A stretch of DNA of 64,000 nt from Cordylochernes scorpioides (taxonomy: Eukaryota; Arthropoda; Arachnida; Pseudoscorpiones; Chernetidae), in NCBI GenBank assembly GCA_030710605.1, contig CP092863.1:107804099-107868098 (forward strand), read 5' to 3'. Shown piece after piece: positions 1 through 64,000 of the stretch. How positions within the stretch are numbered: the first letter of the stretch is position 1; each line of letters opens with the position of its first letter. The position numbers and the translations under genes are program-made. Below the pieces are notes generated by a model that did no database searches, was not told the DNA's origin, and saw only the letters and a program-made list of their open reading frames with translations.

Positions 1-170
1 AATTAAATATAAGTCCGTTCGACTTCCTCACCTACACACGAGACTTTTCCCCTCGGACTCGCTACACAAGTAACTGCATAGATAGGTTTGGCCCAGGGCA
101 AGTCTCCCCTCGCTCTGTTCGCCGAGGTTCTAACATTGTATGTAGTTTTATATTTACCTCAGTCCTGAGC

Positions 171-443
171 TCACACAATTGTCAACCTCAATCTCATTTC
201 TCGTACTCTACACTTATAGCATAGAAAGCCCATGACAAGTTTCCCCTTGCCATGTCCGCCTGAAAAATATCTTAAAGTGTAGAGTTCCCCAGTCTTAATG
301 ATCTTCAGAATTCCATCATATGTATGTGACTCTTCTTCCCCTTGTTCACACTCCTCAATAACATTTCCCTTATAGTACATTCGATTTTGTTGTATATAGC
401 CTTTTATAACCTTGATATTTTCAAAGATTTCCTTAAATGTCAA
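171..443 (-). CDS. possible exon or degraded ORF, unrecognised
   Basis: A 90-residue open frame with a mixed, protein-like composition (acidic stretch EECEQGEEES, later a GGHGKGK run and a CYKC pair). I do not recognise a family. On the minus strand a donor-like GAG|GTAAAT follows near position 157, but an in-frame stop comes before it. It could be a real exon, a transposon remnant or chance. Nothing beside it supports a gene model. Confidence 0.2.
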   Translation of the reverse strand: MTFKEIFENIKVIKGYIQQNRMYYKGNVIEECEQGEEESHTYDGILKIIKTGELYTLRYFSGGHGKGKLVMGFLCYKCRVREMRLRLTIV

Positions 444-630
444 ACTCCCCGGTGTTGTAAAACTGCTTGTAAATAATATTTACTTGTGTACTATACAATA
501 TTTTATTTACATAAAACTATGTCACCATTACCTTAACTAATTTTAACTGTAAAATTATTTTCTCTATTCCTGGCTTCTCCAGCTTTAAATATACTTAAAC
601 CATGTTCAGCCTTCTTCAACGGGGGCCATA

Positions 631-700
631 TGTCATAATATATGCTCTTCCAGGATTAATAAAACAAATCTACAGTCGACCAGAGAGAGAGAGAGAGAAC
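631..700 (+). repeat. fragment of the LTR-like repeat seen at 2961 and 46221
   Basis: Begins TGTCATAATATATGCTCTTC and continues with CCAGGATTAATAAAAC, closely matching the first ~60 bases of the element at 2961-3269, then runs into a GA-rich tract. Only the start of the repeat is present. Confidence 0.6.
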
Positions 701-980
701 GCAGCACGAATCTCTCGATAAAGTGAACATTTTTTCCCGGTCCCTTGAAAAATACTCGATAAGTTGAATAAAATCAATATTAATTGGTTCCCTCGGTAAT
801 TGGAAGTTAAAGGAATAGTATCTTGCCTTTGAATTGTATCATTATTCTTGTCTCAAATAAATTGCCGTGTCATCCTGAATTTTGTCTTTCCTAATTTTCT
901 ACGTTACAAAATCATCGTATCATCATGATAATATTTAGAGCAGATTGTTGAATTATAACAGATAAATTAGAATATTTATC

Positions 981-1156
981 TTGATTATTTCTAGGCGAAA
1001 AGTTATTTCAAAGATTTTATTTGCTAGAAACCTTCCCAGTACTATACTAAATAACTTCCCAAAGTTTCATGGCGATCCAATGAGTGGTTTGGTCAGGCAT
1101 AAAGGACAAACAAACAAACAGACACACACACATACATTCATTTTTATATATATAGA
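981..1156 (-). mobile_element. Helitron 5' end fragment
   Basis: Read on the minus strand this starts TCTATATATATAAAAATGAA and continues with a (TGTT)n-like tract and a segment with GAAACTTTGGGAAG and TTTAGTATA. The same order occurs at the start of the Helitron at 5675. The flanking base before TC is A, as expected. The 3' hairpin and CTAG end are not seen, so the copy is truncated near 981. Confidence 0.6.
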
Positions 1157-1272
1157 TAATATTTTATAGTAATAATCTGTTTTATAAAATAAATAAATAT
1201 ATAATTTAAATTTTAAATATATTAAAAATAATATTATAAATAAATTTTAAAATACGCGCATTAATCATGATG

Positions 1273-1309
<37 letters not shown>

Positions 1310-1324
1310 TATATATATTAAAAA

Positions 1325-1424
1325 TGGCATATCATGACCAGGAGCACATGTGCTTTACAGAAGGAAGAAGGCCATTTTTAATATTGATTTCAACACCTGA
1401 TCTTTTTATCTTTTCTTTTCGTTT

Positions 1425-1432
<8 letters not shown>
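1325..1432. repeat. FB-C terminal fragment
   Basis: Contains CATGACCAGGAGCACATGTG, CTTTACAGAAGG and CAACACCTGATC, the outer parts of the FB-C foldback family (complete copies near 29450 and 34530). The ribozyme core is missing here. An AT dinucleotide run follows. Confidence 0.5.

Positions 1433-1470
<38 letters not shown>
1429..1470. repeat. (AT)n microsatellite
   Basis: About 42 bases of uninterrupted AT dinucleotides; open frames crossing it are artefacts. Confidence 0.95.
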
Positions 1471-1473
<3 letters not shown>

Positions 1474-1899
1474 ACATGCATGTATATATGATATATATAT
1501 ATATAAATACCAAACGTTCTATCAAAAATAAAGGTCGACACTATCGTCTGCAAATCTATCCCGCCCACACCATATGTGAGGGCAGACAGAATTAAACACA
1601 TTCCCCAACTCAATATTAAACTTCCTTTCTCCCGAGCTCGGAGAGTTTTGTTAGCAAAAAAAAAAAATGGAATAAAAGAAAATTCAGATACTCGTCTGGT
1701 AAAAAATAAAATTTCTTTATTCTTATTAAAAACTTGCCGATGTGGCATTTGGAATGTCGGAAGGAAATACCTTTTGGTTTTAAACTTTATTTCTATTTTT
1801 CTATATTTTCTTTCTGCCTCTATTAAAACTTGAATGCATTTTTTATATTTGTTTTTTCGATTTATAATGTTTTTTCTTATATATAAATATATATTGAGG

Positions 1900-2240
1900 T
1901 ATATATGTTATATTAAAATATTATTTTAGTTAAAATTATATTTCATCTATTCAAATACTCTGTTAAATCGACCGCCAGAGGTCACGCTTCCCCAATAAAA
2001 ACGCATTGTTGTTATTGCCCGATGGCCGGCTCAAACCTTTTGTACAATTTGTAAATAAGTGTTTCATTTTTCTTTTGTTCTTACGCCTTAAGCCAGGCAT
2101 TACCTTTCCCAATTTATGTTTATATATTTATTAATAAGCTCAATTAAATCAATAATGATCAAAACTATTATTATTTTAACCACGACTGCATCACCATAGC
2201 ATAATCCTCAAGATAATCAAAAATCAAACAGAAAATCTAT
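1900..2240 (+). repeat. unclassified interspersed repeat, copy 1 of 3
   Basis: Contains CGACCGCCAGAGGTCACGC, GATGGCCGGCTCAAACC and CCACGACTGCATCACC. Related copies lie at 9300-9650 (minus) and 35150-35530 (plus). No coding capacity or clear terminal repeats were seen. Confidence 0.6.
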
Positions 2241-2960
2241 TTTTTTATATAATGTATATATATATCTGAATTATATATATTATTTTATATTTTAAAATTA
2301 TTATATATATATGTCATAATTTGCATAATACCCAAGAGGTATAATTTATTTTCGCCAAAATAACTATGTAAATATGTTGTGTTAAAATGTAAATATGCAA
2401 ATTCATCCATCTATAAAAACTGTACAAAAATAAACGTGGCAGACATAGCGGGCTACGGAACATCGCTGTTCACTTGGCTGAAACTAATTCTTGGGGATTG
2501 TAAGTATAACGGTTGTACCCTTCCAGTCCATCACGACATATATATATATGTTGTAATATATTCCAATATATCTATGTCTCCATGTGTTGTATAGTTGTAG
2601 TGTAAGTGCCAAAGTGATCGAAATAAAATTTCGAGTGAGTGACAGCCGGCGCCAGTGAAGGAAATAGGTCCGAAAAACAAGTCGGGTTCCCAGGTGTGCC
2701 CCTTTCTTACTCAAACAAATTAGTCAACTTTGAGACACGATGATTGACAGACTCCTCTCAACAGATCTCCCCTGACCGGTGTCGGCTTCGCTCACTCTCT
2801 CGCCATCTCTGTGGTGACATCCAACATGCCTTGTTCTTTTGTGTAATCCCAATCACGCGTGAACCCACTCTAAACATTGTGGCCACCACGACTGCAACCA
2901 ACATGCCACACTGCATTCATCCAACAGGATAACAACAATCTACATTACTCCATATATATA

Positions 2961-3269
2961 TGTCATAATATATACTCTTCCAGGAATAATAAAGCAAACC
3001 TACAGTTGACCCAGAGAGAGACGGGAGAGTAAGGACCGGTCACTTTAGACATCAGCGACTTTCCAAGGGGCTCCTGGGGGCCGTCACTTAACACCTCGGG
3101 ACTTTGAAGACAGTTGGGGGATTGTGGGCGACAAGAACGAACGGCCGGCCGCTCAGCGGTGGCAGGCCCGGCTGTCCCCCCCTCTCTCTCTCTGGTTGCC
3201 TGGGTTCCTTCCCTTCCAACTTGTGGTGTGATTATTTCTCTTTCCCCACCTTATTATTATATTGCCACA
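2961..3269 (+). mobile_element. solo LTR-like element
   Basis: Starts TGTCATAATATATACTCTTC and ends TTATATTGCCACA, so it has TG...CA ends. It holds an AATAATAAAG polyadenylation-like signal, and the interior is much more GC-rich than its surroundings. A related copy in opposite orientation lies at 46221-46515. TATA flanks both ends and could be a target duplication, but the flank is low-complexity. No gag or pol lies beside it, hence solo LTR; a non-LTR MITE remains possible. Confidence 0.55.
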
Positions 3270-3459
3270 TATATATAAATTATTATCTCTTATTTCAGAA
3301 AATGGTGTATGTATATAAGTAGAACCAGGATTCAAAATAACCATTCCCCTGAGTAGAGTGACATCATGTCACTGAAACGCCAGGAGTTAAATAAACAGTC
3401 AGTTGATGTAGCTGTGATTTTTCCAAACCAACTTCCAACCAACAAATAATCTTAACTAT

Positions 3460-3592
3460 TCTATATATAGTTACGAGCGTCATCATCTCTGTCACCGTTT
3501 GCTTTTTTTTTTTTTTTTTTTGGAATGGCGCTCTCCTATTGGTTGGCTACGATCACGTGGCTACGATGGCGTTGCCCGGGTCATTCGGCTAG
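3460..3592 (+). mobile_element. miniature Helitron (133 bp)
   Basis: Begins TCTATATATAGTTACGAGCG and ends GCCCGGGTCATTCGGCTAG followed by host T. Both ends and a T-run before GGAATGGCGC match the longer Helitrons at 25649, 50275 and 51071, which are on the opposite strand. The middle is deleted and the left arm of the 3' hairpin is lost. Confidence 0.75.
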
Positions 3593-3639
3593 TTATTTTA
3601 TATCACAAAGATAGAGGTTGTCTGGCCGGCATTCATATT

Positions 3640-4110
3640 TATATGAAAAATAGACACTTTGGCCAGTTGGAGTTTTTTTATTTTCTCAACGTTTCGACAA
3701 AACTCTTTTGTCTTCGTCAGGAGAAGTAAATAAAAATAAAACCTTTGGCAAGGCGTTAAAAATTGTTCTGAGGTTGCAAGGGCGTTCTCACGTGATTTTT
3801 CGAATTTAGTACAGCATCTAAAGTCAAAAACAAATATTAAACTCGTCAAAGACTATGATCTTGGAAATAATAATGTATAATAATAAAATTATATAATCAG
3901 AATAAATAAATAGAGTAATATAATGATAATCATCACAAAGATTAAATATTATTTTATAAATTTCTAAATATTTTTCATGTTCAATTTATATCTAGCTTTT
4001 AACTACTTTTTTAAATTTAAAAAGTTATTATGTTGATTGTAGAATTTGCCAGATATTTCTTTCTTTTGTACACAGTTTTCTGTTCTCGTATTATTTTATA
4101 GATAGTTTCA
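3640..4110 (-). repeat. FB-D repeat with hammerhead
   Basis: On the minus strand this has the same segments, in the same order, as 11850-12290 (plus); a shorter copy is at 54650-54960. Shared segments include ACTGTGTACAAAAG, GATATAAATTGAACAT and the ribozyme core. No protein is encoded. Confidence 0.65.
3683..3725 (-). ncRNA. hammerhead ribozyme, FB-D type (best copy)
   Basis: Minus-strand order: stem I arm TTCTC, conserved core CTGACGA, one extra A, stem II GACAAAA-GAG-TTTTGTC (7 bp), GAAA, stem III ACGT, cleavage base T, stem I arm GAGAA. All invariant core bases are present and the stem I arms pair over 5 bp. Stem III is a 4-base palindrome with no loop, so it can only pair between two molecules. 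The extra base before stem II is the one irregularity. Confidence 0.6.
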
Positions 4111-4129
4111 AGTTATAATATAAAATTGT

Positions 4130-5105
4130 GGGATGATGATATTCATGTATCAAAAAAGGCACCTCTCCCTTTAATTATATATCAGAACGATGCACTATAC
4201 ATCAGCATAGTAAAAAACCTTACTAGTGATGATAAAGGATAAGTCACAACACCAGTTTCGGTAAATTCAGACAAATACACACACACACAAGCCTTTTTAT
4301 TGGGGCATCCAGCCCTATACATGATTCCCCTCTACAGGATTTAGGAAAGGAAGATATTTCAAAAGTAAAAACTAGAATACAAGAAGTAACAAGGAAAAAG
4401 AAAAGAGAGAAGAAAGAAAAAACAAACAAAAAGAAATATAACCATATATACAAAAAATAAACATACAGAGCAAAAGGAACCATACATGATTAAATATTTA
4501 AATTAAAGTACCAATGTTTAGAATATGTCAAGGTTAGGATATCATTGAGAGGGCTAGTGTGGAATCAGCCGCATTCAATCTTCGTTTTCTTCCTCCAAGC
4601 AAACCACGACATTCGGCGAATCCATTAATTCAGACAAATACAATATACAGGTTGAATTTTTGTCTGAATTTGACAAAACTGGTTTTGAGGATCATTCATT
4701 ACATCAATTGTTATTTCTTTTTGCTAGGTTTATGCACAATGCATTGTTCTGATGCATATTTAAAGGGAGAGGTGCCTTTTTTGGTACATGAATATCATCC
4801 TCCCTCAACTTTATGTTGTAATCTTGTCTTAAAAATCGGCCCTTTCCACTTCACCAGCTCAAACATCTGTTTGGTAAATTTGACCGATTCCATAAACCCT
4901 CTCGTAGGATGTTATGGAATCGAAGCCGCCCCTGTATTGATGAGGGCCAAAGCATGAAACCATGGTATACAGGTTGTTGGCTGTTGTCTGAATTTTCCAA
5001 AACTGGTGTTGTGGAACATTCTTTATCATCACTATTAAAGTTTTAACTAGTATAATGTACAGTGCCATCGTTTTTATGCATAATTAAAGGGAGAGGTGTC
5101 TCTTT
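4130..5105. repeat. FB-B2 foldback cluster
   Basis: Outer arms carry AAAGGCACCTCTCCC at the left and GGGAGAGGTGCC or GGGAGAGGTGTC further right. The interior repeats CCAAAACTGGTGTTGTGG. It appears to be two or more partial copies in opposite orientation. A decayed hammerhead lies at 4931-4973. Confidence 0.6.
4931..4973 (+). ncRNA. decayed hammerhead, FB-B2 type
   Basis: Stem I arms CCTGTA and TACAGG still pair perfectly and GAAACCATGGTA is intact. The core reads TTGATGA (first C lost) and stem II has mismatches. Likely inactive, but it shows the ancestral layout. Confidence 0.5.
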
Positions 5106-5179
5106 TAGTTAAATGTATACTTTAAAATATAAGCGTTTATCCATAGTTTTCTTAAGTACTATCACTAAATTTCCACCCT

Positions 5180-5412
5180 TATAGTGTAAAACGAAATTTG
5201 CAATTATACCGCGAATGTTTCTTTTCAAACAAAAATCGAAATCTATTTTTTAAAGAGAAATAACGATTATTTCTAACTTTAAGGATGAAGTATGATAAGA
5301 TGAATTGTGAAGAGTAATGACAAACGGAAAAATAAAAGTGTCCAGGGGCGGGAATCGAACCCACAACCTTCTGCTTACCGGGCAGGTGCCATGTCCACTA
5401 GGCTACCCTTAT
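5180..5412 (-). mobile_element. tRNA-derived SINE (family 1)
   Basis: On the minus strand a tRNA-like head holds A-box-like TAGCCTAGTGG, an arm CTGC-CCGGTAA-GCAG, B-box GGTTCGAATCC-type sequence (here GGGTTCGATTCCC) and acceptor-like CCAGGG/CCCTGG. A shared tail of about 150 bases follows, including TTACTCTTCACAATTCATC. Other copies: 17450, 18050, 18440, 18735. Confidence 0.7.
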
Positions 5413-5419
5413 AGTGTCT

Positions 5420-5570
5420 AAAATATAGTAAGAATCGTCCAATACAATATTAGAGCTCTAAAAAGGCTTTCTTCTAGATTATATTAGCGAAACCGTTAAG
5501 AGGGTTTACCACTGACGAGCCAAGCTCTCCCAATATATTTTCATCGCAGAAAGTAAAGTAGAAGGTTTAT
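5420..5570 (+). repeat. FB-A repeat
   Basis: Contains AGCGAAACCGTTAAGAGGG, TTTACCACTGACGAGCCAAG and TCATCGCAGAAAGTAAAGTA, the FB-A core in a diverged copy. Confidence 0.7.
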
Positions 5571-5674
5571 TTTATTTAAAAAGAAGCTATTTTGAAGAGA
5601 AAAGCTAAACACGAACGCGTTTCGGGTTGTTGGCACTTACACTGATAGACAAAACTTAAGGAAGTTGTACCTTA

Positions 5675-6820
5675 TCTATATATATAAAAATGGATGTTTG
5701 TTGGTCCGTCCGTCCGTCCGTCCGTGATAATCTTCTACATCGCTCAACCAATCGTGATGAAACTTTGGGAAGATGTTTAGTATACTACCGGGATGGTTTC
5801 TGGCTAATTACTCTTTAGAAATAACCTTTCGTTGATTTTTATTTACAATAAAACGTAAATTCACTCGCAATCAGCGCCCCCTCGCGGCAGACGTATGGCC
5901 TGAAATAGCCTCGCATGAGCTTATTTGTAACGTCAAGCTTAGCCTATAGGTTAGGTACACAGCTTCGTACCCCCGCAACCTAGGTTCGAGGCTCAGCGTG
6001 GGTGTTTTTTTTTTTTTCATTTCTTTTATATTATTGTAGCAAATTATTAAAAATATTATTTTATTTAAAATGTAGGCTTATAAAAATAAAAATTAACATA
6101 AACAATTTTTTTATAATATTTGTAACAAACCTAGGTTCGAGGCTCAGCGTGGGTGTCTTTTTTATTTTCATTTATTTTATATTATTGTAGCAAGGTCTGT
6201 TTTTACAGCATTATTATATTTTGATTGGTTTATTTTAAATATGTTTGTAATGAAGACTCTATGTAATACTATTTAGAGCACATTTTACATTTTAAACACC
6301 TAAGCCCCCCTCTTTTTAATATTGTAGCAAAGTATTAAAAGTATTATTTTATTTTAGATGTTTGCCATGACACTTTGGGAAGTTGTTTAGTATACTATCA
6401 AGACGATTTCTGGCGAATTATTTTAGAATAATATTTATAACAATACTTATAGCGAAATTAAGACATAGTGATTATATTCTGTGTTTGTGCATATATAAAT
6501 ATTTTACAGAAAAATGTGAGAACATTCTATTAGAATATCTCGAAAACAAAAAACAATACATATAAACGAGTTCACTGACATTTATTAATGCAGTGATTAT
6601 AATCAATGCTTACAATGAAGGGCTATATTATCTATATATATAAAAATCACTCTCAAATTTTAACGTAACGTTCCATTCTCAATCCCGTAGGGCTTTAGAT
6701 CGGCTAAAACATTTTTATCTTTATAAGTGAATATTAACTTTACTGTACTGAATAGTTTAGTATAATATTAATTTAACATATTACAATTTAGCCACAGCAA
6801 CGCGTGGCCGGGTTCGCTAG
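5675..6820 (+). mobile_element. non-autonomous Helitron (1146 bp)
   Basis: Starts TCTATATATATAAAAATGGA after host A and ends GGCCGGGTTCGCTAG before host T. A hairpin GCCAC...GTGGC lies just before the end. The host arm is interrupted exactly between A and T, and the uninterrupted sequence is in the opposite palindrome arm. Inside, the segment with CTAGGTTCGAGGCTCAGCG occurs twice (near 5980 and 6128) and the 5' region with TTGGGAAG...TTTAGTATACTA recurs near 6368. No Rep/helicase is encoded. Confidence 0.85.
6631..6820 (+). mobile_element. second Helitron 5' end nested in the first
   Basis: A second start TCTATATATATAAAAATCAC after A lies 190 bp before the shared CTAG end. Either a short Helitron used the same 3' end, or two Helitrons fused. 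Confidence 0.5.
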
Positions 6821-7264
6821 TAGCATATATATATCGGGATTCAGAAAATATCTCTCAGAGTTATTTTTTGAATCCCGATATATATATGCTATAAGGTACA
6901 ACTTCCTTAAGTTTTGTCTATCAGTGTTATCAGCGTGGTACAAACTATACATTAACGACTAAAGAAACTGGTCTTTGGGACATCCTAAAAATCATTAAAC
7001 AGGTATTTATTTAGGAATGGCATGAGAACGCCAAATTATGTAAAATAACAGTACAAAAGTGAAATATTACTGGGAGAGTTTAGGTGAATAAAAATGAAGA
7101 CATCTTCAGATTCATATTATAATGGTATATTCGTGCTTTTATCCTTTCATTTTATATATATAGATGGCGCGTTATTGCCTTGTGTTAATTTATGTTTAAC
7201 TTGTCTTGCCTTTATTGTTTGCGGAAGAGCATTACTCGATGCAAATATTTGAACGTAATTATAC

Positions 7265-7560
7265 TGTCGTATAAGCTTTATGTCCATAGTTTTCTTTAAA
7301 ACCATTTCTGAAACTCCACCCTTCAGTGCTGCGTATATAAACAGAATCGTCCAATACAGTATTAGAGCTCTGAGAAGCGGTCTGGTGGATTGAATTGGCG
7401 AAACCGCTGGGAGGGTTCACCACTGATGAGCCAAGCCCTCCTAATATATTTTTCATCGCAGTAAGGACAGTAGAAGTTTGTATTGTGTATAAAAGAAACA
7501 TTCGTGCTTTTAAATCCTTTCATTTTATATGTATAGATGACGCGTTATTGCTTTGTGTTA
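7265..7560 (+). repeat. FB-A repeat
   Basis: Nearly complete copy: AGAGCTCTGAGAAGCGG, GGCGAAACCGCTGGGAGG, CACCACTGATGAGCCAAG, CATCGCAGTAAGGACAG, and a terminal ATGACGCGTTATTGC box. Open frames on both strands here recur in every FB-A copy and are not genes. Confidence 0.8.
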
Positions 7561-7609
7561 AGTTATATTCTCTATTAACAATGTTTTTTTATAATATATG
7601 TCAGGTAGG

Positions 7610-7830
7610 GTGCCTGGCCGGCATTCATAGTTCTTAGAATTGAAAATACTTCGGTCAGTAAATCTTTTTATTTTCTCGATGTTTCGACAAAAATATTTTG
7701 TCCTCGTCCGGAACAAATAAAAATTAAAGCATTTGGTAAGGCATTAAAAATTATTCTTTGAGAAAATAATTTTTAACGCCAAAAGATTTTTCTCGAAACG
7801 TCGATAGAATAAAAAAGATTTTCTGAACGA
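7610..7830 (-). repeat. FB-D foldback copy
   Basis: Two inverted pieces. The minus-strand piece (about 7673-7714) is hammerhead-like with core CGGACGA, stem II GACAAAA...TTTTGTC and GAAAC. The partner arm at 7780-7830 keeps CTCGAAACGTCGA. The core carries a G for the usual U4. Confidence 0.55.
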
Positions 7831-9290
7831 AATATCTCCAAGAACTATAACCAATGTTTGATTAAAACATTCAAACACTAACTTGACTCAATAGAGCAAC
7901 CTTTCCTGATATTTTATGACACATAATGTAAATATAAAATATAAGACACATAATACACATGTAATAAAACAATCCTTTATATATATATATCGATTTATTT
8001 AACATATTCCATAGAAAAACATTTATTCTGTGAATAAAGCCTAAATTCTTATACACAGCGTAGTTAAGAATCCAGCAACACTGCATTATAATCTTCAAAT
8101 TAGACTCGCACAAAAATAGAAAAGTTTAGGAAAAAGAATTAACTATATTAATTTAGTTAATAAAACTATAAAAATATAATTAGTCGGGGCTCCCACAATA
8201 AATAAGTAATTATAAGTTTCCCTCACTAATTACCAAAGGTTAATTAAGACAAATTAAGTTTTTTTTTCTCTCCTAGTCACAGAGAGAATTTGTAATTAGC
8301 GTTGGGCTACCAGGAATAAAATATCAATGAACAATAATGGATATTATCATTAAAGGTTTGGGCGGGAAAATGGTGTCGTAATTATAAATGTGGCAGAAGA
8401 AAATTTCAAATTTAATCAAAATATACTTTTGGAGTGAAATTATAGGATATTATTTCAACGTCTTTTTAACAAATTTATAAAGATACTTTAAAAGTAGATA
8501 GATAGAAAGATACTTTATTACCTAAAGATATAAAACAATAAAAGAAGGAAAAAAGATCAAATTATATGTACATCAGAAGCTCACGTCAACCTGCCCTATC
8601 CAATAACCGCTAGCAACAAACAAAGCCGCGCTATATATGCAAATATGTCAATTAACATAGACAATACTGATACTCTATGCAAATATCTGCATATCAAATA
8701 TCGCAAAAATATCTGCAATTTCAACATGTATTAAATCCAATTTTGCATATTTACCTATCAATTATTCACTCAACTTATTTTCCCTTTACCATCATACTAA
8801 CGGCCTATAAAAATATAAAGACCAACAGTCTACAATGCTGATAATACATTAATAATGTTTTTCAATATTTTTCCATTACAGTATGGATAGTAGTAAACCT
8901 TAGAAATGTAAAACAAAATCGTATTACAAAATATATATTAAAAATAGAATATATATTTTTATTTACAATATATTGTTAGACCAAGTTGCAGCTTTGCAGG
9001 GTCGTCGACCTTGGTTTCTTCCTTCTTGGTGTTATACACCGAGCGGGTTTCCATATTCAAAGCAAATAAATAAAAGTAAATAGAAATAAATTATCTTTTA
9101 AAGTTATTGTGTTTATTTATTCTTCCTATTAGGTTGTGATCCGCAGTCTTCGTCTAGGTCCTCTCTCGCTCCAATAACCAATCAAGATATATGTACAATA
9201 AAATATTACAAAAGGAATGAAACTATAAAAAGGAATGATGATGATATAAATAATCTGTTTTAAATAAATATTAAATATAATAGAATATTC
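7831..9290. other. no gene seen; AT-rich
   Basis: No coding frame or recognised repeat core. It contains a less AT-rich patch at 8990-9180 (AGGGTCGTCGACCTTGG, CTTCGTCTAGGTCCTC) of unknown origin and several TATGCAAATAT-like words near 8630-8720. Confidence 0.5.
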
Positions 9291-9299
9291 TGAATAAAT

Positions 9300-9650
9300 G
9301 TAAGGTGCATTAAAATTGATGCAACAATATATATAAAATAAGAATATTTTCTGCTAATTTTGATTATCTTGAGGATTATGCTATGGTAATGCAGTCGTGG
9401 TTAAATCTTGAAATTATAATAATGAAAATAATAAAGATTAGAAATAGCTTTAATTTAGCTAAAAGAATATATAAAAACATAATTTGATAAAAGTACTGCC
9501 TGACTTAAGGCGTAAGAATAAAAAAAATTGAAAGACTTATTTACATAATTTACAAAAAGGTTTGAGCCGGCCAACAGGAAACAACAACAATAGGTTATAT
9601 AAAGGGAAGTCGCGACATCCGGTGGTATACTTAACAGAATATTTGAATCT
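9300..9650 (-). repeat. unclassified interspersed repeat, copy 2 of 3
   Basis: Reverse complement of the repeat at 1900-2240: GGTTTGAGCCGGCCA and ATGCAGTCGTGGTTAA are recognisable. Confidence 0.6.
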
Positions 9651-9659
9651 ATGAAATAT

Positions 9660-9925
9660 GATTTTAAATAAAATAAAACGTTTATATATTATATATACCT
9701 CTTTACAGCCTACTCCAGTACAGCCTACACCACGCTGACGAACACCAACAGCCCAAAACGCGTTCGTGGATGGATTTTCTCGATTTATCAAGAAATTGGG
9801 TTGGCCAAATATCAGGGAACAGATTAAATCAATGAATAGTTGATTTCTCTTCCACCAGATGGCGCTCTGTCTTCTGAAAAGCACATGTGCTCCTGGTCAG
9901 GATATGCCTTTTTTATTTTTAATAT
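9660..9925 (+). repeat. FB-C repeat with decayed hammerhead
   Basis: Ribozyme region 9727-9770: CCACG, CTGACGA, a mismatched stem II, then AAAACGCGTT where GAAACGCGTT is expected, and CGTGGA. The first G of GAAA is lost, so it should be inactive. The flank with AGATGGCGCTCTG and GCACATGTGCTCCTGGTC is typical of the family. Confidence 0.65.
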
Positions 9926-10109
9926 ACCTCTTTAAATATCGATTTGATGATTCTTTTTGGTAATATTTTTATAAAATCTTTTGAGGTATTTGTCTTCTTC
10001 TTTCTTATCTCCACTCTATCAGAGACAATCCACAGTTATCTGAAGGATTACATGGTATTTTAAATATTAAAAATATAATATATATATATATATTATGATA
10101 CATTAGCGC

Positions 10110-10560
10110 GCCATCTGTTATCAAACTTCAAAACTATTATAGACGCGTATGATTCTTTTTTAAATAAACAATTTCTACTACCCTTACTGCAATGGAAAAA
10201 TTAATAGGAGGGCCTGGCTCATCAGTGGTGAACCTTCCCAGCGGTTTCGCCAGTTTAATCTACCATACCGCTCTTATATTGAATTTGATGATTGATGATT
10301 ATATGTATTTTTGCTGTCCTCAAAGCTTATGTCCATATTTCGTTCAAAATATAATTTCCAAGAGTCTAACATCAGTATCACTATAAAAGGAAGATCGAAA
10401 AATGCAATATAACAGCGGTATGGTAGATTAAACTGGCGAAACCGCTGGGAGAGTTCACCACTGATGAGCCAGGCCCTCCCATTAATTTTTTTCATTGCAG
10501 TAAGGACAGTAAAAATTGTTAAATTTTAAAAAGAACCATACGCGTCTATAATAGTTTCGA
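10110..10560. repeat. FB-A foldback, two inverted arms
   Basis: Left arm on minus (GAACCTTCCCAGCGGTTTCG near 10220) and right arm on plus (GGCGAAACCGCTGGGAGAG near 10434), separated by about 160 bp. ACGCGTATGATTCTTTTT and its complement mark both outer edges. Confidence 0.8.
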
Positions 10561-11394
10561 ATTTTAATATATAAATATTAAATATAATATATAAAAAATA
10601 GATTTTAAACATAAAAAAATAGATAAGTTATTATGTCAAGATAGAGCAAGCTAATTATTCGTTATATAATATTTTAAAGATGAATTTAAGATGTAGATAT
10701 TTGTATAGAAAATATAAAAGGTTTTATTTTGGTATTTAATAAATAAAATTAGATATAAATTAAAACAAAAATCCCAGCGGGGACTCTCGGCTGTTACACG
10801 TCATATTCTGGGTATAAAAAAAAGGAATAAGCGAAGAGAGAAGTTTATAGAAAAGAGAAAAGACAGAACCATGACAATAAATTTCTAATAGTCATATAAA
10901 ATCCAAGTTTAATAAAGGAAAACATTTTTCTATCTTCACTCTTAATGAGAGATGATAATGTTTTAATAATCTTTTTTAATTTTTTAGTTTTTAAAGCTTA
11001 TAATAATGACAATTTAATGTAAAATGGATAATTAAAATATATGATATCATATTAATAATAGTAATCTAAAATATATCCTATTTATAAATATAGCCAATCA
11101 AATACAATTATCAAAGAGTGTATTGAGAGCAAAATAAATATACATTTTATATCCTATATAAATACCTCATTTATTTCAATTTAAAACGCTATGTTCCCCT
11201 AGGGACACTTGTGCAATCATACATGTCGGTATAATTGTTATAATAATAGAAACAAATTTATATTTGCGGAAGAGCGATTTGAGAATATTTTGCAATTTAC
11301 GGAAGAGCAATGTTCTCAAAGCATATTTATGCATATTTATTTGATCTTGTATAAAATGAGTGGATCACATACCCACGTGATTTAGTTTAAATCA

Positions 11395-11480
11395 AAGAAA
11401 AACCTTTATAAAGAGAGGCGTGTTGCCCCTAGAAATGTTGGTTGAATAATAAATTTAGATCCAATATATGCCTTTTATTT
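11395..11480 (+). repeat. FB-E hairpin repeat
   Basis: AACC, TTTATAA, stem GAGAGGC...GCCCCTA, GAAA, TGTT, GGTT follow in the layout of a hammerhead, with AACC/GGTT as stem I. The core lacks the conserved G, so it is decayed. It ends in ATCCAATATATGCC, the FB-E edge. Confidence 0.45.
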
Positions 11481-11499
11481 ATTTATAATTATATGTAAT

Positions 11500-11790
11500 T
11501 CTACTGTCCTCAAATCTTATGTCCATAGTTCATATAAAATAACCATTACGAGAGTCTAGCATCAGTATCACTATAAAAGTAAAATCGAAAAATGAAATAT
11601 AAGAACGGTATGGTAGATTAAAATGGCGAAACCGCTGGGAGGGTTCACTACTGATGAGCCAGGCCCTCCCATTAATTTTTCCATTGCAGTAAGGACAGAA
11701 GAAATTGTTTATTTTCAAAAAGAATCTTACGCGTTTATAATAGTTTCGAATTTTGATAACAGATGGCGCGCTAATGCATTTACAATTGTC
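11500..11790 (+). repeat. FB-A repeat
   Basis: GGCGAAACCGCTGGGAGGG, CTACTGATGAGCCAGG, CATTGCAGTAAGGACAG and an outer AGATGGCGCGCTAATGC box. Confidence 0.8.
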
Positions 11791-11849
11791 TATACATACA
11801 TATTTACAATAAATTTAAGCAGTAAAGAATAGTCATATGATTTTAACAC

Positions 11850-12290
11850 AAGGAGAGAGAACAGAAAACTGTGTACAAAAGAAAGAAATATCTGGCAAAT
11901 TCTACAAACAACATAATAACTTTTTTCATTTAAAAAATAGCTAAAAGCTAGATATAAATTGAACATAATAGTTAGAAATTTATAAAATAATATGTAATCT
12001 TTGTGATGATTATCATTATATTACTCTATTTATTTATTTTGATTATAATTATTATACATTTTATTTCCAAGATCATAGTCTTTTACGAGTTTAATAATAA
12101 TTTCTGACTCGTGCTTTAGATGTTGTACTAAATTCGAAAAATCAAGTGAAAACGCCCTTGTAACCTCTGAACAATTTTTAACGTCTTGCCAAATGCTTTA
12201 TTTTTATTTACTTCTCTTGACGAAGACAAAATATTTTTGTCGAAACGTTGAGAAAATAAAAAACTCTAAATGGCCGAAGTGTCTACTTTT
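11850..12290 (+). repeat. FB-D repeat with near-intact hammerhead
   Basis: Counterpart of 3640-4110 on the other strand. Ribozyme 12212-12254: TTCTC, TTGACGA, A, GACAAAATATTTTTGTC, GAAACGTT, GAGAA. Stem I pairs over 5 bp; the only core change is C3 to T. Confidence 0.65.
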
Positions 12291-12383
12291 CATAGAAATA
12301 ATAACTTAGATTGTGAAATAATTTCAAATGATTTAAAAATATAAACGAATCGAAATAATTCCAAAAAGTGTATTTATTCAATA

Positions 12384-12409
12384 CAAATGGCAAGCTTTCA
12401 AGTGTTAGC
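12384..12409. repeat. inverted repeat, left copy, flanking mariner
   Basis: CAAATGGCAAGCTTTCAAGT plus GTTAGC. The reverse complement, with one mismatch, is at 13576-13601 beyond the mariner. The copy abuts the point where transposase homology stops. Confidence 0.8.
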
Positions 12410-12410
12410 G

Positions 12411-13547
12411 CATAATACGATATCTCGTCAAGCGTAGCGTAACGTCGTCCTTTCATGGGCCTCTTCAGTTTAGGGAACAAGAAAAAGTCACAGGGGGCCA
12501 GTTCTGGGGAATACGGTGGCTGCGGCATCATTAGTGTGTTGTTTTTGGCCAAAAAGTCGCGCACAAGCAACGATGTGTGAGCAGAGGCGTTATCGTGGTG
12601 CAAAAGCCAATTTTTGTTCTTCCACAAATCCGGGCGTTTCTGGCGGATTGCTTCGCGCAAATTGCGCATAACTTGCAGGTAATATTCCTTATTGACCGTT
12701 CTACCCTGTGGCAAGAACTCATGATGCACCACGCCCCTGCAATCGAAGAAAACTGTCAGCAAAACTTTCACATTCGACCGAACTTGGCGCGCTTTTTTCG
12801 GTCTTTGTTCGTGCGGCAGCTTCCATTGAGATGATTGAGCTTTGGTTTCCACGTCATAACCATAAACCCACGCTTCGTCACCAGTTATGACCCTCTGGAG
12901 CAAATTTGGGTCGTCGCGGACAGAGTCCAACATCTCATTAGCAATGTTCATGCGATGCTGTTTTTGGTCGCAATTGAGCAATTTTGGTACGAATTTCGCG
13001 GCGACCCGTCTCATGCCCAAATCATTGATAAAAATATAATGGCACGAGCTAATCGATATGTTTAGGTCCTCAGCAACTTCTCTAACGGTGATTCGACGAT
13101 TGGCCAATATAATTTTCTCCACTTCATTAATTTTTTCGTCTGTTGTTGAAGTGCTCATGCGTCCGGCACGCTCTTCGTCGTTCACATCTTCTCGGCCTTC
13201 TGAGAACATTTTGTACCACCGATAAACGTTGCTTCGGTCCAAGGTAGCTTCTCCGTATGCCACAGTCAACATTCGGAATGCATCCGCGCACTTAATTTCG
13301 TTTTTCACACAAAATTTGATACAGGTTCTTTGATCCATTTTCTTTAATAGGTAAAAATCGAAGACGATCCAAAACACCTGCAAGCAAAGCAGCTGTCAAC
13401 AATTAAGTGAACATTCAAAATGGCCGAGCTTGTCGGCATTAGTGAGAGACATGAGTACCAACATAAAGCCACAAAAGGATCGAAATTCGGATATACATAA
13501 CCCGCGAAAATTCAAAAGTCGCGATACCTTTTGAACACACCTCGTAT
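12411..13547 (-). mobile_element. mariner element, 3' end lost
   Basis: Contains the transposase below and, at 13518-13546, a terminal-looking sequence (minus strand TACGAGGTGTGTTCAAAAGG then TATCGCGAC). The matching terminal repeat is absent at the other side, where homology ends at about 12418. The element therefore cannot be mobilised through normal paired ends. Confidence 0.75.
12418..13338 (-). pseudogene. mariner transposase, C-terminally truncated
   Basis: Cut-and-paste DNA transposase of the mariner DD34D group. The start is taken at MDQRT (13338), not the earlier in-frame Met at 13383, because homology begins there. Residues 1-110 form the paired helix-turn-helix region (VYRWYKMFSEGRE, ITVREVAEDLN). 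The catalytic triad is D154 (TGDEAW), D249 (HHDNASAH) and D284 (SPELAPCDFF), with exactly 34 residues between the last two. Homology continues to RRYATLDEIS (about residue 307) and then stops; the frame runs on in unrelated sequence to 12283. The usual last ~40 residues are missing. The catalytic core has no stop or frameshift, so loss was recent. Confidence 0.92.
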
Positions 13548-13575
13548 GTAAAAAAAACAATTGGCCTGATGATAA

Positions 13576-13601
13576 GCTAACACTTGAAAGCTTGTCATTT
13601 G
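13576..13601. repeat. inverted repeat, right copy, flanking mariner
   Basis: GCTAACACTTGAAAGCTTGT plus CATTTG, reverse complement of 12384-12409 with one mismatch. It lies outside the mariner 5' end. Confidence 0.8.
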
Positions 13602-13737
13602 CTGAAATTCCGCTGGAGTTTTTTTTTCTTTGTTTCAATATTTATGTCAAATATTATTTATTGAATATCAAAAACAAATCTCTAATGTTTTAAATTTGCT
13701 ATACAAATATCTATCAAAAATTTATCTTTATATACAC

Positions 13738-14260
13738 GTATATATACGCTCATGGGAAAACTTAAGGAAGTTGTACCTTTTAGCATGTATATCGGGATTT
13801 AGACAATAACTCTGAAAGATACACTCATGGACAAAACTCAAGGAAGTTGTACCTTTCAGCATGTATATCGAGTTTCAAACAATAACTCTGAAAGATACAC
13901 TCATGGACAAAACTCAAGGAAGTTGTACCTTTTAGCATGTATTTTGGGATTCAGACAATAACTCTTAAAGATACACTCATGGACAAAACTTAAGGAGGTT
14001 GTACCTTTAATCACGTATATCGGGATTCAGACAATAACTCTGAAAGATACACTTATGGACAAAACTTAAAGAAGTTGTACCTTTTAACATGAATATCAGG
14101 ATTCAGACAATAACTCTGAAAGATATTACAGTGACCTTAATTGAAGACATACGAGATAACCAAGTATGAATAAAATTGTCTCCGCCTCCTTAAAAAAAAA
14201 TAATAAATGAAGAGGACCAACAACATCAAAGACCTTCCAATTTCATAAGTATTGTCAATG
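13738..14260 (+). mobile_element. Tc1-type MITE with five 76-bp units
   Basis: Five tandem units each beginning near ACACTCATGGACAAAACTT and containing GAAGTTGTACCTTT, ATATCGGGATT and CAATAACTCTGAAAGA. A shared tail follows (CAGTGACCTTAATTGAAGAC, an A-run, GACATCAAAGAC-type sequence), ending near ATGAGTATA, a weak inverted copy of the start. No transposase is present. Confidence 0.8.
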
Positions 14261-14266
14261 AGTATA

Positions 14267-14707
14267 TCAGTTGACACCAAAAAAGGAAAAAGAAATACAT
14301 AAAACACATAAAAAGATTATGAACGGACTATTTCCCAATAAATAACAAACAAACAAGTAAACGTTGTTAACAAGAACATGAACCAATATAAAAGATGTGA
14401 CCAGCCGAACAGTAGTGGAAAGAGCCAGTGGGACCAAACACTTACAAGAAATCCCCATATCGACCTCAAGATTAAAGGCTCCTCCTCTGTGATTGGAGGA
14501 TAGGGGATTACCGGAAGTGTACCGGGGATTACTATTGATGACTTCTTCAGTACCATTTCCGGTTTTAACCACACACTGCTCTCTGGTAAATCTCTTCACT
14601 GAGGCTTTGTGGAGTCCCGGGAACTCAGTCTTTGGATACATTCTTACATGTGTACTTATACAAACTGTCTCTTCTTTCTTCTCCAACATATATACACTCA
14701 TGGACAA
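14267..14707 (-). CDS. unrecognised 146-residue ORF between two MITEs
   Basis: The frame lies almost exactly in the unique-looking segment (14261-14692) between two inverted MITEs. It has a hydrophobic C-terminal third. A second 85-residue frame overlaps it on the same strand, which argues for chance. No motif recognised. Confidence 0.15.
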   Translation of the reverse strand: MSMSVYMLEKKEETVCISTHVRMYPKTEFPGLHKASVKRFTREQCVVKTGNGTEEVINSNPRYTSGNPLSSNHRGGAFNLEVDMGISCKCLVPLALSTTVRLVTSFILVHVLVNNVYLFVCYLLGNSPFIIFLCVLCISFSFFGVN

Positions 14708-14996
14708 AACTTAAGAAAGTGGGAAGTCTTTGATGTCGACGGTCGTTTTATTATTTTTTCTTAAGAATAAGTAGACAGAGGCAATTTATCTTGTTCCCTC
14801 TTGGTTATCTCGTATGTCTTCAATTAAGGTCACAGTAATATCTTTCAGAGTTATTGTCTGAATCCCGATATACATGCTAAAAGGTACAACTTCCTTAAGT
14901 TTTGTCTCTATGAGTGTATCTTTCAGAGTTATTGTCTGAATCCCGATATACATGCTAAAAGGTACAACTTCCTTAAGTTTTGTCCATGAGTGTATA
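14693..14996 (-). mobile_element. Tc1-type MITE, inverted relative to 13738
   Basis: Starts CACTCATGGACAAAACTTAA, has the tail segment (CTTCAATTAAGGTCACAG) and then two 76-bp units on minus, ending TTTTGTCCATGAGTGTA. Confidence 0.8.
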
Positions 14997-15277
14997 TTTA
15001 TAGATAAAAATATCTATGAAAATATTTGTATGGTAAAATTTAAGATGACAGAGATTTGTGTTTAATATTTCATAAATAGAGAGGACCGCGACAAGACCAA
15101 ACTATGACCCTTCCTAAACAAGGCCAAATACGTTTCTCACAGGTTTTTCGTGGAAAAAGATTTCGATGTACCCCTAATAACCAACTAATGTAAATTTTAC
15201 TTAAAGTCTCAATAAAGGTCGTTTTTTTAGGATATAAAATATAAGATAAATATATTCATGAGTATAGTTATAGTTGG

Positions 15278-15550
15278 ATGTTTTGCCGGAAGAGAATATT
15301 AATATATGAAAATAAAGTTAACCTCTCTCGTCAAAATAGACGCTAAAACTGAGCACCAACTATATTAACTGTTTCCGCAACTGGTGGTTATTTAGTGGAA
15401 ACTTGGTGTTGTGGCTTTGTCACCGACCTGAGTCTGCTATTTTGCAGAAATGGTCAATAGATGGCACTAAGTCTTGACGTCTATTTTGACGGGAGAGGTG
15501 ATCTTTATATATTTATATATCAATATCCTCCCGGCAAAATTTCCATCATA
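15278..15550. repeat. FB-B foldback without ribozyme
   Basis: Outer arms TTTTGCCGGAAGAG and CTCCCGGCAAAATTTCC. Inner arms GTCAAAATAGACGCTAAAAC and its complement GACGTCTATTTTGACGGG. The centre keeps TTGGTGTTGTGGCTTTGTC but the hammerhead segment is deleted. Confidence 0.75.
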
Positions 15551-15784
15551 TTTTGGCATAATTTTGACCCAGCCACTCTAACAGCTAAATATCTATTTGG
15601 AGGATTGTGAATATTCCATTAGAACCCTTCAATTTTTTTTTTAATGTCAACTATGTACAAAATACTTTAACCATATACTTGTTTATAAATTAATAAAAAC
15701 AGTTCCACTCCATCTATATATAGGAAATTACAAAATTAAGACATGAATGTCTCTTTTACACACTAAAACACACTTCTAATGTCC

Positions 15785-16200
15785 TTATTGCGGTTTTAAA
15801 AATATAGTTAGGGGTTGGCTCATCAGAGTGGTGAACCTTGCAATATTCGCAGTAAGGACAGTAGAAGTTTGTTTCATGTTAAAAAGAAACATTCGTGTCT
15901 CAATTTTGTAATTTTCTCTCCATAAATATGTGGCGACTACACTTTGCTTCAGCGAGCACGAACTAGGACGGCCTCGGCAACCGCGAGCGTCAACCTGACT
16001 ACGCATGCGCGCGGAACGTCATCAGATACTCTGGCCACTCGGCGGTAAACATCTAGGCTAACTCCGACGGCCGTTACTTCAACCGTTGCTTCTTTTCTAT
16101 TTCTATATTTCTGGCTTTAAATAAATTAATTTTAATTATAATTTTATCAGAGCAGCCTTTCCACAGCCACACCAACACATCACGCAACAATACTACAAAT
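15785..16200. repeat. FB-A fragment and adjoining GC-richer stretch
   Basis: 15785-15870 is a rearranged FB-A (GGCTCATCAGAGTGGTGAAC, CGCAGTAAGGACAGTAG). The following 15920-16080 is unusually GC-rich (CGCATGCGCGCGGAACG, CACTCGGCGGTAAAC) with no recognised function. Confidence 0.45.
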
Positions 16201-16819
16201 ATATATAATAGAGTTATTTTAAATAAAATATTTTCTATATAATGACAAAAACTTATTTTTATACTGTAAAAACATTAAACAAATAAAATAACTGATTATA
16301 ATAAAATATAAGTGAAAAAACCATAATATATGTCGCATTAATAATACAAAGTAAAAAAAATTCACCTGAGAAAAATAAAGAATAAAATAATAAAGAGCAT
16401 AAAGAAAAATGTTTATGAGAGTAAAAAATAATAAAGTCATAGAGTTTTTTTATCCCAAATTTAAATCGGGTCACCCTGGTTAGTCAATTAAAATCTGAGG
16501 GAAGTGCTGATGCTTTTTGAATTGAAATGAGGAGATAAAAGTGTGAGATTGGGGCTGTGAGTGGGGGATTTTATCTTCTTTCTTTGAGATACGGCTGGAT
16601 AGATATATATTGTGTGAGACCTTACATAGACACTAAAAAGAGAAAAATAATTTTAATATATATATATATTCTTTCTATAAATTGTTACTTTTAGTTTTGT
16701 TTTATAAAATATATTCTTCATTTTATTTTTAAATCATTGAAAGAATTAATGATATTCATCAAAATATTTTTTGGTTAAATATCAATAAAAATTAATATAA
16801 CAAAGATATATATGAAAGC

Positions 16820-17060
16820 CATTTCTAAGATTCCATCCTTCAGTGTAGCATATAAAAGCAGAATGATCCAATACAGTATTAGAGCTCTGAGAAGCGGTCT
16901 GGTGGATTAAATTGGCGAAACCGCTGGGAGGGTTTACCACTGATGAGCCAAGCCCTCCCAATATATCTTTTCATCGCAGTAAGGACAGTAGAAGTTTGTT
17001 TTATGTATAAAAGAAACATTCGCGCTTTCAAATCCTTTTATTTTATAAAGATATATATAT
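16820..17060 (+). repeat. FB-A repeat
   Basis: GAGCTCTGAGAAGCGGTC, GGCGAAACCGCTGGGAGGG, TTTACCACTGATGAGCC, CATCGCAGTAAGGACAG. Confidence 0.8.
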
Positions 17061-17118
17061 TTGTTTTTTGGGAAATTCGACTGATTTCATATCAAATAAT
17101 GCTAATAAATCGAAACGG

Positions 17119-17164
17119 TTTTTGTACTGATGAAGGCCACAATCCCGAAACCATGGTATACAGG
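17119..17164 (+). ncRNA. hammerhead, FB-B2 type, weak stem II
   Basis: Core CTGATGA is intact and GAAACCATGGTA follows. Stem I arms TTTGTA and TACAGG pair with G-U wobbles. Stem II (AGGCCACAATCCC) has only about two pairs. Downstream is the family segment with AAAACTGGTGTTGTGGC. Confidence 0.5.
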
Positions 17165-17449
17165 TTGTAGGCTATTGTCTGAATTTATCAAAACTGGTGT
17201 TGTGGCTTATTCTTTATCATCACCATTACGTTACCGTTGTTTTAATATGTGTGTTTGAAAAAAATAAAAAATAGAAAAGGTTAGTAACTTTTTAATACAA
17301 TATAAAGGATTGCGGTGTATGATTATAAAGTAATACTTAAAGCCTCCCCGCATAAGTTTCTTTTTTTGTGAAAATCAATATTAATTTCAAAGAGAAATAT
17401 GTACTATTTCTAACTTTTTGGATGACGTATGAAAAGGTTGAATATATGA

Positions 17450-17600
17450 AGAGTAATGGTCTATATATGATTGGATGACGTATGAAAGGGTGAAAATGTG
17501 AAGAGTAATGGCGAACGGAAAAATAAAAGTGTCCAGGGGCGGGAATCGAACTCACAACCTTCTGCTTACCGGGCAGGTGCCATGTCCAAAAAGGCATAAT
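17450..17600 (-). mobile_element. tRNA-derived SINE (family 1)
   Basis: Head at about 17530-17600 reads, on minus, CATGGCACCTGCCCGGTAAG and GTGAGTTCGATTCCCGCC; the acceptor-side start is interrupted. Confidence 0.65.
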
Positions 17601-17629
17601 CTGACCGCTCACATGGGTAATTTAGATTT

Positions 17630-17790
17630 ACGTTCAGCTATATATATATATGTTGTAGCTTTGTCACCGACCTGAGTCCGCTAGTTTATGGCGACAGTCA
17701 ATAGATGACATCTAGTTTTGACGTCTATTTTGAAGGGAGAGGTGCCCTATGTTTTTATAGATCAATTTCCTCACCGAACTATTTCCATAT
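17630..17790. repeat. FB-B right-arm fragment
   Basis: GTTGTAGCTTTGTCACCGAC, AATAGATGACATCTAGTTTT and GACGTCTATTTTGAAGGGAG: half of an FB-B element without the ribozyme. Confidence 0.65.
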
Positions 17791-18049
17791 ATGTATATAT
17801 GAAATATGAATATATATAAAAATATATATATTTTTTGAAATATATCTTGATCAAACTATATCAAAGCTATTAGCTATAATTTGCACAATGGGGAACTGTT
17901 TTAAATACTATTTTATGACACATATATTAAACGAAAAAATTTGCATAAACTATTATTTTACATATTATTTTACTTTTTTGTTGTTTAATCCTAAATTTTT
18001 CCTATATAATATTTACATATTTTATAATACAATATAATGCGGCTTATGA

Positions 18050-18960
18050 TTGTAGATTGACATTTGAAATTATCCCGCATTGTGTTTCTTTTGAATGAAA
18101 AATCTAAATTCATTTTGAGGAGAAATAACGACTATTTCCAACCTTAGGGATGAAGTATGAAAGGATTAATTGGGAAGAGTAATGAGATAAATGGAAAAGT
18201 AAAAGTATCCAGGGATGGGAATCGAACCCACAGTGTTCCACTTACCGGGCAGATGCCATGTCCACTAGACTACCCTGGACATATTTCTCAGTTCGTAAAT
18301 ATTATATAAAGTAATTTATAATACAATATAATGCGGCTTGTGATTGTAGATTAACATTTGAATATTATCCCGCATGAGTTTCTTTTGAATGTAAAATCGA
18401 AATTTTTATTTTAAGGAGAAACAACGACTATTTCCAACCTTAGGAACATGCCTAGTGGACATGACATCTGCCCGGTAAGCGGAACACTATGGGTTCGATT
18501 CCCATCCCTGAATACTTTTATTTTTTCGTTTATTATTACTCTTCACAATTCATCCTTTCATACTTCATCCCTAAGGTTAGAAATAATCGTTGTTTTTACT
18601 TAAAATAAATATTTCGATTTTTCATTCAAAAGAAACACATGCGGGATAATTTCAAATGTCAATCTACAATCATAAGCCACATTATATTGTGTGTATTATA
18701 AATTACTTTATGTATTATTTACGAACGGAAAAATATGTCCAGGGTAGCCTTGTGGACATGGCATCTGCGCGGTAAGCGGAACACTATGGGTTCGATTCCC
18801 ATCCATGGATCCATGGACACTTTTATTTTTCCGTTTATCATTACTCTTCACAATTCATCCTTTCATACTTCATTGTTTCTCCTTGAAATAAAAATTTCGA
18901 TTTTTCATTCAAAAGAAACACATGACGGGATAATTTCAAATGTCAATATACATTTACATA
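18050..18960. mobile_element. cluster of three tRNA SINEs (family 1), some inverted
   Basis: tRNA-like heads lie at about 18215-18280 (minus), 18440-18515 (plus) and 18740-18815 (plus). Tails with ATAATGCGGCTTATGATTG or its complement point outward, so the first two copies form an inverted pair with a near-perfect long stem. Confidence 0.7.
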
Positions 18961-19739
18961 TTTTTTACAATATATCACCAACAGTTCATTAGAATTCGAA
19001 ATGAATAGCTTGGTGAAATACAATATCATCTGCTAATTATAAAACACAAACTATTAGTGAAAGAAAAAAAGTGGAATCGTTTTCCTTTTTAATTAGTCTT
19101 CGAGAATTTTCAGACGATTCTTTTAAAGAAAGTTGCTCAAACATGGCGGAAATATTAATTTTTAATCAGAAGATGTGTATTGTATTTCTGTGGCAAGCAA
19201 CCGAGACTTTTAATTATAAATCCTGTCTTATTAAATTAATCTTAACATTATTCTTCTGCTCTTTTTTTATCTTTATTATTTTTTCTTTTTTTTTCAAATT
19301 ATGTTCTGCTATTAATTATTTACTTCTACAGATTGTGTTAATGAAAATTTGGTTTATTTTTCGTTTAATAGGATTTTTTTTTGTAATTATTAATTATTTC
19401 GAAATAATATTTTCTTATTTTTTTGGGTTGGGGAACAGAGTTGTTTTTTTGATATTTTGGAGTGTATTAATATTGCCACGTGGAAAATTAGGGAAGACAA
19501 AAACTTCAGGAGGAAACAAAATTTATTTCAGGGGAGGACAAACTAAGAAAGGTAAACAAAAGATAAGCCACGAGGGAAATTTACAGAGTCGCAAGTTATA
19601 AAAATAAAAATGACCACTCTGTTAAATAAAAAATAATAAAATTAAGAAATACTATGTTACATAAATAAAATTAATAAATGCTATGTTACAATATCATTGG
19701 TTTATTGGTGTGCTATTAACAATATTAATAAAAAAGCAA

Positions 19740-19935
19740 TAACGCGCCATCTATATATTAAAAAATGAAAACATTATGAAACGTGAGTGTTTCTTTCATA
19801 ATTAAATCAAACTTCTACTATCCTTACTGCGATGATAAAGTATTAGGGAGGGCTTGGCTCATCAGTGGTAAACCCTCTCAGCGGTTTCGCCAATTTATTC
19901 TACCAGACCGCTTCTTCAGAGCTCTAATACTGTAT
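19740..19935 (-). repeat. FB-A repeat
   Basis: Reverse orientation: TTACTGCGATGATAAAG, GGCTTGGCTCATCAGTGG, CTCAGCGGTTTCGCC, AGAGCTCTAATACTG. The outer ACGCGCCATCTATATA box matches other copies. Confidence 0.75.
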
Positions 19936-20047
19936 TAACAATATGCAAATGTCTATACTGGAATGTTAAAACTATTCGAAGGACTTTGGTATATCAGTTG
20001 AATAAAAGGGGAAAATTAAACTGGCGAAACCGCTGGAAGGGATTACT

Positions 20048-20370
20048 ATTAATGAAAGGGGGTCGGTGGAAGGCTGGTTAAACCGTTTGGTTTTCGACCA
20101 CTAGGACCCGGGTTCGATTCCCGCATTGGACACTTTTTTCTGTTTAAAGAAAAAAAATGCTCCAATGGCCCCCGATTCTTGCAAAAGTCCAACCCCACCA
20201 GCGAGTGCAAGTAACCAAACGGGGCTTTGGCATTAGTAAGTGCAAAGTCGAACTGCTTTTCACATGTGTAGACATGTGGTGCACTTACAGTAAAAGCAGT
20301 CGCTAACTACCCACCATGATTATCATGGCCTGTACCACGTGTACTAGGGATAAGCAAAAAAAAAAAACTA
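20048..20370 (+). mobile_element. tRNA-derived SINE (family 2)
   Basis: The head has GGAAGGCTGGTTAAACC and a B box ACCCGGGTTCGATTCCC. The body has CCCGATTCTTGCAAAAGTCC and CATGATTATCATGGCC, and it ends in an A-run. Other copies: 28360-28600 (plus), 43985-44290 (minus), and fragments at 27695, 30850, 45085 and 50920. Confidence 0.7.
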
Positions 20371-20589
20371 TTAATGAGCCTGGTCCTCTCAACTTTATTT
20401 TATTGTAACAGAGACACAATATAGATGAGAGAAAAGATAATGTTAATAAAAAACATTATTTATATAAAAAATAGATAAATGTACATTGATTTCTACTGTC
20501 CATAAAGCTTATGTCTATAGTTACCTTAAATATAAGAATTTATCTAAAGAGAGTCGGATATACAAGCAGAATATTTTTCAATAGATTAA

Positions 20590-20690
20590 ACTGGCGAAAC
20601 CGCTGGCAGTGTTCACCACTGATGAGCCAACCCATCACATTTAATAACTTTAATCATTACAGTAAGGTCTGTAAATTATAATATTCGATA
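20590..20690 (+). repeat. FB-A fragment
   Basis: GGCGAAACCGCTGGCAGTG, TTCACCACTGATGAGCCAAC, CATTACAGTAAGG. Core spacing is identical to other copies despite base changes. Confidence 0.7.
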
Positions 20691-21103
20691 TTATTGTAAC
20701 GTAAAAAATTTAAGACAAACTTCAAGATAACAAGGTAATTTATTTATGGGAAGAACAAATCAGCATTTATAAAATACCAGATAAGCAATGAGGGAATTTA
20801 AAAGAGTGTAGCACAAATATATTTATCAAAATATATGTGATATCTTGGGACCTCTGGGACCAGTGTTACCTGATGCTAGACGAACCTCGATGTCAACTCT
20901 ACCGTGCAGTCGTGGTGGAAGGCGACACAGCTGGGCCAAAGGTGAAATAAACAAACAGAGATTCCACTAAGAAGCGTCTGACGTCAAGAAGGAATGGGAC
21001 GAGGAGAGAGAGAGATCTTTAGAGCAAGTGTTACCGTTGGGATCCAAGCGCAGACTGCCTAACCTAGGTTCTCGATTTAACACCAAGACCTTTCTTCTTT
21101 TTA

Positions 21104-21245
21104 ATTGGTAGGAAGATGTCACGTGGCCGTTGGCTATTGGTTGACCTACTTAGGTATTGTTTCCTAATTGGTGGGACTATGTCACGTGGCCGTTGGCTAT
21201 TGGTTGACCTACTTAGGTATGGTTTCCTAATTGGTAGGAATATGT
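21104..21245. repeat. tandem duplication with CCAAT-like motifs
   Basis: A unit of about 71 bp (AATTGGTAGGAAGATGTC, ACGTGGCCGTTGGCTATTGG, TTGACCTACTTAGGTA) is present twice with a third partial start. The repeated TATTGG/ACGTGG words could be promoter-like; no gene follows. Confidence 0.6.
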
Positions 21246-21689
21246 CTTTTGTCGGAAGATATATCCGGCCTTGCCCAGGAAATACTGGCCGTTAAACTCG
21301 ACTTTTATGATTTCCGCGATTCATAAAATTGACTGTAAATTTATTAATAGTGGTGCTGGCTTTAAGCCTCTTTGCTAGGCCTTACTTCTACGCTCACCTA
21401 AGCCTGATTAGTTTTAACCTTAATTTTCTCCTGTTAGTCTCCATTCCTTCTATCTGTACAGTTGCTATACTTTATTAGATTCTTACGCGGTACAGATTGA
21501 TGTTAGTTGAGGCTTTCTATTTGCAGTACATAAGAAGTTATATACAGTCATGGGGTGGAACATGTGGTAGTAGATATCTAGACTATTTACAACAATTCCA
21601 TGGTCTTAAATCATCACATATATGTTCGTAAAATAAAAAATTATTTTTCTACGATATTTATTATAAGAAACACATTGCTAATATATCTG

Positions 21690-21718
<29 letters not shown>

Positions 21719-21725
<7 letters not shown>

Positions 21726-21812
21726 TGGCGTCTGGTTTTGACGTCTATTTTGACGAGAGAGGCGACCCTTGTCTCTTTAGATCAATATCCTCCTGGCAAA
21801 ATTTCCATCTAT
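21719..21812. repeat. FB-B terminal arm
   Basis: AGATGGCGTCTGGTTTTGAC, GTCTATTTTGACGAGAGAGG and TCCTGGCAAAATTTCCATC: one arm only, next to an (AT)n run. Confidence 0.7.
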
Positions 21813-21819
21813 ATATATA

Positions 21820-22316
21820 TCGTAATTTAAACAATGTGATATGTAAGTAACAAAGTATAACGTCTTTTCTAGTCGTCTCAAAGTGACACCAGTTTGCCAC
21901 CGGACCCCAGGGGAGGGGAGGATGACCCACATAAGACTAACCAATGAGCATCAACACCCGGGGGATCCAGAGAGGGACAAAAAGGGGCGTTTTGTCCGGA
22001 TGTAGGAGTTAGGTTACAGTGGATATTTCTGACAGGCCCGCTCAGTACTAGGTCCGTGGTCATCTCACGGCGGCCCTCATGGCCGCCGTTTTGACTCCTC
22101 TCTGCTCTCGCGACTTCATGCAGGACGCCGAGCTTTCCTCAGTTAATCCTCAACTTTCCCCTGGTTCTGGTGCCACGTGAGACGTACTAGGAGAGCGTCT
22201 TTTGATCCCAAACTTTGTCCTTACTGTCCCGTGCGGACTTCCCACTCTGCACGCCTTGCCACTCAACCCCGACTGCTTCCAACTCACTTGCTGTCTTACC
22301 CAGGTTTACGACATGT
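21820..22316 (+). repeat. GC-richer repeat with TCGTAA ends, copy 1
   Basis: Runs from TATCGTAATTTAAACAATG to GGTTTACGACATG; the ends are weak inverted repeats. The interior (GGCGGCCCTCATGGCCGCCG, GAGACGTACTAGGAGAGC) is collinear with 45485-45937, which is in the same orientation. A 72-residue frame is shared but is disturbed by single-base indels between copies, so it is not a conserved protein. Confidence 0.65.
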
Positions 22317-22569
22317 ATATATTAAAAAGGCATTCCTGACCACGAGCCCATATGCTTTTTATATGGCAGAGCTCCATCTAGTGGAGCAAAAATAAACTAA
22401 ACGTTTATATAACTTGTTCCCTGATATTTAGTCAACCCAATTTATAAATTTTATAAATATTGATTTGTGCTTGCCATAAATAAATTACCTTGTTATCTTG
22501 AAGTTTGTCTTTTCTACAATTTTTACGTTACAATAATACCGAATATTATCATTTACATACCTTTCTGTA

Positions 22570-22720
22570 ATGATTAAAGTTATTAAATGTGATGGGATGG
22601 CTCATCAGTGGTGGACACTATCAGCGGTTTTGCCAGTTTAATCAATTGAAAAATATTCTGCTTGTATATCCGACTCTTTAAAGAAATTATTATATTTAAG
22701 AAACTATAGACATAAGTTTT
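22570..22720 (-). repeat. FB-A repeat
   Basis: GGCTCATCAGTGGTGGACAC and TATCAGCGGTTTTGCCAG on plus, i.e. the FB-A core on minus. Confidence 0.7.
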
Positions 22721-22864
22721 ATGAACAATAGAAATCTATGTACATTTATCTATTTTTTATATAAATAATGTTTTTTTATTAACATTATCTTTTGTCTCAT
22801 CTATATTGTGTCTCTGTTGCAATAAAATAAAGTTGAGAGAGACTGGCTCATTAATAGTAATATA

Positions 22865-23292
22865 TATATATCTAAAGAGACAAAGGTCGCCTCTCCTGTC
22901 AAAATAGACGTCAAAACTAGACGCCATCTATTGACCGTCGCCGCAAACTAGCGGTCTCGGGTCGGTAACAAAGCCACAACACCAGCTTTGGCAAACTGAG
23001 AAGCGTCCACCTAGAGACCATGGTTTCGGGCTAATGGCCCTCGTCAGTCTAGGGCGGACTTTATTCCATGAGGTCCACACGGGATCTAATGGAATCTTCA
23101 CAATCTACCAAAGAGGTGTTCAGCTGGCAAAGTGGCGGGGCCAAATCTATGGCTGAAATATAGTCACTGACCCGAGGGCGCTAGTTTGCGGTGACGGTCA
23201 ATAGATGGCGTCTAGTTTTGACGTTTATTTTGACGGGAGAGGCTACCCTTGTCTCTTTAGATCAATATTCTCCTAGCAAAATTTCCATCTAT
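22865..23292 (-). repeat. complete FB-B foldback with hammerhead in its loop
   Basis: Left arm (from TCTAAAGAGACAAAGGTCGC through GTCAAAATAGACGTC and CGCCATCTATTGACCGTC) pairs with the right arm ending GTCTCTTTAGATCAATATTC over about 110 bases. Between the arms lies an asymmetric core of about 175 bp holding the ribozyme at 23010-23053. A minus transcript would fold as a long stem with a self-cleaving loop. Confidence 0.8.
23010..23053 (-). ncRNA. hammerhead ribozyme, FB-B type, fully canonical
   Basis: Minus-strand order: stem I arm CCTAGA; core CTGACGA; stem II GGGC-CATTA-GCCC; GAAA; stem III ACC-AT-GGT (counting the last A of GAAA); cleavage site GTC; stem I arm TCTAGG. All invariant bases match, stem I pairs 6 of 6, stem II 4 of 4 with G-C next to the core. 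Stem III ACCATGGT is an 8-base palindrome, so a dimer with a full stem III is likely. The same 44 bases occur at 38545-38588. Confidence 0.85.
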
Positions 23293-23299
23293 ATATATA

Positions 23300-23625
23300 T
23301 TAAAAATAAAGAAGGCATCTCCTGACCACGAGCACGTGTGCTTTTTAGATGGCAGAGCGCCATCTAGTGGAGCAAAAATAATTTAAACGTTTATTTAACT
23401 TGCTCCCTGATATTTGGCCAACCCAATTTCTTGATAAATCAAGAAAAGATATCCACGAACGCGTTTCGCGCTGAAGAAATTGGGTTGGTCAAATATCACG
23501 GAGCAAGCTAAATAAACGTTTAGTTTATTTTTGCTCCACTAGATGGCGCTCTGCCATCTAAAAAGCACATGTGCTCCTGGTCAGGAAATGCCTTCTTTAT
23601 TTTTAATATCAACACCTGACCCACT
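23300..23625. repeat. FB-C foldback, palindromic, core mostly lost
   Basis: Both arms contain AGATGGCAGAGCGCCATC, AACTTGCTCCCTGATATT or complements. The centre (about 23450-23475) keeps GAACGCGTTTCGCGC on plus, i.e. GCGAAACGCGTTC on minus, then diverges, so only half a hammerhead remains. Confidence 0.65.
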
Positions 23626-24159
23626 TATCTTTTATTTTTTTCTATTGTTTTTTCATATATATTTATATATATATATATAAAGAAATTTTAAATATGTAAT
23701 ATAATATATATAATACTCTATATTATATTGGTATTTAACAATTTATTTCATAGCTTATAACGTATTTAATGTATATGTAACTCTTATAAGAAATATGAAC
23801 TATTTCTTTCGACGCCTATGATTCTTTTTGAATTAAACAAGTTTATAAAATGTTGTTCAAAAGAGATGATTTTTTTAACGTTTCAAACTTCACGCTGTTG
23901 TTTAAATTTAGGAATTTCAGGAATCCTGTTTTATTAAAAGGTGAATTAGGAATTTTTCCTTTTTTTTTTTTTATAAACTTATTGGCAAGTAATTAATGCG
24001 TTTTTTCTTCTTATACTTTAACAAAAAAAATATTTTAACGCTTTTTTTTCCTAATTAGCACAAAGTATTTCTTTGAAAAGGGAGCGAGGTGTAACTAATA
24101 TAAATTTATTTAATTAAAAAGAACTTTTAGGTAATATAGAATATATATATATATATTTT

Positions 24160-24440
24160 GAATATTTTGTTGTTGAAAAAGATAGAGAATTGAAGGTGCA
24201 GTCGTGAAAATAGAAAATATAATTGTTTACCCATCAAGTAGTTTTTATTTTCAATTACATGAAAATATAATTACACATTAATTATATTTCACAGTAATAT
24301 ACAATTTATAAAATGAATCCCCTATATTCGTGAATTAAAAAAATAGGTAGGTCAACTATACATATCTACAACAATATCTATGGTCAAAAATAAAAGAATA
24401 GTCAATGATGAAAATAAAATATATGTTTTAAAAAAATTAA
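24160..24440 (+). repeat. unclassified repeat, inverted copy at 34800-35130
   Basis: AAAGATAGAGAATTG, GTGCAGTCGTGAAAATAG and CAAGTAGTTTTTATTTTC are mirrored at 34800-35130. No coding capacity. Confidence 0.55.
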
Positions 24441-24477
24441 AATATTGATATTTTATATTTTATAATATATATATACC

Positions 24478-24772
24478 TTTATAATACAATATAATGTTGC
24501 TTATGATTGTAGAACGACATTTGAAAATTATCCCGCATTTGTTTCTTTTGAATGAAAAATCGAAATTTATTTTAAAGAGAAATAACGATTATTTTTAACC
24601 TTAGGGATGAAGTATGAAAGGATGAATTGTGAAGAATAATGATAAACGGAAAAATAAAGCATCTAGGGATCTAAGGTTAGAAATAATCGTAATTTCTCCT
24701 TAAAATAAATTTAGATTTTCGTTCAAAAGAAACATTTGGGGTATAATGCCAAATTCCGTTCTACATATATAT
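24478..24772. repeat. SINE family 1 tail, inverted pair
   Basis: Two tails in opposite orientation meet near 24665 (AGCATCTAGGGATC); tRNA-like heads are absent. Confidence 0.55.
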
Positions 24773-24862
24773 CTTTTATATATACAAGGTGGGATCAATA
24801 AATAAGGTGAATTATAATTTATTTTAAAAAAATAAGAACGATATTAAAAATTAGGACTTGAT

Positions 24863-25566
24863 TTATTCAAAATAATCACCTTGGCTTTCTATATATCGTC
24901 TCCATCGTTCTGGCAACTTGTAAATACCCTCTTTATAGGCACTCTTAGGAAGCGTGTGAAAAAAATCTTGCACCACTTTCTGGACATCTTCATCCGAGTC
25001 AAATCGCTTTCCCTTTAACTCCTTCTTTAGTGACTCCAAAAAGGAAATAGTCAGAGGGGGCTAGGTCTGGACTATATGCAAGATGTGTGTGTTCTAAAAC
25101 TTCAAAACCTAATTTAATGATTGTAGATACAGTTTTACATGATATATGCGGCCTTGCATTATCATGAAGGAAGAGAACACCTTTACTAAGCCTCCCTCTT
25201 CTTTTGTTCCTTATACCGAGCTTTAGCTTATTTACAAGAATGTCACAATAAAGGTCGCTGTTCATACGTTGCCTATGGTAAAAATGGATATTTTTCTATC
25301 CTCCAAAATTAAGTTTTCAACCGCATTTATCGTGCTTGGCGTCGCTGTAACACTTGGTCGTCCAGGTCGCTCAATATCGGTACTTGTAATTCGTCCATTT
25401 TTGAACTCGTTAGCCCATTTATAAATTGTTTTTGAGACATACAAGACTCACCATAGATATTTTTCATTCTTTGGCATATTTGAGATGTTTGAATACCTTC
25501 TGCATTCAATAAACGAATAACTGCACGTTGTTCAAGCATGGTGCAATCCTTCAAGGGAGCTTCCAT
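24863..25566 (-). pseudogene. mariner transposase pseudogene
   Basis: Pieces in order: MLEQRAVIRLLNAEG (N-terminal helix-turn-helix, start at 25566), frameshift, KWANEFKNGRITSTDIERPG, then a deletion of about 100 residues that removes the first catalytic Asp, then MNSDLYCDILVNKLK, FLHDNARPH and YSPDLAPSDYFLFG with the second and third Asp. Another frameshift precedes a well preserved C-terminus ending ERWRRYIESQGDYFE and a stop at 24863-24865. There are 36 residues between the last two Asp rather than 34, apparently from a two-residue insertion. It cannot encode an active enzyme. Confidence 0.88.
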
Positions 25567-25648
25567 TTTAGTTTATTTATAAGTCTCGCGCCGCGCGTGA
25601 GAAAAAAGAACAGAACACCTTAAACAATCTCTCGATGTTAGATTTTAA

Positions 25649-26055
25649 CTAGCCGAATGACCCGTGTTTTACCCGATTGAATGTTTTGATTCAAATACTA
25701 TTTGTTACAATTATAAATTGGCGCCTTAAATAAATGCATATGTTAGTTAATAACTATAGCCTATGTGCTTTATCTGTCTATGTACTGTTGGCTTCCGTAG
25801 GCGTCTCTTACTGGGAAAAAGAAAGAGAGGATTCCATTTAGTTATTAACTAATATATGCATTTATTAAAGGAGCGACCCGCTCCAACACAATAGTTACAA
25901 AAACGAAAAAGCGAGTGGGGAGGGGAGGGGGGGCAAAGGTGGAGTGATCGTAGCCAACCAATAGGAGAGCGCCATTCCAAAAAAAAAAGCAAACGGTGAC
26001 AGAGATGAAAAATGAAGAATTAAGAACGCATGACGCTCGTAACTGTATATAGAAT
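25649..26055 (-). mobile_element. non-autonomous Helitron inside the mariner
   Basis: On minus it starts near ATTCTATATACAGTTACGAG and ends CATTCGGCTAG before T. It shares its body with 50275 and 51071 (GGAATGGCGCTCTCC, CGACCCGCTCC). The hairpin near the 3' end has lost GGGCAACGCC, so this copy is probably dead. Confidence 0.8.
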
Positions 26056-26228
26056 ATTCTGTGGTTTAAATTATTTTTGCTTTTTTAATTTTTAAGAAAT
26101 AAGATAATTCACCTTATTTATTGATCCCCCATTGTATATTGATTAATTATGTTTTTCATATATATTTTAATGCTATATATATTATATAAAAAATAGTTTA
26201 AAAGTGAAATTTTACTGAGATCAGATTA

Positions 26229-26476
26229 GTAAATTAAGAAAAAACATCTCCTTATGGTGAACTGAAAGTTTCTGATGGCTTGCGCCATCTATCGGAATAA
26301 ATATCAACTAATCGTTAATTTTTAATTATTCCAGAATTGGTCTAATACCCAAAATTAGGTATTTGGCCAATTTTGGAATAACTAAAAATCAACAATTGAT
26401 ATTTATTCCGATAGATGGCGCAAGCTATCAGCAACTTTTAGTTACACGATAAGGAGATGCCATTTTTCCTTAGTTT
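26229..26476. repeat. foldback with AGATGGCGC boxes
   Basis: Left arm ATCTCCTTATGGTGAACTG ... GCGCCATCTATCGGAATAAA, right arm TTTATTCCGATAGATGGCGC ... TAAGGAGATGCC. Arms of about 100 bp around a short centre. It is a different family from FB-A to FB-E but carries the same AGATGGCGC word. Confidence 0.75.
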
Positions 26477-26479
26477 TAA

Positions 26480-27340
26480 TGAAAGTTTAAGAAATATTCT
26501 TATATGTATTTAATGAAAATTTATATGCAAATTCTTTGCACAATATACTTGGAATGTGTTTGAAAAAGACGAAATACGTATATCAAAATTTCGCTCTTTC
26601 CTGATCATCTATCCTGAGATACAAATTTTAAATTTCAAGACGTGGCGTGAAGAAAACGGACCAATGAGAGCAAGGTAGACTCTGTATCCAATCAGCGTTG
26701 TACACGTCGTTGTCTGAACGTGTGGGTGACAGTTGTCCTTAATGGAGTTCATTTGGACAAGCCAATCTAGAAAATTCAATTAGGACTGGGGGATCGAGTC
26801 CCTCATTGAATCAATTTTTTCCCTCCTTCGTTTGGCCCATCTCTTTTTTTTTCCCGCCAATTGTACGAAGCCTAAACACCGCAGACGACCACCTTTACAT
26901 AGGTGTATATATATATATGTAAATAATTCAGTGTAAAGTTGATATAAATTGATTATAAATCGAATATTTTTCATTTATTTGATATAATATTTGAGGTTAT
27001 TACCAATTATCTTTTATAAGAAAAGGTTTTTTTGAAAAATAAAGTAATAATCTAAATTTATATAAGCAGCTTTTTTTTTATCATGCATTAAAACTTAAAA
27101 AAGGGAATCAAAATATATATTCTATCTTTTGTCAAATTAGTTTTACACGTTGTATCTACTGTAATATAGAGAATGACATAATTTTAGGTTGGATTTTTAA
27201 CAATACAGATTGTGTAGACTTCGTTAACCTTTTTAGTAAAGGTTTATTGTCCTGATGTCTACAATCACAACTGTCGTCCTTTTGTCAAAGATGGAAAGCT
27301 TATTAGTGAAGTATTGTCTTTTTCGATCTATCAACTTTTA
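26480..27340. other. no gene seen
   Basis: AT-rich with a GC-richer patch at 26630-26900 (GACGTGGCGTGAAGAAAACG, TTGTACACGTCGTTG) containing CCAAT-like words. No credible frame. Confidence 0.4.
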
Positions 27341-27342
27341 TA

Positions 27343-27695
27343 TATATACTCATGGACAAAACTTGAGGATGTAGAAAGTCTTTGATGTCACCAGTTGTCG
27401 TGTTTTTTTTTTTTTTTTTTTTTTTTTAAGGAGACAGAGGTTGTTCACAACAATAAAGGTTACTGTAATATCTTTTAGAGTTATTGTCTCCCGATATACA
27501 TGCTAAAAGGTACAACTTCCTTAAGTTTTGTCCATGAGTGTATCTTTCAGAGTTATTGTCTGAATCCCGATATACATGCTAAAAGGTACAACTTCCTTAA
27601 GTTTTGTCCATGAATGTATCTTTCAGAGTTATTGTCTGAATCCCGATATACATGCTAAAAGGTACAACTTCCTCAATTTCTGTCCATGAGTGTAC
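27343..27695 (-). mobile_element. Tc1-type MITE with three or more 76-bp units
   Basis: Begins CTCATGGACAAAACTTGAGG, has a T-run, the tail segment, then units on minus each ending TTTTGTCCATGA(G/A)TGTA. Confidence 0.8.
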
Positions 27696-28359
27696 TTACA
27701 GTAAAAAGAGTCGCTAATGATCCACCATGATTATCATGACCCACGTGCACACTAGGGAAAATTCGAAAGAAAAAATCGAATCTGCACTGATGTAGTAGAG
27801 AATATAGAAAAATGCAGAAAAGTTTCTTATTTCCCTTTTATTGATAAAAATTTCGATTTATTAGAAAGATAAAGACTAGAATATATTGTGGCATGTTTCT
27901 TTTTTTATATTTAAGGGTGTAAACTTTGTGAAGTTGAGCAACTTTCCTTTCAAAGGATTTAAGGCAAACAGTTTCCTCTATAGAGTGATAACTGGTGTTA
28001 TGTAATATTTCGTGTTTATCTCAATCGTCTGGGGGGAAGTTATGCAACTTGAGAGTTTACCATTTTAAAAAGGAAAGGAATTATGTATATATTTGTCTTT
28101 ACATTTCTATCTAGTCTAAGCTTTATGTTTTACAACGCACATATAGAATGAAGTGATATTTTATTTATATTCGAATGAAATTTGACTGTTATTGTTTTAT
28201 ACTCATTGTTTAGGAAATAATGGTAAATTTGCATAGATTTCTATTTACCACGAAAATCTATTTGCATAGTTTTCTCGGATAACTTCACTAAAATTTATTC
28301 ATTATTGTCAGCGTTATATTAAATATATCTATTTGTGATTGGATTATGGATAAATTGGT

Positions 28360-28600
28360 GAAGCAATGGTATTTACTGTTGATTTTAGGTTACAACGACT
28401 CTGGTTCGAATCCCGTATTGGGATTTTTTTTTTTTTGTTAAAAAAATTGCTCTTAGGGCTCTCGATTCTTGCAAAGGTATGAGACAAACATTGAATGTAA
28501 ATAATAAAACCGAGACGCATGCCCATTTGTAAGTGCAAATATCGAACATGTTTTGTACATATGTGGTGCACTTTTAAATGTGCAATGGGTTAGCGTGTTA
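28360..28600 (+). mobile_element. tRNA-derived SINE (family 2), 5' part degraded
   Basis: CTCTGGTTCGAATCCCG (B box), T-run, CTCTCGATTCTTGCAAAGG and TGTAAGTGCAAATATCGAAC. Confidence 0.6.
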
Positions 28601-28949
28601 TTATTAACCAATTTTATAATTTATAATTTAAATTGCCATCTATCGGTAAAATTTGTAGCAATTAAATTTACTGGCAATGTGTTTCTTTTTACTAATATTG
28701 AAACGAGTTAAAACATCGGCTAGAAATTATGTAAATCTGTTGTGATTGTAAATAGCTAAAATTATGTAAATAATTATCCTTTTTAAAAAAATATATATAT
28801 AGTTATGGCTCGAGAGAGTCGTGGTATGTAAGACTTGAGGATCAGTAGCGTCTGGTTCTCATCGTTTGTTAACTTCCAAGTAAATTAAACAAAAGTTTAT
28901 CCTAACCAACGGCTGGCCTGATTTCCAACACTACAATATCATCAAATAT

Positions 28950-29305
28950 TTTTTCTACAGACTTTACTGCAATGATAAAAGTTATTGAATGAGATGGCTT
29001 GGCTCATCAATGGTGAATCCTCTCAGCGGTTTCACCAAATTAATTTCAAGACCGCTCTACTATTGTATTGGTTTGGAATATACACTGCATTTTCTATGGA
29101 AGGCAGCTTAGGAGTTTCTAGTGAACCTATGCTAAGCTGCCTTCCATAGAAAATACAGGGTATATCCCAAACCAATCCAATACAATAGTAGAGCGGTCTG
29201 GAGATTAATTTGGCGAAACCGCTGAGAGGATTCACCATTGATGAGCCAAGCCATCTCATTCAACAACTTTTATCATTGCAGTAAGGTCTGTAGAAAAAAT
29301 ATTTG
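28950..29305. repeat. FB-A foldback, nearly perfect palindrome
   Basis: Arms of about 150 bp: TACTGCAATGATAAAAG ... AAGACCGCTCTACTATTG and the complement. The centre at 29095-29130 also pairs (AGGCAGCTTAGGAG / CTAAGCTGCCTTCC). This copy has the longest arms relative to length of the family. Confidence 0.8.
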
Positions 29306-29439
29306 ATGATATATACATACAAATATATATATATATACAAAGCTTTATTAAGACCACTGGTCTTATATAGAATCACCAAAGGAAGAAATAATAGATGGAG
29401 TTCCTATACTCCAGGCAGCGCAGTACCCAATGATATATA

Positions 29440-29780
29440 TATATATATATACTCATTTCTTGGTTTCTCAAGAAGCCACAGGGACCAAAATTCTTTTTGG
29501 TCGCAGTGGTACAGTCTACTCCACGCTGACGAGTGCCAACAGTGCGAAACGCGTTCGTGGATGGCTTTTCTTGATTTATCAAGAAATTGGGTTGGCCAAA
29601 TATCAGGGAACAAACAAAATCAATGAATAGTTGATTTCTGTTCCACCAGATGGCGCTCTGCCTTCTGTAAAGCACATGTGCTCCTGGTCAGGATATGCCT
29701 TTTTTATTTTTAATATCAACACCTGACATTTTTAATTTTTATTTTTGTCTATTGTTTTTTCATATATATATATATATAAA
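29440..29780 (+). repeat. FB-C element with intact hammerhead
   Basis: Order on plus: CTCATTTCTTGGTTTCTC, ribozyme, GGCTTTTCTTGATTTATC, TTGGGTTGGCCAAATATC, AGATGGCGCTCTGCC, GCACATGTGCTCCTGGTC, ATATCAACACCTGAC. The start and middle are weakly self-complementary. Frames across it recur in all copies and are not genes. Confidence 0.75.
29520..29561 (+). ncRNA. hammerhead ribozyme, FB-C type
   Basis: TCCACG, CTGACGA, stem II GTGC-CAACA-GTGC (two wobble pairs), GAAA, stem III ACGCGT (palindrome), cleavage base T, CGTGGA. Stem I pairs 6 of 6 and all core bases are canonical. Confidence 0.8.
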
Positions 29781-30204
29781 TAAACACATTGCTATTAAAT
29801 TTAATTATTATAAATATTGTCGATAGATGGCAATAGAATTTATGAATGTAATCCTCTAGGAATATATAGCACATATATGATATAGATTTTACAGTTATTA
29901 TATTAATTCGCATAGGTTTTAATTAACTCTACCCGCTTAATTCCAATGCCGTTAAATTCCCTCATTATTGATTGTGACGTCAGTCAGTGTTGCCGAGGGC
30001 ATTTTGAAGTATTAATTATCTATGAGCTTAATATTGATCCCCCCAAATAACGATTTCTGAGAAAATACCCGGATACATTTGGTATCTAGACATATCGAAT
30101 ATATTGGGAAATATATTTTATATTGACCATATATGTTCTTGTAAATTATAAAAGTAAAATGTATTGTGATATTTTATCATAGAATATATAACGTGTTTTT
30201 TTAA

Positions 30205-30840
30205 TACACTGGTAGAAAAAAAAACTTAAGGAAGTTGTACCTTTTACCATGTATATCGGGATTCAGACAATAACTCGGAGAGATACACTCATGGACAAAA
30301 CTTAAGGAAGTTGTACCTTTTACCATGTATATCGGGATTCAGTCAATAATTCGGAAAGATACACTCATGGACAAAACTTAAGAAAGTTGTACCTTTTACC
30401 ATGGATATCGGGATTCAGACAATAACTCGGAGAGATACACTCATGGACAAAACTTAAGGAAGTTGTACCTTTTACCATGTATATCGGGATTCAGACAATA
30501 ACTCTGAAAGATACACTCATGGATAAAACTTAAGGAAGTTGTACCTTTTAGCATGTATATTGGGATTGAGACAATAACTCTGAAAGATACACTCATGGAC
30601 AAAACATAAGGAAGTTGTACCTTTTAGCATATATATTGGGATTGAGACAATAACTCTGAAAGATACACTCAAGGACAGGAAGTTGTACCTTTCAGCATGT
30701 ATACTTGAATTCAGACTCTGAAAGATACAGTGACCTTTATTGAATACACACGATATAACCAAGTGTGAACATCATCTGTCTCCTTCAAATAAACAGACGA
30801 CCGACGACATATTAGACTTTCCACTTCATTTAGTCTCGTG
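30205..30840 (+). mobile_element. Tc1-type MITE with about seven 76-bp units
   Basis: Units start near 30287, 30363, 30437, 30513, 30588 and 30664, so spacing is about 76. The last unit is shortened. The tail (CAGTGACCTTTATTGAATAC, GACGACCGACGACAT) follows and ends CTTTCCACTTC. Confidence 0.85.
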
Positions 30841-30849
30841 TATTTGGTT

Positions 30850-31000
30850 ACCTGCACTCACTGGGTGTAGATTGGAATTTTTGCAATAATCGGTAACCAT
30901 TTACGCATTTTTTATTCAGTAAAAAAGTGTCCATTGTTGGATTCGAAACCAGATCGTAGCTGTCGAAAATAGACGGTGAATATGCATTAAATATAGTAGC
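30850..31000 (-). mobile_element. SINE family 2 fragment
   Basis: TGCACTCACTGGGTG, AATCGGTAACCATTTACGC and TCCATTGTTGGATTCGAAAC resemble the minus copy of the family 2 head and body. Confidence 0.5.
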
Positions 31001-31103
31001 TCTCCAAACCATATTTGTACACCATTTACTAATTTACCTGAAATAGAATCCAAGTGAGATATATTATATTTATGTGTCAAAATTCGAAAATATTATAGAC
31101 GCG

Positions 31104-32107
31104 GGTGAATCCCCAGAATTGGGTACATTTGGTAGGTGGCGCTGTACGTTGCCACCGCCGTACCTTAGAGGCGTTTTACACGAGTTAAAAATACAATTTC
31201 GGTGAAAATATATGAATTTAAATTATAATTTTAAAAAAGTTTTAACAGTTAAAAAACATTTTTTTAAATAAAATATAAACTGATTTTTCTAAAAACGAAC
31301 ATTATTTTTTTTATTATCTGAAACTAACCTAATTAAACTTATCTAAAACTAACCTTATTTTTATTTACACTACCTTTTTAATTTCAAAATTAAATTAAAA
31401 TACGTTTATAATCTTAAATAATAACATATTTAAAAATAGATTTTCTGGTTCACACTTTTGTATCTAATCAATTATGTATTTTTTTATTTATCTCTATTAA
31501 AAAAATCTGTATAGTTTTGAATAAAATATTTTATGTGGCATATTTTCAAGTCATATATTTATACACAAGTTTTCTATTTATTTTATAAATATATTGTATA
31601 AGATGTGATTAATAAACTTTGTAAAAATATTTTAATACATTTTTAATAACATAACGTTATGTTATATTCTAATAGGTAAAATAGGTTAGTTTCAGACGGC
31701 TTATAAATTAGGTTAGTTTCTGATAGGTTATAAATTAGGTTATTTTAAGGTGTGTTATAAAAATGTTAGTTTCATTAATTAAAATAGGTTAGTTTCAGAT
31801 AGGTTAAATTAGGTAAGTTTAATCGCTAAATAAGGTTAGTTTTAGATAAGTTGAATTAGGTTAGTTTCAGATAATTAAAAAAATAATGTTCGTTTTTAGA
31901 AAAATCAGTTAATATTTTATTTTAAAAAATGTTTTTTAACTGTTAAAACTTTTTTAAAATTATAATTCAAATTTATATTTTTAAATTGGTTAAATTCAAA
32001 GTATTTCACCGAAATTGTATTTTTAACTCGTGTAAAACGCCTCTAAGGTACGGCGGTGGCAACGTACAGCGCCACCTACCAAATGTACCCAATTCTGGGG
32101 ATTCACC
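31104..32107. mobile_element. Mutator-like non-autonomous element with long terminal inverted repeats
   Basis: Ends GGTGAATCCCCAGAATTGGG and its exact complement. Inverted arms of about 200 bp (GGTAGGTGGCGCTGTACG, GCGTTTTACACGAG). The 9-bp ATAGACGCG sits directly on both sides (31095-31103 and 32108-32116), a target duplication of Mutator/MULE size. The interior is AT-rich with repeated TTAGTTTCAGATAGGTTA-like words and no transposase. It interrupts an FB-A element. Confidence 0.85.
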
Positions 32108-32310
32108 ATAGACGCGTATGTTTCTTTTTTAAAAATAAACAATACCTACTGTCCTTACTACAATAGAAAAATTAATGGGAGGGTTTACTACTGATGAGCC
32201 AGGCCCTCCCATTAATTATTCCATTGTAGTAACGACAGTAGAAATTTGTTTATTTAAAAAAAATCATACGCGTCTATAATAGTTTCAAATTTTGATAACA
32301 GATGGCGCCC
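32108..32310. repeat. FB-A repeat, split by the Mutator-like element
   Basis: The left edge (CGAAAATATTATAGACGCG) is at 31083-31103; the remainder resumes at TATGTTTCTTTTTTAAAA with two short inverted arms and an AGATGGCGCCCTAATGC outer box. Confidence 0.7.
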
Positions 32311-32869
32311 TAATGCAACATAATATCTGTGTGTGTAACCAGTAAATTTGTAGAAATAATCAACCTTATTAATTTATTTTTTTCAACCAATCATCTCCTT
32401 TCTTTCTTTTTTCTTGAAATCTAAATTACATCCGGGGGAAATCATCACGCCCTACTTCTATTATTTATTTCTCTTTATACAAATTATCTTTTTTTTTTCT
32501 TTCTTTATCTAGAGAGAATAATTTCGATCTAAAGATATTTGCAGTTTATTGGGTATAAATAATAAATTTTACTTTTCTGTGTGTTTTCTTCTTATTATTT
32601 TTTACTATCTCTATCCAAATGAAAAACAAAACGAAAAAATTTTACTGTTGAATGCACTAATTTACATCTGGAATTGGTTCAATAGAATTCCGTTCATCCG
32701 TACTTCCATTTCAAAGATTATTGAGTTCTTTATTTTTCATTTTTTTTAAATAAAAAAAAATCTTTTTTGATATTTGACTTTTCTTTATTTAAACATAAGG
32801 CAATAAAGCGATACCTATATGTACAAAATTTTTCATATTAGGAAAAATTCCAACTTTACTTACTGTGAT

Positions 32870-33410
32870 AAAATAAATATATTGGGAGGGCCTGACTCCT
32901 CAGTGGTGAAACCTCCCAGCGGTTCAGAAAATTCGCCAATTCCTTGGTTTATCTTTCCTTAATTTGTCTTTTCATGCTTTGTACTGTCTTGGTTTGTCTT
33001 TTCGTGGTTTGTCTTTCCTTGGCTTATCTTTCCTTGGTTTGTCTTTCCCTGGTTTTTCTTGTCTTGGTCTGTCTTTACTTGGTTTGTTTTTTTTCCTTGG
33101 TTCGTCTTTCCTGTTTGTCTTTCCTTGGTTTTTATTGTCTTGGTTTGCCTTGTTTTAATTTTCTTTCCTTGGTTTGTATTTTTTATGGTTTGTTTTCCTG
33201 GTTTGTCCCCTTTGTTTGGTTTTCCTTGTGGTTTGTATTTCTTGGTTTGTCCTGTCTTGATTTGTCTTTTTTGGTTCCACTTTCTTTGGTTTGTTTTTTC
33301 CTGGTTAGATTTCCTTTGTTTGTCTTTTCTTGCGACACCGCTAGAAGTGTTCACCACTGATGAGCCAAGCCCTCTCAATTTTTCATCGCAGTAAGGACAG
33401 TTGGAAGTGT
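32870..33410. repeat. FB-A foldback around a pyrimidine-rich minisatellite
   Basis: Left arm GGGCCTGACTCCTCAGTGG, right arm CACCACTGATGAGCC and CATCGCAGTAAGGACAG. Between them 32943-33335 is a run of about 26 copies of a loose 15-bp unit (CTTTCCTTGGTTTGT). This creates long frames on both strands (139-residue K/Q/T/N-rich on minus, several on plus), which are low-complexity artefacts. Confidence 0.8.
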
Positions 33411-33574
33411 GCTTCTATATCTTTAGTATGCTAATGAAAGTATTGAGTTTTTATGGATTTAAGCTGATAGCTGCTAGTATATATTGATACCGTTTGAAAT
33501 AAATATGTGGAGAAAACTTTGCTTACTAGCAAATTATTCATTACATCTTGGTTTTGTGTGTTTAAAATATCATT

Positions 33575-33825
33575 AATTTATAAAGATAAAGGTCACCTCT
33601 CACGTCAAAATAGACGCCAAAGCTAGACGCCATTTAGACTGAAGAGGGCCATCAGCCCGAAACCATGGTCATTGGTGGACACTTCTCAGTTTACCAAAGC
33701 TGGTGTTGTGGCTTTGTCACCGACCTGAGGCTGCTAGTTTGCGGCGACGGTCAATAGATGGCGTCTAGTTTTGATGTCTATTTTGACGGGAAAGTCAACC
33801 TTTATCTTATATATATATTATATTA
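33575..33825 (+). repeat. FB-B element with hammerhead
   Basis: Left arm GTCAAAATAGACGCCAAAG, right arm GATGTCTATTTTGACGGG; the core on plus carries the ribozyme at 33634-33680, then AAAGCTGGTGTTGTGGC. Confidence 0.75.
33634..33680 (+). ncRNA. hammerhead, FB-B type, stem I lost
   Basis: CTGAAGA (position 7 may be any base), GGGC-CATCA-GCCC, GAAACCATGGTC are intact. The upstream arm TTTAGA no longer pairs with ATTGG. The catalytic core is complete but the fold is probably unstable. Confidence 0.6.
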
Positions 33826-33839
33826 AAAGCAAAATTTGC

Positions 33840-33960
33840 ATATCCTGAGCGCTCACATGAGCAATTTAGATAGAAGAGCGCCATCTAGTGGAATAAAAAT
33901 AAACTAAACGTTGATTTAGCTTGTTTTTAATATCAATACCTGACCATATTTATATTTTCC
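33840..33960 (+). repeat. FB-C fragment
   Basis: CATATCCTGAGCGCTCACAT, GAGCGCCATCTAGTGG, ATATCAATACCTGACC; the core is deleted. Confidence 0.6.
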
Positions 33961-33974
33961 TTATTTTTTCACAT

Positions 33975-34130
33975 ATTTAACTGACGAAACCGCTGGGAGG
34001 GTTCACCACTGATGAGCCAGGCCCTCCCATTACTTTTTCCATTGCAGCAAAGGCAGTAATAATTGTTTAATTTTTAAAAGAATCATACGCGTCTATAATA
34101 GTTTCGAATTTACATATATATCCATAAATA
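33975..34130 (+). repeat. FB-A repeat
   Basis: GACGAAACCGCTGGGAGGG, CACCACTGATGAGCCAGG, CATACGCGTCTATAATAG. Confidence 0.75.
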
Positions 34131-34134
34131 TAAA

Positions 34135-34505
34135 ATAAAAGGATTTAAAAGCGCGAATGTTTCTTTTATACATAAAACGAACTTCTACTGTCCTTACTGC
34201 GATGAAAACATATATTGGGAGGGCTTGGCTCATCAGTGGTGAACCCTCCCAGCGGTTTCGCCAATTTAATCCACCATACCGCTTCTCAGAGCTCTAATAC
34301 TGTATTGGATCATTAGAGCTCTGAGAAGCGGTATGGTGGATTAAATTGGCGAAACAGCTGGGAGGGTTCACCACTGATGAGCCAAGCCCTCCCAATATAT
34401 GTTTTCATCGCAGTAAGGACAGTAGAAGTTCGTTTTATGTAAAAAAGAAACATTCGCGCTTTTAAATCCTTTTATTTTATATGTATAGATGGCGCGTTAT
34501 TGCTT
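34135..34505. repeat. FB-A foldback, high-identity arms
   Basis: Arms of about 140 bp meet at TACTGTATTGGATCATTAGAG near 34310 with very few mismatches. Outer AGATGGCGCGTTATTGC box at 34487. Probably one of the youngest copies. Confidence 0.85.
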
Positions 34506-34519
34506 TGTGTTAATTTATA

Positions 34520-34795
34520 TCCATAAATACCCATTTCTTGGTTCCTCAAGAAGCTTCTGGGACCAAAAATATTTTTGGTCGCAGTGGTACAGCCTACTCC
34601 ACGCTGACGAGCGCCAACAGAGCGAAACGCGTTCGTGGATGGCTTTTCTTGATTTATCAAGAAATTGGGTTGTCCAAATATCACGGAGCAAGTTAAATAA
34701 ACGTTTAGTTTGTTTTTGCTCCACTAGATGGCGCTCTACCATCGAAAAAGCACACGTGCTCGTGGTCAGGAGATGCCTTCTTTATTTTTATATAT
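34520..34795 (+). repeat. FB-C element with intact hammerhead
   Basis: CCCATTTCTTGGTTCCTC, ACCAAAAATATTTTTGGT (internal hairpin), ribozyme, TTGGGTTGTCCAAATATC, AGATGGCGCTCTACC, GCACACGTGCTCGTGGTC. Confidence 0.8.
34598..34639 (+). ncRNA. hammerhead ribozyme, FB-C type
   Basis: TCCACG, CTGACGA, stem II GCGC-CAACA-GAGC (one mismatch), GAAA, ACGCGT, cleavage base T, CGTGGA. Stem I pairs 6 of 6. Confidence 0.78.
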
Positions 34796-34799
34796 ATAT

Positions 34800-35130
34800 T
34801 ATATAATCTAAAATTTAAATATTTTATTTTTTAAAAACATATTTTATTTTCATCATTGACTATTCTACATTTTTACATACCATAGATTTAGTAGATACCA
34901 CTTTGAATATTTGTTGTAAATATGTATAGTTAACCTACCTATTTTTTTAATTCACGAATATAGGATTGATTTTATAAATTCTATATAATTGTGATAAATA
35001 TTTAATGTATAATTATTTTCAAGTAATTGAAAATAAAAAAATACTTGATAAGTAAATAATTACCTTTCCTATTTTCACGACTGCACCTACAATTCTCTAT
35101 CTTTTCAGCAAAACATTATATTCATAACAT
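34800..35130 (-). repeat. unclassified repeat, inverted copy of 24160-24440
   Basis: TATTTTCACGACTGCACC and CAATTCTCTATCTTTTC mirror the other copy. Confidence 0.55.
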
Positions 35131-35149
35131 ATATATGTTATATAAAAAT

Positions 35150-35530
35150 ATTATTTTATTTAAAATTATATTTCATAGATTCAAATACTCTGCTAAATCG
35201 ACCGCCAGAGGTCACGCTTCCCCTATAAAAACTCAATGTTGTTGTTTCCCGATGGCCGGCTCAAACCTTTTGTACATTATGTAAATAATCTTTTGTTTTC
35301 CTTGTTCTACTCGCCTTAAGACAGGCAGTACTTTTATTAAATTATGCTTTTATATATCCCATAAGCTCAATTAAAGCTATTTCTAAACTTCACTCTTTTT
35401 ATTATACTTTCAATATTTTAACCACGACTGCATTACCAATACCATTTAGTCCTAAAAAGAACCAGCAAATAATTCCATAGCATAATCCTCAATATAAATC
35501 AAAATCAAGAATAAAATCTCATTTATTATA
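35150..35530 (+). repeat. unclassified interspersed repeat, copy 3 of 3
   Basis: AATCGACCGCCAGAGGTCAC, GATGGCCGGCTCAAACC, CATAGCATAATCCTCAA as in 1900-2240. Confidence 0.6.
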
Positions 35531-35833
35531 ACATATATATCGATATGGGGTAAAGTCATATATATATGAGTGTTTAAAGAGAAAGATATATCTGAACGTA
35601 TTTGTTTCTAATAAAAGGTAAATGCATACAAAAGTCTGATATGATGGTATTCTTACGACGCTCTATATAAATTTTGAATGAAGATTAAAGGAACGGTCAT
35701 GAATATATGCAACGTCTTATGAATAAATGGAGGAGATATCTTTCAAAATAGAACTATACGCCACACGACCCCAGTAATATGCCACAAGTTTTACTCCCCA
35801 CTGAGTTATGTTTGTTCTGGGAATAAGAAAATT

Positions 35834-36240
35834 TCCCGCCAAAATTTGAATGTAGCAGACGAAAGCTTAAAACTAATAACATTTAAAAGCAGACGATATT
35901 TTTAATACTTAGTTTTTTTTTTTTACTTCTGATATACAAACTTTCCTGCCAAAATTTTAATGTGGCAAACGAAAGCCTAAAAACTGATAAAATTTACAAA
36001 CAGACAATATTTTTAATACTTAATATTTTTTTCACTTCTGATATACAAACTTTCCCGCCAAAATTTTAATTTATTAGACGAAAGCCTGAAAACGGATAAC
36101 ATTTACAAACAGACAATATTTTTAATACTAAGATTTTTTTACCTCTGATATACAAACTTTCCCGCCAAAATTTGAATGTAGCAGACGAAAGCCTAAAAAC
36201 TGATAACATTTACAAGCAGACGATATTTTTTAATACTTAG
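35834..36240 (+). repeat. tandem repeat, four units of about 108 bp
   Basis: CCGCCAAAATTTGAATG or a close variant recurs at about 35836, 35945, 36055 and 36163. Each unit also has CAGACGAAAGCCTAAAA and TACAAACAGACAATATTTTT. Confidence 0.75.
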
Positions 36241-36339
36241 TATTTTTTACTTTCGATAATACAAAATATTTTGTTAATATAGATTGTTTTCATATTTATA
36301 CTATTATGAAACTGATTTTCTTTCATTTTTGATTTTATA

Positions 36340-37425
36340 TGTGTGGTTGTTGTTGTTGTTGTCGTGTCCAAAGAGGAGTCTCAGATGTCTCCATGCATCT
36401 CCATCACAGCAGCAGCAATATCCACTATCTTGGGTGTGTAAAGCTGCTGCTCTGGGTCTAAGTCAATTTTCTGCAAGGCTGCGGCCATTGCTGGGCATTA
36501 GAATATGTGAGTAGGTGTTAGTTCCACACCAGGACAGTTGTTGCATGCTTTATAAGTTCTTGTGCCATCTGGATGTATTGTCATTCCTTTAGGGTGTTTT
36601 GTTCTAAGTCTTGTTATGGTTTTTGTCAGTTTTCTCTCAGAGTTTATTTCACATATTTGATCTTTTCTTATTTTTTGTTTGATTATCTTGTATTTTGCCA
36701 AAGCATCAGCGTCAAATACTGACATTTGTTTTTTCCTTTGGCTCAGCTTTCTGGCTTCCTTTGCCAATTCATCTGCCATTTCATTACCCTCGATCCCAAC
36801 ATGGGCAGGAATCCATTGTAGAATGCAGTTCTTCTCCAATGTTTCCAGTTGAGTAAGTAATGAGTGTATTTTCTGCGTGATTCTAGTATTGCCCTTCTGA
36901 ATTGCTTCTAGAGCGGATCTGGAGTCGCTGTATATTATGATTCCTTCTGCTTGATGCAGGGATGGTTGGTTCAGGCATCCATCAAGGGCTTTCCAGATAG
37001 CTGTAAGTTCACAAGTGAAGTTTGACGAAATCTTTCCTGCTCCTTCTTTGATTTTGATGTGTGTTCCATCTTGGAGTATTATGTTAATTCCGGCCCCTCC
37101 ATTACTCAGGGTAAGGTCTGATGATCCATCTGTGTATGCTAATAAATAATTTCTCTGATCATATGAATCAATTGTGTCAAGTCCTTTCTTTTTAAGTATG
37201 ATTTTGTTCTCTTTTTTTATTGCAGGGTTCGTTCAGGTTGAGATTAATGATTATATTTGATGGTAATGGGGTAGGAAATGTTGGTTCTTCTTGAATTTGA
37301 AAGTCACTGTGTTTCATGTTTATGCCTTTTCTAATATTGTTGTCGTACTGAAGTGTTGATCTTTTAAGTCTTTCTTTTTGTGTCCAGTTTAAATAGGTTC
37401 TATGGGATATGTGTTCGGTTTTTTT
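36340..37425 (-). pseudogene. LINE fragment with RNase H domain (I/Jockey-like)
   Basis: 3' part of a non-LTR retrotransposon ORF2 on minus. From about 37425 comes a linker (HISHRTYLNWTQKERLK), a frameshift near 37215, then a complete RNase HI domain: YTDGSS (first Asp), CELTAIW (Glu), IYSDSRSALEA (Asp), WIPAHVGIEGNEMADELAKE (last Asp). A C-terminal zinc-knuckle-like segment follows (CNNCPGVELTPTHIF), an in-frame stop at 36498-36500 where a residue before CPA is expected, and readable sequence to a stop at 36381-36383. A (CAA)n tail at about 36347-36365 marks the 3' end. The reverse transcriptase is missing (5' truncated). Confidence 0.88.
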
Positions 37426-37499
37426 TTACTTTTTACGCTATTTGTGAATTTTATTGTTTTTAATTGTCTTCTGCTTTCGAATAGGTCTAAGGTGGTGTA

Positions 37500-37700
37500 T
37501 TTATATATATGTGAAAAAATATTTAGAAGTCTGCACCATGCTGACGAGGGCAAACAGCACGAAACGCGTAGGTGGTTTACTTTTCTTTGATTTATCAAGA
37601 AATTTGGGAGGCCAAATATTTTTGGAACAAACTAAATCAATGTTTAGTTGATTTTGTTCCACTAGATGTCAGCGTTCAGGAAATGCCATTTGTATTACAT
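37500..37700 (+). repeat. FB-C element, hammerhead with weak stems
   Basis: Ribozyme region 37533-37576: CACCATG, CTGACGA, stem II GGGC-AAACA-GCAC (one mismatch), GAAACGCGTA, GGTGG. The core is intact but the first stem I pair is lost. Confidence 0.6.
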
Positions 37701-37891
37701 ATATATAATTTGAATAGGTATATTTAAGGAACGAGGCCTTTTTTCTATATATTTATTATTGCAAAAGTTGATCATAAAAAAATCAGCCTTTTTTAATATA
37801 AATATAATCTGTAAAAATTCTACATATAAGAAAGAGATCCAAAAACTATTAAATGTAATAATTAATCAGGAGAAATGTATATATATATATA

Positions 37892-38373
37892 CTAGCGGAT
37901 GTGTACCCGGCTTCGCCCGGGTTTTATCCGAGTGAAAGTTTGCCTAACGAATATTATATATTATGAAGTATAATAAACAATGTTAAAGATTAGTTTTAAT
38001 TATTAATCAAGATTGTGTGTGAATATGTGAGAAAGATGTAATATCGTTGTTGTTTTCTTGGCCGACTGTTTTACATATGGTGTTATCTTAAAATTGCTTG
38101 TTTTGAATATTTTTTTAGATTGAGTTGAATGAATTGCTGAATTTTTTTTTTTGTATTTATATATAAATAAAATTAACTCTGTTGATTTTTTTTGTATTTA
38201 ATCGATAACAGCGAAGTTACGCATGTTAATGTTAGGGAAAAATATTTTGATGTTAAGCAAAACCTGCTTCATCTCGTTTTACATAAATGTTGAAAATTTG
38301 GTCGAAATTGATGCATTGTAACGAAAGTTTTTAGTGAACAACACTTATGAAATTTGAATTTTATTAATATAGA
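37892..38373 (-). mobile_element. non-autonomous Helitron, separate family
   Basis: On minus it begins TCTATATTAATAAAATTCAA after A and ends CCGGGTACACATCCGCTAG before T. Hairpin CCCGG-GCGAAG-CCGGG lies just before the end. The body is unlike the other Helitrons. No Rep/helicase. Confidence 0.8.
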
Positions 38374-38379
38374 TATATG

Positions 38380-38747
38380 TGGAAATTTTGCCGGGAGGAA
38401 ATTGATATAAAGAGACAAGGGTCGCCTCTCCCGTCAAAATAGACGTCTAAAACCAGACGCCATCTATTGACCGTCGCCGCAACTAGCGGCTTCGGGTCGG
38501 TGACAAAGCCACAACACCAGCTTTGGCAAACTCAAAAGCGTCCACCTAGAGACCATGGTTTCGGGCTAATGGCCCTCGTCAGTCTAGGGCGGACTTTATT
38601 CCATGAGATCCACAAGGGATCTAATGGAATCTTGACAATCTGCCAAAGAGATGTTTAACTGGCAAAGTGGCTGGGCCATATCTATGGGTAAAATATAGAT
38701 GGAAAAAAATATATAGACGTCTATTTTGACGGGAGAGGCGACCCATG

Positions 38748-38770
<23 letters not shown>
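38380..38770 (-). repeat. FB-B foldback with hammerhead in loop
   Basis: Left arm GGAAATTTTGCCGGGAGG, GTCAAAATAGACGTC; right arm GACGTCTATTTTGACGGG, shortened by AT/CT repeats. The core matches 22985-23160 very closely. Confidence 0.8.
38545..38588 (-). ncRNA. hammerhead ribozyme, FB-B type, fully canonical
   Basis: Identical over 44 bases to 23010-23053: CCTAGA, CTGACGA, GGGC-CATTA-GCCC, GAAACCATGGTC, TCTAGG. Conservation of every paired position, while the arms around it differ, fits selection on the RNA or recent spread. Confidence 0.85.
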
Positions 38771-38779
<9 letters not shown>

Positions 38780-38782
<3 letters not shown>

Positions 38783-39330
38783 TGTAAACAAAGAAGGCAT
38801 ATCCTGACCGCTTACTCAAGCATTTTTAAATGACAAAGCGCCATCTAGTGGAACAAAAATCAAATTAACGTTGAAAAATTATCATGTGAGCGCCCCGGAT
38901 ACTTTACGGTCTTTAATATCAACACCTGACTATTTTCCCTTATTTTTCATAAATACCCATTACTTGATTTCTCAAGAAGCTTCTAGGACCAAAATATATT
39001 TCGTCGTTGAGATACAGCCTTCACCACGCTGACGAGGGCCAACAGCCCGAAACGCGTATGTGGTTGACTTTTCTTGATTTGTCAAGAAATGGGTTGGCTA
39101 AATATCAGGGGACAGGCTAAATCAATGTTTAGTTGATTTCTGTTCCACCAAGTACTCCTCTCTGGAGTAACTCTCCCTGAAGAAGCAAAACTTCAGGAGA
39201 AATTGGGGAAAGTTTCAAATTTTCAATAATATTCTGTATGGACGGTTGCAATAATCACTATGAATTGCTGAGAAACAATAGCCAAATAAAACACATAATG
39301 ATTGCACTAGATTGCGCTCTGCCAACTAAA
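38780..39330 (+). repeat. FB-C copies, second one with intact hammerhead
   Basis: 38780-38945 is a coreless FB-C piece (GAGCGCCCCGGATAC, AATATCAACACCTGAC). 38945-39330 is a second copy: CCCATTACTTGATTTCTC, ribozyme, ACTTTTCTTGATTTGTC, then an insertion near 39160. Confidence 0.65.
39024..39063 (+). ncRNA. hammerhead ribozyme, FB-C type, perfect stem II
   Basis: CCACG, CTGACGA, GGGC-CAACA-GCCC (4 of 4), GAAA, ACGCGT, cleavage base A, TGTGG (one wobble in stem I). Core fully canonical. Confidence 0.82.
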
Positions 39331-39339
39331 ATGTTCATA

Positions 39340-39860
39340 TAAAATTAAAGGATTTAAAAGCACGAATGTTTCTTTTATACATAATACAAACTTCTACTGT
39401 CCTTACTGCGATGAAAAATATATATTGGGAGGGCTTGGCTCATTAGTGGTGAATCCTCTCGGCGGTTTCTCTAATTTAATCGACCAGACCGCTTCTCAGA
39501 GCTCTATTACTGTATTGGACGATTCTGCTTATATACGCAGCACTGAAGGGTGGAATCTCAGAAATGGTTTTCAAGAAAACTATGGACATAAGCTTATATG
39601 ACAATGGAATCAACCCTTCAGTGCTGCGTGTATAAGCAAAATCGTCCAATACAGTTTTAGAGCTCTGAGAAGCGGTCTGGTGGATTAAATTGGAGAAACC
39701 GCTAGGAGGGTTCACCACTGATGAGCCAAGCCCTCCCAATATATTTTTTATCGCAGTAAGGACAGTAGAAGTTTGTATTGTGTATAAAAGAAACATTCGT
39801 GTTTTTAAATCTTTTCATTATATATATATAGATGGCGCGTTATTGCTTCGTGTTTAAATG
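39340..39860. repeat. FB-A foldback
   Basis: Arms of about 200 bp around a short spacer near 39600 (GACAATGGAATCAACCC). Core segments as in 34135-34505; outer AGATGGCGCGTTATTGC box on the right. Confidence 0.8.
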
Positions 39861-40385
39861 TTCAGAATATGCCTTTTTTGTTTTTAATACCAACACCTGA
39901 CCATTTTTTATTATTATTTTTTCACATAAATATTATTCTTTTATTCAAAAGAGTATATATGCACATTTTAAATTATAAACATTATATTTAAAATGTTCAT
40001 TATATATGTATATAAAATATTCAGTTTAAAATACTCTATTTAAAATCTCTTTTTTTTAAAATAATACCAGGTTTTTTAATAAGTAATATATTCATTAAAA
40101 AGTTTATATTAGGAATATTAGAAAACTACAAAAAATATGCATTAAGTAATTAAAGACGTCATTTTTCCATTTACAGTATTTTTGTTATATAGACCAAGCT
40201 GTTTAATCCCTACAAAGAAATATAATTAGAAAATATGTGTATTTATAAAAAGTAAAAATATTATTCACCTGAATTATTTGATATTTATTTCTTTTTATAG
40301 TTGAAATAAATTTATCATTTTCAATGATATATTTATTTTAAATTGACTTTTGACTTTACGCCTTTTAAATGTATTCAGTCTATTT
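39861..40385. other. no gene seen; AT-rich
   Basis: Very AT-rich with no recognised repeat core except an FB-C edge (CAACACCTGACC) at 39890. Confidence 0.5.
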
Positions 40386-40389
40386 TTCT

Positions 40390-40700
40390 TATCATCGGGG
40401 CATTGAAAAACAAACCTCAAGACATCTACTGATCGATTGCCCAGAATTTCAAGATTATAGAATGAAGAATGAACTAGTTGTTTGTGAACTTAAAGATTTG
40501 ATTTCCGATAAAAAAAATCATATTTAAAGTTCAATTCATTTTGTAAATACATTCTAAACTCTCTACAAAATCTGGATCTCTAATGTTTTCATGCGTTGAA
40601 TAATGTAAATAACTTATGTAAATAAACTTTTCTCCTTGTTTGGCGCAAGTATCCCTTGCAGGATATAGCGCTTTGGAAATAAAATAATTGTAATTGTAAT
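40390..40700 (+). pseudogene. 3' end of an R1-type LINE
   Basis: The frame from about 40390 reads EKQTSRHLLIDCPEFQDYR, similar to DARHLLLECPIFRDFREN in the LINE at 61974. After a stop, a shifted frame reads FNSFCKYILNSL, matching FDQFCKYIYNFLL. It is followed by a 3' UTR (GGCGCAAGTATCCCTTGCAG) and a TAATTGTAATTG tail. Nothing upstream of the zinc-knuckle region remains. Confidence 0.75.
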
Positions 40701-40984
40701 CGGGGCTCAAAAATCATTCAATTTGGTTAGCAGCCCCGTAAATAAAAATTTTTTCTTATCATAATGGTGTTCTCTTGGAAATTTATGAATTAGAGTGGTA
40801 ATATACATAAATAAATATAATATCGGAAATTATATAAGGTAATATTTATAAAACCTTTAATTGAGAGTTCATATGTATTATAATCATAATTAACAACTAT
40901 ATATTATGTTAATATATAAGTTAAAATTTTTAATGAAAGACAAGTTTTCAAAGTGGCATCTCTAATCAAGAAATGGAATTACAT

Positions 40985-42300
40985 TCATGGACAGAACTTA
41001 AGGAAGTCGTACCTTTTACTATCTACGAATATATCCGGATTCAGACAATAACTCTGAAAGATACACTCATGGACAGAACTTAAGGAAGTTGTACCCTTTA
41101 GCATGTATATCGGGATTCAGACAATAACTCTGAAAGATGCACTCATGGACAAAACTTAAGGAAGTTGTACCTTTTACCATGTATATCGGGATTCAGACAA
41201 TAACTCTGAAGATGCACTCATGGACAAAACTTAAGGAAGTTGTACCTTTTACCATGTATATCGGGATTCAGACAATAACTCTGAAAGATACACTCATGGA
41301 CAGAACTTAAGGAAGTTGTACCTTTTAGCATGCATATCAGGATTCAAACAATAACTCTGAAAGATACACTCATGGACAAAACTTAAGGAAGCTGTACCTT
41401 TTACCATGTATATCGGGATTCAGTCAATAACTCTGAAAGATACACTCATGGACAGAACTTAAGAAACTGTACCTTTCAGCATGTATATCGGGATTCAGAC
41501 AATAACTCTGAAAGATACACTCATGGACAAAACTTAAGGAAGCTGTACCTTTTACCATGTATATCGGGATTCAGACACTAACTCTGAAAGATACACTCAT
41601 GGACAGAACTTATGGAAGTTGTACCTTTTACCATGTATATCGGGATTCAGACAATAACTCTGAAATATACACTCATGGACAAAACTTAAGGAAGTTGTAC
41701 CTTTTACCATGTATATCGGGATTCAGACAATAACTCTGAAAGATACACTCATGGACAAAACTTAAAGAAGCTGTACTTTTTACCATGTATATCGGGATTC
41801 AGACAATAACTCTGAAATATACACTCATGGACAGAACTTAAGGAAGTTGTACTTTTTACCATGTATATCGGGATTCAGACAATAACTCTGAAAGATACAC
41901 TCATGGACAGAACTTAAGGAAGTTGTACCTTTTAGCATGTATATCGGGATTCAGACAATAACTCTGAAAGATACACTCATGGACAGAACTTAAGGAAGTT
42001 GTACCTTTTAGCATGTATATCGGGATTCAGACAATAACTCTGAAAGATACACTCATGGACAGAACTTAAGGAAGTTGTACCTTTTAGCATGTATATCGGG
42101 ATTCAGACAATAACTCTGAAAGATACACTCATGGACAGAACTTAAGGAAGTTGTACCTTTTAGCATGTATATCGGGATTCAGACAATAACTCTGAAAGAT
42201 ACACTCATGGACAGAACTTAAGGAAGTTGTACCTTTTAGCATGTATATCGGGATTCAGACAATAACTGGTACAACTTCCTTAAGTTATGTCTATGAGTGT
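40985..42300 (+). repeat. array of about 17 tandem 76-bp units derived from a Tc1-type MITE end
   Basis: Unit: ACACTCATGGACAGAACTT, AAGGAAGTTGTACC, TTTTAGCATGTATATCGGG, ATTCAGACAATAACTC, TGAAAGAT. The first units vary more and the last six or so are almost identical. The array ends in an inverted unit end (ACAACTTCCTTAAGTTATGT, GAGTGTA). Each unit contains a copy of the terminal inverted repeat. Confidence 0.92.
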
Positions 42301-42719
42301 ACATACAATCTATATATAGCGATTAAAATTTTTCCTTTTTTAAAAAATAAAATCCATACAAATATTTTTATTTGTTTATTAAATTATTTATTTGCAAATA
42401 AATGTTCTTTAACTTTATAAACATCCTATAACACGATATCCCAAACTCAGGGATATTTGCTTCAATACATTTCTAACATCATAACAAATTGGCTATATAC
42501 AAGGAGAAAAGACAAACTTACAAAAGCAAATTTCTCAAAATTTCCTTCCTTCTCTTTCCCAGTTCAAAAGACTTTTGACTTTTAACTTTTCCATATGTTC
42601 TTTTCTCATCTATAATATTCTTTTCTATAAAAAATATTAATAATTAACGGATAAATATTGCTGGGAATCCATAAAAGAAAACAAATTTATTATTTGAAAA
42701 AGTAAAAATAAATATCAGG

Positions 42720-42905
42720 GAAAACGTTTCTTTTAAATTCGAATTTGCAATCTTTCGAACAAATATACTGTTCTTCAACGGGCTGATTCTCTATGTACAA
42801 TCTCTAAATACATAGAGTATTAGCTCGTTGAAAAGCATTATATTTTTTCGAAAGCTTGCAAATTCAAAATTAAAAGAAACTTTTTACCTGATTTATATTT
42901 TTTAC
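42720..42905. repeat. inverted hairpin repeat (also 52340-52600 and 56090-56190)
   Basis: CGAATTTGCAATCTTTCGAA and CGAAAGCTTGCAAATTC face each other around TTCTCTATGTACAATC. GAAAG preceded by a GAACA...TGTTC stem recalls a hammerhead, but CUGANGA is not clear and stem I does not pair. Confidence 0.5.
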
Positions 42906-43079
42906 TTTTTCGAATAATTTCTGGGTACCTATTGATCACATAAAAATGTATTATTGAATAAGAATTTTTTTTTCTAGCGCTAACACAATATAGTACTAAC
43001 AATTTAGTATACAAAACATTCAGTGAAATATTTTTTGAAAATAGAGCAATCCATAAATAAATCTTTAATTAAAAAGGCA

Positions 43080-43150
43080 TATATTGGATCAAAATATCAT
43101 TTATTTTACCAATATTTCAGTAGGCTGAACGCCAACCTTTATCAAGGTAT
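43080..43150 (-). repeat. FB-E repeat
   Basis: On minus: TACC, TTGATAA, stem (A)GGTTGGC-GTTCA-GCCTACT, GAAA, TATT, GGTA. Hammerhead-like order with the conserved core G replaced by A, as in other FB-E copies. Confidence 0.5.
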
Positions 43151-43984
43151 TATAACATATTTAATGTGTGTTAACAACAAATTCAGCGCCACATAACGTC
43201 AACAGAATTAAGGTTTAAAAATATTTTGTTATATTCAATGGGGAGAAAACATAATAATAAAAAAAATATATTAAATTTGTAAATATAGAAAGTTTACAAC
43301 CACAATTGCATATCCTTACTTGTCACTACATACAAGCCAATCAAATTACGTCTTGCGCAACGTCTCAAGATCTTTTTTTCCATTTAGTTCTCACTCTCTT
43401 TATTGGGTTGTCGACCCTCCAGATATGGCCAATCCAATTTGGATGTCTCCACCAATCACCTTTCTCCTTTCTCTTTGAAGCATTTCCCTAATTGTAAATG
43501 TCTTCTTCTATCAAATTTTCTAGTTTCTCTCTTTTTGCTCAGATTACTTACACTTTTGCTCTCTAGATGGCAGTATTAATTATGTTTTAGTAATCAGACG
43601 ATTATTTTAGGCGGGTAAATAAATTAAATTATCTTTTGATATAAAAAATATATGTCTGTAAAATGTATTAAATAAAATAAAATTCGAGTATATAGTTATA
43701 TTCTGTCTTTTTAAAGATTTAAATGATTTTATTTAATTGATATTGGAATTTATTTTAATCGTACGCTCAGGGTTTTGAATATATTTTTTCTCGTTAAATC
43801 TTGTAGATTAAATGGAAACAACTTTGACCAATGACAAAGGTGTTTCCATGTGATCTACAAGAATTTGTAAATTAAGTTTACTGTGCAATAAATGGATAAA
43901 AAGGGAGCATTTTCTCGAAATATTTTGAGAAAAAAAATATTTTTTTCTTTAACAGATCCAGGTATGCCCTTTTTTATATAAACA

Positions 43985-44290
43985 ATTTTTATTTTTATTC
44001 CTAGAACACATAGTACAGGCCATGATAATCATGGTGGTTAGTTAGCGATTGCTTTTACTGTAAGTGTCTCACATGTCTACACATGTGGAAAGCAGTTCGA
44101 CTTTTACACTTACAAATGTACCAGAGCCCCGTTTGGTTACTTGAACTCGCTGGTGGGGTTGGACTTTTGCAAGAATCGGGAGCCATTGGAGCATTTTTTT
44201 TTTAATTAGAAAAAGTGTCCAATGCGGGATTCGATCCCTGGTCGGTTGTCGAAAGCCAAAGGTTTAGACCCTCCTTCCATCAATGCCCCT
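43985..44290 (-). mobile_element. tRNA-derived SINE (family 2)
   Basis: On minus: AGGGTCTAAACCTTTGGC head, CCAGGGATCGAATCCCGC B box, body CCCGATTCTTGCAAAAGTCC, end TACTATGTGTTCTAGG. Confidence 0.7.
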
Positions 44291-44835
44291 TTTTTATATA
44301 AATGTATTCTATAGAGCGCTTTTTGACTCAAATTAATCATTTTATCTTCTATAAATGAATATTTAATCTTTTTATGCTTTTTATTTATTTATAGGGCTGT
44401 TGGGCTTTGCTCTACCTGGAATATAGGAGCTCCATCTATGCTTTCTTCCTGTGATGAATCTGTATAAGACCGATGGTCTTAATAAAGCTGTATGTGTGTG
44501 TATTTATTTATAGGGAAAAATAATTCGGAAATATTTTTCCAATTAAAACAAAATTCCAAGTGTCCTTACTGCGATGATAATATATATATATATATGTAGT
44601 AGATATGCTCCGAAGATAAATTTTAAACAATTTTAAAATCTAACATGAAGCCAAGTCTCAATACTATTGGGTACAATATTTGCTGATATCTTTTTTTACG
44701 TTGAATATACACTGCGTGACATTGTAAATGGAATACCAAGAAAGCTATGAAACATGGTAAATCAGAGAGGGGCAGGAACAAACAATAGTTGATCTTTATT
44801 TCAATATGATAGTCATAATACAGAACGGCGTCGGC

Positions 44836-44992
44836 TCAGTAGCAAGTAGGACCACCACGCAGCAACACGTCTAGGTAGAGAGTCAATCAGACAACAGAAG
44901 GCGTCCTGAAGGATGGCTCTCCATTCCCTGTCAACCATTTGCTACAGTTCGTCTTCTGAACGTGGCTGAGGCAAGACCTCAGAAAGTTTAGA
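44836..44992 (-). pseudogene. Tc1-like transposase C-terminal fragment
   Basis: Minus strand reads SEVLPQPRSEDEL, stop, QMVDREWRAILQDAFCCLID, SLPRRVAA, then with a one-base shift RGGPTCY and a stop. MxxEWxxI...LIxSLPRR...ARGGxTxY is the usual end of Tc1-type transposases. A stop and a frameshift make it dead. It could be a relic of the autonomous partner of the MITEs, but that link is not shown. Confidence 0.75.
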
Positions 44993-45074
44993 AAACATAT
45001 ATTCGAATGCGTGTTCGGCACCTATGCAACTGTAGTCTAATTCTCAAGCTAAACTTATGCTTGTGTAGCTATGC

Positions 45075-45235
45075 CCCCCCCTTTTTTTTGCTTATCCCTA
45101 GTATACGTGGTACAGGCCATGATAATCATGGTGGGTAGAAGATGGCGACTGCTTTTACTGTAAGTGCACAACATATCTACACATGTGAAAATCAGTTCGA
45201 CTTTGCACTTACAAATGTGCCAGAGCCCCGCTATA
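45075..45235 (-). mobile_element. SINE family 2 fragment
   Basis: TACGTGGTACAGGCCATG, ATAATCATGGTGGGTAG, CAGTTCGACTTTGCAC: the 3' half only. Confidence 0.6.
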
Positions 45236-45484
45236 TCCTTAAGTTTATTCTTTACCTATATGATACTCATTATGGTGCTAATTAATTTATATGCGGCCAA
45301 CTATGAATAATTAACTTCTATCCTTAATTTAGACTTCTTTTTGGTTATTTAGATAACCTTAATTAATAAGTTTAATTTATATTGTTCTGAAAGCTCCTCA
45401 TTTATTGTTCAAATTAACTGATTCTTTGATAAATGTGAACATTTTTCTGATATTTTGCGACGAATTCTTGATTTCCCTCTTTAT

Positions 45485-45937
45485 ATATATATATATCGTA
45501 ATTTAAACAATGTGATATGTAAGTAATAAAGTATGACGTATTTTCTAGTCGTCTCAAAGTGACATCAGCTTGCCACCGTACACCCGGGGGATCTAGAGAG
45601 GGACAAAGAAGGGCGTTGGTCCGGATGTTGACAGTTAGTTAGGTTACAGTGGATATTTTCGGAGAAGCCGCTCAGTGCTAGGTCTCACGGCGACCCTCGT
45701 GGCCGCCGTTTTGGTTCCTCCCTGCCTCCGCGGCTTCATGCAGGACGCCAAGCTTTCCTCAGTTAATGCTTAACTTTCCCCTGGTCCTGGTGCCACGTGA
45801 GACGTACTATGAGAGCGTCTTTTGATCCCAACTTTGTCCTTACTGTCTCGTGCGGACTTCCCACTCTGCACGCCTTGCCACTCAACCCCGACTGCTTCCA
45901 ACTCACTTGTTGGCTTACCCGGGTTTACGACATATAT
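45485..45937 (+). repeat. GC-richer repeat with TCGTAA ends, copy 2
   Basis: TATCGTAATTTAAACAATG to CGGGTTTACGACATA, collinear with 21820-22316 apart from small indels and a deletion near 45580. Confidence 0.65.
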
Positions 45938-45944
45938 ATTCAAA

Positions 45945-46030
45945 AGAGATGCATATATTGGATCTATAATTATTTTATTGTTCCAATATTTCGAGGGGCA
46001 ACTCGCCTCTCTTTATCGAAGATGTTGGTG
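45945..46030 (-). repeat. FB-E repeat
   Basis: On minus: TCGATAAAGAGAGGCGAG, GCCCCTCGAAATATTGG. Stem II (GAG.GGC/GCC.CTC) is kept, the core is not canonical. Confidence 0.45.
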
Positions 46031-46220
46031 TTTTTCACTAAAACATGCGAACACGCGTACACCACTCTCGTTCTACAAGTCCAATGAAAGAATTGTATCT
46101 TTGATTTAACTATTACATACAGCTAATAATTATATTTAATATTACAGATTATTATTTTATCTATGAAAGATAGAGAGATTCATATACAACAGTGTAATTG
46201 TAAATAATTGTGTGTATATG

Positions 46221-46515
46221 TGGTATAATAATATAATAATAAGGTGGGGAGAGAGAAATAAGGACACCACAAGTTTGGAAGAGGAATCCCAGACAACCAG
46301 AGAGAGATACACGGGCCCGGCAACCGCCGGCCGACCGTTCGTGTCGAACCCAATCACCAACTGTCCTAAAAGTCCCAAGGTGTTGACGGACGGGCCCCAT
46401 TTGCCGCCCATTGGAATGTCGCCGCTGTCTCAATTGACCGGACTTTACATCCCATCTCTCTCTGGGCTGGCTCTAGGTTTGCTTTATTATTCCTGGAAGA
46501 GTATATATTATGACA
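46221..46515 (-). mobile_element. solo LTR-like element, minus orientation
   Basis: On minus TGTCATAATATATACTCTTC ... ACCACA. Flanked on both sides by TATG (46217-46220, 46516-46519), a 4-bp target duplication, which supports an LTR retrotransposon. Related to 2961-3269. Confidence 0.65.
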
Positions 46516-46599
46516 TATGCATATTAATTCTAAATTATGGACTGCCAAATCTTCAAAAATATATATTTATATAGATATTCGAAAACATAAGGTAATAAC

Positions 46600-46815
46600 G
46601 AATAATTCAGTAAAATGTTTTGGAATCAGGTTACCCCTATACTGATGAAGGCTATAGCCCGAAACCATGGTTAATAGGTTGTTAGCTGTTCTCTGAGTTT
46701 TCCAAAACTGGTGTTGTGGCTCATTATTTGTCCTCGCCATTACGTTTAATACTGGGGTGATAAACAAAAAAACATTGTTTTAATGTATTTTTAAAGGGAG
46801 AGGTAACTCTTTTAA
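46600..46815 (+). repeat. FB-B2 repeat with hammerhead
   Basis: Ribozyme 46636-46678: CCTATA, CTGATGA, AGGC-TATA-GCCC, GAAACCATGG, cleavage base T, AATAGG. The core is intact, stem I pairs 5 of 6 (first pair A-A), and stem II is 3 bp plus an A-C mismatch. Then AAAACTGGTGTTGTGGC and AAAGGGAGAGGTAAC. Confidence 0.65.
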
Positions 46816-46834
46816 ACATATAATATTTTCATAG

Positions 46835-47127
46835 AATACACTCATGGACAAAACTTAAGGAAGTTGTACCTTTCAGCATGTATATCGGGATTGAGACAAT
46901 AACTCTGAAAGATACACTCATGGCCAAAACTTAAGGATGCTGTACCTTTCAGCATGTATATCGGGATTGAGACAATAACTCTGAAAGATATTTGATACAC
47001 AGTGATCTTTATTGAAGATACACGAGGTAATCAAGTTTGACCAAAATTGTTTCCATAAAAAAAAAAAAAAAAAACACGACCGACGACATCAAAGACTTAC
47101 CACTTCAATTTTTGTTCATGAGTGTTT
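46835..47127 (+). mobile_element. Tc1-type MITE with two 76-bp units
   Basis: The clearest whole element: starts ACACTCATGGACAAAACTTA, two units, tail CAGTGATCTTTATTGAAGA, A-run, CGACCGACGACATCAAAG, ends TTTTTGTTCATGAGTGTTTA, an inverted copy of the start. Confidence 0.82.
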
Positions 47128-47889
47128 ATATAATTTAAAGTAACAATAAACAGTGAATAAATATATAAATATTATTTTTATATAAATATAGTGCATATTG
47201 ATAAATCCATAAATAACATCAAGTATTTTTTTTTAAACAAAACCTTCTATATACATTAAATATAAAAGAGATTACCGATATATTTTAAATTGAATAAAAC
47301 AACGCAAAGTTTTCAAAAGTCTTTCTCTATTAAATCAATTTACATTTTTAATATCCATTTTAATGTAAATAGCTCCCACCAAATGTTTCCCTTCCCAAAA
47401 TGCCATTAGGTTCTTTATTTTAAAAGCAAGGTAAATAATCGTATGTTGGGAAAAAACACGTTCACATTTACCCTCTTAATGGAACCACTTTTTTAGCCAT
47501 TAAATTCCTCCCAAATAAAGCAATAGCTAAAAAAAACTATGCACCCTCTATAGTTGTATATATAAATATAGAAAAAAAACGAAAAATATATATATTTAAT
47601 ACACAACGGAGTAACGGTATTATTTTTTTAAACTAAATAAAAATACCATTTATCACAGTGTTGTCGGTTTCAGATTTTCGTAGTCAATAATAATAATATT
47701 GAAATATATCGTCTGTGTGTTTAGCTATAGAATTGTTTTATAAAATTTTTGTAACTATATTCCGTGAATTATTAAATAATTTTTATTGTGGTATATTTTG
47801 ATTAATTTCCTATTTTCTCTCTATTTTTATTTTGAATACGATATCACACAGATTTGACAAATACAGATTTACATATTTTTGGTTTTAAA

Positions 47890-48440
47890 GATTACATATT
47901 TACATAGTTTTCAATTTAAGTATTACATATTTACAGAGTATCTTCGATTTAACGATTACCTATTAACATAATGTCTTCGATTTAACGATTAAATATTTAT
48001 AGTAATTATTCGATTTACCGATTACATATTTATACCAATTATTCGATTTAACGATTACATATTTTCATCATTTCTTATATTTAGCGATTACCAATTAATA
48101 TCATGTCTTCGATTTAACGATTAGATATTTTCATCATTTCTCCGATTTAACGATTACCTATTTTCACCATTTCTTCGATTTAGCGATTAAATATTTTAAT
48201 ATTTTCTTCGAGATATAACGATTACATATTTACATCAATTCCTCGATTTAACGATTACATATTAAGATCATTTCTTCGATTTAACGATTACATATTAACA
48301 TCATTTCCTCGATTCAACAATTACAGATTTGATTTTCGATTTAGCAATAAGTAATTTACACCATATATTCGATATAACGATTAGAGATGTGCAACCATTT
48401 CTTCGATTCAACGATTATATATTTGATAATTTTACAGATT
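47890..48440 (+). repeat. minisatellite, about 33-36 bp unit
   Basis: About 15 units of TTCGATTTAACGATTACATA plus TTTACATCATTTC, each diverged. No coding frame. Confidence 0.85.
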
Positions 48441-48811
48441 TAATCATTTAAAATTTCATCTTATAAAATGAAAATTTTAAATTTATATTTAGACTTCACA
48501 ACATTCTCTATTGACACTTTTTACATTTTTACGATAGGTATCGTTTTACGCTAATATATAATTATCTGATTACGATGAATATTTATTAAAATTTAGTCTG
48601 TTTTTTCTTACTAATTTAAAAATGAAAAAGCAACTTTAAAAGAAAGGTAAGAAACCTTGATTAAACTAATATAATATCGCGAGTTGAAACTGTTGCAGAA
48701 AATCGCTCATCGGAAAGAACGCATTTTTTAGATGGAGGGAAATTCGTAAAAGTGGGCTAAGTGATATGTCTCTATAGGGTGTTCCAGAATTTTCCATACA
48801 AACATGCCTAT

Positions 48812-49265
48812 GTACACTCATGGACAAAACTTAAGGAAGTTGTACCTTTTAGCATGTATATTGGGATTCAGACAATAACTCTGAAAGATACACTCATGGA
48901 AAAAACTTAAGGAAATTGTACCTTTTAGCATGTATGTCGGGATTCAGACAATAACTCTTAAAGATACACTCATGGACAAAACTTAAGGAAGTTGTACCTT
49001 TTAGCATGTATATCGGGATTGAGACAATAACTCTAAAAGATACACTCATGGACAAAACTTAGGGTAGTTGTACCTTTTAGCATGTATATCGGGATTCAGG
49101 CAATAACTCTGAAAGATACACTCATGGACAAAACTTAAGGAAGTTGTACCTTTTAGCATGTATATCGGGATTCAGACAATAACTCTGAAAGATATTTGAT
49201 AAACAGTGACCTTTATTGAAGACACGAAATAACTCAGTATGAACAAGTGCGACATCAAAGTCTTA
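48812..49265 (+). mobile_element. Tc1-type MITE with five 76-bp units
   Basis: Units from 48814 with ACACTCATGGACAAAACTTA, tail CAGTGACCTTTATTGAAGAC; the 3' end is eroded (GCGACATCAAAGTCTTACC). Confidence 0.82.
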
Positions 49266-49269
49266 CCAG

Positions 49270-50270
49270 TGTACTTCTACTTGCTTACTCGCGATGATAA
49301 TGCATTCCATTTCAAACATATTTTAAATTAGGTTTCTGTCCAGTTTTATTTCTACTCTATATTAGAAGTCTAAAATTTTGCACACTTGCATCTTCATCGG
49401 GATAGAGCAAGTTTACGAATTTTAAGACTTTCTATATATATATATATATATGGTCTGGAGTCAAAATTAAAATTTCAAGTTAGATTTTTATAAAAATTAT
49501 AACTTGAACACCGTGATTGACCCTGATATTTACATGGTAAAGGATACAATTTCCTTAAGTTTTGTCCATGAATGTATTTCTAAATATTTCAGTCGATTAT
49601 TTAAGTTATCAAACTATGCCATAAAAGTTGCATTTATTTATCTACCTACTTTAATAATTCGAAATAATCTAAAAGTCATGTCTAAATCAAAACTCTCTTC
49701 AATTTATTTAAAGGGAGAAATATTTAAATAAATAAATGCCGACTTTGTAAAGTATCAAAAGAAAATTTTTAAAAGGCAGCAGACTGTCACAATCTTCTGC
49801 TGCCCATTTTTATCACGTAAATCATTACCTGGGCGTTGTTAAAAGTTTGGTGTAAAATTAATAAACCTTTGTTAGGCCTAACTTGTTAGCACAACTCTCG
49901 CTTGCCCAATTTTCTCTAATAACTGACGTCTTTTGACTGTTAATTCTTGGCATCTGCTGCTGCTAACACTTTTTTTAAAATAATAATAAATAGTTTGAGA
50001 GATATTTATGTAAAGTAATTGGTCTGAAGGTGAATTGAATGTTGATTTGAACTCTTGGAAGAGAATAATAGAATTTGGACTTGATGTACTGAATAGGAAT
50101 TTATGAAGATAAAAATATAAGAGGTCGAATTAAAGAAAGTTACCTCTACTGTACCTGCTCAAGAATAGAAAAAGGGGGAAGGAGGAATTATTCTAAATTG
50201 TCGTTAAGTTTTAAGATGAATTGATATATTTCCTTATTAATACACTCATAGACATACACACATATATACA
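49270..50270. other. no gene seen
   Basis: AT-rich. Holds one inverted fragment of the 76-bp unit at about 49530-49575 (TACATGGTAAAGGATACAAT, TTTGTCCATGAATGTA) and a 15-bp dyad near 49780 (GGCAGCAGACTG). Otherwise nothing recognised. Confidence 0.5.
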
Positions 50271-50274
50271 CTTA

Positions 50275-50696
50275 CTAGCCGAATGACCCGGGCAACGCCC
50301 GTGTTTTACCCGATTGAATGTTTTGATTCAAATACTATTTGTTACAATTATAAATTGGCGCCTTATATAAATGAATATGTTAGTTAATAACTATAGCCTA
50401 TGTGTTTTATCTGTCTATGTACTGTTGGCTTCCGTAGGCGTCTCTTACTGGGAAAAAGAAAGAGAGGATTCCATTTTGTTATTAACTAATATATGCATTT
50501 ATTTAAGGAGCGACCTGCTCCAACACAAAGGTTACAAAAACGAAAAAGCGAGTGGGGAGGGGCATGATGGGGGGGGGGGGGGGGGGCAAAGGTGGCGTGA
50601 TCGTAGCCGACCAATAGGAGGGCGCCATTCCAAAAAAAAAAGCAAACGGTGACAGAGATGACTGATGAAGAATGACGCTCGTAACTGTATATAGAA
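50275..50696 (-). mobile_element. non-autonomous Helitron
   Basis: On minus it starts near TCTATATACAGTTACGAGCG and ends GGGCGTTGCCCGGGTCATTC, GGCTAG before T. Hairpin CGGGC-GTT-GCCCG. Contains a 16-base G-run. It sits in the left end of a Tc1-type MITE whose ACAAAACTTAAGGAAG resumes at 50700. Confidence 0.85.
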
Positions 50697-50697
50697 T

Positions 50698-50905
50698 AGA
50701 CAAAACTTAAGGAAGTTGTACCTTTTAGCATGTATATCCGGATTCAGACAATAATTCTGAAAGATATTACAGTGACCTTTATTGATGACACACGAGATAA
50801 TCAAGTGTAAACAAAATTGCCTCTGTTTTCCTAAAAAAAAAAGAAAGAAACAGACGACCGGCGACATCAAATATTTTTCACTTCCTTAAGTTTTGTTCTC
50901 GAAAG
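50698..50905 (+). mobile_element. Tc1-type MITE remainder
   Basis: GACAAAACTTAAGGAAGTTG, one 76-bp unit, tail CAGTGACCTTTATTGATGAC, A-run, CGACCGGCGACATCAA, end CTTCCTTAAGTTTTGTTC. Confidence 0.75.
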
Positions 50906-50919
50906 TCAATGCTTTTATC

Positions 50920-51026
50920 ATTATTACCCTTAGTACACGTGGTACAGGCCATGGTAATCATGGTGGGTAGTAGTTTGCGACTAATTAACTACACATGTGA
51001 AAAGCAGTTCAACTTTGCACTTCCAA
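50920..51026 (-). mobile_element. SINE family 2 fragment
   Basis: ACACGTGGTACAGGCCATGG and CACATGTGAAAAGCAGTTC; cut off abruptly at an FB-A edge. Confidence 0.55.
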
Positions 51027-51029
51027 TAC

Positions 51030-51560
51030 CATTTCTGAGATTCCGCCCTTTAGTGTAGCATATATAAACACTAGCCGAATGACCTGGGCAACGCCCGTGT
51101 TTTACCCGATTGAATGTTTTTATTCAAATATTATTTGTTACAATTATAAATTGGCGCCTTAAATAAATGCATATATTAGTTAATAACTATAGCCTATGTG
51201 CTTTATCTGTCTATGTACTGTTGGCTTCCGTAGGCGTCTCATACTGGGAAAAAGAAAGAGAGGATTCCATTTAGTTATTAACTAATATATGCATTTATTT
51301 AAGGAGCGACCCGCTCCAACACAATAGTTACAAAAACGAAAAAGCGAGTGGAGGAGGCATGATGGGGGGGGGGGGGGGGGGGCAAAGGTGGCGTGATCGT
51401 AGCCAACCAATAGGAGGGCGCCATTCCAAAAAAAAAGCAAACGGTGACAGAGATGATTAGGAGATGAAGAATGACGCTCGTAGCTGTATATAGAATAATT
51501 GTCCAATACAATATTAGAGGTATAAAGAAGCGATCTGGTAGATTAAACTGGCTCTTGTAA
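51030..51560. repeat. FB-A fragment split by a Helitron
   Basis: Left part AATACCATTTCTGAGATTCC to TATATAAACA, right part AATTGTCCAATACAATATTA to GATCTGGTAG. Other FB-A copies show these joined (for example near 7330). Confidence 0.7.
51071..51495 (-). mobile_element. non-autonomous Helitron
   Basis: Close relative of 50275-50696 with the same ends, a 20-base G-run at about 51363 and a hairpin near CTAG. Inserted in FB-A. Confidence 0.82.
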
Positions 51561-51679
51561 TTTTTATTTGTCGTAGCTTGACAAATATATAAATAGAGCT
51601 CTATCATCGAAGGTTTTCAATACATTTTAAATCAAATAATTATTCCATATATATATATATATATATATTAAAAATAAAA

Positions 51680-51800
51680 AGGCATATCCTGACCAGGAGC
51701 ATATGTGCTTTTCAGATGGCGCTCTGCCTTCTGAAAAGCACATATGCTCCTGGTCAGGATATGCCTTTTTTATTTTTAATATCAAGACCTGACCTTTTTA
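51680..51800. repeat. short FB-C palindrome
   Basis: GGCATATCCTGACCAGGAGC, ATATGTGCTTTTCAG and their complements meet at AGATGGCGCTCTGCC. Only the outer arm of FB-C, so a minimal foldback. Confidence 0.75.
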
Positions 51801-51833
51801 TTTTTCTATTGTTTTTTCATATATATATACATT

Positions 51834-51974
51834 TAAACCTGTCTATAGCGCCCCCTCTTGAGACTCACTAAAATATGGTTCTATAGAGAGGGGGTGCTAT
51901 AGACAGGTCACTTTAATGTAAATCGCATCGTACTAAATATTTAAAATCGGGCGCTATAGAGAGGTTTAACTGTA
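51834..51974. mobile_element. pogo-like MITE
   Basis: Ends TTAAACCTGTCTATAGCGCC and GGGCGCTATAGAGAGGTTTA, followed by ACTGTA. An internal dyad of the same sequence is near 51900. Confidence 0.65.
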
Positions 51975-52339
51975 TTGATAAATATATACTTTTATATAAA
52001 TATTATAGGTGTCAAAAATATGTATTATTTTGAATCTATATAAATACCTCACGATTAATAAAATATTAATTTTGATATTCCACTGAAGGTATACACGTAT
52101 TGTAGATGGGTAAAAAGAGACACCAAGTGACATAATTGGAGTGTAGAGAGTGAAGTCAATTGACAGAAGTAGTCATGTGTCACTTTGGTCAAATGTCACC
52201 ATAACTTTCCGGATATCTTCTGATTCGGTACACCTGTCACCTCCCGATATCCGGTTACACTCAGTAAAAGTGGCCAGACGTTTTTTTTTTTATCCCTTTA
52301 AGTTCGTTCTTTTTATCTCTCTTTTTTTTTTTAGCAAGA

Positions 52340-52600
52340 TCAAATATGTGAACAATAGTTACCCAGAAATTATTCGAAAAAGTAAAAAATTAATAGGTAA
52401 AAAGTTTCTTTTGATTTTAAATTTGCAAGCTTTCGAGAAATATATACTGCTCTTCAACGAGCTATTACTCTATGTATTTAAAGATTGTACATAGAGAATC
52501 AGCCCGTTGAAGAAGAGTATATTTGTTCGAAAGCTTGAAAATTTAAAATAAAATAAAAAAATTTACCTGATTTTTATTTTTACTTTTCTAAGATCAAATA
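52340..52600. repeat. inverted hairpin repeat
   Basis: Same family as 42720-42905: GCAAGCTTTCGAGAAATA ... CAGCCCGTTGAAGAAGAG ... GTTCGAAAGCTTG. Confidence 0.5.
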
Positions 52601-52615
52601 TAACTAAAGAAAATA

Positions 52616-52836
52616 CAGTAGACTCTCCTATAACGCGAGTTTTTACAAGGCGATAAAAAAATTGCGACAAATTTATTTATACAACGCGAATTTTCGTATA
52701 ACGCGTTATAAAATAAAAAACAATTTACCTTAACAACATTCGCGTTATACAAGTTTTATTTCGTACAACGCGAATTCCTATAACGCGATTTCATACAACA
52801 CGGAACACATTAATCGCGTTATAGGAGAGTTTACTG
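52616..52836. mobile_element. pogo-like MITE (221 bp)
   Basis: CAGTAGACTCTCCTATAACG and CGTTATAGGAGAGTTTACTG are inverted ends, flanked by TA. The interior is a chain of ATAACGCG/ACGCGAA words. Confidence 0.8.
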
Positions 52837-53086
52837 TATGTGAAATTCTGTATATAAGAAATTCAAACTATTTTAGACACCTATGATTATTTTCATGATA
52901 AAATAATTATCTACTGTCTTTATTACAATGATAAAATTAATGGGAAGGCCTGGCTCATCAGTGATGAACCCTCCAATCAGTTTCGCTAGTTTAATCTACC
53001 ATATCGTTGTAATATTGAAAATTTTGCCGTTTTATTTTTACACTATTACTAAAGCTAGACTCTTGGAATGTGTATTGTAAATGAAA

Positions 53087-53396
53087 TATACTTATATAAT
53101 TGCCTTATTCTGTCTGTGTGAAGTTCACTGTGTGAAGTTCAAGGATAGATTTTGGTCAGAATGGCCATTTCTCATAAGCATTGATGGTTCAGTGGTAAAA
53201 TGGTCGCCTACCAGGCGGGCGGCCCGGGTTCGATTCCCGGCCGATGCTTTTTTTTTTTTTTTACAATTTTTAAAACTCATTTATATATTATACAAGGATG
53301 ACATTCACGGCGCCAATTTATAATTGTAACGAATAGAATTTGAATAAAAGCATTTAATCGGGTAAAACCCGGACGTTGCCCGGGTCATTCGGCTAG
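53087..53396 (+). mobile_element. Helitron carrying a tRNA-Gly-like sequence
   Basis: Starts TATACTTATATAATTGCC after A (TC to TA change) and ends GACGTTGCCCGGGTCATTC, GGCTAG before T. A hairpin CCCGG...CCGGG precedes the end. The 5' 60 bases match the Helitron at 56555 and the 3' 90 bases (GGCGCCAATTTATAATTG, TTTAATCGGGTAAAACC) match 50275. The tRNA-like segment is in the middle. The FB-A host has an empty site elsewhere. Confidence 0.85.
53178..53247 (+). tRNA. tRNA-Gly-like sequence with ACC anticodon, probably a pseudogene
   Basis: 70 bases aligning without gaps to animal tRNA-Gly(GCC) as I know it. The A box (TGGTTCAGTGGTA) and B box (GGTTCGATTCC) are intact, and a 15-base T-run terminator follows at once. 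The anticodon loop is CTACCAG, giving ACC in place of GCC. Mismatches at pairs 7-66 and 27-43 and about eight substitutions in all suggest decay. Pol III transcription is plausible; charging is doubtful. Confidence 0.65.
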
Positions 53397-53479
53397 TGTA
53401 GACATAAGCTTTGAGGATATACACAGTAAAGAAAATACATATAATGATAAATTTTGAAATTAGAGCAATCCATAAATAA

Positions 53480-53690
53480 ATCTTTAAATAAAAAGGTATA
53501 TATTGGATCAAAATATCATTTATTTTATCAATATTTCAGTTGCCCGAACGCCAACCTTTATCAAGATGTTATAATTTTAAAATATTACTTTAAAATGTTA
53601 TAACACCTTGATAAAGGTTGGCGTTCAGCCAACTGAAATATTGGTAAAATAAATGATATTTTGATCCAATATATGCCTTTTTATTTAAAT
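53480..53690. repeat. FB-E foldback, two inverted copies
   Basis: Arms CCAATATTTCAGTTGCC-like and complement around AAAATATTACTTTAAAATG. On plus (53600-53660): ACACC, TTGATAA, (A)GGTTGGC-GTTCA-GCCAACT, GAAA, TATT, GGTA. Confidence 0.6.
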
Positions 53691-53994
53691 AATGAAAAAT
53701 ATTTTTGGAAATAAAAAGAAGTAGCAAGTCAGAAAACAAAAATAATAAACAAATGACTAATTTAAATAAGCCTTTTCTAACTATATATTGTAATTACTGT
53801 AGCGATAGGCCGGTGTTAATCTGGCAGGAAATGAACAACTATATTTGATGATTCAAAAGGTTATGAGGCTTTATTATACAAGTGATAATGAGACACAAAT
53901 TGAACCAATGTTGGTCCAATCAATCCTGAACTATCTGTTTAGGCTAGACTCGGCTTCTCTTGCCTCAGTGGACTTTATCTTCTCTAACTCTTGA

Positions 53995-54270
53995 CCTCAA
54001 CCTCTTTATCCTTAGGCTTCTGTAACCTCTTTATCTTTAGGCTTCTGTAACCTCTTTATCTCTAGGCTTCTGTAACCTCTTTATCTTTAGGCTTCTGTAA
54101 CCTCTTTATCTTTAGGCTTCTGTAACCTCTTTATCTTTAGGCTTCTGTAACCTCTTTATCTTTAGGCTTCTGTAACCTCTTTAGCTTTAGGCTTCTGTAA
54201 CCTCTTTATCTCTAGGCTTCTTGAACCTCTTTATCTTTAGGCTTCTTGAACCTCTTTAGGCTTCTTGGTT
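53995..54270 (+). repeat. 25-bp minisatellite, about ten units
   Basis: Unit AACCTCTTTATCTTTAGGCT plus TCTGT, highly uniform at first and drifting toward GCTTCTTGAACC at the end. Confidence 0.92.
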
Positions 54271-54639
54271 CCAATGAACCTCCTTTGCCTCTTAACCTCT
54301 GGGTTCCAATGAACCTCTCTAGATCTGCAGATTCTCACTCTCCCCGCGCGCGCCCGTCTTCTCTTCTCCTACCCTTTCTCCTCTCTGGCATCTTGATGTT
54401 ATCCTAGTTTTTATAGGAAACGCGCTGTACCTAATTTTAATCTGTGGAAGTTGATTTACATAGATCTTTTCCTAAAGCCTAGTTTGCATAAAATCTTCTT
54501 TCTTTTAATCTTGCAAAATTTGCCTAGGCTTTCTTACAAATATATAATATGCTTTGAGAGCATTGCTCTTCCGCGAATTTGAAAGTCAAATATTTTTAAA
54601 ACACAATTTTAATACGATGGCATTAACGCGTAATCTGTT

Positions 54640-54960
54640 ATAAGAATTGCAGTAAGGGCAGTAGAAAGATCAGTAATCTTTTTATTAGCTCGACGTTTCG
54701 ACAAAAATCTTTTGTCCTCGTCCGGAGCAAACAAAAATTAAAACATTTGGCAAAGCGTTAAAAATTATTCTAAGGCTGCAAGGGCGTTCTCACACGGCAT
54801 TTAATATTTTGTACAATATCTAAAGCACGAGTCAAAAATTTAATTCAATTTATTCTTTCTTTTTAAAATAATTGAATATAAATGTAATGTATATAAATAA
54901 ACATAATGTAATCTCTAATTACTAGATTTATAATGATCTTTAAAAAAACAAAAATAATAT
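54640..54960 (-). repeat. FB-D repeat with near-intact hammerhead
   Basis: Ribozyme 54688-54728 on minus: GCTC, CGGACGA, G, GACAAAA-GATT-TTTGTC, GAAACGTC, GAGC. Stem I pairs 4 of 4 and the cleavage site is GTC; the one core change is U4 to G, shared with 7673-7714. It sits inside an FB-A remnant. Confidence 0.6.
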
Positions 54961-55229
54961 AATACATTGTTTTCAAATTTAATATATTAGAGCATTATAA
55001 ATATATCTTTTTTATATATAAAAGTCGCCATATTTTCCTCTTTTTTTATGGGTTTTAATTATCTTTTGTTAGGCCTAATGGGTTTTGTTTTCTTGGCGGG
55101 AAAATGTCGGTAATATACCTTCCAAAAAATATCTTTTGGGCGTAAATTATTCTTTTGGTGCAGTAACATTTTTTCCCTCATTTTTTTCTATATAAATACA
55201 GAGAGTTTATTTTTTATTTTATTTTATGA

Positions 55230-55430
55230 AAATTCGAAACTATTATAGACGTGTATGTTTCTTTTTAAAATTAAACAATATCTACTGCCCTTAATGCAAT
55301 AGAAAAATTAATGGGAGGGCCTGGCTTTTTACATTTCAGTAAATAGAGTAGAAATTGTTTATTTTTTAAAAGAATCATACTCGTCTATAATATTTTCGAA
55401 TTTTCATAATAGATGGCGCGCTAATGTATC
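55230..55430. repeat. FB-A fragment
   Basis: GACGTGTATGTTTCTTTTT, AATGGGAGGGCCTGGC, then a deletion of the core, TAGATGGCGCGCTAATG at the edge. Confidence 0.6.
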
Positions 55431-55439
55431 ATAATATAG

Positions 55440-55680
55440 TTTAATTTATTAAAAATAAAAAAGGCATATCCTGACCAGAAGAAGGTCATGGCGAAACGCG
55501 TTCGTGGATGGCTTTTCTTGATTTATTAAGAAATTGGGTTGGCCAAATATCAGGGAACAGGCTAAATCAATGTTTAGTTTGATTTCTGTTCCACTAGATG
55601 GCGCTCTGCCTTCTGTAAAGCACATGTGCTCCTGGTCAGGATATGTCTTTTTTTATTTTTTATACATAATAATGTAACTA
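55440..55680 (+). repeat. FB-C element, half hammerhead
   Basis: GGCATATCCTGACCAG, then GGCGAAACGCGTTCGTGG without the upstream CTGACGA half, then the normal family downstream part. Confidence 0.65.
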
Positions 55681-55884
55681 TGGTCTTTATTCTTTCAAAA
55701 TCCTAACTCTTTTTGAAACAGTCCAGAGATAGCTTTAATTGGATATGGATTCATGAGAAAATCTTCTCAGACGTCCAAAGAGATGTTCAACTGGTAAAGT
55801 GAATACGACGCCATTATTCCCACTAAATATGCAAATAAAAAAATAATAGTAGTTTATATATATATGACATAACACAAAGTTACG

Positions 55885-56050
55885 GAATGATGATATTCAT
55901 TTACCAAAAAAAGCACCTCTCCCTTTAATGATACATCATAGGTATTGTGACTCATTCTTTATCATCACTAGTAAGGTTTTATACTAGGGTGATGAACAGT
56001 GCCATCGTTCTGATGTATAATTAAAGGGAGAGGTACCTCTTTTGGCACAT
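55885..56050. repeat. short FB-B2 foldback without ribozyme
   Basis: AAGCACCTCTCCCTTTAATG and TAATTAAAGGGAGAGGTACC ends around TCATCACTAGTAAGG. Confidence 0.65.
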
Positions 56051-56250
56051 ATATATATATGAGCAATAGTTACCAATAAATTATTCGAAAAAGAAAGAAA
56101 GAAAGAAAGAATATTAAGGTAAAGTTTTCATTTTGTTTTTCGCAAGCTTTCGAGCAAAACATACAAGTTGTATTTAAGACGAGTAATCCTTTTAATATAT
56201 TGTAATACGCATAGAATCAAAAAGGATGAGTTTCTTTTATTGGAAAATCG

Positions 56251-56289
56251 ATTCGAGCTTTCGGGCGTAAGCGGGCCTTCTACAGGAAT
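56251..56289 (-). ncRNA. hammerhead-like ribozyme at PLE end (minus copy)
   Basis: On minus: ATTC, CTGTAGA, AGGC...GCCC, GAAA, AGCT (palindromic stem III counting the A), cleavage base C, GAAT. Stem I pairs 4 of 4. The core has U for A6. It lies just outside the 3' end of the PLE, where PLE hammerheads are known to sit. Confidence 0.6.
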
Positions 56290-56554
56290 AATGGAACAAT
56301 TTCAAGTAGACATGTATATACACATATATATCAGCTAATTTTTTGCATATCTAGGATTATCTATGAAGTGTTTTATTTAATTATTTAAGAAAAAATTATT
56401 GTTATGTAAATTAGTCAATTTGCTGATATTATTATATGCAAAATTGTAAAATGGTGTGGTGAAGAGAAAACTGATAATTCTATTTGAGTTTTTGGATCAG
56501 CCTATCATATGTCTCCGGGATATCTATGTGTCTATTTATACTATTATATTTTGA

Positions 56555-56891
56555 CTAGATGAATGACCCAGGCAACGCCTGGGTTTACACGATTAAATGT
56601 ATTTTACATATGGAAGATGGACGTAGTTCCCGGAGGTCACCCGCGAGGCTTTTTTGGCACTTGGCACAGCTGTGTCACCAACTCTGCCCCCGCGCGCCAG
56701 GACCACGCGCGGTGGGAACTTGAACTGGCCAACCGGCCGGCAGCCGGACGATTCCATTTTCACGGAGGGGGGGGGGGGGGGCGTGGGCAGGTAAGTCACG
56801 TGCTCGCCGGAAGCCAATGGACGCGCATTCTATCCGTGAACTTCACACAGTGAACTTCACACAGACAGAATAAGGCAATTATATAAGTAGA
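56555..56891 (-). mobile_element. Helitron inserted in the PLE (337 bp)
   Basis: On minus TCTACTTATATAATTGCC ... GGGTCATTCATCTAG, host A before and T after. Hairpin CCCAGGC-GTT-GCCTGGG, 8 bases before CTAG. GC-rich interior with a 16-base G-run. The plus PLE copy near 60950 has the uninterrupted site. Confidence 0.92.
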
Positions 56892-58920
56892 TGAAATCAG
56901 TGCTTCTAGTAATAATCTTTTGTATTTACTATTTATGTTTGTGTAATGAATATTGGGGTTTGCTAGATTGAATTCATGATCTGTGTGTCTGATATATTGC
57001 ACTATTAGGGATTTGGGGTCTTTGTTTTTAATGTTTCTTCTGTGTTCGTCTATTCTGTCTTTTATCTGTCTTCCTGTTTCACCTACATATACATTATTAC
57101 ATTGGGTGCATGGTATGGAATATACTGCTTTGCTATTGTGTAGTTTTGATATAGGAATACTGTTTCTGGTAATGGGGTTTCTTAAATGGTTTCTATACTC
57201 GGGTTGCTTTCATAATATGTTCTGATACCGTGTTTGCTTAAAATTCTGGCTATATGGGTACTACTGTGGGAATAGGGAATTATACATATTGATTTATAAA
57301 CATGAGTATTTCTTATGAGAGATGGATTATAGAAATGTCTTAATATAAAGTTTTTCGGATAACCACTAGAAGTGAGTTTGTTGATCAAAAATTGGGTTTC
57401 TGTATCTTTTGAGAGTTGGGTGGAACAAGTTGGGTGGAAAGGGTTTTTACGGTGTTGATCTTGTGACTGAGGGGGCAATAAGAGGAAAAATGTATATAAT
57501 CTGGAGTGGAGTTTGGCTTGTGGTATATTTCTGTTGTGTATTGGTTTTGTGTTTTTAGTATAAGTACATCTAGAAATGGTAAGGTCTTATTGTTTTCTGT
57601 TTCTATGGTGAAATCGATGTCATTATGTATGGACTTTAGTTGGGTAAAAATGGAATTTATTTTGTTAGAGTTGTATATACAAAAGATGTCGTCTATGTAT
57701 CTCTGCCAGATGATGATTTCTGTGGGAAACAGGTTGGTTATCGTTTTATCTATTTTTCTCATGACTATTTCTGCCAAAGGTGAAGAGAGGGGACTTCCCA
57801 TGGGGGAGCCCTTGGTTTGTTTATAAAATTGGCTATTGAAGGAGAATATATTGTATTGTAGGCTAAGCTTAATTAATGAAATAATTTTAGAAGAGGTATC
57901 TGGAGGAATATTGTTTAATGCTAAAATTTCTATTGTGTTATCTATTATTAGATGGTGTGGTAAGCTTGGGTACATATTAACTACTTCAAAAGATATCATG
58001 GTGCTGTTAGGAGAGGGGGGAGGCTGTGTATATTTTCTATAAATTTTGGTATGGATGTGATGGATGTGGTGGTAGGATTGTCTTTTAGAATGGGGATAAG
58101 GAAGTTTGCTAGAAATTTGGCTAAGGGGGCTATAGGAGACATATGATATGCTATAATAGGGCGAATAGGAATACCTGGTTTATGGGTCTTGGGTTGGCCG
58201 TAAATATAAGCGATACTTTTTATGTTTCCTAGGAACAATTTCAAGTCTTCTGCAGTAATAGTATTGCCTCTGCATAAATTCCTTAGATCTTTTGTATATT
58301 GGGCATATGATTGAGATTTTCATTGGTGGTTATAGGTTTGAATACTATGGAGTTGTTTAGAGGATTTCATTCATTTTTGATATATAATCTAGAGTGTTCA
58401 TAATAACTGTTTGGGATCCTTTATCTGCTTTTGTAATTACTATTTCTTTCTTGCTTCTTAGTGAATTGGCTATATTTTGATTATTGGGCTTAAAGATAGG
58501 CGTTCTTGAAGATTCTTTCAAAGAGGTAGTGACTAAGTTTCTGATTTTGGATTGTTCATTATGTGTTAGGGTAGATATAGCCGATTCGACTCCTGCAATG
58601 ATTTTATAAATATCTGTTTTCATGGGGAATCTATGTTTGGTCCCCTTTGATAAATAGTCAATTTCATCAGTTGAGAGATCAAAGCTGGATAAGTTGAGAA
58701 TATTAGCCTAGTTTTCAGGTGGTATGAGTTGGGTGTTGTATTTCCTAGACCAGAATTGAAGTTTCTTTTGGTGTTTCTTCTCTATGGCGGAGTTTAAGGT
58801 TTTGATGTCTTTAGTGGTGCTGATGATAAGTTGTAGCATTTCTGTTGGGGGGATTCTTTGAGATACTATACTTATTAGATCTTTTAAGGTTTTGAAATGA
58901 GTCTTATGTTTGAGTAACAT
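56892..58920 (-). pseudogene. PLE polyprotein (RT and GIY-YIG), broken, minus copy
   Basis: Pieces in order: MLLKHKTHFKTLKDL, stop after QLIPPEN (CAG to TAG), ITKADKGSQTVIM, frameshift at MNEIL, YGQPKTHKPGIPIRP, frameshift after HSLPP, RT motif A as SFEVVNMYP (catalytic Asp to Glu, codon 57985-57987), motif B GSPMGSPLSS, motif C YIDD, then a shift into the GIY-YIG part (IPCTQCNNVYVGETGR, HRRNIKNKD) which stays open past the position where the plus copy has a stop. It ends at the Helitron. Confidence 0.88.
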
Positions 58921-59042
58921 CCTTTTGTTCTAGATCTGAGTAGTTTGAATTGGGTATCTTTTATAATTGAATTTGAAAAATGGTTTTAACAGGATCTTTT
59001 ATTCTGAGGGTAGGTGGTATAAAACTGTTAACTTCACAAATC

Positions 59043-60957
59043 CTATAGAGAAGAAACACCAAAAGAAACTTCAATTCTGGTCTAGGAAATACAACACCCA
59101 ACTCATACCACCTGAAAACCAGGCTAATATTCTCAACTTATCCAGCTTTGATCTCTCAACTGATGAAATTGACTATTTATCAAAGGGGACCAAACATAGA
59201 TTCCCCATGAAAACAGATATTTATAAAATCATTGCAGGAGTCGAATCGGCTATATCTACCCTAACACATAATGAACAATCCAAAATCAGAAACTTAGTCA
59301 CTACCTCTTTGGAAGAATCTTCAAGAACGCCTATCTTTAAGCCCAATAATCAAAATATAGCCAATTCACTAAGAAGCAAGAAAGGAATAGTAATTACAAA
59401 AGCAGATAAAGGATCCCAAACAGTTATTATGAACACTCTAGATTATATATCAAAAATGAATGAAATCCTAAACAACTCCATAGTATTCAAACCTATAACC
59501 ACCAATGAAAAATCTCAATCATATGCCCAATATACAAAAGATCTAAGGAATTTATGCAGAGGCAATACTATTACTGCAGAAGACTTGAAATTGTTCCTAG
59601 GAAACATAAAAAGTATCGCTTATATTTACGGCCAACCCAAGACCCATAAACCAGGTATTCCTATTCGCCCTATTATAGCATATCATATGTCTCCTATAGC
59701 CCCCTTAGCCAAATTTCTAGCAAACTTCCTTATCCCCATTCTAAAAGACAATCCTACCACCACATCCATCACATCCATACCAAAATTTATAGAAAATATA
59801 CACAGCCTCCCCCCCTCTCCTAACAGCACCATGATATCTTTTGACGTAGTTAATATGTACCCAAGCTTACCACACCATCTAATAATAGATAACACAATAG
59901 AATTTTTAGCATTAAACAATATTCCTCCAGATACCTCTTCTAAAATTATTTCATTAATTAAGCTTAGCCTACAATACAATATATTCTCCTTCAATAGCCA
60001 ATTTTATAAACAAACCAAGGGCTCCCCCATGGGAAGTCCCCTCTCTTCATCTTTGGCAGAAATAGTCATGAGAAAAATAGATAAAACGATAACCAACCTG
60101 TTTCCCACAGAAATCATCATCTGGCAGAGATACATAGACGACATCTTTTGTATATACAACTCTAACAAAATAAATTCCATTTTTACCCAACTAAAAACTA
60201 AAGTCCATACATAATGACATAGATTTCACCATAGAAACAGAAAACAATAAGACCTTACCATTTCTAGATGTACTTATACTAAAACACAAAACCAATACAC
60301 AACAGAAATATACCACAAGCCAAACTCCACTCCAGATTATATACATTTTTCCTCTTATTGCCCCCTCAGTCACAAGATCAACACCGTAAAAACCCTTTCC
60401 ACCCAACTTGTTCCACCCAACTCTCAAAAGATACAGAAACCCAATTTTTGATCAACAAACTCACTTCTAGTGGTTATCCGAAAAACTTTATATTAAGACA
60501 TTTCTATAATCCATCTCTCATAAGAAATAATCATGTTTATAAATCAATATGTATAATTCCCTATTCCCACAGTAGTACCCATATAGCCAGAATTTTAAGC
60601 AAACACGGTATCAGAACATATTATGAAAGCAACCCGAGTATAGCAACCATTTTAAGAAACCCCATTACCAGAAACAGTATTCCTATATCAAAACTACACA
60701 ATAGCAAAGCAGTATATTCCATACCATGCACCCAATGTAATAATGTATATGTAGGTGAAACGGGAAGACAGATAAAAGACAGAATAGACGAACACAGAAG
60801 AAACATTAAAAACAAAGACCCCAAATCCCTAATAGTGTAACATATCAGACACACAGATCATGAAATCAATCTAGCAAACCCCAATATTCATTACACAAAC
60901 ATAAATAGTAAATACAAAAGATTAATACTAGAAGCATTGATATCATCAAAATATAAT
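59043..60957 (+). pseudogene. PLE polyprotein (RT and GIY-YIG), plus copy, few lesions
   Basis: Reverse transcriptase plus GIY-YIG endonuclease of a Penelope-like retroelement. Readable from about 59043 (5' truncated against the minus copy). Landmarks: KADKG (59396-59411), YGQPKTHKPGIPIRP, motif A SFDVVNMYPSLP with the catalytic Asp at 59843-59845, motif B GSPMGSPLSS, motif C YIDD (60131-60142). A 5-base insertion after QLK near 60195 shifts the frame; reading continues at HNDIDF. A shift near 60420 is shared with the minus copy. The C-terminal part has IPCTQC and VYVGETGRQIKDRIDEHRR (60721-60800), then a stop at 60838 where the minus copy has Gln, then readable sequence to LIQKLK and a stop near 61018. 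Sequence from 60958 on holds the part the Helitron split in the other copy. Confidence 0.9.
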
Positions 60958-61210
60958 AGTATAAATAGACACATATATATCCCGGAGACATATGATAGGT
61001 TGATCCAAAAACTCAAATAGAATTATCAGTTTTCTCTTCATCACACCATTTTACAATTTTGCATATAATAATATCAGCAAATTGACTAATTTACATAACA
61101 ATATTTTTTTCTTAAATAATAAAATAAAACACTTCATAGATAATCCTAGATATGCAAAAGATTAGCTGATATATATGTGTATATACATGTCTACTTGAAA
61201 TTGTTCCATT

Positions 61211-61249
61211 ATTCCTGTAGAAGGCCTGCTTACGCCCGAAAGCTCGAAT
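61211..61249 (+). ncRNA. hammerhead-like ribozyme at PLE end (plus copy)
   Basis: ATTC, CTGTAGA, AGGC...GCCC, GAAAGCTC, GAAT. Same as the minus copy except for one loop base. Both copies keep stem I and the palindromic AGCT. Confidence 0.6.
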
Positions 61250-61329
61250 CGATTTTCCAATAAAAGAAACTCATCCTTTTTGATTCTATGCGTATTAAAA
61301 TACAAGTTGTATATATACCAAAATTATAA

Positions 61330-61630
61330 CAAAATAGGCATATTGGCTGACCGCTCACATTAGCAATTTTAGATGGCAGAGCGCCTTCTAGCCGAACAAA
61401 AATCAACTAAACGTTGCTTTGAAGGGTTGAACGAAGCTATTTCTAAAGATATTTGGCCATCCCAATTTCTTGACAAATCAAGAAAAATCAACCACGTACG
61501 CGTTTCGGGATGTTGGTCCTCGTCATCTTGGTGAAGACTGTACCTTTACGACCAATAATTTGTTCTCAGAGGCCTTCTGAGAAATCAAGAAATGGGTATT
61601 TAAGGCCAAGTTTGCATAAATGCGCTTTTC
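61330..61630 (-). repeat. FB-C element with decayed hammerhead
   Basis: On minus, ribozyme region 61492-61532: CCAAG, ATGACGA (C3U4 changed to A,U), GGACCAACATCCC, GAAACGCGTA, CGTGG. The rest (CTTGATTTGTCAAGAAATTG, GGGATGGCCAAATATC) is typical. Confidence 0.6.
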
Positions 61631-61973
61631 ATGTGAAAAAAATAAATATATATATATCAATAGAAATATAGTATTAATAGGAAAATAGACATGCCGCAAT
61701 CATATCTACAGTTAAAACAAAACTAGTTAAATATAATAGATATAGCATTTTATTTCTGTTATATATTAACTTTATTAACATCATGAAACGCGATATCCCA
61801 AACTCAGGGATATTTGCGCCAATACATTTCACTGCATTACAGCAATTCGGCTATATACAATCCTGTTCAATTCATTATTTTACATAAATTAACTAAAGAA
61901 AATTGTCCAAAGAGAAAAACAAACAACAAAGCAAAACACACAGAGCAAGCATCGCAGTTCTTTTTTTTTTTTT

Positions 61974-64000
61974 CTAAGATTCCTTCTCTTTTTTCCAATT
62001 CAAGAGAAAGTTGTATATGTATTTACAAAATTGATCAAAATTTTTATACTTTTCTTTTTTGTCTACAAATTCATCAAGCTGTCCAATACGACCAAATCTA
62101 TTTTCCCTAAAATCCCGGAAAATTGGGCACTCCAGAAGTAGATGTCTCGCGTCTTGAATTTCACCTCCGCAGAAGCATCCTGGTTCCTTCACGGCGCCGA
62201 TAGTTGCCAAAAATTTCCCAAAATTGCCATGATCTGTAATGAATTGGATATTATAAAAATTTGGACGGAAAAATCTTGGAATTCCTAATACGAAAAAGCT
62301 TCTGAAAATTTCATTAGTGTTCTCAAAAATTTCATTCATTTTTGCGTGTAAGAATGATTTGACTATACTTGGAGCATGGGGTTCGTAAGTAATTAGATCT
62401 TCAATGGACATTTGAGGTAGATCAAATTTTATTATTCTGGATTCTATATAATCTGTTAGGAGTGGAATTTTTGCCAAGCTATGCACACAGTTTGATGAAG
62501 TGGTTTTGTATGCTCTAACTGCCCATAAAATGATCTGGTACTGCATGGAGTTCAGTTTTTGTTTACAACGATTGTTTAAATATTTGAACCAAATTTCAGA
62601 ACCGTATGTAAGTACAGGCCTAATGATTGTTTTGAATAAAGTTAACCTCTTTTCAGTGTCTAAACCCCACATATTGCCACTTAGTGAACATAATAAATTT
62701 TTCATACGTCCTGCCTTACACAGAATATCATTAACATGCGGTGTAAAGTTAACTTTGTTTTTCCATTTGTGATTAGAAAATTTCATTCCCAGAATTTTTA
62801 CTTGCTTGACCGGCATTATTATATTGTTATTAACCTTAATAGGTATTTTTTGTCTGTTATGTAGGTATAGCATATTAGTCTTCTCTGTACTGATCGTTAA
62901 TTTATTTCTATTACACCATTGGATCACATAATTTAAGGTGTATTCACTTGCGGTTTTTAGTCCTTCAATAGTCTTATTCCAGCAAATTATTGTAACGTCG
63001 TCTGCATAACATATAATATCTGCATTCATTGAATCAAAATTTATCAACAAATCATTTAGCAAAATATTCCATAGAAGTGGAGATAAAGGTCCACCCTGTG
63101 GACATCCTTTAGTTAGTTTCTTATAAAAAGTTTCTGATTCGTATGTAAATTTCACCTCCCTTTCATTATTCAAATAAGATTTTATGATCCGTATTAAATC
63201 TGAAGGAACATCATCATTATCCATTCTTTTTATAATAGCAGGCCACCATGCATTGTCGAATGCACCCGCAATATCTATAGCTATCAAGGAAGTCAATTCT
63301 TTTTGTTTATGTTTCAATATAGTTTCTATAATTTTATCCATTCCAGTAATTGTTGATCTAGATTTCATAAAACCATGCTGCCTTGAGCTCATTAGATTAT
63401 TCTCTAAATAATAGTTACTTAATTTATTTTTTATTATGTTCTCAAATGTTTTAGATAGATTAGATGTCAATGATATAGGTCTATAACTTTTATTTATTTC
63501 ATAATTCGTTTTGCCTGGTTTTGGAATTATTTTTAAGAATGATTTTTTCCATTCATCCGGATAATATCCCATTTCTATACATTTATTGAATAATTTATGC
63601 AGAATTGGGATTATTTTTATTTTAGCCTGTCTAATCATATTGTTACTAATGTAATCAGGGCCCGGTGCTTTTTTAATATTTGTTTTTAAAATTGTTTCCT
63701 CTATTTCCTTAGATTCGATATAAACACTACTTTTATTTTTATATTTAGGCGTATAATTTCTAATCAAAATATGATCATCTTTATCCAAACCTCCAATATC
63801 ATCCTGAAATAGATCGTTCATTAAACTTTTTATTTTGTCGATCTTTAAATGATCTGGTAAATTATCTATTAGTGGTAATCCTAAATTTCTATTTTTCGAT
63901 CTCAATGACTTGAATATCCTATAAGCATTACCAAATGAGTTATTTGAATGACTTTCTTCTATAAAAATTCTCCAACTCGCTCTTTTTGCCTTTTTACTTT
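61974..64000 (-). CDS. R1-type LINE ORF2 (reverse transcriptase), partial
   Basis: Non-LTR retrotransposon polyprotein, open from a stop at 61974 to the right edge of the window. It continues beyond it: in frame upstream of 63905 the sequence reads KRASWRIFIEESHS, a linker typical of the region after the endonuclease domain. RT landmarks: SYRPISLTSNLSK, HGFMKSRSTI, motif A AIDIAGAFDNAWWPAI (about 63245-63290), KGCPQGGPLSPLLWNILLND, motif C YADD (62997-63008), then the thumb region. C-terminal CFCGGEIQDARHLLLEC (about 62124-62178) is a CCHC-like knuckle; no RNase H follows. FDNAWWP and GPLSPLLWN fit the R1/LOA group. An A-run follows the stop almost at once (on minus), so the 3' UTR is very short or deleted. 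About 650 residues without a lesion imply a young copy. Confidence 0.9.
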   Translation of the reverse strand, partial: SKKAKRASWRIFIEESHSNNSFGNAYRIFKSLRSKNRNLGLPLIDNLPDHLKIDKIKSLMNDLFQDDIGGLDKDDHILIRNYTPKYKNKSSVYIESKEIEETILKTNIKKAPGPDYISNNMIRQAKIKIIPILHKLFNKCIEMGYYPDEWKKSFLKIIPKPGKTNYEINKSYRPISLTSNLSKTFENIIKNKLSNYYLENNLMSSRQHGFMKSRSTITGMDKIIETILKHKQKELTSLIAIDIAGAFDNAWWPAIIKRMDNDDVPSDLIRIIKSYLNNEREVKFTYESETFYKKLTKGCPQGGPLSPLLWNILLNDLLINFDSMNADIICYADDVTIICWNKTIEGLKTASEYTLNYVIQWCNRNKLTISTEKTNMLYLHNRQKIPIKVNNNIIMPVKQVKILGMKFSNHKWKNKVNFTPHVNDILCKAGRMKNLLCSLSGNMWGLDTEKRLTLFKTIIRPVLTYGSEIWFKYLNNRCKQKLNSMQYQIILWAVRAYKTTSSNCVHSLAKIPLLTDYIESRIIKFDLPQMSIEDLITYEPHAPSIVKSFLHAKMNEIFENTNEIFRSFFVLGIPRFFRPNFYNIQFITDHGNFGKFLATIGAVKEPGCFCGGEIQDARHLLLECPIFRDFRENRFGRIGQLDEFVDKKEKYKNFDQFCKYIYNFLLNWKKEKES

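Follow-up and report, generated by a model that had tools for sequence, protein, structure and literature searches.

A tandem retrozyme with a type I hammerhead and head-to-head, Penelope-like insertions in Cordylochernes scorpioides

The hammerhead at 23010..23053 is carried by a foldback (22864-23289) that consists of two copies of one unit joined head to head, with their 3' ends outward. The element is a metazoan non-LTR retrozyme, with a non-coding tandem unit of ~320 nt and a type I hammerhead. We consider it very probable that the foldback is one insertion of this retrozyme, mobilised by a Penelope-like element (PLE) and made by priming at both ends on a template that was circular or an uncut multimer; PLE machinery is the most likely mover. 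Positions refer to the window, the whole stretch of 64,000 nucleotides analysed. The original prediction was of a type I hammerhead that forms part of the loop between inverted arms, and the letters, the descriptor and the mapping of the arms bore this out. The proposed kinship of the motif with PLEs, retrozymes and satellite repeats was upheld as well.

On the minus strand, from 23053 to 23010, the motif reads CCTAGA-CTGACGA-GGGC-CATTA-GCCC-GAAA-CCATGGTC-TCTAGG. It has the invariant core, the three stems and the open end in stem I that define a type I hammerhead, and a strict descriptor match confirmed the predicted letters and core. The cut is predicted to fall between 23016 and 23015. The strict descriptor (core plus stems I, II and III) matched four sites in the 64-kb window. 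Dinucleotide shuffles of the window (n = 200) gave a mean of 0.025 strict hammerheads and a maximum of 1, and a chance origin was ruled out on these counts.

The covariance check, named beforehand as one that could overturn the prediction, gave a split result. For the copy at 23010..23053, Rfam returned no hammerhead match at the gathering score, nor when searched locally with E limits of 5 and 10, and its hammerhead models matched no family A copy. The only Rfam signal was the family B copy at 39010..39150 (HH9, 14.8 bits), which is below the gathering score of 52. A covariance model of our own, trained on nine other copies from the A2 and B families and on no family A member, recovered the hammerhead at 23010..23053 with 55.3 bits (E = 1.5e-12); its twin at 38582 (minus) also gave E = 1.5e-12. 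Since the copy was found by this model despite the missing Rfam match, the Rfam silence on family A more likely reflects a subtype that is missing from its models.

Stem III of the 23010..23053 copy has only 2 bp and a palindromic CAUG loop; CAUG caps stem III in family A and CGCG in family B. In the nearest-neighbour fold, stem III is predicted to be absent, with GAC paired with GUC instead. Across 12 copies (11 distinct), 86% of the cells were paired in the named hammerhead structure, compared with 24–38% when the partner was slid. Covariation in the stems amounted to 22 cells altered on both sides, which was reached in 0/500 shuffles; counted as pairs changed on both sides, it was not above the shuffles (6 vs 4.5, 97/500). 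The covariation resides in stem I. Stem II was paired in only 75% of the cells in the same copies, and a stem II mismatch was seen by eye in 4/6 family B copies.

Table 1. Positions of the hammerheads, retrozyme copies and Penelope-like element in the window.
Feature	Position	Strand	Remarks
Type I hammerhead ribozyme, core with inner stem I	23010..23053	minus	descriptor, covariance model, letters
Strict hammerhead descriptor matches	23047 and 38582	minus	window scan
Strict hammerhead descriptor matches	29526 and 39029	plus	window scan
Direct ~320-nt unit copy, family A	22864..23163	minus	short 3' site at 22864
Inverted copy of the same family A unit	23163..23289	plus	5'-truncated, long 3' site
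Optional 30-nt tail	23260..23289	plus	short to long 3' site
Second intact family A head-to-head insertion	38367..38752	minus	core starts 38582 (-), tail at 38367 end
Third family A head-to-head insertion	33572..33841	plus	stem I altered at joint
Family A, inverted fragment + tail, direct fragment + tail	15263..15627	plus	then start of next tandem unit
Family A 3' end with tail	17651..17800	plus	5'-truncated
Family A 3' end with tail	21721..21820	plus	5'-truncated
Older subfamily A2, partial tandem	4646..5110	plus	322-nt period; hammerhead-like core at 4937
A2 copy	17108..17232	plus	hammerhead core at 17127
A2 copy	46623..46800	plus	hammerhead core at 46642
Family B copy	29507..29730	plus	hammerhead with palindromic ACGCGT stem III
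Family B copy	39010..39150	plus	hammerhead with complete stem II
Family B copy	34585..34795	plus	mismatched stem II
Family B copy	37522..37692	plus	mismatched stem II
Decayed family B copy	9716..9925	plus	
Family B copy	61328..61602	minus	decayed hammerhead at 61526
Family B head-to-head insertion	23297..23620	minus	beside 22864-23289 foldback; half hammerhead in loop
Penelope-like element, head-to-head pair	56198..61302	plus	RT + GIY-YIG pieces
Arms of the Penelope-like element	56198-58785 and 59045-61302		56566-56881 without counterpart
13-bp target duplication of the Penelope-like element	left 56161..56173, right 61300-61312	left plus	

Two further groups of hammerhead-like words in the window were excluded by eye. 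In family C (3720, 12217 and 54724), one additional base flanks stem II. Its motif, at 3720 (-), 12217 (+) and 54724 (-), shows a long stem II and an ACGT stem III, and lies towards the 3' end of a repeat ~450 nt long. Another repeat is marked by words like CTGATGAGCC (e.g., at 5512 and 32191) and holds permuted hammerhead-like words with hardly any stem I.

The genome of C. scorpioides (2.62 Gb, 24 contigs) contained 9,251 copies of the exact 32-nt hammerhead core, and the reversed control gave 0. Viral and prokaryote contigs gave 0 exact matches to the hammerhead pattern. A head-to-tail array of 3.9 units at locus L029 set the period of the unit at 320 nt; a hand count on the window letters gave 322 nt for subfamily A2. 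Together with 43 tandem joints, these periods agree with the tandem units of 150–450 bp, each with a type I hammerhead, that characterise retrozymes. Retrozymes also have no coding capacity and a GC content below 50%; the one unit examined had 48.8% GC and a longest stop-to-stop frame of 68 aa across two units. At L029, the units repeat without an ORF between the copies, and in the window the tail of the family A copy at 15.4 kb leads without interruption into the following unit. PLEs are recognised by an ORF with RT and GIY-YIG. The ~320-nt unit has no long frame and was therefore not filed as an autonomous PLE.

The foldback arms (22864-22969 and 23163-23268) match over 106 nt at 89.6%, with a loop of 193 nt; without gaps, they are 83% complementary over 129 nt. 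The copies at 23163-22864 (minus) and 23163-23289 (plus) are one unit in opposite directions. To see how such copies are joined across the genome, we took the 100 listed of the 9,251 core matches, all on contig 1, which formed 88 clusters. The criterion for these loci was an intact core, irrespective of arrangement, and they were split into the first 60 and a replication set of the remaining 28. The first set had 41 head-to-head, 1 tail-to-tail, 30 tandem and 5 other joints, and the replication set had 22, 1, 13 and 2, respectively (63, 2, 43 and 7 when pooled). A further 39 loci selected by similarity, and thus biased towards the foldback, had 37 head-to-head, 4 tail-to-tail and 22 tandem joints. 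Among same-family neighbours at most 400 nt apart in the window (33 hand-picked fragments, weak matches omitted), 9 were head to head, 0 tail to tail and 2 tandem. The two copies overlap or abut at 26/40 head-to-head joints. Arm lengths vary, the arms being copies of the ~320-nt unit that are 5'-truncated at scattered points. Head-to-head pairs are what insertion of the element usually produces, and the original claim of a long hairpin transcript that cuts its own loop has to be divided. The fold predicted for the minus transcript is indeed a long hairpin or rod that carries the hammerhead at the tip, but the foldback is not a loop-cutting device.

The free 3' ends were bimodal, with two sites ~30 nt apart: among the first 60 loci, 42/107 ends fell at q290-304 and 39/107 at q325-329. 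Head-to-head insertions combined one short and one long end in 32 of the 33 scorable cases of this set. The exception was short–short, and no long–long pair occurred; 7/40 insertions were unscorable because an end lay outside both bins. The replication set gave one of each in 13/13 scorable insertions (5/18 unscorable), so the pooled value for the core-selected insertions is 45/46. In the similarity-selected set, it was 26/27 (2/29 unscorable). Loci with a single orientation had 8 short, 8 long and 3 other ends (n = 19), and those of the replication set 5, 1 and 1 (n = 7). In the window, the foldback with the 23010..23053 hammerhead obeys the one-of-each rule (short at 22864, long at 23289), as does the insertion at 38367-38752. 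The left end of the insertion at 33572..33841 is short, and its right end is ambiguous because a family B end adjoins. The insertion at 15.3 kb does not fit simply: its inverted end is long, and its direct copy runs through the tail and onward. A preference of the tail for the shorter arm was dropped, as it was not replicated (24 vs 8 in the first set, 6 vs 7 in the second, pooled P = 0.036).

Target duplications were sought at 41 whole head-to-head insertions, with a tolerance of 4 nt at the borders and 500 flank shuffles as a reference. Direct repeats of at least 5 bp flanked 17/41 insertions (shuffled mean 8.9; 17 reached in 0/500), and those of at least 7 bp flanked 6/41 (shuffled mean 2.3; 4/500). 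When the repeats of at least 5 bp had to contain G or C, 6/41 remained (shuffled mean 0.87; 0/500). Many of the 41 insertions have no clear flanking repeat; the excess over the shuffles supports head-to-head insertions as single events. The first 20 flanking nucleotides were AT-rich (77% and 82%, against 63% for the loci). The retrozyme therefore displays the PLE insertion signature, namely head-to-head copies, an optional ~30-nt tail, a short target duplication and an AT-rich target. At 23297, 33820 and 38779, a family A insertion of the window lies immediately next to a family B copy, at the AT-rich 3' end of the latter, as if the end of one element served the other as a target.

Constraint on the ribozyme was assessed in 81 aligned copies (48–50 at the core) from 39 loci, a non-random sample made up of the 40 loci scored out of 3,062 candidates, minus the window's own locus. 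The ten non-CpG catalytic positions were substituted in 2/484 cases, as compared with 637/16,013 (4.0%) elsewhere (permutation P = 0.00025); against the non-core positions of the hammerhead block, P was 0.0015. The CpG core positions G8 and G12 were altered in 4/48 and 5/48 copies, so some copies are dead. For the whole hammerhead block, the effect at non-CpG sites was weak (2.5% vs 4.0% substituted, P = 0.015), and variants at or above 15% showed no difference (P = 1.0). Conservation of the entire block is accordingly a weak proposition, and the clear signal comes from the catalytic positions only. Two window copies share an identical run of 72 nt (P = 0.010). The hammerhead may be active in vivo.

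The inserted copies do not start at the ribozyme cut. Only 3/163 free 5' ends of the 88 core-selected loci lay within 5 nt of the predicted position, where ~5.6 were expected; the counts were 1/107 for the 60 loci, 2/56 for the 28 loci and 3/83 for the similarity-selected set. A start at the cut was therefore rejected, and the lack of an excess implies that the templates were mostly uncut or closed circles. A single A2 copy (4646) has its start no more than 2 nt from the cut.

The window also holds a PLE, and this element shares the insertion anatomy of the retrozyme: it is arranged head to head, with a target duplication and a one-ended tail. The pieces of its long arms are 97–100% complementary. 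The sequence of its 13-bp duplication occurs just twice in the window, and on the left side only, a stretch of 29 nt, which we read as the tail, separates the left duplication copy from the shared PLE end. For the RT protein of the window, the 30 best relatives were all from C. scorpioides. In the 3' region of both arms, at about 61215-61260 and 56240-56285, we noted a degenerate stretch that resembles a hammerhead but whose core is broken (CTGTAGA ... GCCCGAAAGC). The search beside the unit (99 loci, short flanks) found no autonomous PLE with the hammerhead or the 3' region of the unit. Ten of these 99 loci match some PLE protein, with the placement judged by eye, and no best match starts before residue 92 of its protein. 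Homology of the unit DNA itself to PLE protein was not accepted (best E = 0.003 for a family B copy and 0.007 for A2).

Foldbacks are common in this DNA. If arms of 50 nt or more and loops of at most 400 nt are required, inverted repeats occupy 23 places and 11,283/64,000 bases, the PLE pair included (examples are 10119-10569, 28936-29312, 33975-34490, 39337-39825 and 53483-53689). Other repeat families also form foldbacks, such as the tRNA-Thr-like repeat at 17999-18952. An A2 foldback is split by an insertion of ~350 bp (4282-4627), flanked by a direct repeat of ~16 bp, AATTCAGACAAATACA, as judged by eye. Words resembling GCGCCATCTAGTGG, which we presume to be similar to a CTCF site, occur at 23357-23370, 23536-23549, 26282-26295 and elsewhere, at family B ends and in other foldbacks. 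A tandem repeat of ~76 bp forms dispersed arrays (40980-42267, 30221-30729, 48813-49194 and 13744-14125).

With these results in hand, we propose the following course of insertion. Tandem units would be transcribed and some of the transcripts cut by the hammerhead into single units; circles of RNA, or multimers left uncut, would arise, as the family suggests. The RT/GIY-YIG endonuclease of a PLE would then copy the retrozyme RNA. Going by the copies in the genome and by what is published on the PAc enzyme, it would cut both strands of an AT-rich target and prime a cDNA from each. The first cDNA would begin at an internal site of the RNA and the second ~30 nt further along; joining of their variable 5' ends would yield a head-to-head foldback with a short target duplication at its flanks. 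Where the arms are unequal, the hammerhead of the longer arm would come to lie in the loop, as in the 22864-23289 foldback. A stricter form of this proposal is tentative, and we incline somewhat against it: a PLE enzyme acting as an asymmetric pair would make one cDNA at each of the sites ~30 nt apart, one per cut strand, on self-cleaving circular or multimeric retrozyme RNA. If so, nearly every two-ended insertion should have one tailed and one untailed end, and retrozymes would be natural reporters of PLE integration.

Other readings were weighed. In place of a retrozyme in its own right, the unit could be a solo pLTR, with the 5' leader, the hammerhead and the start of the ORF of an autonomous PLE in this genome. 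A hammerhead followed by two downstream RT start sites is the PAc layout (PMC11167929), and solo pLTRs are known in Adineta (PMC3846280). We find this unlikely, as the L029 units stand in tandem with no ORF between them, the longest frame of the unit is 68 aa, and the short flanks of the 99 loci showed no PLE start beside the unit. Still less probable is self-priming or template switching of a single cDNA on an antisense or hairpin template, which has been discussed for head-to-head PLE copies of Adineta (PMC3846280) and could account for the 26 joints that overlap or abut. Self-copying of one cDNA should yield equal outer ends, but here a cDNA start site lies at each outer end, and the two sites differ in nearly all scorable core-selected insertions (45/46); moreover, the PAc enzyme extends both strands (PMC11167929).

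That a DNA transposase moved a simple satellite or MITE-like foldback, with the hammerhead as a passenger, deserves hardly any credence. The inverted repeats and AT-rich targets would suit it, and a mariner-type transposase frame is present in the window. However, the arms vary in length and are 5'-truncated at scattered points; the tandem units, the two 3' sites and the variable target duplications are marks of retrotransposition; and the hammerhead core positions are constrained. Two-ended priming by PLE machinery remains the reading that we prefer.

Which enzyme moves animal retrozymes is an open question in the field. Metazoan retrozymes occur as tandem units, and PLEs were proposed as their movers (Cervera and de la Pena 2020, PMC7229834) on the basis of the type I hammerheads and tandem occurrence of both and their co-existence in the genomes studied; for PLEs with hammerheads, PMC7761336 cites Cervera and de la Pena 2014 as well as Lunse 2017. 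The present insertions bear PLE marks (two internal starts, head-to-head joints and a one-ended tail) in a family of thousands of copies, and the PLE link can therefore be tested by counting and by in vitro priming. A literature search by title and abstract, with subscription papers mostly outside its range, gave no earlier report of head-to-head retrozymes, and we did not find the head-to-head, PLE-like insertion habit of a retrozyme described in the literature surveyed. A tail on one of two inverted pLTRs is already known from Adineta (PMC3846280); the one-of-each rule adds a quantitative constraint to PLE integration.

Three known systems come close. Metazoan non-LTR retrozymes likewise have a type I hammerhead and non-coding units of ~170–400 nt, in tandem and in many copies, with PLEs co-resident (PMC7229834). 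The C. scorpioides element differs in its arachnid host, in core-selected loci that are mostly head-to-head foldbacks, in its two favoured 3' sites and in its target duplications. PLEs with a pLTR share the head-to-head arrangement, the ~30-nt tail on one end, the AT-rich targets and the short target duplications (PMC3846280, PMC11167929). In the Adineta insert, inverted pLTRs occur together with a target duplication, and one end carries a 31-bp tail (PMC3846280). The PAc enzyme from Anolis cuts and extends both strands, and its two adjacent start sites are internal to the RNA (PMC11167929). PLEs also place the hammerhead upstream of the internal RT starts (PMC11167929). Unlike them, the C. 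scorpioides unit has no ORF, and its hammerhead is canonical, whereas that of PLEs is minimal. Finally, the satellite hammerheads of newt and axolotl have a stem III of 1–2 bp with a tetraloop cap, which is palindromic in one axolotl group (PMC7229834). The axolotl hammerheads with a short palindromic stem III were more active as dimers (PMC7229834). They differ from the present family in sequence and host, and the caps found in C. scorpioides are its own CAUG and CGCG.
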